This document shows, in pieces, positions 1 through 41,303 of a DNA stretch of 41,303 bases (position 1 is the first letter of the stretch; the number at the start of each line of letters is the position of its first letter). This stretch comes from Candidatus Margulisiibacteriota bacterium (GTDB lineage: Bacteria > Margulisbacteria > Riflemargulisbacteria > GWF2-35-9), in assembly GCA_028715625.1 (NCBI GenBank), contig JAQURL010000018.1, positions 1 to 41,303 of the forward strand, read 5' to 3'. The position numbers and the translations under genes were made by a program. Under the pieces are notes generated by a model. That model was given only the letters and a program-made list of their open reading frames with translations. It was not told where the DNA came from and made no database searches.

Positions 1-190
1 CCTTAATTTTGGGGCTTATTTGAATATTTTGTTTAACAACATTCAAAATCTCCGGAGATTTTGCTTTAAACATGATTGAGAGATCGATCATACTGGTACG
101 TTTTATCTTTTGATAAACCTCTATCTGCACGCAGCCGCTCAGAAAAAAAATTGTTAATACGGCTGTTATCAAAAAAATAATCTTTTTCAT
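1..190 (-). CDS. Lipoprotein, C-terminus beyond window edge
   Basis: Reading the minus strand from the ATG at 190-188 gives an open frame to the window edge, about 63 codons. It begins with a basic N-terminus (MKKIIF), a hydrophobic stretch and the lipobox LSGC with the modifiable Cys at residue 20, so it is a predicted lipid-anchored, exported protein. The visible mature part (VQIEVYQKIKRTS...) matches nothing I recognise. A consensus promoter lies directly upstream and leaves essentially no 5' leader. The protein is cut by the window start, so its length and family cannot be judged. Confidence 0.75.
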   Translation of the reverse strand, partial: MKKIIFLITAVLTIFFLSGCVQIEVYQKIKRTSMIDLSIMFKAKSPEILNVVKQNIQISPKIK

Positions 191-199
191 TACCGCTAC

Positions 200-228
200 A
201 TTATAGTAACATAGATTTGAGAATGCAA
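200..228 (-). promoter_or_regulatory. Promoter of the lipoprotein gene
   Basis: On the minus strand TTGCAT (228-223) is followed by a 17-nt spacer and a perfect TATAAT (205-200). Only nine bases separate the -10 box from the ATG at 190, so transcription should start at or next to the start codon. Confidence 0.75.
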
Positions 229-317
229 ATTACTATTGCGCGCTTAGCTATTTTTCAAAATAGATGAGATAGTGAGTCGAATAATTTGCAATAATATGGT
301 TACTTAAACATTTGAGA

Positions 318-323
318 TATAAT
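318..323 (+). promoter_or_regulatory. -10 box of the glutaredoxin gene
   Basis: TATAAT ends eight bases before the ATG at 332, predicting a leaderless transcript. No convincing -35 is visible at normal spacing. Confidence 0.55.
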
Positions 324-331
324 AAGTACAA

Positions 332-595
332 ATGGAAATTTACAATGAAACTGTTATCATATATACAACCGACTTCTGCCCATACTGCAACAGAGCAAAA
401 AATCTGCTCAAAGCTAAAAAAGTTAATTTCAGAGAAATAAACATAACCGGAGATTACAAAAAACTTGAACAGCTGGAACAGGAAACCGGATTCTCGACAA
501 CACCTCAAATATGGATCGGTTCAAGGTTTATCGGCGGCTGTGACGATCTTTATCAGTTAGAGATCGAAAAAAAACTGGATGAATTGCTGCAATGA
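332..595 (+). CDS. grxC: Glutaredoxin
   Basis: This is a cytoplasmic thiol-disulfide oxidoreductase of 87 aa, the normal size for a glutaredoxin. The dithiol active site is CPYC (Cys16 and Cys19) after a first beta strand. The cis-proline segment FSTTPQIWIG and the glutathione-binding-like GGCDDLY are in place. It should reduce protein or small-molecule disulfides; whether glutathione or the nearby thioredoxin reductase (28444-29361) recycles it cannot be told. The start at 332 fits both the family alignment and a TATAAT box eight bases upstream. It converges on the small gene at 602-928. Confidence 0.92.
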   Translation: MEIYNETVIIYTTDFCPYCNRAKNLLKAKKVNFREINITGDYKKLEQLEQETGFSTTPQIWIGSRFIGGCDDLYQLEIEKKLDELLQ

Positions 596-601
596 ATCAT
601 T

Positions 602-928
602 TTAAACAATAGAAGAATCATCCTGCTCATTGCCGAATAAAGAAGAATCTTCCGAAAATAACTTTTTTGCAATAATCTGAGCCATCAGTTTCTCAGATGT
701 TTGTTTATCAGTCTTTTTTATATTATCAGAAACAGCGCTAGCAGTTGTATCTGAAACAAGCTGAGCCTGCTCTGCTTGAGCAGACAATGTCACTTTGTCA
801 TCAGTTAATACTGCCTTTGTGTCAGTTTTGTCGGAAAGATTCGCGATATCAACAGTGCCGTCATCATTATTATCAGTTGACGATGCACCAAAAACCGAAG
901 AAGAAGAAACTCCAGAAATTCCACCCAT
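602..928 (-). CDS. Small Ser/Asp-rich protein with an EF-hand-like loop
   Basis: A 108-aa hydrophilic protein with a perfect AAAGGAGGT ribosome site seven bases before ATG 928, so it is very likely expressed. The Gly/Ser-rich start is followed by DNNDDGTVDIANL (from about residue 19), which has the D-x-N-x-D-G-x-V-D spacing of a calcium-binding EF-hand or dockerin loop. Further on, DKVTLSAQAEQAQ resembles the central motif of FlgM-type anti-sigma factors, but only loosely. There is no signal peptide or membrane segment. A 6-bp inverted repeat (AAATAG/CTATTT, 943-959) lies just upstream of the ribosome site. Function is unknown. Confidence 0.7.
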   Translation of the reverse strand: MGGISGVSSSSVFGASSTDNNDDGTVDIANLSDKTDTKAVLTDDKVTLSAQAEQAQLVSDTTASAVSDNIKKTDKQTSEKLMAQIIAKKLFSEDSSLFGNEQDDSSIV

Positions 929-975
929 AAATACCTCCTTTGAAATAGCTATACTATTTTAACAATTGCTAGTTA

Positions 976-994
976 AAAAAGTTCCACTCTTTTT
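976..994 (-). terminator. Possible weak terminator after the SDR gene
   Basis: On the minus strand AAAAAG, a 7-nt loop and CTTTTT form an A/U-only hairpin with its own U-run. It overlaps the SDR stop codon. The stem is weak. Confidence 0.3.
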
Positions 995-1745
995 ACCAGC
1001 GGTTCATATTCTGAAAACGCTTGTCCAGTTCTTCTCTTGATATTTTTTTTATGTCAGCTGTAAAACCAAAACCTATCTCCTGGACATTATTTTTCAGATC
1101 ATTCATGACAGAAACCACAAATTCTTTGGGCCCCACTCCGAAAAACGGAGTTTTGCGCCTCTTTCGACCCTCAGCATTCAAATCTGTGTCCAGTCCAGGA
1201 GGGACAATTTCATAAACCTCTATACCTACTTTTTGCAGCTGATGACGCAGAGACATAGAAAAAGCATGCAAACCGGCTTTTGTAGCACTGTATACAGGCA
1301 TTCTGGCCGCCGGTATAAATCCCAGGCCGGAGGACACATTGATAATGACAGCATTCTTTTTACCGGACATATATGGGACAAACATGGCCGACAACATTAT
1401 CGGTGCTTCCAGATTTATCTTAAGCTCATCTTCTCCTCTGATTATATCATCTGCCCCCTTGGTAATATCAATATCGCGCTGTATACCGGCATTATTAACA
1501 AGCACATTCAGTTCCGGAAATTTCGTGGTTGCCCAATTGACAAGCTCCTGTCTTTCTTCCTGTATGGACACATCGCAGACTTTAATGAATAATTCGGGAT
1601 GATGGCTTTGAGCTTCCTGTAATTTACGCTCGCGCCTTCCGCAGATAATTACTTTATTACCGGACACAAGAAAAGCTTCGGCCAAAGCATATCCAATACC
1701 GGACGCTCCGCCGGTTATTAATATAGTATTGTTTGATACGTTCAT
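993..1745 (-). CDS. Short-chain dehydrogenase/reductase, DltE-like
   Basis: A 250-aa classical SDR, a cytoplasmic NAD(P)-dependent oxidoreductase. The Rossmann glycine motif TGGASGIG sits at residues 11-18, NNAG follows in the fourth strand, and the catalytic Ser and YSATK tetrad residues are in place. Overall it resembles the DltE/COG3967 group of SDRs, whose substrate is not established. A ribosome site AGGAGG lies nine bases before ATG 1745, and a TATAAT box is at 1773-1778 on the minus strand, so this gene has a real leader. There is no operon partner with an obvious pathway. Confidence 0.88.
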   Translation of the reverse strand: MNVSNNTILITGGASGIGYALAEAFLVSGNKVIICGRRERKLQEAQSHHPELFIKVCDVSIQEERQELVNWATTKFPELNVLVNNAGIQRDIDITKGADDIIRGEDELKINLEAPIMLSAMFVPYMSGKKNAVIINVSSGLGFIPAARMPVYSATKAGLHAFSMSLRHQLQKVGIEVYEIVPPGLDTDLNAEGRKRRKTPFFGVGPKEFVVSVMNDLKNNVQEIGFGFTADIKKISREELDKRFQNMNRW

Positions 1746-1756
1746 ACAACGATCCT

Positions 1757-1802
1757 CCTTAGCAGATGGCTTATTATATCATATTTTCATTCAGCGCTAA
1801 GG
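1757..1802 (-). promoter_or_regulatory. SDR promoter framed by an inverted repeat
   Basis: A minus-strand TATAAT (1778-1773) is flanked by the perfect 7-bp arms CCTTAGC (1757-1763) and GCTAAGG (1796-1802). Because the distal arm lies upstream of the predicted transcript start, the pair is better read as a possible operator than as an RNA hairpin. Confidence 0.4.
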
Positions 1803-1869
1803 ATCACCTGGTTTTCTTTTTATTTCTCTAATGTTAATATTTATATACAAAGTCTTAATCGCCTCTATC

Positions 1870-1935
1870 CTGTCGCTTCACGACATTCTCTCTCCACTTA
1901 TGGAGAGGGTTCTGTCCTAAGAACTTGGTGAGGAG
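1870..1935. repeat. REP-like palindromic intergenic element
   Basis: The element contains TGTCG/CGACA, then CTCTCCA-ctta-TGGAGAG (1890-1907), then GTTC/GAAC and GGTGAGG. The order of a CTCTCC palindrome followed by a GGTGAGG tail resembles the dispersed REP-type elements of many bacterial genomes. Only one copy is in this window. Confidence 0.45.
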
Positions 1936-1955
1936 CATTAACAAAGGAGCTAAAT

Positions 1956-3233
1956 ATGCAGAAATTTTTTAATAATCTGAGGACAGAAATAATTGCCGGT
2001 ACCACTACTTTTTTAACCATGGCTTATATTATCTTTGTAAACCCGCAAATACTGGGTGTGACCGGTATGGATAAAAGTGCCCTCATTGCCGTCACCTGCA
2101 TAGCCTCAGCTATTGGCAGCATATTGGTTGGAATATTTGCCCGCAGTCCGATTGCCATGGCCCCGGGCATGGGTTTAAACGCTTTCTTTGCTTACTCTCT
2201 GGTGCTTGGCCACAAGATCAGCTGGGAAACCGCGCTGGGAATTGTTTTTTTGTCTGGTTTACTATTTTTTGTTTTGACCCTGCTGGGATTAAGAAAAAAG
2301 ATCGTGGAGGCCATTCCCCAATCTCTGCTATTTGCCATATCTGTAGGCATAGGCCTGTTTATTGCTCTTATCGGTTTGGTGAACATGGGCCTGGTGGTGA
2401 AGAACGAAGCCACACTTATCGGTCTGGGCAAATTTACTCCCACAGTCTTTATAGGGCTGGCCGGATTAATACTCATGATAGTTATGGAAATTTTCAGAAT
2501 ACAGGGTGCTTTACTTCTAGGGATATTTTTCTCAACAATAATCGCGCTTTTAAGCGACTTCGTATCTTTACCGGGACAAATTGTTTCCACCAATATAAAT
2601 ATCCTGCCGATTGCGCTCAAACTTGATATCATCGGGGCATTTAAATGGAGCTTTATGGGTGCTGTTTTCAGCCTGATGTTCATGGACATGTTTGACAGTG
2701 TTGGCACCCTGGTTGCCTGTCTGCAGAAAGTGGAAGGACAGCAAAAAAAGAAAAAAGAAGAACATTACAAAAACCTTAATACTTTACTGGGTATTGACGC
2801 TTTGGCTACTATGCTGGGAGCTGTTCTCGGCACATCCACAACGACCGCCTATATAGAGTCCGGCGCAGGTATAGAAGCCGGCGGCAGAAAGGGTACCACA
2901 GCCATTGTGACCGGTATATTGTTCCTGCTGGGCCTGATCTTTATTCCGCTGATCGGCATCGTTCCGGCATATGCTACAGCCCCAGCCCTGATAATGGTCG
3001 GGCTTTACATGCTTAAAGATATTGTCAAAATAGACTTTAATAATCTGGAAGAAGCTTTTCCGGCTTTTATTATAATTATTATGATTGCCCTGAGCTACAG
3101 CATCAGCGCCGGAATGGCCCTGGGCTTCATTTCCTTTACTCTGATTAAAATACTGCAGTTAAAGTTTGGAGAAATAAAACTTACGATGTGGGTAATAACG
3201 CTCCTGAGTATCTTTTTTCTGGTAATGCAATAA
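1956..3233 (+). CDS. NCS2-family guanine/hypoxanthine permease, AzgA type
   Basis: A 425-aa polytopic inner-membrane protein of the AzgA/PbuG branch of purine:H+ symporters. The N-terminal LRTEIIAGTTTFLTMAYIIF and the MAPGMGLNAFFAY motif (about residues 67-80) are family hallmarks, and the substrate-site stretch GTSTTTAYIESGAGIEAGGR is intact. About 12-14 membrane segments and full length indicate a functional importer of guanine, hypoxanthine or adenine. AAAGGAG lies eight bases before ATG 1956. It is monocistronic, with a REP-like element before it and a hairpin plus T-run after it. No purine riboswitch is visible in the leader. Confidence 0.93.
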   Translation: MQKFFNNLRTEIIAGTTTFLTMAYIIFVNPQILGVTGMDKSALIAVTCIASAIGSILVGIFARSPIAMAPGMGLNAFFAYSLVLGHKISWETALGIVFLSGLLFFVLTLLGLRKKIVEAIPQSLLFAISVGIGLFIALIGLVNMGLVVKNEATLIGLGKFTPTVFIGLAGLILMIVMEIFRIQGALLLGIFFSTIIALLSDFVSLPGQIVSTNINILPIALKLDIIGAFKWSFMGAVFSLMFMDMFDSVGTLVACLQKVEGQQKKKKEEHYKNLNTLLGIDALATMLGAVLGTSTTTAYIESGAGIEAGGRKGTTAIVTGILFLLGLIFIPLIGIVPAYATAPALIMVGLYMLKDIVKIDFNNLEEAFPAFIIIIMIALSYSISAGMALGFISFTLIKILQLKFGEIKLTMWVITLLSIFFLVMQ

Positions 3234-3255
3234 TAATTAAATAAACATTAAAGCA

Positions 3256-3296
3256 GTCATACTTCGTCACGCTCAGTATGACCGTATATTTTTTGT
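3256..3296 (+). terminator. Palindromic element acting as terminator after the permease
   Basis: GTCATACT (3256-3263) and AGTATGAC (3275-3282) form a perfect 8-bp stem with an 11-nt loop, followed by TATATTTTTT. The loop sequence (TCGTCACGCTC) is typical of dispersed intergenic palindromes, so this may be a REP copy recruited as terminator. Confidence 0.6.
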
Positions 3297-3335
3297 TTAT
3301 CCTATGATTTTATGGGATTTTCACAATTCCTTCTC

Positions 3336-3355
3336 GATAAATAATTGGATTTATC
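3336..3355 (+). promoter_or_regulatory. Hairpin abutting a start codon
   Basis: GATAAAT (3336-3342), a 6-nt loop and ATTTATC (3349-3355) form a perfect 7-bp stem ending three bases before ATG 3359. No Shine-Dalgarno sequence is visible there. Confidence 0.4.
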
Positions 3356-3358
3356 AAA

Positions 3359-5770
3359 ATGATCAAAAAAAAGCTTATTTCCTGGAAGCTGGACCTGGCT
3401 TCAATTCAATATATCGCTGACAGTTTCGAAACTGTTGTTCCGGATATCTATTTTATAGTCCGCGAGAATGCCGGTTTATTAAATGGCAAACTGCCGATTT
3501 TAATCAGCCTGCCTGAGATTAAGGCCTTTTCGACTAAGTTCAATATCAGACCAGAGCTAACCGCACTAGCATCGGTATTATTGCTTCTTGTCGACTACTT
3601 TACAGAAAAAGAAGAACTGCTGTTGCCAAATATTAAAAAGACGGAAAAAGTTCTGTTCAACTTGAATCCCAGCGAGGAAGCCCTTATTACTTATGTTTCA
3701 CAAAAACTGGTGAACAGCGGTAATAACTATATAATTAATTATCCCAAAACAATAAAAAAAAGAATTGCAACTAACCCTGAAACTATACGTCTGGAACAAG
3801 TTTTATATGTTAATTCTGTTAATTATTTTGCTGAAGTACTGGATATTGCGCAAAGAATTGCTGAATATGAATATTCCAAAGATCCAAAAATGATAAAAGC
3901 GGAAATAAATAAACTGCAAGTCTCTATAATAAAAAACATGTTAGACACTGTAATCAAATATTCACAAAGATGCAGTCTGGACGAATCAATTTATATGAAT
4001 ATCTGTTTCGCCTCTGAGTTAATCAGGTTCCCCGAACTCTCAGAGCATGCCGAAAGAATAATTGACAATATGCTGAAGGAAGCCTCTGCCTTTATAAAGG
4101 ATTATGCGAAAATAGAGGACACAGAAAGAAAAAGAGAAATAATCCGATATCTGGATAAAGTAATGAACGCGCTGGCTGATTCGTTAAAAGAAATGGCTTT
4201 CTCCGGAAATTTACATGAAAAAATCAACAAACTTGTTAATAATTCTGAACTCTACCCGATTATAATTAACGGTCAAAGCGCCAATAATAACGGTGAACAG
4301 TTTGACGGTACCATACTTGAAAAAACAAGCGAAAAATTGGCCTGCCTCTGCAAAGACCCTATGCAAGAAAAAGAAGTGATGCACCGTCGCATGAAGTTTC
4401 TCATCAACGTAATACCCGGATTTGTGGAAACCGACCTTAATAAAGCTCTTGATTATCTGAAGGAATTTTTCAGGTTGCAGCAAAAATATAACTTAAATGA
4501 CACTTTCAATTTTATGGATATGCTGCGTCTGATTGAAAAACAACTGAACAATGAAAAAATTGTCGCTCTTGTAAAAAGCGAAATAGAGACGCGTTACCCG
4601 GAAAAAGAAAAGTGTTATATAAAACTAGCGGAAAGGCTTAAAAACCTTGGGAAATTCGATATCAGCGCTAATATTTTATTAGAAAATGTAAATAAAATCA
4701 GCGGCACAGGTTATTTTGTGCTGGATAACTTGCTGAGACATTACTATGAACAACTTCTTACACCAGCCAATAAAAATTTGAAAGCTGATCAATTTGGAGC
4801 TATATCGGCTCTGGTTATTAAATTGGAAACCTATCTGGACATGGAGGTAGAAGACGGAGATTATTCAATTTATTGTTGCAGTCTGACTCAACTCGGAGAT
4901 TTCTTTTATGATCAGGGAATGCCGGAAAGAGCACAATCATATTATAACCGGGCGCTGAAATATCTTGATAAATTTAAACCTGAAGAAAAATTAGAAAACT
5001 ATGGTCCTATTCTCAGAAAATCCGGACTGGATTTTATTTTAACCCATGAAAAACTGCTGGAAAAAGTCTGGGAAGAAATTCAACAAAGATATCAAAAAAT
5101 CAAAAATGATAAATGTGATCAGGGTTTCTGGAAACTTGTACTGGATGAATCAAAAGCCATGAATATCTGCTTCCCTTTGATACGTGAATTCGGAATAATC
5201 GGAGATTATAAAAAAGTAGACGAAGTAATTGCCTGGGGAGCAACCAAGATTAAAAGAGCAACCAGTTTCAAACAGGAATGCTACCGGGAACTGCTGAGAG
5301 CTGTTGTACAGCGAGGGGATTATGAACTGATACCTGATTTATTTAATAAAATTTCACATAATATGGGTTTTGAACACTCTACATTCCTCATGGAACTGTT
5401 TGAGCATAAAAATTGCGCCGAAGCTTTCCTGGCCATAGAAAAGGTAACCGGCAAAAGTCATAGAGAATATATAGAAGAAGTATATGATGACCATTGGATA
5501 ACATTTATTCTGGCCCGCCTTTTATTCGACAAAACCGCTCCCCTGGGTATTATTAAAGATTTGATATTAAATCTGACCTTACCAAGAATTGATATCTATA
5601 ATTTCCCACATCTGCTGGACATTATTAAAATGCATCACAAGCGCTTTGATAACAAATTCATGCTCGATCTCTGTGAAAAAGCTTCACAGCAAAAAAAGCT
5701 GGCAGAAGATTATGTGATACAAAAAATAATTTTGCAGGAATTAAGGGAATTATCCGAAAATATCAAATGA
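3359..5770 (+). CDS. Unknown 803-aa alpha-helical repeat protein
   Basis: A large soluble protein without signal peptide or membrane segment, rich in Lys, Glu, Leu and Ile and predicted almost wholly helical. One recognisable TPR-like hairpin lies around residues 500-540 (LGDFFYDQGMPERAQSYYN). The rest looks like a degenerate alpha-solenoid with no catalytic motif. The start ATG has no ribosome site and follows a 7-bp hairpin by three bases. It stands alone, between the permease terminator and a gap that holds two micro-ORFs on the other strand. A scaffold role is all that the fold suggests; I do not recognise the family. Confidence 0.8.
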   Translation: MIKKKLISWKLDLASIQYIADSFETVVPDIYFIVRENAGLLNGKLPILISLPEIKAFSTKFNIRPELTALASVLLLLVDYFTEKEELLLPNIKKTEKVLFNLNPSEEALITYVSQKLVNSGNNYIINYPKTIKKRIATNPETIRLEQVLYVNSVNYFAEVLDIAQRIAEYEYSKDPKMIKAEINKLQVSIIKNMLDTVIKYSQRCSLDESIYMNICFASELIRFPELSEHAERIIDNMLKEASAFIKDYAKIEDTERKREIIRYLDKVMNALADSLKEMAFSGNLHEKINKLVNNSELYPIIINGQSANNNGEQFDGTILEKTSEKLACLCKDPMQEKEVMHRRMKFLINVIPGFVETDLNKALDYLKEFFRLQQKYNLNDTFNFMDMLRLIEKQLNNEKIVALVKSEIETRYPEKEKCYIKLAERLKNLGKFDISANILLENVNKISGTGYFVLDNLLRHYYEQLLTPANKNLKADQFGAISALVIKLETYLDMEVEDGDYSIYCCSLTQLGDFFYDQGMPERAQSYYNRALKYLDKFKPEEKLENYGPILRKSGLDFILTHEKLLEKVWEEIQQRYQKIKNDKCDQGFWKLVLDESKAMNICFPLIREFGIIGDYKKVDEVIAWGATKIKRATSFKQECYRELLRAVVQRGDYELIPDLFNKISHNMGFEHSTFLMELFEHKNCAEAFLAIEKVTGKSHREYIEEVYDDHWITFILARLLFDKTAPLGIIKDLILNLTLPRIDIYNFPHLLDIIKMHHKRFDNKFMLDLCEKASQQKKLAEDYVIQKIILQELRELSENIK

Positions 5771-5812
5771 ATTAATTTTCACCTGAAAATCAGGATTTCA
5801 GAAAGCCCCGAG

Positions 5813-5845
5813 GTAGTCAACTCTGGCTACAGCGAAATATTTTTT
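5813..5845 (+). terminator. Possible terminator hairpin after the 803-aa gene
   Basis: GTAGTCA (5813-5819), loop ACTC and TGGCTAC (5824-5830) pair over seven positions with one G-T. A T-run follows at 5840-5845 after an A-rich spacer. A second small stem CCTGA/TCAGG is at 5783-5795. Confidence 0.35.
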
Positions 5846-5979
5846 ACAGTAGATAAAACTACAATCGATTGCAATCTACTTATCTCTTCCTGATATATTT
5901 CATCGGCCATCCGGGCAAGGTCAAACGTATACATCAGCACAGATTCATTAGCAAATAAGTAAATTATTATCAATTTCAT
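5827..5979 (-). CDS. Possible 50-aa protein, unknown
   Basis: An ATG at 5979-5977 opens a 50-codon frame (starting MKLIIIYLFANES) that ends at TAG 5829-5827. It begins nine bases after the stop of the zinc-ribbon micro-ORF on the same strand, with GAGAG before the ATG. The two could form a tiny operon. The N-terminal half is hydrophobic and the C-terminal half amphipathic. It matches no family I know and could be chance, since the only support is the frame, the spacing and the position in an otherwise empty gap. Confidence 0.3.
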   Translation of the reverse strand: MKLIIIYLFANESVLMYTFDLARMADEIYQEEISRLQSIVVLSTVKNISL

Positions 5980-5988
5980 TTCGCTCTC

Positions 5989-6087
5989 TCATTTCATCTG
6001 ACGATTACAGCACATTTCCGCTTTCGAGGACTGACGCCCGCAACTTTTACATGTATAAACTTCCTTTTTCTTCATTGCTGTTTTCAT
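5989..6087 (-). CDS. 32-aa zinc-ribbon micro-protein, desulforedoxin-like
   Basis: A 32-codon ORF from ATG 6087-6085, preceded by AAAGGGTGGTG. After a Lys-rich start it carries YTCKSCGR and then MCCNRQMK, giving CxxC followed by CC-x-x-x-M. This is the cysteine pattern of desulforedoxin and the N-terminal desulfoferrodoxin domain (CxxCG...CCGxxM), with the gap between the pairs shortened to about ten residues. It probably binds one zinc or iron, perhaps as a dimer. The 155 bases from here to the nitroreductase hold nothing else I can support. Confidence 0.55.
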   Translation of the reverse strand: MKTAMKKKEVYTCKSCGRQSSKAEMCCNRQMK

Positions 6088-6242
6088 TGCATCACCACCC
6101 TTTTTAATTTTTCATCTCTACTGTAATGCTTTTCATAACACTTAAAAAATCGGTTAATTCTACAAATATCTGACTTTTTACCCTGAGGAAATAAATCCGT
6201 AAATTCAGGAAAACTGTTGTTTTATCCGATTCATTGTTAATG

Positions 6243-6248
6243 TATAAT
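6243..6248 (+). promoter_or_regulatory. -10 box that fixes the nitroreductase start
   Basis: TATAAT lies inside the longer possible reading frame and ends six bases before an in-frame GTG at 6255, so the upstream TTG and ATG codons (6234, 6240) would not be transcribed. Confidence 0.6.
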
Positions 6249-6254
6249 AAATTT

Positions 6255-6749
6255 GTGATCATTAAAGAAATTATTAAAAGACGAAGCAACCGGGAATACC
6301 TTCCTGACGAGATTGAGGAAGATGTTATTAATGAAATAATTAAATCCGCTCAATTCGCTCCTACCGGTATGAATAACCGTTCTGTAGAATTTATGGTTAT
6401 TCGTAATTACCAGACCAAAGAAAATATATTCAAGCTAATCGGCCAGGAATTTATCAAACAGGCACCGGCGCTTATCATTCCGGTTATTGATACAGGCTCT
6501 TCTGTTACACCCATACAGGACCTGTCTATAGCGTCCTCTTTTATTTTGTTGCAGGCGACAGCTTTGGAACTGGGAAGTGTCTGGAAAAATGTGCGCATTG
6601 AAAACCGCGATGATCTGAAAAAATTACTGGGAATACCCGATTCCTATGAAGTAATCAATGTAATCCCTATCGGTTATGTTCCAAAAACATTAGCTGTACA
6701 TCAGGATAGCGAATACTCAGAAGAAAAAATTCATTGGGATAACTGGTAA
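6255..6749 (+). CDS. Nitroreductase-family flavoprotein
   Basis: A 164-aa protein of the NADH oxidase/nitroreductase (FMN) superfamily. The N-terminal RRSNREY and the AQFAPTGMNNRSVEFMVI segment form the FMN-phosphate and dimer-face region. The middle part (SSFILLQATALELGSVW) matches the FMN-contact helix, and the C-terminus (VINVIPIGYVPK) the usual I/V-GYP strand. It probably reduces quinones or nitro compounds with NAD(P)H in the cytoplasm. I chose GTG 6255 because the -10 box lies between it and the earlier in-frame codons, and the product then begins right at the first family helix. Confidence 0.85.
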   Translation: MIIKEIIKRRSNREYLPDEIEEDVINEIIKSAQFAPTGMNNRSVEFMVIRNYQTKENIFKLIGQEFIKQAPALIIPVIDTGSSVTPIQDLSIASSFILLQATALELGSVWKNVRIENRDDLKKLLGIPDSYEVINVIPIGYVPKTLAVHQDSEYSEEKIHWDNW

Positions 6750-6794
6750 AATCGGATCTTCAGGTATGGATCATCTTCGCCAATCGAAATTTGA

Positions 6795-8549
6795 TTAAAA
6801 AATAGTACCCCATTGAGGACTTACGGCAAACGCCGAGTTTATAAGTCCAACATGAGAATACGCTTGTGGAAAGTTGCCTATCTGGTTGTGCATATCCGGA
6901 TTGTAATGCTCGGAATACAGCTGAAGATGATTGCCGGACTTAATAACTTCCTGCATATATTGTACCGCGCGTTCGTGGTCACCAATTATTTCCAATGCCT
7001 GTATAAGCCAGAAAGAACAAATAAGGAACGCGGAAGAAGGTTTTCCAAAATCGTCAATGCGCTGATAACGATATAAATAAGGATTTTCCTTTGTCCTGGA
7101 AAACTTCAATTCTTTCTCTATTGCATAAACTGTAGTCCGGCATAATTCCTTATCCGGATAACCTAAAATCGGAAAAAGCAGAAGTGACGCGTCCAGAGAA
7201 CGATCCCTGGCGCTATTATAAACAACACCTTGATGTACAGTCTTTCTGATCTGCTCAATAATATACTCCAATTTGGCATCTATCTTTAAAGATATATCTC
7301 CAACAGACTGCTGGATACGATAGAGCCGGCTCAGACCGGCCCAACTCATTAACAGACTGAAAGTGTGAACCTGCTTGTTATTGCGTAATTCCCAGATACC
7401 GGCGTCAGGTTTATCCAAATTGATTTCGATTGAATTTACAAGTTTTCTGATAAGTGACAAATGATCTTTTGTACGAAGATGATGAAACCGTTCGTCAAAA
7501 AAAATAGGGGTTAATACCAGCATCATTTCACCATATACATCATTTTGTATCTGATTAGCTGCTTCATTATTGGAACGAACCGGTATGGAATTTTGATAAC
7601 CGCTCCAGTTATCATGGCTGAATTCCGGCAAAGGAAGTGTTTGATCGAGTTTGTAAACAGGGCTCAAAATATCATTGGACTGAGCTATATCTAAAAAATA
7701 TTTAAGGAACCCTTCCATTTCTTCATAATGTCCTAATGAACGAAAAGCTGTTATGGTAAAATAAGCGTCCCTCAGCCAGCAATATCGATAATCCCAATTA
7801 CGCTGTCCTCCAATTTCTTCCGGCAAACTGGTTGTTACAGAGGCTAAAATCGCTCCGGTGTCCTCAAAACAATGTAGCTTCAGGGCCAAGGCAGAACGTA
7901 TGGTTTGCTCTTGAAATAATGTTGGAATGCTTGTTTGTTTAACCCACATCAGCCAATAATGCCTGGTTTGTTCCAGAAAGCTGACCGATACCCTGGCCAG
8001 ATCGTCTTCCAGTCCATGACCCCAGGTAAGGGCAAAATAAAGAGTTTCTCTTAAATAATATGGTTTTGACTCAATCAGGTAAGTCATAGGCATGTTCGAA
8101 GTAAGTCGCAGCTGTTCTCCTCTTATAGCAAAATAAATATGGCTGTTTCCCCTGATCCTTTCGGCCGGCTGTTTGTCCCAACCATTTACAGGGCTACATT
8201 TTATGCTGATCCGCGGTGTTCCGGATATGGGTGTGACTATGCGAAAAAAAGACAGGGGACGATATATACGTCCATACTGATTAAATCTGGGACAAAAATC
8301 AGTAATTTTATATTGACTGCCATCCCCGAGTGTTACAACTGTTTCCAAAATATTGGTATTTAAAATGTATTGTTGACTTGTTTCTACAACTTCGTTTGCA
8401 TCAACGGTAAAACTCCCCCCGTCCGGATCAAGGATAGAACCGAAAACAGGAGGGCTGTCAGGCCTCGGCAGGCAAAGCCAATCTAATGATCCATACGTAC
8501 TTACCAGTGCGGATATATTACAGTTACCGATTAATCCGTAGTTGTACAT
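6795..8549 (-). CDS. GH15 glycoside hydrolase, glucoamylase or trehalase
   Basis: A 584-aa enzyme of the COG3387 type: an N-terminal beta-sandwich (from GLIGNCNISALVSTYGSLDW), then an (alpha/alpha)6 barrel. GGQRNWDYRYCWLRDAYF (around residues 250-267) is the conserved substrate-site block, and NEAANQIQNDVYGE is the second family block. These inverting enzymes release glucose from alpha-glucosides, and several bacterial members are trehalases. Divergence from otsA-otsB 48 bp away makes trehalose or a storage glucan the likely substrate. There is no signal peptide, so it is cytoplasmic. TAGAAT ends seven bases before the ATG, predicting a leaderless mRNA. Confidence 0.88.
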   Translation of the reverse strand: MYNYGLIGNCNISALVSTYGSLDWLCLPRPDSPPVFGSILDPDGGSFTVDANEVVETSQQYILNTNILETVVTLGDGSQYKITDFCPRFNQYGRIYRPLSFFRIVTPISGTPRISIKCSPVNGWDKQPAERIRGNSHIYFAIRGEQLRLTSNMPMTYLIESKPYYLRETLYFALTWGHGLEDDLARVSVSFLEQTRHYWLMWVKQTSIPTLFQEQTIRSALALKLHCFEDTGAILASVTTSLPEEIGGQRNWDYRYCWLRDAYFTITAFRSLGHYEEMEGFLKYFLDIAQSNDILSPVYKLDQTLPLPEFSHDNWSGYQNSIPVRSNNEAANQIQNDVYGEMMLVLTPIFFDERFHHLRTKDHLSLIRKLVNSIEINLDKPDAGIWELRNNKQVHTFSLLMSWAGLSRLYRIQQSVGDISLKIDAKLEYIIEQIRKTVHQGVVYNSARDRSLDASLLLFPILGYPDKELCRTTVYAIEKELKFSRTKENPYLYRYQRIDDFGKPSSAFLICSFWLIQALEIIGDHERAVQYMQEVIKSGNHLQLYSEHYNPDMHNQIGNFPQAYSHVGLINSAFAVSPQWGTIF

Positions 8550-8556
8550 TTTTTTA

Positions 8557-8562
8557 ATTCTA
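8557..8562 (-). promoter_or_regulatory. -10 box of the GH15 gene
   Basis: Minus-strand TAGAAT (8562-8557) ends seven bases before ATG 8549. It lies in the 47-bp divergent spacer shared with otsA. Confidence 0.5.
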
Positions 8563-8580
8563 CTGCATATGAAATCTAAA

Positions 8581-8589
8581 TGCTATAAT
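8581..8589 (+). promoter_or_regulatory. Extended -10 box of otsA
   Basis: TGCTATAAT is an extended -10 element ending seven bases before ATG 8597, so the otsA message is predicted to start at its AUG. The -35 area is poor, as expected for an extended -10 promoter. Confidence 0.65.
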
Positions 8590-8596
8590 ATTTTTT

Positions 8597-10849
8597 ATGA
8601 AAAATCTTTTTCGATTTTCCGTACCATTAATTTTAACTATTATTTTAATGGCTATTCTTGTAACTCCTATTATTGACTCTCTTACGATCAACTGGTTTAA
8701 GCGAGATCTGGATATTCGCGCTCGGCTTATTACAAATACCGCAACCAACTCTATTATAAGTCAAATAAATAATCAGGACATCCGGTATCTGCAACAGTAT
8801 CTGGAAAGGCTTACGCAGGATGAAAGACTTTATGCGCTAGGGATATACACCTCTAACGATAAATATTTAATAGGCACAAAATATCTTTCCAAACCCTTAA
8901 AAAAACTAACATATAAACAAATAAGTTCCTTCAAATCGCATATTATTATTGAAAACAACATACCTTATTATCTTTCCATGATTCCGATTATGTATGAACA
9001 AACCCTGCTGGGACATTTGTTGTTGGTACATAACATAAGCTTTATCTATACTCGCTCAAATGAAACAAAACTGTATATGATTATATTCCTTGTCGGTTTG
9101 GGCCTGCTGATTTCATTCATTACTGTTTTTATAGCTCATCTCAGCTGGAAAGGCTGGATGCAAACATTCAGAGAATTTCTAAAAGGTGAGTTATTTTTAT
9201 CACCGCTGGGACAGGTTAAAACCGATGAACTTAAACCGGTTGTCAAGGAATTGTGGGACATGGTGAAACGTCTGGATACTAACCAGCGCATACGGGATGT
9301 GAACCTTATGAGCTGGACACCGGAAGTACTCAAAGATATATTAAACCGGGAATTACAGGGAGATGAAGTAATTGTTGTATCCAACCGCGAACCCTTTATA
9401 CATCATCGTAATGAAAACAATGAGGTAGAGGTACGCTATCCGGCAAGCGGTGTGGTTACGGCACTGGACCCGGTAATGCAGGCCTGCTCAGGTATATGGG
9501 TTGCCCATGGAAGCGGTAATGCCGACAAAGACTTCGTTGATAAACATGATTGTATTCGTGTACCTCCTGACAATCCCAAGTATGTTCTCCGTCGGGTATG
9601 GTTAACCGAAGAGGAAGAACAGGGCTATTATTATGGGTTTTCAAATGACGGTTTATGGCCCTTGTGTCATATAGCACATACACGACCCAATTTTCGTCAG
9701 CACGACTGGGAAATGTACAAACGGGTTAACATCAAGTTTGCGAAAGCGGTTATCAGACAATCCAAAACCGATGATCCCATTATTCTGATCCAAGACTACC
9801 ACTTTGCTTTATTACCACAGCTTCTCAGTAAGAGGTTACCGAAAGCAACTATTATAACCTTCTGGCATATTCCCTGGCCGAACCCGGAAGATTTTGGAAT
9901 ATGTCCATGGAAGGAAGAAATACTGGAAGGTCTTTTGGGAAGCACTATCATAGGGTTTCACACTCATTTTCATTGTAATAACTTTATAGATACTATCGAC
10001 CGGAATCTTGAAGCACGCATCGATCGTGAACATCTCACTGTTACATATAATAAAAAAGCCACTGCCATACAGGCCTACCCCATCTCTATTGAATGGCCCA
10101 ATCACTGGGCTGCCAATCAGGCTTCAATTGCTGATTGTCGAAAAACGTTAAGGGAGAAAGAATCGCTATCACCGGACCATATTGTGGGCCTTGGAGTGGA
10201 CAGGCTTGATTATACAAAAGGAATTAACGAACGTTTCAACGCTATCGAACGTTTTTTTGAAATCCACCCGGAATGGCTGGGGCGCTTTAGTTTTATCCAG
10301 ATTGCGGCACCTTCCAGATCTTCTCTGTCTTCCTATTCGCAATTCCAGAAGCAAATAAAAGATAATGCCGAAAGAATAAACACCAGATTTTCAAACGCGA
10401 AAAAACCGCCCATTATTCTAAAAATAGAGCATTATTCTCCGGAACAGGTTTATACCTATTACCGCGGTTCTGAAATTTGTTTCATCAGCAGCCTGCATGA
10501 CGGAATGAATCTGGTGGCAAAGGAATATGTGTCTGCCCGCAATGATGAACAAGGTGTACTGATTTTAAGCAGTTTTACCGGCGCTTCAAGGGAACTGCTG
10601 GAAGCGCTGATTGTAAATCCCTATGACTCTAATGAATGCGCCAGAGCACTTTATATTGCCTTAACCATGTCCCAGGAAGAACAACGTAACCGTATGAGAA
10701 GCATGAGGGCTTATATTCAGGAGAATAATGTTTTCCGCTGGGCAGGAAGAATGCTCATGGATGCCGCCAGAATACGTCAACGTAATCGTGTATTCGGTAC
10801 AGTAAAACGATTGGAGAATATAGAACGAACTCATGTACTATCTGTTTAA
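8597..10849 (+). CDS. otsA: Membrane sensor-fused trehalose-6-phosphate synthase
   Basis: Residues about 250-740 form a GT20 trehalose-6-phosphate synthase, which joins UDP-glucose (or ADP-glucose) to glucose-6-phosphate. Seen are SNREPF at 262-267, GVDRLDYTKGI and the nucleotide-sugar loop DGMNLVAKEYVSARN. Ahead of it is an unusual 240-residue extension: TM1 at about 8-30, an extracytoplasmic segment of about 125 residues, TM2 at about 158-181, and a HAMP-like helical linker. That layout is typical of sensor kinases, so synthase activity may be tied to an external cue at the membrane. Plain OtsA is about 470 aa. The otsB start overlaps its 3' end by 17 nt. Confidence 0.92.
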   Translation: MKNLFRFSVPLILTIILMAILVTPIIDSLTINWFKRDLDIRARLITNTATNSIISQINNQDIRYLQQYLERLTQDERLYALGIYTSNDKYLIGTKYLSKPLKKLTYKQISSFKSHIIIENNIPYYLSMIPIMYEQTLLGHLLLVHNISFIYTRSNETKLYMIIFLVGLGLLISFITVFIAHLSWKGWMQTFREFLKGELFLSPLGQVKTDELKPVVKELWDMVKRLDTNQRIRDVNLMSWTPEVLKDILNRELQGDEVIVVSNREPFIHHRNENNEVEVRYPASGVVTALDPVMQACSGIWVAHGSGNADKDFVDKHDCIRVPPDNPKYVLRRVWLTEEEEQGYYYGFSNDGLWPLCHIAHTRPNFRQHDWEMYKRVNIKFAKAVIRQSKTDDPIILIQDYHFALLPQLLSKRLPKATIITFWHIPWPNPEDFGICPWKEEILEGLLGSTIIGFHTHFHCNNFIDTIDRNLEARIDREHLTVTYNKKATAIQAYPISIEWPNHWAANQASIADCRKTLREKESLSPDHIVGLGVDRLDYTKGINERFNAIERFFEIHPEWLGRFSFIQIAAPSRSSLSSYSQFQKQIKDNAERINTRFSNAKKPPIILKIEHYSPEQVYTYYRGSEICFISSLHDGMNLVAKEYVSARNDEQGVLILSSFTGASRELLEALIVNPYDSNECARALYIALTMSQEEQRNRMRSMRAYIQENNVFRWAGRMLMDAARIRQRNRVFGTVKRLENIERTHVLSV

Positions 10850-11579
10850 TCCGAAAAAAAAAATACCGGACCCAGTGTTCCTGAATAATACTTTATATGC
10901 ATTTGATTATGACGGAACGTTAGCAAAAATTAATCCATCTATTGATAAGGCATTCATGAGTCCAAAAACCAGTCAACTATTCGCCAGGCTCGTAAAACAT
11001 TTCCCTGTAGCTGTAATTTCAGGAAGATCGGTCGCTGAATTGAAGCAACTGCTACCGGTAAAACCATGTTATTTGATAGGACATCATGGATTGGAGACAG
11101 GTCATCAGGCGGATGAAACTGCTGATCAGTACCGTTCTATAGTATTAGATTGGTTTCATGAACTGAATTTACAACTTAAAGAAATTAAGAATATAACAAT
11201 CGAAAAAAAGGATTTTACTCTGGCCATCCATTATAGGAACTCCGGGATAAAGGAAAAAGAACGACGTTTAATAAATAAAGTAATACATGAACTTAAACCG
11301 GAACCAAATATCATTAAAGGGAAAAAAATATTTAACATGCTGCCAACAAAAAATGTAAATAAAGGCACCGCCCTGCTCAGTCTTAAAAAAGAACAGGGAT
11401 ACAAGCATATTTTCTTTATAGGTGACGATATTACGGATGAAAGCGTTTTTGCCCTGTCGGATAGCCAGGTAATCAGTATCAGAGTTGGCAAAAAAAACTC
11501 CTCAAAAGCACAATATTATCTAAAAAACCAATCGGAGATTAATAAATATCTCTCTATGATCATCAATTCCCTGCATTAA
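10833..11579 (+). CDS. otsB: Trehalose-6-phosphate phosphatase
   Basis: A 248-aa HAD-superfamily phosphatase that converts trehalose-6-phosphate to trehalose. FDYDGTLA near residue 29 carries the nucleophile Asp and the acid/base Asp. VISGRS is motif II, and FFIGDDITDESVF near the C-terminus holds the Mg-binding Asp residues with the OtsB-type GDDxTDE signature. ATG 10833 overlaps the otsA tail, so the pair is translationally coupled and makes trehalose in two steps. The length is normal for bacterial OtsB. Confidence 0.93.
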   Translation: MYYLFNPKKKIPDPVFLNNTLYAFDYDGTLAKINPSIDKAFMSPKTSQLFARLVKHFPVAVISGRSVAELKQLLPVKPCYLIGHHGLETGHQADETADQYRSIVLDWFHELNLQLKEIKNITIEKKDFTLAIHYRNSGIKEKERRLINKVIHELKPEPNIIKGKKIFNMLPTKNVNKGTALLSLKKEQGYKHIFFIGDDITDESVFALSDSQVISIRVGKKNSSKAQYYLKNQSEINKYLSMIINSLH

Positions 11580-11580
11580 T

Positions 11581-11594
11581 GGGCCAAAAAGCCC
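11581..11594 (+). terminator. Short GC hairpin after otsB
   Basis: GGGC, loop CAAAAA and GCCC follow the otsB stop directly, with a U-rich but interrupted tail (TTCTGCTCTTG). The terminator is weak. Confidence 0.4.
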
Positions 11595-11661
11595 TTCTGC
11601 TCTTGTAAATCAAAATACAGTCCGGATTTCTTTATCAGTTTATCAACTTTTACACCTGCGC

Positions 11662-11667
11662 TATAAT
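11662..11667 (+). promoter_or_regulatory. -10 box of the hemolysin-III gene
   Basis: TATAAT ends seven bases before ATG 11675, predicting a leaderless transcript. Confidence 0.55.
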
Positions 11668-11674
11668 AAATATT

Positions 11675-12313
11675 ATGGGTCTCAGAGAACCTATGAACGG
11701 TATATTGCACATGATCGGCGCGGCACTGGCCATACCGGCCTTATTACTGCTGGTTTTTTTCAGCCGGGGATCGGCTTTGAAAATAATATCCTTTGCTATT
11801 TACGGTTTATCACTGTTTCTGCTTTACCTTTTCAGTACCCTGCACCATTGCCTTCCCAGGGCTGCCGGTGGCAAGGGGCAAGTTTTTCGTAAACTTGACC
11901 ACCTGGCCATTTACGCATTGATAGCCGGTACATACACGCCCTTCTGCCTGCTCGTAATGAAAGGCTTGGGTGGCTGGATTATCTTTACAGTAATCTGGCT
12001 GATCGCCATAGCGGCAATCTCAGTACAGGCGGTTTTTATCAACCTGCCCCGCAGTTTGACAACAACAGGTTATATATTGATGGGCTGGCTTGTAGTCCTG
12101 AACCTGCCGGCCTTACTCAAAAACCTGCCTCTGGGAGGTTTATTGTGGTTACTGGCCGGAGGAATTATCTATTCTGTAGGTGGAGTAATCTACGCCTTAA
12201 AAAAGCCGCGGGTCTTCAGTTGGCTGGGGTTTCATGAACTCTGGCATTTTTTTGTGCTGGGTGGGTCTGCCTGCCATTTCATAGCTTTGTTTTTCTACGT
12301 GGCCCTTAGGTAA
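11675..12313 (+). CDS. Hemolysin-III/PAQR-family membrane protein
   Basis: A 212-aa integral membrane protein with seven predicted segments. Family marks are EPMNGILHMIGAALAIPALL at the start, FSTLHHCLPR with the paired His in the second segment, LDHLAIYALIAGTYTPFCL in the middle, and the C-terminal FHELWHFFVLGGSACHF. Together the His/Asp residues form the putative metal site of PAQR proteins. Members are linked to membrane homeostasis; the old haemolysin name is not a reliable function. It converges on the ATP-grasp gene, overlapping it by 8 nt. Confidence 0.9.
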   Translation: MGLREPMNGILHMIGAALAIPALLLLVFFSRGSALKIISFAIYGLSLFLLYLFSTLHHCLPRAAGGKGQVFRKLDHLAIYALIAGTYTPFCLLVMKGLGGWIIFTVIWLIAIAAISVQAVFINLPRSLTTTGYILMGWLVVLNLPALLKNLPLGGLLWLLAGGIIYSVGGVIYALKKPRVFSWLGFHELWHFFVLGGSACHFIALFFYVALR

Positions 12314-13304
12314 CAGTTTCAGGGAACAAGAGGTCTACAACCGGTTTCAGCACATTTCTGGACTGCCCGTTACCCGGAAGAGTATGCAAGGAAAATCCAG
12401 GCCTGTGATTAATTTCCAGGACCGAATAATTGGATGCGACAGCCTGGGCTCCGGGGTCTTTTATCAATAAATCAATACCGGTAAATCCCAAATCAGGAAA
12501 AAGACGCAAAATATCATGAGCTACACTGATATAGGAAGGATGAATTTCGTCAGTAACATCTTCACACCAGCCGCCAGAGCCGACATTGGAATTAAATCTT
12601 AACACAAGCTCCTCGCCATCTGCCAGAACATCACTGATTTTATGTTTTTGTTTGCTTAGGGCCCGCACTGCTTCAATGTCCTTGATATAAATGTCGCATA
12701 AGCAGGTATTTCTGGGGTTCAAACGTTTATAATTTTCTTTTTCAATTAAATCAATGATACTGAGCTTGCCATCTCCTGTAATTCTGGGGCAAGTTCGTTT
12801 AATAACCGCTGTGTAGCCTGAGGATGTAACAAAAAACCTGTAATCATCCTGATCGCGTAGATATTTTTCCACCAGGATTACAGGCAAATTATTTTTACGT
12901 ATTTCCTCAAAACAAATAATAAAATCCTCTCTGCTTTCGATATTGCAATAAACATGATAGCCTCCTTCGCTGATGTTGGGCTTTACCACCACAGGAAATT
13001 TTAAGGTATTCTGAGCATAATAGAGGGCCAGGTCCTGGCGATCGGATTCAAATATTCTGCTTTCCGGCACCGGGAATTTTTTTTCTTTTAAAAACACATT
13101 GGTAAAATACTTGTCTCCGAACAAATTGATATATTGTGAGGGTACCAGACGGCTGTCGCAATTCACCAGCAGCTCAATGTGTTTATCAAATCTGGCCTCG
13201 ACAATGTCTGTGTCCGGAATATAACTGAGCTGTATATTACGCTCCTGAAGCTCTCGCAGCAGTAATTGAAAATTAAAATGCAGGTTAGGTGGTATGGGCT
13301 GCAT
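12306..13304 (-). CDS. ATP-grasp ligase of cyanophycin-synthetase/GshF type
   Basis: A 332-aa ATP-grasp enzyme. PVVVKPNISEGGYHVY (about residues 106-121) is the ATP-binding Lys and glycine loop, and YLRDQDDYRFFV, TGDGKLSI and the N-x-S-GG element follow. VLEINHRPGFSLHTLP near the C-terminus supplies metal ligands. The closest pattern is the ligase half of cyanophycin synthetase and of GshF, which activates a carboxylate and joins it to an amine. The substrate is unknown. The frame opens earlier at 13367, but the ATG at 13304 has AGGA upstream and starts where homology begins. It overlaps the radical SAM gene by 20 nt, so the two are coupled and probably act on one molecule. Confidence 0.82.
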   Translation of the reverse strand: MQPIPPNLHFNFQLLLRELQERNIQLSYIPDTDIVEARFDKHIELLVNCDSRLVPSQYINLFGDKYFTNVFLKEKKFPVPESRIFESDRQDLALYYAQNTLKFPVVVKPNISEGGYHVYCNIESREDFIICFEEIRKNNLPVILVEKYLRDQDDYRFFVTSSGYTAVIKRTCPRITGDGKLSIIDLIEKENYKRLNPRNTCLCDIYIKDIEAVRALSKQKHKISDVLADGEELVLRFNSNVGSGGWCEDVTDEIHPSYISVAHDILRLFPDLGFTGIDLLIKDPGAQAVASNYSVLEINHRPGFSLHTLPGNGQSRNVLKPVVDLLFPETVT

Positions 13305-14295
13305 ATTCCATCCTGTTTTCCAGATTATCAAATTCGAATGCTTCCAGGGCCTGACCACAGGCGACATTATATTTAATCTCTTCGTCTATGGCCGGTGCGT
13401 ATGCATAGGCAATTCCCAGATGATTCAGTTGTTCGATAATTTTTTTCAGTTCACTACTGCTCAAAGGTTTCTTGGCTATTATGTCTTCGGTTTTCAATAG
13501 TCCCTCGTACATATGCACACCTTTTACAATATTCCACGGAGACAACCTGACCCAGAATTGTTCTTTTGATAAACGGTCAGTCAAATCTTTAAAATTATAT
13601 TCAAATCCTTTAAATAATATAAAATTTAAGGAAAGCTTTTTTTTAAACTTCTTATAATATAAACCGGTAAAATCGGCGATCTCGGGAATAGTTAATAATG
13701 TTCCTCCCATTTTTTGTCTAAATAACGCTTCCCTCTGCCTGTCGCTGGTGGAATGTACGCTAATTTGCAAATCGGTCGCATTCATCACCTGCGGATGGTC
13801 CAACAACCGGTTAATATTTCGTTTTATACCGCAGGTACTTAGACCGAAGATAACATTGGGAAAGCGCTGTTGTAAGGCATACATAGCTTTCAAGACATTG
13901 TCTGAATTTAATAACGGTTCACCCATCCGGGTAAATAAGATTCTGAACTCATTAGTACAAACAGGATCAGGGTGACGATTATTGCTTACTCCTTCCTGGA
14001 TGAGAAACTCCACCTGCTCAACAATCTCCTCAGCGGACAGATGCTTTATAAAGGATTGTCGGGAAGCGCAGAAAGAACAGGTCATGGGGCAGCCGGCCAT
14101 AGTGCAGATTGTCATCACACGCTTCTTGATATCCGAAGGATTTTGAAAATCAGCGAACCTGTAAGGGCGAGTCCCGGGAGCTGTTTCCCGGCTCATAAAT
14201 ACATCCCCCAACTCCAGCAGTGTATTATGACCGGTAAAATTTGCCAGATATGTCTGACCGCAGGCCAGGTTCAGTTGTTTAACTTTTTGTAACAT
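13285..14295 (-). CDS. RlmN/Cfr-like radical SAM enzyme
   Basis: A 336-aa radical SAM protein. CPMTCSFC gives the cluster cysteines C69, C73 and C76, FTRMGEPLLN is the SAM-binding GEP block, and YNVACGQAL near the C-terminus keeps the Cys (about C313) that carries the methyl group in RlmN and Cfr. It therefore has the parts for methyl-synthase chemistry, but the surrounding sequence differs clearly from housekeeping RlmN (for example no SSQVGC before the cluster). It is coupled to the ATP-grasp ligase, which speaks for a peptide or small-molecule substrate rather than rRNA, though this is inference. A paralogue lies at 27487-28427. Confidence 0.85.
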   Translation of the reverse strand: MLQKVKQLNLACGQTYLANFTGHNTLLELGDVFMSRETAPGTRPYRFADFQNPSDIKKRVMTICTMAGCPMTCSFCASRQSFIKHLSAEEIVEQVEFLIQEGVSNNRHPDPVCTNEFRILFTRMGEPLLNSDNVLKAMYALQQRFPNVIFGLSTCGIKRNINRLLDHPQVMNATDLQISVHSTSDRQREALFRQKMGGTLLTIPEIADFTGLYYKKFKKKLSLNFILFKGFEYNFKDLTDRLSKEQFWVRLSPWNIVKGVHMYEGLLKTEDIIAKKPLSSSELKKIIEQLNHLGIAYAYAPAIDEEIKYNVACGQALEAFEFDNLENRMEYAAHTT

Positions 14296-14301
14296 TATTA
14301 A

Positions 14302-14307
14302 ATAATA
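14302..14307 (-). promoter_or_regulatory. Possible -10 box of the radical SAM/ATP-grasp pair
   Basis: Minus-strand TATTAT ends six bases before ATG 14295, the same layout as the leaderless genes elsewhere. It would let the pair be expressed separately from the macro-domain gene that ends 39 bp upstream. Confidence 0.35.
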
Positions 14308-14334
14308 TCATAATAACCGCGCCGATTTAATACG

Positions 14335-15882
14335 CTAATATGATTTTTTGTAGGTGGGTGAGGTGATAGGCGTATTTTTTTCAGCCTTTTCTGCTCGTAA
14401 CCGTTGTTTTTCTGCTTCATCTGTCATAGCTTCTGCCTGCCGTTTTAATTTGAGCATTCTCTGCTGCAAACTGCTTATTTCATCATCTTTTTGTCTGGTC
14501 TCCTGCTGAAGTGCCCTTAAAGCTTCCTCATATTTAACCTGTAAAGCATCAAATTCTCTTTGATCAACAAGTTTTTTATTTATCCGGTCTACGCAGGCAC
14601 GGATTTTTTTACAATCTTCTATATAATCTTTAGCTTTAGCTACTTGATCATTTAACTTGCCGAACTTGGGATTGTCCGCTGCTATTTTTTTGGATGAACG
14701 CTGATTAATAGCCTCAACCTGTTTATGAATGGTCGTCTCAATTTTACCTACACCGGCTTCCAGCTTGCGGATCTGATCATCCAGTTCATGCCTGTATCTG
14801 CTCACAGCTTCATTCAGCGCAGTTTCAAATTCACCGTCATCAATTTCCAGTTGAGATATGGATTTAATAAAATTCTTCAAAAATTCTTTAGACAAAGCAA
14901 GATCGGGATTAGCCTGCGACGCCTGTAAAAGTTTGGAGGTAATGTCTATTTTTAACTTATTGGCTTCTTCTTCATCAAGCATGCCAAAAAATACCCCGCC
15001 AACTTCCTCCATCATATCCAGAACTACTTTTTTTGCTACAGTGAATTCCGGTCTTAAATCGCCCTGTTTACGCATCATGTTCCAAAAATTTCCATAAAGG
15101 GCTTCAATAAACAAATAGTGTGCTTTTGCTCCATAGGCAGTGGTCGCGATCTTGTCTTCTATTGCCTTCATTTTTCTGGAATGGTCGATAATCTCTTTGG
15201 GACTTAATAACTTGCCGTCTTTATCTTTCTGAAAAACAATAATGGCGATCTTCTTCAGGGTCTGCTGACCGTCCCTAGAGCTCATAAACCGACTAATACC
15301 TGCAAGCATGGCTTCCGCAGATTCCTGCGCTGAAAGCGCGCCCTCAACTCCGGTATTAATGGCGGGAAAGGCTATAGACTGCAAGCCTGCCCTGTCTGCT
15401 GTATCCAAAGCGTTATATACAGCCTCCACTGTAATATCATAGGCAATATCAGGAGCTGCCTGCGCGGTTACTACATGAATAAAAGCTTTAGGCTGATGGG
15501 TGGAAAATCCACTGGAAATGTGCGCATAACCATAGTTTGTTCCGGTAGTGTCTAAAATCTGTTGAAAATTGTCTCTGGCGGCAAGCACCACGGATTCTTC
15601 ACCTGATTTTTTGGCGCGGTCCAGCACCCCTTTGGCCACACCACCTTTAGAAACCTGATAATCAAATTCAGGAATAGCCCAGGCATCTATAGTATCGGCA
15701 ATCGTAATATCCCCGATAGCAATGGCAATTTCCATACCGCCATCCAGTTTTTCCGAGGTTACGTTATAAAACTTTCTACTACCTGCTTTAATATTCTGCA
15801 GGCTTTTAGCCAGTTCACCGGGCTCCTGATAACTATATTTCAGGTTACCTGCCTGATAATCGTTGATTATCTTTTCAAACAC
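14335..15882 (-). CDS. Macro-domain protein with C-terminal coiled coil
   Basis: A 515-aa cytoplasmic protein. Residues about 50-230 form a macro domain, the fold that binds ADP-ribose or related NAD metabolites: IAIGDIT (54-60), the GGVAKG loop (80-85) and AFPAINTGVEG (171-181). The usual NAAN motif after GDIT is replaced by AIPEF, so the catalytic Asn of ADP-ribosyl hydrolases is missing and it may only sense ligand. Residues about 340-510 are a long charged coiled coil. GTG 15882 has GGGAG upstream. It is the last gene of the SLOG-VWA-AAA operon, 78 bp after the ATPase. Function is unknown; it may bring an ADP-ribose signal to the ATPase. Confidence 0.82.
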   Translation of the reverse strand: MFEKIINDYQAGNLKYSYQEPGELAKSLQNIKAGSRKFYNVTSEKLDGGMEIAIAIGDITIADTIDAWAIPEFDYQVSKGGVAKGVLDRAKKSGEESVVLAARDNFQQILDTTGTNYGYAHISSGFSTHQPKAFIHVVTAQAAPDIAYDITVEAVYNALDTADRAGLQSIAFPAINTGVEGALSAQESAEAMLAGISRFMSSRDGQQTLKKIAIIVFQKDKDGKLLSPKEIIDHSRKMKAIEDKIATTAYGAKAHYLFIEALYGNFWNMMRKQGDLRPEFTVAKKVVLDMMEEVGGVFFGMLDEEEANKLKIDITSKLLQASQANPDLALSKEFLKNFIKSISQLEIDDGEFETALNEAVSRYRHELDDQIRKLEAGVGKIETTIHKQVEAINQRSSKKIAADNPKFGKLNDQVAKAKDYIEDCKKIRACVDRINKKLVDQREFDALQVKYEEALRALQQETRQKDDEISSLQQRMLKLKRQAEAMTDEAEKQRLRAEKAEKNTPITSPTYKKSY

Positions 15883-15960
15883 AACAATTCTCCCTTCAAT
15901 TTCAGGTCATTTAAACAATCTTTAAATATATCGACCGCTGTCAAAAAAAATCTCAGGCCT

Positions 15961-18900
15961 TTATCCAAGTAATGAATCAATCTCCTTAAACAGGTCGTCC
16001 ACTTCGTGCAATACTTCTTCCCGTTCCTCAGCAAAAATTCTTTCCAGGGCCATATTCAACTGTTTGGTTATTATTTCAAATTCTTTGTCCATACCGCTTA
16101 TAAGGATCAAAATGTCTTTCATCATAGACTCACTTATCTTGAATTTATGCATTTCCCTGCTTAACTCATTTTTTATTTCCATAAGCTGATCTATAAGAGA
16201 CCGCGCATTATTCAGCTGGTTTTCCAGCTCGCCGGCAGCCGGATTAATGTTTATCGACTTTATGGCTTTCCCAATTTTTATCAATTCCGGCTTAAACTTA
16301 TCCTGCAGCAGAGGAGCGGCTTTTTCCGGTGACAGCAGTTCTTCTATTTCATCGAAAGCCCAGTTAGCAAAAGATAATCCCGCGGCATCCAGTAAATTTT
16401 TCACTTCATTTCTATCTGTTCCGGTGAATTTCGATAAATATACGTCCTCTATGGCATCTGTAATTATTCTTTTTCTTATCTCTTTGCCGCTGCAAACATT
16501 TTGCGCGCGCATAGCAGCGTGTCCGGGTTTATCTTCAACTGTGTCCACAATTTCATCTGTATCTATTTTTTTGAGAATAGCAATCAATTCCCGCCTGGTG
16601 ATAAGAAGCTCCTGATCTGTTTTAGCCAGTTTTCGCAAGCTAATTACCGGATGCACCTGATTGGACAGTCCATAATGGAACTCGGCCAGAGCCTTCAGAA
16701 AACGGTCGGTTTTCATCAATCTGGATAAATTATCAAACTTGACAGGATCTATTTCAGCAGCATACCTGTAACCGTGTATTTCTATTTCCGGCTGTGACCC
16801 GTAAATAAGGTAAGTGAGCATTTGCTCTATTTCAATATCACTGACATTATCTATCTGCAAATACATGGACCAGCGATTGATAGCCGCAGGGCTAAACACT
16901 TTTTTACCAGGGAATTCAGCAGGATTTCCTGTAGCATAATTTCTGGACATTTTATGTATACCGCCATTCTGTTCGGTAAGATTTTCACTGTCGTGTTCCG
17001 ATACCAAAAAGCTTTTTGGCCTTTCCAGCAATGAATTGAAACGTTCGCCTACATTGGTTTCGGACTGGTTAAGTTCGTCCCAGATAGCAGTGTGCCCTTT
17101 GCGATTGGACACAAGTAAATCTTCCTCCAGATAAATCCAGCTGGTAGCCGGTATATATAAACCTTCCAGAACGGCTATTCGTTTGGACTCATCTTCAGTT
17201 AGCGTCCGCTGTTCATTTTGCGCGGATTCTATAAGTTGTACAGTTTCTTCGGTCAGTACCAGATCATTATAATTACAGATAATTTCCATATATCTTGCTG
17301 CCAGTGTTTTATCAGAAGGTACATATTTACCGATAACATCCGCAGGGTTAGTCCTGCCGTTAAAATTTATACGATGTACAGGTTGATTTATCAGACCATC
17401 GAAATAAGTTATTCCGGAAGTTTTGGTAGTAGCCGGTAATCCTTCTATAAGAAGCGGTATATCATATTTGTGCGCTATAGCGATATTCACCAGGAGCCTG
17501 ACAGTCTGCCTGTCCAGACAAAGCCTGCCTTCCGTGTCTAGATTCGGCACCAGCTCCTGCTCTTCTGGAGTCAAATCATTACGGATGTCTACTTTCAAAT
17601 CATGAATATATAAATACTTGCCGTCCGGAGATTTTTCTATTACCGGTCTGGCTACATTGCTGATAGCACGGGGTTTATGATTTAAGCGAAAATAATCCAG
17701 AGCCTTTTCAGCGTCTGATATTTTTGCTTCCTCTGCTTTGGCAATAAGCTCCCCAAGCGGCTTATTTAATTTACCTGGAAGCTTTAAACCTTTCAATAAA
17801 TCAACAGCGTCTTCTCTGACTATCAGATTATCACTATAAGGATTTACAAACAGCTGCCGGATAATATGAAAATTTTTACCGAACATTTCATTGGTTGTAA
17901 GATAATATTCCTTATCAATAACCCCGAACAAGTTTAGCTTCATTTCCACTATAGACTGACGGTCATCAGGGTCCAGTTTGAAACGGCTGGAATAAAATAA
18001 ATCTATACCTCGTAAAAAAGTTTCTACAGGATTATTTTGAAAGGTATAGGACTTGCCGGTTTCCCTGTCAATACTTTCGAATTCTGACAAAAAGCGGAGA
18101 AAACTGATTATATCGCGGCGGGTAAAAGTAAGTTTCTGCTTACGATTGCGGTTAAGAATATTGGATACACACAGTTCCTGTAATTTGTGATGAAAATTGC
18201 CCAGCAAGCCGTAAAACGGCAGAAACTCCGGTTTCATCAGACTTGGGAACTGCGGAGCCCTGTCGTCGGCCTTATAAACTTTACCACGATGCGTAATCTC
18301 CGGTTGTAAACCAAAAGTTAAGAAAGCGATAAGGTCTTTTATTTCCCGAATTGTGGGAGCCTCTACTGTGCGTTTCATCACCCTGCCCCGCAAGTCTTGT
18401 GACTGCTTATGCCGCATACCGTAAACCGTGCCGGCCTGGTTCTGAGCGGCACCGATCCTGAACCATTCGCTGACTTTATCCCTGCCTGCGGCATAACGCG
18501 ACATAGTGCGCGCAGCACCCGGGATACGGATTTTCCTGCCTGCTTCAAATACAGGATTATAAATAGATTGTCTGTCCGCGGGCGCCAGGTTCAGTTCATC
18601 CGCCAGATATAAGCCTCCATAGGTCGCGCTTTCAGGCAAAGGCCCGTCGTTTAAGGTAAAAGGTGTCATGGGCATATCGATATTTTCCAGATCGGCTATT
18701 TGGTGCAAATCATCTTCGGCTATTGGTTTCATATATACACGACCCTGATTTGCGTAGCGGTAACTGTTAATTAATTTGCGGCTTTCAGGGTCAAGCCTGC
18801 TGATATCCTTATCGTGCAGCAACTTGAATAATTGGCTCTGACCTTTGGCGGAATTGGGCACGTATCGGCCCAGGATATCGCCAGGGTCAATTTGTTCGGA

Positions 18901-19251
18901 GTGATTTACTCGCCACATAGGTAAATTTAAAAGAGCCGCGACCAGCACAAAAGCTGTGGTCTTAGCGGCAGCGGTATCACCCTCAGCCAGGGAAACCGCA
19001 TCCGCTTTGAAATCATCAAGGATAGAAAAAACAGTTTGCACAAACGACTGGTCCATGACCAGATTGTTCAGCCACTTTCTTAAATCCGGAACACGGTCCA
19101 GTACCTGGTACGGGACATCTGTTCTTCTGGGTATACGTTTATCTCCGTAACGCAGCCACATACCATCCGGAGTAATGGCAAAAGGAGCCTTGATATTGGT
19201 TATAGGCAGTAATCTGGCTTCCGGGCATATCGCTGTTACTTTTTTATTCAT
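15961..19251 (-). CDS. Double MoxR-like AAA+ ATPase
   Basis: A 1096-aa protein built of two similar MoxR-type units. Unit 1 has a P-loop at 90-99 (EGDTAAAKTT), DPGDILGRYVPNS at 122-134, Walker B GLYLADEL at 213-220 and a lid around 304-390. Unit 2 has GLPATTKT at 604-611, NPADVIGKYVPS at 635-646, Walker B TAIWDEL at 721-727 and a lid around 803-890. Both P-loops lack the usual Gly before Lys but keep Lys-Thr. A helical tail follows to the end. MoxR ATPases normally remodel targets with a VWA partner, and one is encoded directly upstream with an 8-nt overlap. GGAAAG precedes ATG 19251. Confidence 0.85.
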   Translation of the reverse strand: MNKKVTAICPEARLLPITNIKAPFAITPDGMWLRYGDKRIPRRTDVPYQVLDRVPDLRKWLNNLVMDQSFVQTVFSILDDFKADAVSLAEGDTAAAKTTAFVLVAALLNLPMWRVNHSEQIDPGDILGRYVPNSAKGQSQLFKLLHDKDISRLDPESRKLINSYRYANQGRVYMKPIAEDDLHQIADLENIDMPMTPFTLNDGPLPESATYGGLYLADELNLAPADRQSIYNPVFEAGRKIRIPGAARTMSRYAAGRDKVSEWFRIGAAQNQAGTVYGMRHKQSQDLRGRVMKRTVEAPTIREIKDLIAFLTFGLQPEITHRGKVYKADDRAPQFPSLMKPEFLPFYGLLGNFHHKLQELCVSNILNRNRKQKLTFTRRDIISFLRFLSEFESIDRETGKSYTFQNNPVETFLRGIDLFYSSRFKLDPDDRQSIVEMKLNLFGVIDKEYYLTTNEMFGKNFHIIRQLFVNPYSDNLIVREDAVDLLKGLKLPGKLNKPLGELIAKAEEAKISDAEKALDYFRLNHKPRAISNVARPVIEKSPDGKYLYIHDLKVDIRNDLTPEEQELVPNLDTEGRLCLDRQTVRLLVNIAIAHKYDIPLLIEGLPATTKTSGITYFDGLINQPVHRINFNGRTNPADVIGKYVPSDKTLAARYMEIICNYNDLVLTEETVQLIESAQNEQRTLTEDESKRIAVLEGLYIPATSWIYLEEDLLVSNRKGHTAIWDELNQSETNVGERFNSLLERPKSFLVSEHDSENLTEQNGGIHKMSRNYATGNPAEFPGKKVFSPAAINRWSMYLQIDNVSDIEIEQMLTYLIYGSQPEIEIHGYRYAAEIDPVKFDNLSRLMKTDRFLKALAEFHYGLSNQVHPVISLRKLAKTDQELLITRRELIAILKKIDTDEIVDTVEDKPGHAAMRAQNVCSGKEIRKRIITDAIEDVYLSKFTGTDRNEVKNLLDAAGLSFANWAFDEIEELLSPEKAAPLLQDKFKPELIKIGKAIKSININPAAGELENQLNNARSLIDQLMEIKNELSREMHKFKISESMMKDILILISGMDKEFEIITKQLNMALERIFAEEREEVLHEVDDLFKEIDSLLG

Positions 19252-22198
19252 ATTTTATCTTTCCGCTAAATTTATCGTTAGCTTTTGCTTTAAAATCCAA
19301 CAAATCTATGGGAATTTTTTGTTCCGGATAATTCTGTTTAAAGTCGTCGGCAAAAGGCAGATTATTGGTATTCAGCGCATAACGATCAAACATCGGATGA
19401 TTTATCGCTGAATGTAATAAATGTGTCCTCAATAAATTTTTCAAATTTGAACTGCTATTTGTCGATAAATATTGTTGAGGATTCTCCATCATATCTCTGA
19501 GCAACGGAGGAAATACCTCCACAAATTCCTCATGGCTCAGGTTTGGCAAGGCAATAGGATAATGCTTGTCCAGTTCACTTGTTTCCGGCCCAAAGCCAAG
19601 GGCTATAGGCAGGGGTATTACAGCTTCTCTGGCAATAACACCGAGTACCTCAGGTAATTTTTGAGGCTGACCTGTACCGCCATCGGTCAATAAAATCATG
19701 AATTTTATTGTGCCTGGCCGCTGCTTAAATATGTTATAGCCGAATTCCAGGGCTTCCGCGTCATTTGTTCCACCACTGGGCAACTTTACTATGGTACTCA
19801 GACGGTTCCTCATCGCGGGACTCAAATTATCCTCAAAATCTTTCAGGATAACCTGCCCGTAATTAAAACCGATTACACTGTTTTTTATAGAATTTCTTTC
19901 CAGGGCTTCAACTCCCATGGTCAGGCCCACAAAAGCCTGGATAATCTTGCGGTTATCTTTCATGGAGATGGATAAATCGATAAAAAATAAAAACTCGAAA
20001 TCATATTCCTGCGGCAGGGTTTCACGTCCGAAAATCTGGTACAAGGCAGGATTTGCCTGCATCTGCATGGCCATTTCCATGGAAATATAGTTACCGCTAT
20101 CATAGCCATAGCGCAATTGAGGATTTTTATTCTTATATAAAACGTCTCCTATTCCGGTTGTCAGACGGTTTATAGGGTCAGCGAACTTTACCAGCACCTG
20201 TTCATACGGATTTAAAGAAACCAGCAGATCTCCCTGATTAACCGCTTCGTCCAGTTTATTGATAATCTCACGACTTTTTTGCTGGACCTCCTGCAGTTTA
20301 TCCGGTGAAATTTCCGGTTCGGTCTTTATATCCCGAGCCAGAGCCTGCTGATTTAATACCGGACTTGAGACTTGTTTATCTATATTGTCAGGTATTCCGT
20401 CAATATCCGGTCCTGATATTTGTTCCGGGCCTGTTTTAGCGGCATCCTGTTGCATGGCAAATCCGTCTCCACCTGTACCGCCCTGTGCTGATTTGCCAGG
20501 CACACCAGACGGATCTTCAGAAGGTTTATCGCCGGTCTGTTCACCTGTTGCTTCTTTTCCAGCGGAGGCCTTACCTTTATCAGGTTTATTAAATTTATGC
20601 TGACCTTCGTTAATATCCTGCAATTGTTTACCGGCTTCATTTAGGTTATTTTCAAGCTTATTTTCTATTTCGGGTAAAGTATTCTCCTTAGCTTTCTGTT
20701 TAAGTTTTTCTTTCAATTCATCAGAAACCTTGTTCCAGTCTATTTCACCTTTCCAGTCTTTGGGAATTTCAGCAGGAGTTTGAGCTCCGTCCTGACCATC
20801 TTGAACGTCTTTTGCAGGTTGGCCCTGCCCGGATTTATCGTCCGGTAACGTTTCAGGCCCTTCTTCAGGTTTCCGGGTATCTCCCTTCTTACCCATAGCT
20901 GAACCTTTATCCGCAATTTTAGCGCCATCTGGTTGTCCCAGCTCACCCTCAGGTAAACCTTGAGGTGTTTTACCTTCTTTAACAGGTTGTTTTCCAGGTT
21001 CAGCAGCTCCATCAGGTTTACCGGCAGCTTCAGGTTTTTCGTCTCCGGCTTTTCCGGCATCTTGTCCCTGAGCTTTGCCGGTTCCCTGTTTATCTGATCT
21101 TTGAGCAGGTTGTTGAGATCCGGTCTTTTTTTCCGGAGCTGCAGTAGGAGCAGATGACTGACCTCTGTCACCTTCTGCTGATGATGGTTGTCCGGATTGA
21201 CCACTGCCTGCTCCGGGCATGGGCATACCCTGTCCACCCTGCTGTTGATTGTTCGCGTTTTGCATATCTTGAATCGCCTTCATAATAGCTTTTATCAATT
21301 CGTCCATCTCCTGCGGAGTTAACTGATCTAAAATATCTTTACGGCTTGATTCATCAAGCATCTGCTGCCGGGCCCTTTCCAGGTCTTTGAGCTCATCCAG
21401 CATATCGCTATAACCTTTTTTCCAGATTTCCTCAATAACAATCTTAAAGGACTCTGTTGCCGAGCGCTGTACTTCATATTCATCGAGTGACTTTGGTTGT
21501 TCCTTATAGGCCCTGTTAAAGGCGTCCAAAGTTTCATCCAATAACTTGCGAACCCTGTCCGGTAAAACTTTGGATGTTTGCCCGGTTTTCCAAAATTTGA
21601 TTAATTCAGAGGTATAAATGATAAAATCAGGTGTATGGCCAAGGGCCTGCTTGAGGGCAAGCAGTTTCATGGGTTGGCCGAATAATTCGGGATTTTCACC
21701 TGTCAAATAATCATAGGAGAGGTCCTGCCACTTACTGCTTCCGGGTAATTTGCGCAGCATATAATCATTATCCCGCGGGTCCTCTACAGCATTTAGCAAA
21801 GCTCCCAGGGCCATCATTTCAAAATATCCGTCTACTTCCTTTTTTTCTTCCATATCTGCCGCGAATTCCGGGTAACGAGTTATCAGTTTATGAATTATTT
21901 CGTGCAGACTGATAAAATTAAGTTTTAAAATTTCCTGCTTAATATCCAAGGTATCAAAGCTAATCATGATCGGATCAAAAACTATGCGGTTATTGTCAAA
22001 ATCCATAAACGAGCCGCCGCCTGCCTGCCCCCACTGTACCTGCAATTTGCGGTCGGACCTGACCTGATTAATAAGTACTCGCAGCTGGTTTAGTACCGTT
22101 TTACCGAACTTGTTATAGGGATTTTTATAAAAATCCTTTAATAATTCCTGGATTTCTTTCTTTTTACTGTTCAAAACTTCTGCTACTATTTTAAACAT
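19244..22198 (-). CDS. VWA-domain protein with zincin-like N-terminus
   Basis: A 984-aa protein. The N-terminal 300 residues contain HEIIH (99-103) and later NAVEDPRDND (E139), a zinc-metallopeptidase-like arrangement also seen in CobT-type VWA proteins. Residues about 320-640 are a low-complexity linker rich in Gly, Gln, Pro, Lys and Asp. A VWA domain follows with a complete metal-ion site: DLSIS (741-745), Thr811 in GGTND and Asp839 in LLTDGG. The VWA domain should engage the neighbouring MoxR-like ATPase, as in CbbQ/CbbO and RavA/ViaA. It starts five bases after the SLOG gene stop without its own ribosome site and overlaps the ATPase gene. Whether the HExxH site is catalytic is unknown. 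Confidence 0.85.
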   Translation of the reverse strand: MFKIVAEVLNSKKKEIQELLKDFYKNPYNKFGKTVLNQLRVLINQVRSDRKLQVQWGQAGGGSFMDFDNNRIVFDPIMISFDTLDIKQEILKLNFISLHEIIHKLITRYPEFAADMEEKKEVDGYFEMMALGALLNAVEDPRDNDYMLRKLPGSSKWQDLSYDYLTGENPELFGQPMKLLALKQALGHTPDFIIYTSELIKFWKTGQTSKVLPDRVRKLLDETLDAFNRAYKEQPKSLDEYEVQRSATESFKIVIEEIWKKGYSDMLDELKDLERARQQMLDESSRKDILDQLTPQEMDELIKAIMKAIQDMQNANNQQQGGQGMPMPGAGSGQSGQPSSAEGDRGQSSAPTAAPEKKTGSQQPAQRSDKQGTGKAQGQDAGKAGDEKPEAAGKPDGAAEPGKQPVKEGKTPQGLPEGELGQPDGAKIADKGSAMGKKGDTRKPEEGPETLPDDKSGQGQPAKDVQDGQDGAQTPAEIPKDWKGEIDWNKVSDELKEKLKQKAKENTLPEIENKLENNLNEAGKQLQDINEGQHKFNKPDKGKASAGKEATGEQTGDKPSEDPSGVPGKSAQGGTGGDGFAMQQDAAKTGPEQISGPDIDGIPDNIDKQVSSPVLNQQALARDIKTEPEISPDKLQEVQQKSREIINKLDEAVNQGDLLVSLNPYEQVLVKFADPINRLTTGIGDVLYKNKNPQLRYGYDSGNYISMEMAMQMQANPALYQIFGRETLPQEYDFEFLFFIDLSISMKDNRKIIQAFVGLTMGVEALERNSIKNSVIGFNYGQVILKDFEDNLSPAMRNRLSTIVKLPSGGTNDAEALEFGYNIFKQRPGTIKFMILLTDGGTGQPQKLPEVLGVIAREAVIPLPIALGFGPETSELDKHYPIALPNLSHEEFVEVFPPLLRDMMENPQQYLSTNSSSNLKNLLRTHLLHSAINHPMFDRYALNTNNLPFADDFKQNYPEQKIPIDLLDFKAKANDKFSGKIKYE

Positions 22199-22203
22199 GA
22201 GAG

Positions 22204-23967
22204 TCAGCGAATTACCATTGCTTCTCTCTCATTAAGATGATCCTCAAACAATGTGTTCAATCTTTTGGAAGCTTTGTGCAAATCGGAACTTAAAAAATAT
22301 TCTATACCGGGTAAACGCTGTGCGCCGTTAATCTTGTTATAGCTGTTGAAAGACCAATTTCCGACCAATGGGTCGACAATGGCCAGTACTGGAATCCCAT
22401 TTCCTCTTCTACCGCCCTTTGACAGGGCCAGTGCCGCTTCAGTAGCTGTCTGACCACCCCCACCTAAAATCAGAAGAATATCTATAGATTGCAGAAAAAC
22501 TTCAGATTCTGAACCCCATTCCGAACCCCAAACTATCATTCTTTGAGTATTAGCCAGTTTATAACCGATCCCTTTGGAACTCATTATCCCCGAAGATGAA
22601 ATATTCATTTCATTGGAGACTTCATAAAAGCTTTTAACTCCACCGATAGCTGTCATTCCTGAAACATTTTCCAAAAGATCATGATATTTGGGATTGGTGT
22701 TTAACATTAAGGAAGATAAAATCAGCTTATGACGCCCTACATCTGTCTTTCTGCCGGAATTACCGGCGAAACCAAGACGCAATTTATCATGGGTTTCCTT
22801 CATAAACCTGTGCCAGGAAATATGTGTTCCTTTAAAAAGTCTCTGGTCCGGTAAAAGATTATTTTTAGTGAACTCCACAACTTCGTTCGGATCTTCCGTG
22901 TACCAGATGCCGTTATTAAACACTTTGAAAACCTCATCATCAGGATTCAAATACAAAGAAACAACCGGTTTATTTAATCTGGAAGTTGCCAAAGCTTCTG
23001 ATAAAGAACCGCTCCTGCCTCCCAGCAAACACAGCATATCCACAGTATGACCAAAAATGTTGACGTGATCAGTGTAATTTTCTCCGGCAATAGCCAGATA
23101 ATCCATTTTGGGAAAATCTTTACTAAAGGCCCCCTGGGCTTGCAAATGCAATAAATCCTCTATACCTTTCCAAGGCATGATCCCTATGGATAATTTATTA
23201 TTTTTAACTGCCTGCAGATGTGCGTCTTTGATAAATGCCCACATAGTGCCGCCATGCACTATAGCATCGGTCCAGTTATTTAAACCTTCAATAATAGTTT
23301 TAACAGCTTTTGACTGAGATTGAGAATTTATTTTGGCCGGATTGGTCGGGCCGGCAAAACCCAGTTTTAATCCTCCTCCGGTATAAATATCACGGAACTC
23401 CTGCAAGCTCATTCCTCTTCTGGTCAGGCCCAAAGTTTTATTCATAAACCTGCCTAAACCGGGAGGTATTTCATCCATATAAATTCTGTCTGTTAAACCG
23501 GCAAGCAATTCCCGAACCTGTTTGGGATCATAGTATTCATTGCCTATAATAATCTCTTCTGTTCCAGGTTTTAGACCTTTATTATTTACTGTTAGTAAAA
23601 GTTCTTTTGTTTTCGAGTCAATGGCCGCAGAATATTCCTTGTAGCCCTTATAACGGGTTTGATTAAGAATAATATCAGTCAGAGCGTCATTAAATTTTAC
23701 TAAAGCCTTAATGAAATGCACGTAATCTTCTTTAGGCAGTTCATCAATTTGATAAGCAAATATTTTATCCTCAAACTTTATTTCTACAACCCATTTTCCT
23801 TTGACAGGATTCTGAAACTTCACCGGACTGTTGGGGCCCGTAATATAACCGTTAATCAAATCATTAAATTTTTTTAAAGCCCATAAATACATGGCTTGTT
23901 CTGATTTTTTAGGAACTCTGCTGACCGCTCCCTCATTAATTAACTTGGTTTTCATAAAATTCATCAT
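22204..23967 (-). CDS. Tandem SLOG (LOG-like Rossmann) domain protein
   Basis: A 587-aa protein. After about 200 residues I do not recognise come two LOG/SLOG-type Rossmann units: the first from KLGFAGPTN (201) with the phosphate-binding LGGRSGSLSEA (315-325), the second from LRLGFAGNSG (396) with LGGGGQTATEA (501-511). SLOG folds cleave or bind nucleotides; LOG enzymes release bases from nucleoside monophosphates with a GGxGTxxE loop. Here Thr is Ser or Gln but the Glu stays. SLOG units are recurrent sensors in predicted NAD- or nucleotide-based conflict systems. It is first in the four-gene operon. AAAGG precedes several close Met codons, so the start is uncertain by up to 12 nt. Confidence 0.78.
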   Translation of the reverse strand: MMNFMKTKLINEGAVSRVPKKSEQAMYLWALKKFNDLINGYITGPNSPVKFQNPVKGKWVVEIKFEDKIFAYQIDELPKEDYVHFIKALVKFNDALTDIILNQTRYKGYKEYSAAIDSKTKELLLTVNNKGLKPGTEEIIIGNEYYDPKQVRELLAGLTDRIYMDEIPPGLGRFMNKTLGLTRRGMSLQEFRDIYTGGGLKLGFAGPTNPAKINSQSQSKAVKTIIEGLNNWTDAIVHGGTMWAFIKDAHLQAVKNNKLSIGIMPWKGIEDLLHLQAQGAFSKDFPKMDYLAIAGENYTDHVNIFGHTVDMLCLLGGRSGSLSEALATSRLNKPVVSLYLNPDDEVFKVFNNGIWYTEDPNEVVEFTKNNLLPDQRLFKGTHISWHRFMKETHDKLRLGFAGNSGRKTDVGRHKLILSSLMLNTNPKYHDLLENVSGMTAIGGVKSFYEVSNEMNISSSGIMSSKGIGYKLANTQRMIVWGSEWGSESEVFLQSIDILLILGGGGQTATEAALALSKGGRRGNGIPVLAIVDPLVGNWSFNSYNKINGAQRLPGIEYFLSSDLHKASKRLNTLFEDHLNEREAMVIR

Positions 23968-23980
23968 CCTTTGCTATCAG

Positions 23981-24046
23981 TATCGACAAGGTTTGGAAAG
24001 ATGATATCTTTAAATTTTTCAAGAATATCCCCAGAATTGTCGACAA
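23981..24046 (-). promoter_or_regulatory. Possible operator of the SLOG-VWA-AAA-macro operon
   Basis: The 134-bp region before the operon has a 10-bp palindrome TTGTCGACAA (24037-24046) and a related minus-strand copy CTTGTCGATA (23990-23981), plus AAAGAT-gat-ATCTTT (23998-24012). No consensus promoter stands out; weak candidates are CATAAT and GATACT. Confidence 0.35.
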
Positions 24047-24101
24047 AGACAAATTTATTATGAACTTACATTAAATATGTCGGGTAAAAGCGCGAAAAAT
24101 T

Positions 24102-25169
24102 TCAACAATTTTTTAAATAAGCGCAGATATTACATGGCCCTGACAACGAATTTAGAGAGCGGTTGGCCAGCGTCGGACTACTGCGCTGCATCTCTTTATA
24201 CAAGGCCGGAAGACCGCCTGAAAAAAGTCGTCTAATGATTTTGCTTTGATTCGCATTGTATAAAATTCCTTCTAAAGATTCTGTCCTTATATTGCCAATC
24301 CTGTGTACAAGACTAAATCCCGGACAGGCAAAAACATCTCCGTTAGCACGCACAAATAATCTTGGCCCCAGATAGTCATTATTATTAATAACGGCTTGCG
24401 GTGAACAGTTTAATATTCGTTCATTGAAGCGCTCCACCAGCATCTCCAGCCCGGTTTCTTCATTATCCCTAGTAGATTTTCTTATAGCTGTTGAACATAA
24501 AACCGGGTCAACGATTTTGATAAAATGAAAATCAAATAAATTTAGAGGTAGCTGATACTTATCCAAAAGAAGTTGAAATTCCTTTTCAATTTTTTCCATA
24601 TTTTCAGGGTTATAGTCAAAATTAGCCAAGGTTATGAAAAAACGCTCCGGATCCAGTAAGGTTAAAGCGCTGACCAGAGCATATATGCTATTCAACAGCG
24701 GAATCCCGGCTATATTCTGCTGACCCTGCGAAATATACAAACCGGGCTTTAAGAATCGGTTATGGGTTGAAAAATACAGTCTTGTTAACAATTTTTCAGT
24801 ATTCTGTATGGTGTCAAAGGCAAAACCGTTAGTATTAATTTTATATAAATCCAGAGGAGCGATTTTTATTATTTCCAAAAGCCTGTCAAAACTCTGGAAG
24901 GGTTCGCCTCCGGTCAGAGTATAAAAAGCAATGCCCGTTCCGGCTGCCCCCGCAAAAATTTTTTCTATAATTTCCGTAGACAATACATTCGCAGATTTTT
25001 CCACGGCACATCCAGCGCAACCAAGGTTACAGGCAGCCGTTATTTCCAGTTCCATGCCCAGCGGACGGTAAACCCAGTCCGCCGGATACCTGCTTTGATG
25101 ATCATTACAAAAGCCGGAAAGATCCTGAAAAGGGCTATAGGGCAGAAAATAGGAAAATTTTTTATTCAC
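24102..25169 (-). CDS. Radical SAM enzyme with SPASM-like C-terminus
   Basis: A 355-aa radical SAM enzyme. CNLGCAGC gives the cluster cysteines C47, C51 and C54, and TLTGGEPFQS is the GGEP SAM-binding motif. The C-terminal part has FACPGFS with a following R-IGNIR and ends in GPCNICAYLKNC, a cysteine set like the auxiliary-cluster SPASM/twitch domains of peptide-modifying enzymes. A GTG start at 25169 follows AGGGG by eight bases. It is divergent from the B12 radical SAM operon through a shared palindromic -10 element. No precursor peptide gene is obvious in the spacer. The substrate is unknown. Confidence 0.85.
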   Translation of the reverse strand: MNKKFSYFLPYSPFQDLSGFCNDHQSRYPADWVYRPLGMELEITAACNLGCAGCAVEKSANVLSTEIIEKIFAGAAGTGIAFYTLTGGEPFQSFDRLLEIIKIAPLDLYKINTNGFAFDTIQNTEKLLTRLYFSTHNRFLKPGLYISQGQQNIAGIPLLNSIYALVSALTLLDPERFFITLANFDYNPENMEKIEKEFQLLLDKYQLPLNLFDFHFIKIVDPVLCSTAIRKSTRDNEETGLEMLVERFNERILNCSPQAVINNNDYLGPRLFVRANGDVFACPGFSLVHRIGNIRTESLEGILYNANQSKIIRRLFSGGLPALYKEMQRSSPTLANRSLNSLSGPCNICAYLKNC

Positions 25170-25208
25170 GCTGAGACCCCTGTTAAAAATAAAACAGACC
25201 GTTTATCA

Positions 25209-25218
25209 TATTATAATA
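25209..25218. promoter_or_regulatory. Palindromic divergent -10 element
   Basis: TATTATAATA is a perfect 10-bp palindrome that contains TATAAT on both strands (25212-25217 plus, 25215-25210 minus). It lies between the GTG at 25169 and the ATG at 25264, giving near-equal leaders of about 35-40 nt in both directions. Confidence 0.55.
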
Positions 25219-25263
25219 AACTTTGAACGCAATCAACCGAAGCCGATCAGAAGGACCAAATTA

Positions 25264-26628
25264 ATGAATATCCTGTTCCTGCACATATCCGAACATACTA
25301 ATAATAAATTTCGTACTAACCTGGTTCCCTGCGGAATGTTCGGGCTGGCCGATTATATATCGAACAGCGGAGCAAATGTGAAAATAATTCATAAAGAACT
25401 GGAAGAGCTGTTAAATCCGGGATTCTCTATTACCGAGCACATAGCAAAAAATAAATACAGGATTGTCTGTATGGACCTGAATTATCACACACAAGCTTTC
25501 AGCGTGATTAAATATGCCCAACTAATAAAGCACAGTTTTACCGACACTTATATTTGTCTGGGAGGGATGACGGCTTCTCTTTACGCAAATGAAATCCTGG
25601 AAAACTTTCCTGAACTTGATTTTATTATTCGGGGAGACAGTGAAGAGCCACTTCTGCGACTTATTACCGCGTTAAAAAACAAACAATCTCCAGTTCTTAT
25701 AAAAGGGATCAGTTACCGACAGGGCAAAAGGATATTTAACAACGAACTTGCGGGCTCTATAAAGCCGGATATATTGAATAATATCTCATTTTCTAACTAT
25801 AGTCTGCTCGCTCATTACGACGAATACCTACGTCTGCGTATGGGCACGCCGATACTGTATAAAGAACGTCAGGCATATTACTCGGCGGGACGTAACTGCA
25901 ACAAAAACTGCAGTTTCTGCGGAGCATCGGTCGATGTTAAAAAAAAGTTATCCGTCAACGGAGCTACTTTATGGAAAAGCATACCTTCTGTTCTCAACGA
26001 TTTCAAAAAATTCAAGGAATATCAAATAAGCAGTTGGAATACCTGCTGGGATCCACCTGATAATCATGAGTATTATCTGGAATTATTTAACAAAATAAGA
26101 AAAAATAACATTTATTTAAAATTAGTTTTCGATTGTTTTGATCTGCCTCACACTGAATTTATCAGGGCAGTACGGCAAACTTTTATCAGCGGTTCTGTTT
26201 TGACCCTTTCCCCGAACTCAGGGTCGCAGCAAGTCAGGGTAAATAATAAGTTGAGCAAGTACTCAAATGAAAAAATTTTTGAAACTTGCGATTTGATAGC
26301 CAAAAACAGCCTGCTTTGCAGTATTTATTTTTCAGCAGGATTTGCCGGCGAAAAAATCAGTGATACAAAAAAAACCATTAAACTTATTCAGCAAATAAAA
26401 AACAAATTTCCTAACTTCAGGATAATTGCTGAAATGATTGAACCTGAACCTTTTGCAAACGCTTTGATGTCAGATAATGACGGTGACTTGACTGGTTTTC
26501 CAAAAACATTTATGGACTATTATCAATTGCACAAAGACGGAAAAGAACTGTCGTACGGCACAAAATACTTTAAATTTGAGGAAATAAAAGAGATAATTGG
26601 AGAGTATAACACTTATGCATCAAACTGA
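25264..26628 (+). CDS. B12-binding-domain radical SAM protein
   Basis: A 454-aa protein of the cobalamin-binding radical SAM class. The N-terminal 140 residues resemble the Rossmann B12 domain (CLGGMTASLYANEIL and the P-E-x-D-F-I-x-x-G-D-x-E element), without the His ligand of the DxHxxG type. The radical SAM core has NCNKNCSFCGAS with C212, C216 and C219. Class members often methylate unactivated carbons. AGAAGGA precedes ATG 25264 by eight bases. It is first of three overlapping genes with the methyltransferase and RlmN-like genes, so a shared multistep modification is likely. The substrate is unknown. Confidence 0.85.
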   Translation: MNILFLHISEHTNNKFRTNLVPCGMFGLADYISNSGANVKIIHKELEELLNPGFSITEHIAKNKYRIVCMDLNYHTQAFSVIKYAQLIKHSFTDTYICLGGMTASLYANEILENFPELDFIIRGDSEEPLLRLITALKNKQSPVLIKGISYRQGKRIFNNELAGSIKPDILNNISFSNYSLLAHYDEYLRLRMGTPILYKERQAYYSAGRNCNKNCSFCGASVDVKKKLSVNGATLWKSIPSVLNDFKKFKEYQISSWNTCWDPPDNHEYYLELFNKIRKNNIYLKLVFDCFDLPHTEFIRAVRQTFISGSVLTLSPNSGSQQVRVNNKLSKYSNEKIFETCDLIAKNSLLCSIYFSAGFAGEKISDTKKTIKLIQQIKNKFPNFRIIAEMIEPEPFANALMSDNDGDLTGFPKTFMDYYQLHKDGKELSYGTKYFKFEEIKEIIGEYNTYASN

Positions 26629-27499
26629 AGAACTTTTTAACAAACTGAAAACAATCGAAAACCATATCGAAAAGCTTTCGCCAACTGAAAAAAACAACCT
26701 TTATAAAGATCTGGACAATATGCTTATCAGATTAAACAGCAAGGCTTACACCGAATCGGATTATATTGAAAGAAATCCCTTTGACATGCCCAGAAGGATC
26801 AGGGATTTTTTCTATTGCTTCGAGCGCTATCATGATCACGCCCTGGCCTGGGAAGAAGTACTGAAAAAAATAGATTTAACAGACATAAACGGTATACTTG
26901 ATCTCTGCCCGGGGAACGGTCCTAAAGCCGCTATTGCCCTGCATTATCTTGACTTTAGGGGAACACTTTACCATCTGGACAAGGACGAAGCTGCTTCAAA
27001 TGTACTGCTTACTTTTATTAAAATGTTCAGGTCTCGTTTTACTCTTAAATATATTAATCAGGATTTCTTTGAATATAACGGACAAAAAGTGGACATGCTA
27101 ATTGCCAATCATGTTATTGACGATCTGTTAATAGATAAATATTGTAAAACATCCGGTGTTTTACTTGAACATATTTATGAATCCAATGACTTATTTCTGG
27201 ACACTATAAAAAGAATAACGGATGAACCTGATTCCGTGAGGACTGAGTACGCCGAACACATAGCGCTAACTCTTTCCAGGTATTTGTTACCGGGAGGCAC
27301 TGCAATCTTTTGTCACTATAGCGGACTGGTTGAAGAAAGCTTGAAAATCCATTATTGGGCGGATTATTGCAAAATGATGCTGGAAGAAATGCTCGAGAAA
27401 CTGGGTAATTACGGATTTGTTTTTTCACGCAAAACAGAAAACAAAAATATGAACAGTGTCTTTTATTTTTATGAAAAATCAACAGAATGTTCAAAATAA
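26615..27499 (+). CDS. SAM-dependent methyltransferase-like protein
   Basis: A 294-aa protein. After a helical N-terminus (about 80 residues) it has a class I methyltransferase core: ILDLCPGNGPKAA is motif I, TLYHLDKDEA ends in the acidic residue of the second strand, VDMLIANHVIDDLL is motif IV, and LLPGGTAIFCHY is the sixth strand. The frame opens at a TTG (26597), but ATG 26615 with GGAGAG ten bases before it is preferred. The gene overlaps its upstream neighbour by 14 nt and the RlmN-like gene by 13 nt, so it is translationally coupled in the operon. The substrate is unknown. Confidence 0.75.
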   Translation: MHQTEELFNKLKTIENHIEKLSPTEKNNLYKDLDNMLIRLNSKAYTESDYIERNPFDMPRRIRDFFYCFERYHDHALAWEEVLKKIDLTDINGILDLCPGNGPKAAIALHYLDFRGTLYHLDKDEAASNVLLTFIKMFRSRFTLKYINQDFFEYNGQKVDMLIANHVIDDLLIDKYCKTSGVLLEHIYESNDLFLDTIKRITDEPDSVRTEYAEHIALTLSRYLLPGGTAIFCHYSGLVEESLKIHYWADYCKMMLEEMLEKLGNYGFVFSRKTENKNMNSVFYFYEKSTECSK

Positions 27500-28272
27500 A
27501 AAAAAGCAGAAAATTTGCCAACGGGATTGTATACTTGCTGGAAACCGATGACGGATATCCTCTGGAGGTTACGGACACGTTTCTTCCATATTATACAAAA
27601 TTCTGTATTAACAAGCATTCCAACAAATTAAACAAAAATGATCCAGGCTCAAGAACCGAACGCTGGATGATAGGAGTTTCTGTAATGTCCGGGTGCCCTG
27701 TACATTGCAAATTCTGTGCCACCGGTAAACTGAAAAAATGGAGAAATCTGACAGCTGAAGAAATTGCGGCACAAGTTGAATTTATAATTTCCAGGAATAA
27801 TTATAATCCAAAAAACAGTAAAGAGTTCAAGATTAATTATACCCGAATGGGGGAACCTTTTTTAAACACGGAAAATGTCAAAAAAGCCATCAGACTTGTC
27901 AATAAACTACATACAAATGTCCATCATTATATCTCGACCATCGGTATTAAAAAAAGTGACATGGCCTGGATAAAAAACAACATGACATTACAATTAAGCC
28001 TGCACAGTACTGATGAACAAAGACGAAAAGGACTTATCCCCTATACGAACAAAATGTCCATTTCAGAACTGGGTCAAGTCCGCACTAAAAGCGCTTTGAA
28101 AACTACTTTAAACCTGACCCTGGTGGATAAAAAAGATTTTGATATAAAAATACTGCGCGAATATTTTGATCCCGAATATTTTTTTATAAAACTCTCGCCT
28201 ATTAATAAAAACAGCATCTCTGAAAAGCATAAACTGGGTAAAGGAATCATAAAACAAACAAATCTGCTTTGA
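27487..28272 (+). CDS. RlmN-like radical SAM enzyme, C-terminus out of frame
   Basis: A 261-aa radical SAM protein with cluster cysteines in CPVHCKFC (C70, C74, C77) and the GEP block NYTRMGEPFLN, as in the paralogue at 13285-14295. It stops at TGA 28270-28272, about 60 residues short of that paralogue and before the CGQ block that carries the methyl Cys. That block is found downstream in the -1 frame (28308-28427), and the -1 frame is open from 28242 on. So this is a frameshifted gene, a recoded gene or a true two-part enzyme. CTT TGA at the stop recalls the prfB +1 site, but +1 runs only nine codons. Confidence 0.8.
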   Translation: MFKIKKSRKFANGIVYLLETDDGYPLEVTDTFLPYYTKFCINKHSNKLNKNDPGSRTERWMIGVSVMSGCPVHCKFCATGKLKKWRNLTAEEIAAQVEFIISRNNYNPKNSKEFKINYTRMGEPFLNTENVKKAIRLVNKLHTNVHHYISTIGIKKSDMAWIKNNMTLQLSLHSTDEQRRKGLIPYTNKMSISELGQVRTKSALKTTLNLTLVDKKDFDIKILREYFDPEYFFIKLSPINKNSISEKHKLGKGIIKQTNLL

Positions 28273-28307
28273 TTTGCATTATGTGGAAGGCCGGGTATAA
28301 TATTTAT

Positions 28308-28427
28308 ATGGAAAAAATCATTGAACAACTGGAAAAAGAAAATTATGATTACGCAGTGGCTATTGCCACCGAAGCTGAAATAGCTGCCGAAGCAGCTTGC
28401 GGTCAATTATCCCTGATCGAAGAATAA
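28308..28427 (+). CDS. C-terminal piece of the RlmN-like enzyme in another frame
   Basis: An ATG at 28308 opens 39 codons: IIEQLEKENYDYAVAIAT, then AACGQLSLIEE. The paralogue at 13285-14295 has KIIEQL and NVACGQAL at the matching places, so this is the missing C-terminal helix and methyl-carrying Cys of the preceding gene. A TATAAT at 28296-28301 stands six bases before the ATG, like the leaderless genes of this window, but it may simply be the codons for Tyr-Asn. The pieces would fuse by a -1 shift near 28262-28272. Confidence 0.65.
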   Translation: MEKIIEQLEKENYDYAVAIATEAEIAAEAACGQLSLIEE

Positions 28428-28443
28428 CATAATTTGACCGGAA

Positions 28444-29361
28444 TCAACTACCAGCAAGCCCCCGAATATATTTAAGCGCGTTTAAAGCCGCAGTTGCACC
28501 CTCACCCACAGCAATAGCTATCTGCAGTCCGCCGCAGGTTACATCTCCGGCTGCGAAAACACCAGGGAGATTGGTATTCATTTCTCGATCAACGGTGATA
28601 CAATCCTTGCTGCTAATGGTAACTCCGGACTTTTTTAACAAAGTTTGCGCCGGAACTTCCTGAATAATAAAAAGCCCATCAGCCGGCAAGGTGCTGACCG
28701 AACCATCTTTTTCTATTTCAACAGCTGTCAGCATGGATTCTCCCTGAATATTTGTAATACGCGCGTTTGAAATATATTTTATGTCTTTTTTTTCAATAGT
28801 TTCAATTAATTTATCCGGACATTTAACTTTTTTACAATAAGTTATCAGAGTAGTATTACAGCCAAGTTGTTTAAGCATGAGCGCATCGTCTACAGCCTCT
28901 TCATCATTACCATAGATAATAACATTTTTTCCCTTGAAAAAAGCTCCGTCGCATGTGGCGCAATATGAAACACCCATACCCACCAACCTTTCTTCATTGG
29001 GGATGGATTGTTCATGCTGCCCCCTACCTAAAGCAAGAATAACTGTTTTCGCAGTTATCAATTCGTTACGGGTTGTTACCATTTTAGGATCATAACCCAA
29101 AGCCAGTTCCAGCGCGTCACCATTAATAATTTTCGCCCCGAATTCCTGAGCCTGTTTTTCAAATCCGGACAACATTTCACTACCGGTTAGCGCCGGCAGT
29201 CCCGGATAATTTTCTATGAGATGGGCCATTTCCAGTCTGGACCTGGTTTTGCCTTTTAATATGATTGTATCCTTGCCTGCCCTGGCCGAATAAATTGCCG
29301 CGGCAAGTCCGGCCGGACCGGCTCCCAAAATTAGAACGTCTGTTTGTAGTTCCTTTAACAT
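28444..29361 (-). CDS. trxB: Thioredoxin reductase-like flavoprotein, atypical donor site
   Basis: A 305-aa protein of low-molecular-weight thioredoxin reductase type. GAGPAGLAAA (13-22) binds FAD, YCATC (133-137) is the redox disulfide, and VFAAGDVTCGGLQIAIAVGEG is the C-terminal FAD block. The NADPH domain is odd. The GGGxxA loop is YGNDEEA (150-156), and the HRRxxxR segment that holds the NADPH 2'-phosphate is TYCKKVKC (174-181). It may use NADH or a ferredoxin-type donor, as in known ferredoxin-dependent relatives lacking these motifs. Probable partners are thioredoxin or the glutaredoxin at 332-595. Confidence 0.85.
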   Translation of the reverse strand: MLKELQTDVLILGAGPAGLAAAIYSARAGKDTIILKGKTRSRLEMAHLIENYPGLPALTGSEMLSGFEKQAQEFGAKIINGDALELALGYDPKMVTTRNELITAKTVILALGRGQHEQSIPNEERLVGMGVSYCATCDGAFFKGKNVIIYGNDEEAVDDALMLKQLGCNTTLITYCKKVKCPDKLIETIEKKDIKYISNARITNIQGESMLTAVEIEKDGSVSTLPADGLFIIQEVPAQTLLKKSGVTISSKDCITVDREMNTNLPGVFAAGDVTCGGLQIAIAVGEGATAALNALKYIRGLAGS

Positions 29362-29369
29362 AGTTTAAT

Positions 29370-29397
29370 ATTATAGTACATTTTTTTTTGGAAGCAA
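29370..29397 (-). promoter_or_regulatory. Promoter of the thioredoxin reductase gene
   Basis: Minus-strand TTGCTT (29397-29392), a 16-nt spacer containing an A9 tract, and TATAAT (29375-29370) ending eight bases before ATG 29361. This is another leaderless layout. Confidence 0.6.
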
Positions 29398-29433
29398 TGA
29401 AATCTGTTTCTGATGGATGTCCGGCAAATAGTT

Positions 29434-29442
29434 TGCTATAAT
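29434..29442 (+). promoter_or_regulatory. Extended -10 box of the 74-aa membrane protein gene
   Basis: TGCTATAAT ends six bases before ATG 29449. It lies downstream of the earlier in-frame ATG at 29413, which argues for the shorter protein. Confidence 0.6.
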
Positions 29443-29448
29443 TGTTTC

Positions 29449-29673
29449 ATGGCACAACAAGAAATTTCTTCAGGAAAAAATAGCAGCGGATTAACAAAGT
29501 TTTTTTTGCTGGTATTCGGTTTGTTATCAATCGGTTACTGGATAAAATGCTTTTTGTCGATTGACCTGGTTAAACAGCATCATCTTAGCGGTCTACCCTA
29601 TTTTCATCAATTATGTCAATCAGCATTAAAAGCCCATAATGCACTGGCAACCTGGCTTTCAGTAAAATTTTAA
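29449..29673 (+). CDS. 74-aa single-pass membrane protein, unknown
   Basis: A 74-residue protein with a short hydrophilic N-terminus (MAQQEISSGKNSSG), one predicted membrane segment at about 15-38 (TKFFLLVFGLLSIGYWIKCF), and a His/Leu-rich tail. I chose ATG 29449 because the extended -10 box lies just before it; the longer frame from 29413 would begin upstream of the transcript. It is divergent from the thioredoxin reductase gene and convergent with rlmK. No family is recognised. Confidence 0.6.
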   Translation: MAQQEISSGKNSSGLTKFFLLVFGLLSIGYWIKCFLSIDLVKQHHLSGLPYFHQLCQSALKAHNALATWLSVKF

Positions 29674-29690
29674 GTAATTAAACTTCGATT

Positions 29691-30629
29691 CTATTTCTCA
29701 CTGATAATCCAGCACTGATGTATTTTTTTGTTACGAAAATCAAAGGGCACGGTCCTTTCGGAAATATCTGCAATCCTGTATTGGCTGGGAAATCTGGTTT
29801 CATCCAGATTGAAATTTCTAAAGTTTGTACTGAAAAAAAGTTCTCCTTCCGGTTTCAATAATTTTAATACCAGGTTCAACAATTCAACATAATCCCTGTC
29901 CAGAATAAAAGTATAATCAATTTTCTTGGAATTGCTGAAAGATGGAGGGTCGCAGACAATCAGATCATATTTTTTTCCTTTTAAAACACTTTCCTTTAAA
30001 AATTTAAAACAATCCGAGGTTACTATTCTGTGTCTTGTCGAAACCTCAAAACCATTTATGGCCATGTTCCGGACTGCCCATTTACTGTAGGTGTTACTTA
30101 AATCTACCGTTACAGTGGACCTGGCCTCTCCGGCTGCAGCATAACATGTAAACGACCCGGTATAGGCATAGAGGTTTAGAAAATCCTTATCCCTGGCTTT
30201 GGTCCTGACCATGTTTCTGGTATTGCGATGGTCCAGGAATAGTCCGGTATCCAGATAATTATAAAGGTCTACCTCAAATTTCAGGCCCTGTTCGTCGATT
30301 ATACGGCTTTTTTCTACAATTTTTTTACTATCATCATTTTGAGATCCGCGCTGCCGGGCCTGCTTTTTGAGAATAATATCCTGTTCCTTTAGGTCCAGAC
30401 CTGCCTTAATCTGATCTATACAGTCCAATGTAAACAGTTGCTGCTTTTTTTCGGTATCATCCTTTTTCCGGTGATAAATCCAGACAACAGCCTGCCCGGC
30501 ATACCAATCTATGAGCACCGGATATTCGGGAATATCCTTATCATAAAGCCGAAAACAGGTAATATTGTTCTGAGCTGCCCATTTCCGCATGATTTTGAAA
30601 CGTTTGATTAATCTGTTGGCCAGCATCAT
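29691..30629 (-). CDS. rlmK: Stand-alone RlmK-type 23S rRNA methyltransferase
   Basis: A 312-aa methyltransferase that aligns from its first residues (MLANRLIKRFKIMRKWA) with the C-terminal half of E. coli RlmKL, which makes m7G2069 in 23S rRNA. Motifs include DTGLFLDHRNTR, DFLNLYAYTGSFT (SAM motif I), TVDLSNTYSKWA and the CDPPSFSNSKK motif IV. The RlmL half, with its THUMP domain, is absent, so here RlmK is a separate gene. Two adjacent ATG codons lie at 30629 and 30626, and AATAAT ends eight bases upstream. Confidence 0.88.
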   Translation of the reverse strand: MMLANRLIKRFKIMRKWAAQNNITCFRLYDKDIPEYPVLIDWYAGQAVVWIYHRKKDDTEKKQQLFTLDCIDQIKAGLDLKEQDIILKKQARQRGSQNDDSKKIVEKSRIIDEQGLKFEVDLYNYLDTGLFLDHRNTRNMVRTKARDKDFLNLYAYTGSFTCYAAAGEARSTVTVDLSNTYSKWAVRNMAINGFEVSTRHRIVTSDCFKFLKESVLKGKKYDLIVCDPPSFSNSKKIDYTFILDRDYVELLNLVLKLLKPEGELFFSTNFRNFNLDETRFPSQYRIADISERTVPFDFRNKKIHQCWIISEK

Positions 30630-30637
30630 ATATGCTC

Positions 30638-30666
30638 ATTATTCATAAAAAAACAGTTTTTCGCAA
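30638..30666 (-). promoter_or_regulatory. Promoter of rlmK
   Basis: Minus-strand TTGCGA (30666-30661), a 17-nt spacer and AATAAT (30643-30638), ending eight bases before ATG 30629. Confidence 0.5.
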
Positions 30667-30716
30667 CAAAAAACCGGCAAAGATTTTCTAAAAGTAATTT
30701 TGCGTTCTTATTTCAG

Positions 30717-30745
30717 TTGTCAATCAGTACTAAATATCTTATATT
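30717..30745 (+). promoter_or_regulatory. Promoter of the FabZ-like gene
   Basis: TTGTCA (30717-30722), 17-nt spacer, TATATT (30740-30745). The start codon is 37 bases further on and has its own AGGAG (30771-30775), so this gene is leadered. Confidence 0.65.
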
Positions 30746-30782
30746 ATTAAGTCTAGCAAATTAAAGATAAAGGAGTTATGTT

Positions 30783-31262
30783 ATGGTTTCCAATCCGCTA
30801 ATTGATTTAAATACACTTGACCTCAGCAAAGAAATTGTGTCCAAAAAAGAAATATTAAAGCTCAACCCTCAACGTTATGAATTTGAACAGCTGGATAAAA
30901 TAGTATATATGGATCTGGAAAACTATCTCGCTGTAGGGACAAAAAAACAAACTCCAGACGAATTTTGGACAAAAGGACATATTCCCTCCAGACCATTAAT
31001 GCCGGGTGTGCTGATGATTGAGATGGCAGCCCAGTTGGGTTCTATTTTGTTTCATAAAAAACTTGATACTGAGGGAAAAACTTTTTTTGGTTTTGGCGGA
31101 GTAAATAATGTAAAATTCCGAGGCAGTGTTGAGCCCGGAGCTAATTTTATAATGGTTGTTAAAGCCACAAAATTTCGCCCCAGAATAGCCACATTTGATG
31201 CGCAGGGTTTCGTGGACAATAAAATGGTTTTCGAAGGTGAAGTAACCGGACTTATTTTTTGA
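30783..31262 (+). CDS. FabZ-like 3-hydroxyacyl-ACP dehydratase
   Basis: A 159-aa hotdog-fold protein. GHIPSRPLMPGVLMIEMAAQ carries the catalytic His66 and Glu80 of FabZ enzymes, which dehydrate 3-hydroxyacyl-ACP in fatty-acid elongation. Later strands (FFGFGGVNNVKFRGSVEPG) also match. The N-terminal 40 residues are longer than in compact FabZ, so it could be a variant dehydratase for another acyl pathway. AGGAG is seven bases before ATG 30783; another ATG five bases upstream is out of frame. Confidence 0.85.
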   Translation: MVSNPLIDLNTLDLSKEIVSKKEILKLNPQRYEFEQLDKIVYMDLENYLAVGTKKQTPDEFWTKGHIPSRPLMPGVLMIEMAAQLGSILFHKKLDTEGKTFFGFGGVNNVKFRGSVEPGANFIMVVKATKFRPRIATFDAQGFVDNKMVFEGEVTGLIF

Positions 31263-31287
31263 ACTTTATTTATATTCATTTCTTATT

Positions 31288-31293
31288 TATAAT
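31288..31293 (+). promoter_or_regulatory. -10 box before the 21-codon uORF
   Basis: TATAAT lies 26 bases after the fabZ-like stop and ends six bases before an ATG at 31300, the same geometry as the leaderless genes. Confidence 0.5.
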
Positions 31294-31299
31294 GGTTGT

Positions 31300-31365
31300 A
31301 TGACGGTTCGTTCAAATAGAGTTTCTTTGGATTTGAACACAACAGAAAAAATTTTCCTCTCATGA
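31300..31365 (+). CDS. Leaderless 21-codon upstream ORF
   Basis: The ATG directly after the -10 box opens 21 codons (MTVRSNRVSLDLNTTEKI, then FLS). Its TGA at 31363-31365 overlaps the ATG of the glycosyltransferase gene as ATGA. The downstream gene has no visible ribosome site, so ribosomes that load on this leaderless uORF could restart at the overlap. The peptide has no family. Coding status is inferred only from arrangement. Confidence 0.4.
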   Translation: MTVRSNRVSLDLNTTEKIFLS

Positions 31366-32438
31366 AAAAAAATATCAAACAAAAACACGCGCTGAATTGT
31401 AAAATCAAAGTAAACATTTTTGCTGAATCCTTTATAGGAGAAGCCAATGGAGTTCTTACCGCTGTTAAACAAACTATTCAGGCGCTTACACACCATAAGG
31501 AAGTTGAAGTACAGTTTAACGGTAAAAAACAAGCAGATATTCTGCATTCACATACTATCGGACCTTTCTTTTTACTAAAAAGTCTGGAAAAATCTCATAA
31601 AACTATTATTTCCGCTCACGTAATACCGGATTCTTTTATCGGCAGTCTTATTTTCAGCAAGTGGTGGAAACCATTGGCCAAGGTATATTTGAGGTTCATA
31701 TATAACCAAGCGGATACGATAATCGCAGTCTCGCCTAAAGTTAAAGTAGAGCTGCAAAAAATTGGCATAAAAAGAAACATTGAGGTCCTATGTAACGGTG
31801 TTGACCGAAAAAAATTTAAACCCGATGAGACCGCGCGTAAAAAAATTCGTAAAAATTATAATATACCTCTCAAAAAAACTGTAGTTTTATGCGTCGGACA
31901 GCTGCAACCGCGTAAAGGACTGGAAGATTTTATTGCCTGCGCCCGATTATTACCTGATTTAATTTTCTTGTGGGCCGGCGGAAGACCTTATGGCAGACTA
32001 ACCGAGCAATATTCAAAAATGAATAAGCTGATAAACACCGCGCCTAAAAATATTATTTTTACCGGGATAATTGCTTTTGATGAAATACCATATATTTATG
32101 CTGCCGCGGATATATATTTTATGCCCTCCTACCAAGAAAATTTTGCCTACGCAACGATCGAGGCTGCTTCAGTAAAACTGCCATTGGTTACCAGGGATAT
32201 ACCGGAATACCTGGATACTTTGTTTAACCATTATCTTAAAGGTACAACTGTTCAGGAATTCTGTTTATGCATCCGCAGACTGACCGAGGATAAATCCTGC
32301 TATCAAAAGTATCAGCACCACTCTGATATATTGGCAGAAAAATATAATCTGAACATTTATGGAGATAAACTGATAAATATTTATAAAAATGTCCTTGAGG
32401 AATGCAGCCAAGCAGAATTGGCTGAAAATGTCGTTTAG
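31362..32438 (+). CDS. GT4-family glycosyltransferase
   Basis: A 358-aa GT-B enzyme. The acceptor domain begins after a basic N-terminus (IKVNIFAESFIGEANGV). VLCNGVDRKKFKP precedes the donor domain, which has VLCVGQLQPRKGLEDFI with the phosphate-binding Arg-Lys, and the ExFxxxxxEA-type motif as ENFAYATIEAASVKLPLV. It resembles diacylglycerol glucosyltransferases and related lipid glycosyltransferases, so it is probably a membrane-associated enzyme moving glucose or galactose from a nucleotide sugar. The start codon has no ribosome site and overlaps the stop of the 21-codon uORF. The next gene starts 10 bp downstream. Confidence 0.85.
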   Translation: MKKNIKQKHALNCKIKVNIFAESFIGEANGVLTAVKQTIQALTHHKEVEVQFNGKKQADILHSHTIGPFFLLKSLEKSHKTIISAHVIPDSFIGSLIFSKWWKPLAKVYLRFIYNQADTIIAVSPKVKVELQKIGIKRNIEVLCNGVDRKKFKPDETARKKIRKNYNIPLKKTVVLCVGQLQPRKGLEDFIACARLLPDLIFLWAGGRPYGRLTEQYSKMNKLINTAPKNIIFTGIIAFDEIPYIYAAADIYFMPSYQENFAYATIEAASVKLPLVTRDIPEYLDTLFNHYLKGTTVQEFCLCIRRLTEDKSCYQKYQHHSDILAEKYNLNIYGDKLINIYKNVLEECSQAELAENVV

Positions 32439-32448
32439 GTAATATTCT

Positions 32449-33219
32449 ATGATAAAACTGATTCAAATATTTAATATTATCAGTTTTATCGGAATGATCA
32501 TTATCAATTCTCTGGCTAATACCCTGCCTATTAACGGAAAAAATACCGGTGAAATTTCCGATCTCTACCCCAATCTTTTCACTCCTGCAGGGATTACTTT
32601 TTCAATATGGGGTATTATTTACCTGCTTTTACTATGTTTTGTTGTATTTCAAAGCCAGGGTTTGATCAGACCTGAAAAAACACCTGAGGCGGTAAAAAAA
32701 ATCGGCTGGCTTTTTTTTCTGTCCTGCATACTCAATGGCTCATGGATAATAGCCTGGCATTATCAGCAAATTTTTTTGACTTTGTTCATAATGATATTAT
32801 TGCTGCTGGTATTGGTGTTTATTTACAGAAAGTTGAATTCCGGTTTAATAAAAAACACTCTGCAAATCACTTTTTTTACTAAAGTTCCTTTCAGCGTTTA
32901 TCTGGGCTGGATAACTGTTGCTGCCATTGCCAATATTACAGTGTTTATGGTTTCCATACATTTAGACAGCATAGGTATTGGTGGCCAATTTTGGACATGT
33001 TTAATGATTATAATCGCAACTATAATAACATTAATTGTTATTAATAAAAAAAGGGATATTTTCTATACTTTGGTCATCATCTGGTCGCTATATGGAATTA
33101 TCGTAAAACGTATAGCAGACATTAAACCGGTAAACAGTATAATTTATACGGCTATACTAGCCATAATTATTATCTGCCTTTATATGTTTACAAAATATTA
33201 CCAGACACGCCAAAATTAA
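32449..33219 (+). CDS. TspO-related multi-pass membrane protein
   Basis: A 256-aa integral membrane protein with about seven or eight segments. The first part (SLANTLPINGKNTGEISDLY, then PNLFTPAGITFSIWGIIYL) is the signature of a widespread TspO/MBR-like family often labelled tryptophan-rich sensory protein. The FSIWGIIY block corresponds to the WxxIY region of TspO. Ligand and role are unestablished. It follows the glycosyltransferase by 10 bp, probably in one transcript, and converges on the cyclophilin gene with only 8 bp between stops. Confidence 0.75.
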   Translation: MIKLIQIFNIISFIGMIIINSLANTLPINGKNTGEISDLYPNLFTPAGITFSIWGIIYLLLLCFVVFQSQGLIRPEKTPEAVKKIGWLFFLSCILNGSWIIAWHYQQIFLTLFIMILLLLVLVFIYRKLNSGLIKNTLQITFFTKVPFSVYLGWITVAAIANITVFMVSIHLDSIGIGGQFWTCLMIIIATIITLIVINKKRDIFYTLVIIWSLYGIIVKRIADIKPVNSIIYTAILAIIIICLYMFTKYYQTRQN

Positions 33220-33227
33220 TCAGCTGA

Positions 33228-33749
33228 TCAGTTTTTGCTGTTGAGAATTTTATTCCATTCATCCAGAGCTGGTTTTATTGAATTTAATAAAGGTTTTACA
33301 TCTCCCTGAATTGTAATGGACACAATTTGGTCTCCCTGAACAATTTTGTTCACAACAGCCTGATCTTTAGGACCCATAACTTCGCCAAAAACCGTATGAT
33401 GCCCATCCAGCCAAACAGTTGGGACATGAGTAATAAAAAACTGGCTGCCATTAGTTCCTGGCCCGGCATTGGCCATTGAAAGTATGCCTGGTTTACTGTG
33501 TTTCAGTTCTTTAAGAAACTCATCCTGGAATTGATAACCCGGCCCACCGGTTCCGTTGCCCAGAGGACATCCTCCCTGGATCATAAAATCGTTAATTACT
33601 CTGTGAAAACTCAAACCGTTATAAAATCCCCTGGTAGCCAGATTTACAAAATTACCGACAGTGTAAGGTGTTTGCTGACTAAATAATTTAAGCTTTATGC
33701 TACCTTTATTAGTTTTTATTATTGCTATTATATCTTTTTTACCTGCCAT
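33228..33749 (-). CDS. Cyclophilin-type peptidyl-prolyl isomerase
   Basis: A 173-aa cytoplasmic cyclophilin. [13 protein letters not shown] holds the catalytic Arg, and [16 protein letters not shown] and [13 protein letters not shown] are the other conserved blocks, including the cyclosporin-site Trp and His. It should speed proline isomerisation in protein folding. An AAGGAG site lies before ATG 33749. It is last in a minus-strand run after the pyruvate-kinase C-domain gene (29 bp) and the GH13 gene. There is no signal peptide. Confidence 0.93.
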
Positions 33750-33778
33750 TTTTTCTCCTTTTCGGGAGTCATTCTCCC

Positions 33779-34393
33779 TTATTTTAATTTTTCATAACCT
33801 GATTTTTCCTGAGCCAGTTTTTCTTTTAATTCGTCAGAGTTTAGCGGATTAAGTGGTTTACAGAGTATTTCGTTAACTCTCAGTTTTTTCAAATTCTGAG
33901 ATGATGACGCCTGCATGACAAGCGCTGTATCGGCTCCATAACCAGTTCCGGCTATAGCGACAACTTTTTCGCCGCTTTGAAGATGACCGGCGTCTGTGGC
34001 CATTAACACTATCTCAAAACATACTTTTATCCCCTGGCAAAAACAACGCAGCAGACTGGCCATGGTCGTAGAAGTATTATTGCCATACAAATTATCCGTA
34101 TGAAAGAGCATTGTACCGAAGTGTACTTCATGCCCTTTGCTTCTTAAATTTTTTATTAAATCCTGAGGGAATGGATTTTCTGTTCTTTTAAAATCGAACT
34201 GATGAGGAATAATAATAAGCTGGACTTCACTATCCGCAAAGAACTCCAGAGCTCTCACTGCTGTTTTGCCTGTGGTTGAGGCCAAGACAATTTTTTTTAT
34301 ACTATTTTCATGTAATCTTTCTTTGGCAAGCTGAAAAGTTTTTAAAGTATTTTCAGGATTATGATCTTCAAAATAAACAATTTTGCTTTGCAT
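33779..34393 (-). CDS. Stand-alone pyruvate kinase C-terminal domain protein
   Basis: A 204-aa protein that is only the C-terminal (allosteric alpha/beta) domain of pyruvate kinase: [46 protein letters not shown] and [17 protein letters not shown]. The barrel with the catalytic site is absent. Such free domains are known in archaea and some bacteria without assigned function and may bind sugar phosphates. The frame opens at a TTG (34426), but ATG 34393 starts exactly at the conserved region. It lies between the GH13 and cyclophilin genes, which fits a link to carbohydrate metabolism. Confidence 0.78.
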
Positions 34394-34469
34394 TATTAAT
34401 CTTTCATTTCTTAAATTATCAATCAATTAATCCTACTATATACTAAATACTAATTCAAGGCTGATAAAA

Positions 34470-35918
34470 TTACTCTTCGGTTATTTTGAACAAATGAAAA
34501 TTATATGGCCCCATCTCAAGGTACAGGCCTTTCTCTATGATTTGATTCACCGGTTTTTTGAAAGAAATTAAATTAAACAGGTCCTGAAATCCGAGATCAG
34601 CGCTTTTACTATTCAGCGGTATTTTAATAGTAACATCAGTTGAAATATGAGCATAGTTAATCACTGCCAAATAATGAGGTGCTTTAAAAAATGAAAGGAC
34701 ACAATCGGTATTACCGTCTTCTTCAGGTTGAATATATATCCATTCTCCGTCCTTTGTTTGTATTTTTTTAAAAGCAGTCATTAAAATGTTATAGAAAGAT
34801 TGCAATTCTTCATTTATTTCCTCAGGTATTGGTCTCATTAGCTGCAGGGGTATACGTATTTTCAAACCCTCTTCCTGGCCCTGATAAAAAAGATGTATAC
34901 CGGGTGACAGCATAAGAATCAAAGCTGCTGCTTTGATTCTTTCCAAACCAATGGACACAGCTGAGCGTTGTTCATCATGATTTTCTAAAAATCGTAATCT
35001 GTTAATACCGTTTTGCTTGTCTTTCATAAAGATTCTAATTTTTTCGATATTGTTTCTCTGAAGCGCATGAAGAAAATCTATGTCATAAGCGTAATCAAAA
35101 CCATAAGATAGTAATTCTATTTCCGTATTCCAGTATGCTTCTGCGATGAAAATAAAATCCGGGAAACTTTTTTTTATCTGCGGTATAGCTTCCTGCCAGA
35201 ACTCAAGTTTTGGTTCTGAATATTTTACTCTGTCACCCCAAATTGATTTTTGTACACGCTTCAAAATCAGCATAGCCATATCACAGCGCACACCGTCGCA
35301 AAGAGCTGCAATCCTCAGGAGTTCTCTAGTCATGTCCATTCTTGTTTCGGTGTTGTAATAATTCAACTGCGCTACATCGTCCCAGGCTGGGAAATATGGA
35401 TCTTTCCCATGAGCTATTACCTGTCCGGAGACAGTGTCTTTAAAAAACACATCAGGGCTTTTTTGTATGTCTTCTTTTGTTCCCAAAATGTAATGGTCAG
35501 GTTTGGAACCAGTCCAGGGGAAATCCAACCCGGTATGGTTCGGAACAAAATCCAATATCAGCTTTATCCCTGCTTTATTCAGTCTTAACCTGAAGGATAA
35601 CATACTTTGATTACTTCCCAGGCTGGAGTCTACTTCGTATGCGGCGATTGAATATGGGGAAGCGGCAATATCGTCAGCTTTAATGTCAGTTAATAATGAT
35701 TTCAGTTCCTTAAAAAGTTCCTGATTCGACAAGGCAATTTCCCTGCTCTTTATACTCTTTTTCCAAACACCCATAAGCCATATGGCATCAAAGCCGCTTT
35801 TTATAAAAATATCTATTTCATTATCAGGGATATTGTCCAGTGTAATGGATTGCCGATATTTATTGGAAAGCACTTTAAGCCAGATACGTGTGTTAATTTC
35901 CAATAAGTTGTTTGCCAT
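34470..35918 (-). CDS. GH13 alpha-amylase-family enzyme
   Basis: A 482-aa cytoplasmic GH13 enzyme. The four conserved regions are present: DFVPNHTG (123-130), GVRCDMAML with nucleophile D213, FIAEAYW with acid/base E260, and FLENHDEQR with D315. The (beta/alpha)8 barrel is followed by a C-terminal beta domain. Its exact reaction (hydrolase, transglycosylase or phosphorylase) cannot be read from these motifs. A role in glycogen or trehalose turnover fits the trehalose genes at 6795-11579. GGGAG lies six bases before ATG 35918. There is no signal peptide. Confidence 0.88.
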   Translation of the reverse strand: MANNLLEINTRIWLKVLSNKYRQSITLDNIPDNEIDIFIKSGFDAIWLMGVWKKSIKSREIALSNQELFKELKSLLTDIKADDIAASPYSIAAYEVDSSLGSNQSMLSFRLRLNKAGIKLILDFVPNHTGLDFPWTGSKPDHYILGTKEDIQKSPDVFFKDTVSGQVIAHGKDPYFPAWDDVAQLNYYNTETRMDMTRELLRIAALCDGVRCDMAMLILKRVQKSIWGDRVKYSEPKLEFWQEAIPQIKKSFPDFIFIAEAYWNTEIELLSYGFDYAYDIDFLHALQRNNIEKIRIFMKDKQNGINRLRFLENHDEQRSAVSIGLERIKAAALILMLSPGIHLFYQGQEEGLKIRIPLQLMRPIPEEINEELQSFYNILMTAFKKIQTKDGEWIYIQPEEDGNTDCVLSFFKAPHYLAVINYAHISTDVTIKIPLNSKSADLGFQDLFNLISFKKPVNQIIEKGLYLEMGPYNFHLFKITEE

Positions 35919-36067
35919 TTAAAACTCCCAAATAAAGTCAATTCAGCCCTTAAATTTTACAACACAAAAGCAGACATAACAACTAAAAGAAACTACTCGC
36001 TACTTTATAAGAATAAAAATTGAATAAACTAATATTTGTGGAACTGATATACTACCTGATTAATTAT

Positions 36068-36784
36068 ATGAGCGATAAAATATTTTTTTTTGAAGATATC
36101 GGAGAAGTGCTATTTAAAAAAAGCCTCAAAGCCCGGAGATTAAGGATTACCATCAAACCTTCAGAAACGGTAAAAGTAACTGTCCCTTTATTTGTAAGCA
36201 TTTCCAGAGCAAAAAATCTTGTGTTAGAACGTAAAGAATGGATTAAACAAAACCTGCTGAAATTAAAAGTATCTTTTGAACCGAGAGCAATTTTTGATGA
36301 AAATATGCAGTTCCAGACAAAAAATCATACTCTAAAAATTAAACGCAGCGGAAAAAATCTTTATTCCCGAATTACTGACAGCTTAATATCTGTCAACATA
36401 CCAGCTGCTCTGGATATTAAGCATAATGAAGCGCAGCAACACATAAGACGAACTATTGAAAGAGCCTTTAAAAAGGAAGCTGTTGAAGTTATCCCTAAAC
36501 GCGTAAGCCAGCTGGCCAAAACCTATGGATTTAAATATAATAAAATTACCATTCGTAATGCTAAAACAAGATGGGGTAGCTGTTCCGGTCAAAATAACAT
36601 CAGTTTGTCTCTGCATTTAATGCGTCTGCCTGAAGAACTGAGTGACTACATAATATTACATGAACTGCTACATACAAAAGTTAAGAACCATGGCCGGAGA
36701 TTCTGGTCGGAGCTGGAAAAAATATGCCCGAACGCAAAAGAACTCAGAAAAAAATTAAGACAATTCAGGATCCAAATCTGGTAA
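36068..36784 (+). CDS. YgjP-like metallohydrolase (SprT/WLM type)
   Basis: A 238-aa protein of the YgjP/DUF45 family. The N-terminal KSLKARRLRITIKPSETVKV and the central AKTRWGSCSGQNNISL are hallmarks. HELLH (198-202) with His208 in NHGRRFW forms the zinc site of the minigluzincin fold. Members are predicted metalloproteases with uncharacterised targets. The frame extends upstream to a TTG at 36020, but ATG 36068 starts the conserved part and TATACT lies 14 bases before it. Its stop is 1 bp from the next gene, so the two are coupled. Confidence 0.85.
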   Translation: MSDKIFFFEDIGEVLFKKSLKARRLRITIKPSETVKVTVPLFVSISRAKNLVLERKEWIKQNLLKLKVSFEPRAIFDENMQFQTKNHTLKIKRSGKNLYSRITDSLISVNIPAALDIKHNEAQQHIRRTIERAFKKEAVEVIPKRVSQLAKTYGFKYNKITIRNAKTRWGSCSGQNNISLSLHLMRLPEELSDYIILHELLHTKVKNHGRRFWSELEKICPNAKELRKKLRQFRIQIW

Positions 36785-36785
36785 T

Positions 36786-37670
36786 ATGGACATAAAAATT
36801 ACTTATGAAACTCTGGTAAAAAAAATAACCCCTGATTTCCTGGCAGCGGAAACAGCCGGTATAATCAAGGCCTACAAAGAAAAAGATTATCAGTTTTTTA
36901 ATCGACAGGCCAAAAAATTGGGTATAGAACCTAAAAAGACAAATTTATCAAAAATTTTTACCAATCTGGTCCAGCTTTACCATCCGGATAAATTAAACGG
37001 AATTATAAAAGAAATTAAAAAGCTCTATAATGAAAAAAACCACCTGAAGCTGAAGAATTTTGCTGAACTTTATATTGTCACTTCCGATAACATATCCAGG
37101 ACAAGTGCTATTGATTTTGAATATGATGAAGAATACGGACTGGATGACGATGACTTTCTGAAATTCGGCATTTCCGTGGTTGATCAGGAAGAAATCTTCA
37201 GTGATCCTGATGATGATATACAAAACCATCCCGGACAAAGTTTTACAGATGCGGTTAATACGGAATTCTGCCGAAACCTGGGCTATGCATGGAATATTGT
37301 CGATCTGCAAAGATTGGAGGGTGAACTGGAACTGCAATTTCAGAACATCAATGATCTTTCCGGAATTGAAAACTGCAGCAACATCTCCAGTCTGAACCTT
37401 ACACATAATCTGCTGGTTGATGTTAATATTCTATCGGAATTGAAACAGCTGGAAATTTTATATCTGGCCGAAAACCTCATTGAAGATATTTCATTCCTAC
37501 GCAAATTAACCAATCTGCGGGAACTGGATATTTCTTTTAATAACATCAGAGAGATCAATATATTGCTGATTCTGAAAAAACTGGAATACGTAAATTTAAT
37601 CGGAAATCCCATTAATGACCCGCATATAATAAATAAACTGCATGGCAAGGGTATAACTGTCATTTACTAA
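36786..37670 (+). CDS. J-domain-like/leucine-rich-repeat protein
   Basis: A 294-aa soluble protein. Residues about 53-95 resemble helices II-III of a DnaJ J-domain: FTNLVQLYHPDKL contains HPD at 66-68, the motif that stimulates Hsp70 ATPase. An acidic stretch follows (about 110-155). From about 185 to 285 there are four to five 22-residue leucine-rich repeats of the SDS22/internalin kind (ISSLNLTHNLLVDV, LEILYLAENLIEDI, LRELDISFNNIREI). There is no signal peptide. It may be a client-binding co-chaperone, but the J-domain call rests on a short segment. It is coupled with the YgjP-like gene. Confidence 0.7.
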   Translation: MDIKITYETLVKKITPDFLAAETAGIIKAYKEKDYQFFNRQAKKLGIEPKKTNLSKIFTNLVQLYHPDKLNGIIKEIKKLYNEKNHLKLKNFAELYIVTSDNISRTSAIDFEYDEEYGLDDDDFLKFGISVVDQEEIFSDPDDDIQNHPGQSFTDAVNTEFCRNLGYAWNIVDLQRLEGELELQFQNINDLSGIENCSNISSLNLTHNLLVDVNILSELKQLEILYLAENLIEDISFLRKLTNLRELDISFNNIREINILLILKKLEYVNLIGNPINDPHIINKLHGKGITVIY

Positions 37671-37710
37671 CAGTCAATCATCACAAGGGTTATGAATCAC
37701 AGCCTATTCC

Positions 37711-37740
37711 TTGAAAAATTGGCACCTTTCTTGTCATAAT
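37711..37740 (+). promoter_or_regulatory. Promoter region of the HesB-like gene
   Basis: TTGAAA (37711-37716), an 18-nt spacer and CATAAT (37735-37740) suit a sigma-70 promoter. An overlapping TTGGCAC-N5-TTGT (37719-37734) resembles a sigma-54 site but has T for C in the -12 GC. Confidence 0.4.
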
Positions 37741-37800
37741 GTGCTTTTTAATGTTAAGGTATTATTAATCGCTACACACGGAATGATCCTGTTCATCCCT

Positions 37801-37825
37801 ACTGATAGCTATTAATAATATCAGT
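37801..37825 (+). promoter_or_regulatory. Leader hairpin of the HesB-like gene
   Basis: ACTGATA and TATCAGT form a perfect 7-bp stem with an 11-nt loop, ten bases before GAGGAGGG. It lies in a leader of about 100 nt, long for this window, and could modulate translation. Confidence 0.35.
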
Positions 37826-37850
37826 GCAAACATTGAGGAGGGTGATTAAT

Positions 37851-38120
37851 ATGTTACAAGTTACAGATAACGCAAAAACCGAATTCGCCAGAATATTACT
37901 GGAAAATAAAGCAGAAAAAGATGTGGCGATACGTTTGATATTTAATGATAAAACCAGAAAACTGGAATTGGTGCTGAGTAAAGTGTTAGAACATGATCAT
38001 ATTGAAAAATCAGCAGAAGGGAAAATAGTTCTGTTGATAGACTCAGGACTTTTTCCGCAGCTCGAAGCTTACATTGTTGATTTTGACAAAACTACAGGTA
38101 TAACAGTTAATAAAGTATAA
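37851..38120 (+). CDS. Cys-less HesB/IscA-like protein
   Basis: An 89-aa protein with the layout of A-type iron-sulfur carriers: LQVTDNAKTEFARILLENKA, then VAIRLIF, then GKIVLLIDSGLFPQLEAYIV followed by DFD. The three cysteines that bind the cluster in IscA/HesB are all absent, so it cannot act as a classic carrier. Similar degenerate HesB-like proteins exist with unknown roles. The strong site GAGGAGGG precedes ATG 37851; the frame extends to an earlier 37824 codon that lacks a ribosome site. It stands alone, convergent with the LUD gene. Confidence 0.7.
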   Translation: MLQVTDNAKTEFARILLENKAEKDVAIRLIFNDKTRKLELVLSKVLEHDHIEKSAEGKIVLLIDSGLFPQLEAYIVDFDKTTGITVNKV

Positions 38121-38150
38121 AAATATTTAAAGCTCATATACAGTTTAAGA

Positions 38151-38179
38151 GGTTTTAAGATTATCTAACCTTTAAAACC
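38151..38179. terminator. A/T-rich inverted repeat between convergent genes
   Basis: GGTTTTAA (38151-38158) pairs with TTAAAACC (38172-38179) around a 13-nt loop, just after the HesB-like gene and overlapping the LUD stop. It is weak but could serve both strands. Confidence 0.3.
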
Positions 38180-38786
38180 CTAATTTTTCTTTTACCAAGA
38201 CCAATTGTATACGTCCGGCTGTTATTTCTTTATTTATAACCAGCATTTTATTTACAGAACTGCCAGAAGCACCATAAGCTTTTTTAGCTCTTTCACTTTC
38301 CAATATCAGACAATATTCATATACACGTTTAAAGCCCTGCTCCAAATGACTAACTATTTTCTGTGTTCCTGCGACCCATATTACATGAGTAGCTCCATAG
38401 GCATATGCCGGCAACTGGCTTCCGGTCTGAGACGCAATAATAATCTCACCGTTTTCCGTAATGGCATGAACGCTGCCTATAGCCCATTCCGGCGCCGCGC
38501 CTATTTTAAGCATTTCTCTGGATTGAGTCTTCCTGTCCATGGCCAGCAATTGTTTCCGCACAGATATATAAGTTGAAGTCTCGGCAAACTCTTTATTTAT
38601 CCCTATTTGCTCTAATGTTGTAGAAGACATATTCATCACTTCAGCGCCTTGCGGGATTAATTCCATAACCTTGGCTTTGGCCTCTACTCCGCTATTAACA
38701 ACAAAAACACTTATACCATTTTTTTCCAAATTTGCTATGGAATTTTGAAGACTTTCATTATCCGCCAATTTGTCCCATTCAACCAT
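38172..38786 (-). CDS. LUD-domain protein (LutC-like)
   Basis: A 204-aa protein of the LUD fold found in LutB/LutC of lactate utilisation. Recognisable parts are the N-terminal helix, VMNMSSTTLEQIGI with the usual S-x-T and Glu, WAIGSVHAITENGEIIIAS and QLPAYAYGATHVIWVAGTQKIV. LutB/LutA partners are absent nearby, so lactate oxidation is not supported. Orphan LUD proteins are common in anaerobes and have no agreed function. GGGGA lies before ATG 38786. Confidence 0.8.
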   Translation of the reverse strand: MVEWDKLADNESLQNSIANLEKNGISVFVVNSGVEAKAKVMELIPQGAEVMNMSSTTLEQIGINKEFAETSTYISVRKQLLAMDRKTQSREMLKIGAAPEWAIGSVHAITENGEIIIASQTGSQLPAYAYGATHVIWVAGTQKIVSHLEQGFKRVYEYCLILESERAKKAYGASGSSVNKMLVINKEITAGRIQLVLVKEKLGF

Positions 38787-38925
38787 AATAAATCCCCTTT
38801 TTATTTATTATTATATACCACATAATAAACATATATTCCTACGTATTTCTTTTTTATACTGACTTTATGTTACATTTTAGTGCTTCTCCAGAAAAACTTC
38901 ACCAAAAATTATCGAAATTAAGCAG

Positions 38926-38954
38926 TTGAAAATATATATATTCGATTCTATAAT
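38926..38954 (+). promoter_or_regulatory. Promoter of the Sel1-repeat gene
   Basis: TTGAAA (38926-38931), a 17-nt spacer and a perfect TATAAT (38949-38954). ATG 38963 follows after eight bases, so the mRNA is essentially leaderless. Confidence 0.75.
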
Positions 38955-38962
38955 AGCTTGTC

Positions 38963-39847
38963 ATGAAATTTTTACGTTTTTTTCTGATTTTTATTCTCGC
39001 CTTGTTAAGTTTCTCAGACATTAAAGATGACGCCATGAATGCCTTCCAAAATGAGGATTATAAAACAGCGATTCCCATACTTAAAACACTTGCAGCGAAA
39101 AATGACCCTGATGCTCAATATAAACTGGGAGAAGCAAGTGAAGAAGGTAAAGGCGTAAAACAAGATTACAAAGAAGCAGCCGTCTGGTATGAAAAGGCTA
39201 TCAAAAAAAATAACCCCTGGGCTTTTTATAAATTGGGATTATTGTATGAAGAAGGTAAAGGTGTAAAACAAGATTACAAAACCGCTGCCCAATATTATGA
39301 AAAAGCCGCAAAACTAAATATATCCTGGGCTCAATATAAGCTGGCAGTTCTTTATGAAAGCGGAAAGGGTGTTAAACAGGATTATGCCACCGCCATACAG
39401 CTCTATGAAAAAGCCGCAAACCAGGATAATGACTGGGCGCAATATAATCTGGCAGAGCTTTATGAGTCCGGAAAAGGTATAGAGCGAAATATTCCCAAAG
39501 CAGCAGAATATTATGAAATGGCTGCAGAGCAAAAAAATAACTGGGCACAATACAAATTAGGGTTGCTGTACCTGGAAGGAAAAAACGGCATTTCCAAAAA
39601 CTACGAGAAAGCTGAACAACTTCTGGAAATGGCTGCCAAACAAAATAATCCCTGGGCAGAATTTCAGCTGGCTGTTATTTATCACACCGGCAAAATTGTT
39701 ACCAGAGACGAGGTACTGGCCCTAAAATGGCTGAATTCCATTAAGGACCAGTCCGTCATCAATCGCAAAGAATATCAGCAGTTATTAACTTCCATAAAAA
39801 AAGTTATGTCTGCCGAACAACCCAAAAAAACCAAATCGACTAACTGA
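38963..39847 (+). CDS. Secreted Sel1-repeat (TPR-like) protein
   Basis: A 294-aa protein with an N-terminal signal sequence (MKFLRFFLIFILALLSFS) and no lipobox Cys. Six 36-37-residue Sel1 repeats follow from about residue 50, each with the pattern A-x-Y-K-L-G-x-L-Y-x-x-G-K-G-V-x-x-D-Y. Repeats 1 and 2 are nearly identical at DNA level around GGTAAAGGCGTAAAACAAGA, a sign of recent duplication. Sel1 proteins act as exported protein-binding scaffolds. It has its own strong promoter and converges on leuA 16 bp away. Confidence 0.88.
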   Translation: MKFLRFFLIFILALLSFSDIKDDAMNAFQNEDYKTAIPILKTLAAKNDPDAQYKLGEASEEGKGVKQDYKEAAVWYEKAIKKNNPWAFYKLGLLYEEGKGVKQDYKTAAQYYEKAAKLNISWAQYKLAVLYESGKGVKQDYATAIQLYEKAANQDNDWAQYNLAELYESGKGIERNIPKAAEYYEMAAEQKNNWAQYKLGLLYLEGKNGISKNYEKAEQLLEMAAKQNNPWAEFQLAVIYHTGKIVTRDEVLALKWLNSIKDQSVINRKEYQQLLTSIKKVMSAEQPKKTKSTN

Positions 39848-39863
39848 TACATTACGTTACGGC

Positions 39864-41303
39864 TTACACTGTTTTTAAATATCTGTTTAAAGCGCATACC
39901 AAAGCTTTTATAGCAGCTAGAGTAATACTGACATCTATACCCACTCCAAAATAACCTTTGTCATTATCGGGCTTTTCAATCCGGACATAAGCAATAGCCT
40001 GCGAACCTGAACCGGAAGTGAGCGCGTGTTCAGAATAAAAACCTATGTTGAAATCTCCCAGCCCGCGAATAGTTTTCAAGGCACTGTGACAAGCATCCAG
40101 CGGACCGTTACCCAAACCGCTTATTTCTTTATCTGTACTGTTAAATCCAATACTTAATATACATTGCACAGTACCTGCCGGAGTTGTATCAATTTTGACA
40201 TTTTTCAGAGTTAGGGGACCATCTGCTTCCAGATACTCTTTTTTAAAAGCAGCAACCATTTTCTCGGAACTGACTTCCACTCCTGTCTGATCAGCTATGG
40301 ATTGCATCAGCACACCTACTTCGGAATAAATTTCCCTGGGCAGACAATAACCCAGTTCCTTTTCCAGGACAAAGGCTGTACCACCTTTTCCAGACTGACT
40401 GTTTAGACGAATAATCTGCTCATATGAACGGCCAAGATCAGCCGGATCTATGGGTAAATACGGTACCTCCCACAGACTTTCGTCTTTATTGGCACGATAC
40501 TCCATACCTTTTTTTATGGCATCCTGATGCGACCCGGAAAAAGCGGTGTATACCAGTTCTCCTACGTAAGGCTGGCGTTCATGTACCGGTATTTTATTTA
40601 CAGATTCCACAATCTTCTTTAAATCGTTAATATTTGAGAAATCCAGTTGCGGATAAACACCCTGAGTATACATGTTTAAAGCTATGGTAATAATATCCGC
40701 ATTACCCGTACGTTCGCCGTTGCCAAACAAAGTACCTTCAATGCGTTGTGCACCGGCCAGAAGAGCCAATTCGGCAGCTGCCACAGCAGTACCTCTGTCA
40801 TTATGCGTATGCACGCTCAAGATTATGCTGTCTTTTGGTTTCAATTTGCCGGACATCCATTCAATACGGTCAGCAAAAATATTAGGCATGGACAACTCAA
40901 CCGTGGAAGGCAAATTGATAATAATTTTGTTTGTAGCTGATGGCTGCCATTCATTTATCACAGCTTCACAAATTTGCAAAGCGAATTCAGGCTCCGTACC
41001 CGTAAAACTTTCCGGAGAATATTCCAGTTGCACGTCCAGACCGGACTTGCCAGCGTATTTTTTTATCCAGCGCACACCCTCCAGAGCAATGGCAATTATT
41101 TCTTTTTTATCCTTGCGAAATACAATGCGACGCTGGTTTTCCGATGTTGGATTATAAAGATGGACTATCGGTTTGTGAGCACCGGAAAGCGCCTCTATTG
41201 TTCTGGCAATCAGATGTTCCCTGGACTGCACCAGTAGCTGTATTCTTACGTCCTCAGGTATATGCTGATTTTCAATCAATGTGCGAATAAAATCAAATTC
41301 CAC
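39864..41303 (-). CDS. leuA: 2-isopropylmalate synthase, N-terminus beyond window
   Basis: The visible 479 codons are the C-terminal part of LeuA, which condenses acetyl-CoA with 2-ketoisovalerate in leucine synthesis. LSVHTHNDRGTAVAAAELA holds the two metal-binding His residues, and GTLFGNGERTGNAD the conserved barrel end. SGSHQDAIKKG and YLPIDPADLGRSYE mark the longer LeuA type of actinobacteria and fungi. The last 90 residues form the leucine-sensing regulatory domain (ALTSGSGSQAIAYV). The first catalytic motif and about 80 residues are outside the window. No neighbouring leucine gene is seen. Confidence 0.93.
   Translation of the reverse strand: MEFDFIRTLIENQHIPEDVRIQLLVQSREHLIARTIEALSGAHKPIVHLYNPTSENQRRIVFRKDKKEIIAIALEGVRWIKKYAGKSGLDVQLEYSPESFTGTEPEFALQICEAVINEWQPSATNKIIINLPSTVELSMPNIFADRIEWMSGKLKPKDSIILSVHTHNDRGTAVAAAELALLAGAQRIEGTLFGNGERTGNADIITIALNMYTQGVYPQLDFSNINDLKKIVESVNKIPVHERQPYVGELVYTAFSGSHQDAIKKGMEYRANKDESLWEVPYLPIDPADLGRSYEQIIRLNSQSGKGGTAFVLEKELGYCLPREIYSEVGVLMQSIADQTGVEVSSEKMVAAFKKEYLEADGPLTLKNVKIDTTPAGTVQCILSIGFNSTDKEISGLGNGPLDACHSALKTIRGLGDFNIGFYSEHALTSGSGSQAIAYVRIEKPDNDKGYFGVGIDVSITLAAIKALVCALNRYLKTV

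Follow-up and report, generated by a model that had tools for sequence, protein, structure and literature searches.

Four minus-strand open reading frames, in the order SLOG, zincin-VWA, tandem AAA and macro, span positions 14335-23967 of the window (the whole 41,303-nucleotide stretch analyzed, contig C18 of a 2.63 Mb Margulisbacteria genome, G000). We read this locus as a nucleotide-controlled unfoldase-protease acting on a radical-SAM/ATP-grasp client or ligand and serving as a stress or conflict accessory module, and we give this reading a probability of about 0.4. In the mechanism that we infer, the tandem AAA protein would assemble into a midasin- or CobS-like ring in which three copies supply six modules. 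The MIDAS domain of the VWA partner, borne on a flexible charged linker, would capture a client peptide, and the N-terminal HExxH domain of the same protein would cut it. The tandem SLOG protein would make or bind a nucleotide, probably NAD- or ADP-ribose-derived, and the macro/coiled-coil protein may read that nucleotide without hydrolyzing it and so tether the machine or control its activity. For the radical SAM and ATP-grasp enzymes we propose that they would modify the peptide or protein client or, alternatively, build the ligand. If the nucleotide-controlled reading is right, the locus joins midasin/MoxR mechanochemistry, NAD/ADP-ribose signaling and radical-SAM/ATP-grasp chemistry, which are usually separate fields.

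An earlier note on this DNA had described the four genes as a unit, and all four are present on the minus strand where it had placed them, with the spacing that it gave (5, -8 and 78 bp, recomputed from the coordinates). The same-strand run, however, extends beyond those four. It is headed by a gene for a 355-aa SPASM-type radical SAM enzyme (24102..25169, minus strand; Pfam Fer4_12 and SPASM both above cut-off), which lies 134 bp upstream of the SLOG gene (22204..23967, minus strand, 587 aa). The genes for the zincin-VWA protein (19244..22198, 984 aa), the tandem AAA protein (15961..19251, 1096 aa) and the macro-domain protein (14335..15882, 515 aa) follow on the minus strand. An RlmN/Cfr-like radical SAM gene (13285..14295, minus strand, 336 aa) sits 39 bp downstream of the macro gene; its product has the CxxxCxxC and ACGQ motifs and matches the RlmN model at 5.2e-21, although its score is far below the RlmN equivalog cut-off, and it has a paralogue at 27487. 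The run also includes a 332-aa ATP-grasp ligase of the cyanophycin-synthetase/GshAB-like type (12306..13304, minus strand), for which we used the ATG matching the start of its orthologue in a second genome; with this start the gene overlaps the RlmN-like gene by 20 bp, and the longest open reading frame starts at 13367. On the other side, a divergent B12-binding radical SAM gene recognized by the family scan (25264..26628, plus strand) is followed by a SAM-dependent methyltransferase gene (26597..27499, plus strand). Promoter and terminator scans of the locus returned sites that were not above those in shuffled sequences, so the case for a single operon is built on the spacing of the genes, their common strand and their conservation. 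The GC3 of the cluster (0.36-0.44) is similar to that of the rest of the window and thus gives no sign of recent foreign origin.

The cluster is not a chance assembly, since orthologues of all four proteins (approximately 30-54% identity) are found in G007, a genome of the same class and another family. There the VWA, AAA, macro and ATP-grasp genes are contiguous and ordered as in the window, with the ATP-grasp orthologue (49% identity) directly after the macro gene, and the SPASM orthologue (9019-10080, 42-43% identity) is adjacent to this block and convergent with it. The SLOG orthologue lies about 14 kb from this core on the same contig, and between them are homologues of the window's methyltransferase (33% identity, 7e-52). 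The four parts do belong together, as had been proposed: they are co-inherited, sharing a contig in each of two genomes, and the VWA-AAA-macro order is kept. SPASM and ATP-grasp orthologues occurred in 2 of 55 genomes (G000 and G007 only), and the SLOG orthologue in the same two, bar one weak match in G032 (1.7e-7) that we rejected as a different, unrelated 927-aa protein in another gene setting. The VWA and AAA proteins were found in 3 of 383 genomes, the third being G023 from the same phylum, in which the pair stands without SLOG or macro beside it and the AAA relative (a 34% match) is on an 18,035-base contig. A 622-aa neighbor in G023 was considered as a macro homologue and proved unrelated by the macro profile. 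In G007, a second macro protein heads a run of B12-radical SAM, CoaE-like, radical SAM-DUF3419, methyltransferase and ATP-grasp genes at a contig end. Taken together, this second macro cluster and the lone G023 pair indicate that the macro-ATP-grasp-radical SAM link recurs and that VWA-AAA can stand alone.

Beyond these genomes nothing close was found among the 383 genomes, phages, plasmids and viral contigs. The AAA, VWA and SLOG proteins searched against phages, and the AAA, SLOG and macro proteins searched against plasmids, gave no matches except distant ones to VWA, and viral contigs held no relative when searched with the AAA protein and its alignment and with the VWA and SLOG alignments. 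A scan of the whole contig collection with two peptide patterns only matched just G023 and is weak negative evidence. Four genomes of the same family all carry a hemolysin-III-like homologue (4/4), with the cluster not beside it; because gene order is not conserved in these genomes, no insertion boundary was defined. Complete instances of the cluster number two, both from one phylum.

In G007 the locus lies next to a zeta toxin gene and a defense island with type I R-M and IetAS. The window's other neighbors are metabolic genes and not defense genes. We favor an accessory role, probably in stress or conflict, because of the patchy distribution and these neighbors in G007. The earlier note went further and took the four genes by themselves for an anti-invader system, in which a nucleotide handled by SLOG or macro gates the ATPase. 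The tight spacing of the four genes, their patchy distribution and the defense neighbors in G007 fit this proposal, but we consider it distinctly unlikely. By phyletic pattern the ATP-grasp and SPASM genes go with the four just as closely as these go with one another, and the expected fixed gene order was retained in G007 for VWA-AAA-macro but not for SLOG, and in G023 for a pair that lacks both SLOG and macro. We found no unrelated taxa in which the four genes keep their synteny, and no synteny outside the phylum, and PADLOC gave no convincing defense-model match for any of the four proteins. The separation of SLOG from the G007 core also counts against our preferred reading of a nucleotide-controlled protease, as do the lack of SLOG and macro beside the G023 pair, the metabolic neighbors in the window, a zincin fold that the fold search did not confirm, the failure to find an effector toxin, the small number of complete instances (two) and the fact that the radical SAM and ATP-grasp genes fit biosynthesis equally well.

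The tandem AAA protein (AAA_5 9.9e-9; AAA_3 4.8e-8) has two modules, each with a P-loop (GDTAAAKT at 91-98 and GLPATTKT at 604-611) and a Walker B motif ending in DE (LADE and IWDE). In three orthologues, both modules have Ala, Ser or Thr in place of the Gly that normally precedes the lysine of the P-loop, and this variant offers a sequence handle for finding further members. When the AAA profile was compared with solved structures, midasin (Rea1/Mdn1) was the top match, with a best single-domain i-E of 1e-16 to 3e-17 (its whole-chain E of 2e-87 is inflated by its many repeats). CobS was second (1e-5), and NorQ, the MoxR-like structure 2r44 and CbbQ were weaker; the CobS family model scored 21 bits against a cut-off of 558.55. 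Midasin is a single chain with six AAA modules and a MIDAS domain on a long charged linker; it has no protease domain and functions in ribosome (pre-60S) assembly. The window proteins share its tandem dynein-type AAA and MIDAS, here divided between two polypeptides, but the window AAA has two modules only. Judged by these profiles, the ATPase is nearer to midasin/CobS than to classical MoxR. Of the "double MoxR AAA" described previously, the two modules are confirmed, and the MoxR-like label holds only at the level of the clade, in which dynein-midasin, MoxR, YifB and the chelatases are placed together (PMC7159879).

Its partner (VWA 1.2e-6) has HExxH at residues 99-103 and NxxED at 136-140, followed by a charged linker rich in G, K, Q and P (approximately 320-650) and a VWA/MIDAS domain (approximately 733-930). 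The MIDAS is intact, and its residues (DxSxS, GGTND, and TDG or SDG) are conserved among relatives. The HExxH and NxxED motifs are invariant in four sequences, and it is on these motifs that the putative zincin assignment is based; the region had no Pfam match, and a fold search with a low-confidence model (pLDDT 66) gave no meaningful match. CobT similarity is detectable in the VWA partner just as CobS similarity is in the AAA protein. A related G007 protein combines everything in a single chain (AAA-AAA-HExxH...NVIED-VWA, with GLTAAAKS as its second P-loop), and this Rosetta-stone fusion supports the pairing of AAA with zincin-VWA. The contig ends C38, C7 and C61 of G007 had no common k-mer of 15-60 bases that would join the second macro cluster to an AAA-VWA gene. 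Split AAA and zincin-VWA genes, together with the G007 single chain, would offer a small bacterial model for the working of MIDAS domains on flexible linkers. A more specific and rather unlikely version of the proposal is that the pair is a two-gene prokaryotic analogue of midasin with a built-in protease and a SLOG/macro nucleotide switch, its client being a peptide modified by the radical SAM and ATP-grasp enzymes or the macro protein's own Ser/Tyr-rich tail in modified form; if true, this would be a signaling-controlled unfoldase-protease of an undescribed kind.

Similar pairs exist in phages. In jumbo phage group 2.2, a protein with an N-terminal HExxH metallopeptidase and a C-terminal vWA is encoded beside an AAA protein, a layout like the one predicted here, and these pairs have been proposed to act in virion assembly (PMC7824862). 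Gordonia phage ChisanaKitsune likewise has an AAA protein (P-loop GPTGSAKT) whose neighbor, a CobT-like protein, carries HELCH...NVLED and a C-terminal VWA, and the two match the window proteins at profile E values of 5e-11 (AAA) and 4e-7 (VWA). This pair shares the AKT-type P-loop, the HExxH and NxxED motifs and the domain layout with the window. Such likeness raises the idea of a domesticated phage machine, in which AAA/zincin-VWA would descend from a chaperone of virion assembly, would have taken on the processing of a host client, and would have no more than a loose link to the other genes. We find this highly unlikely, however, since the similarity is distant, no phage genes were found among the scanned window proteins, neither core protein was matched in viral contigs and the AAA protein was unmatched in phages. 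In addition, the Gordonia phage pair that we examined has a single-module AAA lacking the tandem duplication, and no SLOG, macro, radical SAM or ATP-grasp gene was seen adjacent to it.

The nucleotide-controlled reading draws on the two remaining proteins. The first half of the SLOG protein is certain, with an LDcluster4 SLOG match (PF18306, 2.9e-7; 30.6 bits against a cut-off of 26.3) at approximately residues 200-370. The second half (approximately 395-587), which made the protein "tandem" in the earlier note, is SLOG-like by its GGGxQTAxEA motif and by weak half-to-half similarity (profile E 3.7e-4, probability 37%). An N-terminal extension (residues 1-130) is absent from the G007 orthologue, which has 54% identity over 454 aa. 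A structure prediction for this protein was set aside because of its pLDDT of 47. In macro-domain hydrolases, the NAAN loop carries the catalytic Asn. The window's macro protein (Macro 7.1e-8; 32.9 bits against a cut-off of 22) and its two homologues in G007 have this loop replaced by DAWAIP, DAWVVP and DAWVVP, while all three retain the GD of the GDIT motif and the PA[IL]NTG loop. Because the NAAN loop is missing, we consider the macro protein more likely to be a reader or ligand binder than an ADP-ribosyl hydrolase. All three homologues also have a C-terminal coiled coil followed by a Ser-rich tail with Tyr or Trp. SLOG and macro domains serve as ADP-ribose-type signal receptors in Thoeris (PMC11204291), and the likeness consists of these domains; family scans of the cluster and its right flank found no TIR ThsB, SIR2 or TM-macro ThsA.

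The closest published framework may be the MoxR-vWA ternary conflict systems (Kaur et al. 2020, PMC7159879), which have in common with the window a core of MoxR-clade AAA and vWA. SLOG and macro are among the domains attached to these systems, and in one subset, of the FtsH type, there is a radical SAM gene whose product has been proposed to act on a peptide effector (PMC7159879). The window differs in that its vWA protein has a zincin motif, its AAA is tandem, and its SLOG and macro proteins each have a conserved gene of their own rather than being swapped effectors. VMAP, iSTAND, FtsH and beta-propeller domains were absent from Pfam and PADLOC scans of the four proteins and Pfam scans of the neighbors, and no effector toxin was found. 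In the open-access literature, we found no paper describing the cluster's combination of MoxR-vWA, SLOG, macro, metallopeptidase, radical SAM and ATP-grasp.

A role in biosynthesis alone is almost as probable as the accessory role in stress or conflict, because the window's other neighbors are metabolic and the G007 locus adds an AMP-binding/PCP/reductase protein, an asparagine synthase and a NadR-like adenylyltransferase, along with further B12-radical SAMs. Here the radical SAM, B12-radical SAM, methyltransferase and ATP-grasp enzymes would make a peptide- or cofactor-like product, AAA-VWA would be the chaperone through which one of these enzymes matures, by metal insertion or by activation, as with CobS/CobT and NorQ/NorD, and SLOG and macro would act on an intermediate or bind it. 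A stretch of 16 kb holds four radical SAM genes together with the methyltransferase and ATP-grasp genes, the second macro cluster in G007 has its own radical SAM, CoaE-like kinase, methyltransferase and ATP-grasp genes, MoxR-VWA pairs are known metal inserters and CobS is a recognizable relative. CobS/CobT and NorQ/NorD, however, have a single AAA module and other gene company, and Pfam and NCBIfam scans of the cluster found no CobN/ChlH-like chelatase, NOR client or other obvious client enzyme. The zincin and MIDAS motifs suit peptide handling, the G023 VWA-AAA pair is without the cluster's biosynthetic genes, and neighbors differ between genomes save for the ATP-grasp and SPASM enzymes, the methyltransferase and distant B12-radical SAMs. 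Since a published MoxR-vWA conflict subset carries a radical SAM gene and MoxR-VWA pairs insert metals, the conflict and biosynthetic readings may be one. Among the distant B12-radical SAMs, that of the window has a 27% match at 56247-57617 of G007 contig C61, within the second macro cluster.

Relatives of the tandem AAA and zincin-VWA proteins were found as a single chain and as a phage pair. The single-chain AAA-AAA-zincin-VWA protein, from a second genome of the same class (G007; L013:2-4258, contig C7), has at least 1418 aa, its N terminus being lost at the contig start, and its second P-loop reads GLTAAAKS. The AAA/CobT-like pair of a Gordonia phage (L043:1450-4531) combines a GxxxxAKT P-loop with HExxH...NVLED, suggesting, from these motifs, a signature common to zincin-VWA-linked AAA proteins. 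In a third genome, G023, the tandem AAA orthologue (L012:8907-12212) bears a Cro/C1-type HTH at its C terminus (HTH_3, 3.9e-11), and an adjoining 144-aa gene also encodes an HTH. The genes on either side of the VWA-AAA pair of G023 (L012:7078-8946 and 14847-15962), in which no known domain was found, share an N-terminal helical segment, KIQEL..K.AE..LSEQEGL, and could form a candidate partner family.

The C-terminal tails of all three macro proteins (window 14335-15882, minus strand; L011:6294-8003 and L042:3658-5550, both G007) are Ser-rich and also contain Tyr or Trp (SPTYKKSY, SASSRSSWG and SSYSPVYSGRSSGYGSNE, respectively), and these residues might, speculatively, be candidate modification sites. 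The last of the three, a second macro/coiled-coil protein in G007, heads a run of enzyme genes on contig C61 (L042 and L040), namely B12-radical SAM, CoaE-like kinase, radical SAM-DUF3419, methyltransferase and ATP-grasp. Upstream of this macro gene, the contig continues for another 274 bp before it ends. Elsewhere in G007, the SLOG gene is adjoined by a zeta-toxin protein and then by a type I R-M locus in which an IetA/IetS pair is embedded (L022 and L023; C38, 24.4-42.1 kb).

The second RlmN-like radical SAM gene of the window (27487-28430, plus strand) is apparently frameshifted: the ORF from 27487 ends at a stop at 28272, with the RlmN-type ACGQL motif in another frame just downstream, and the gene looks like a pseudogene or an assembly error.
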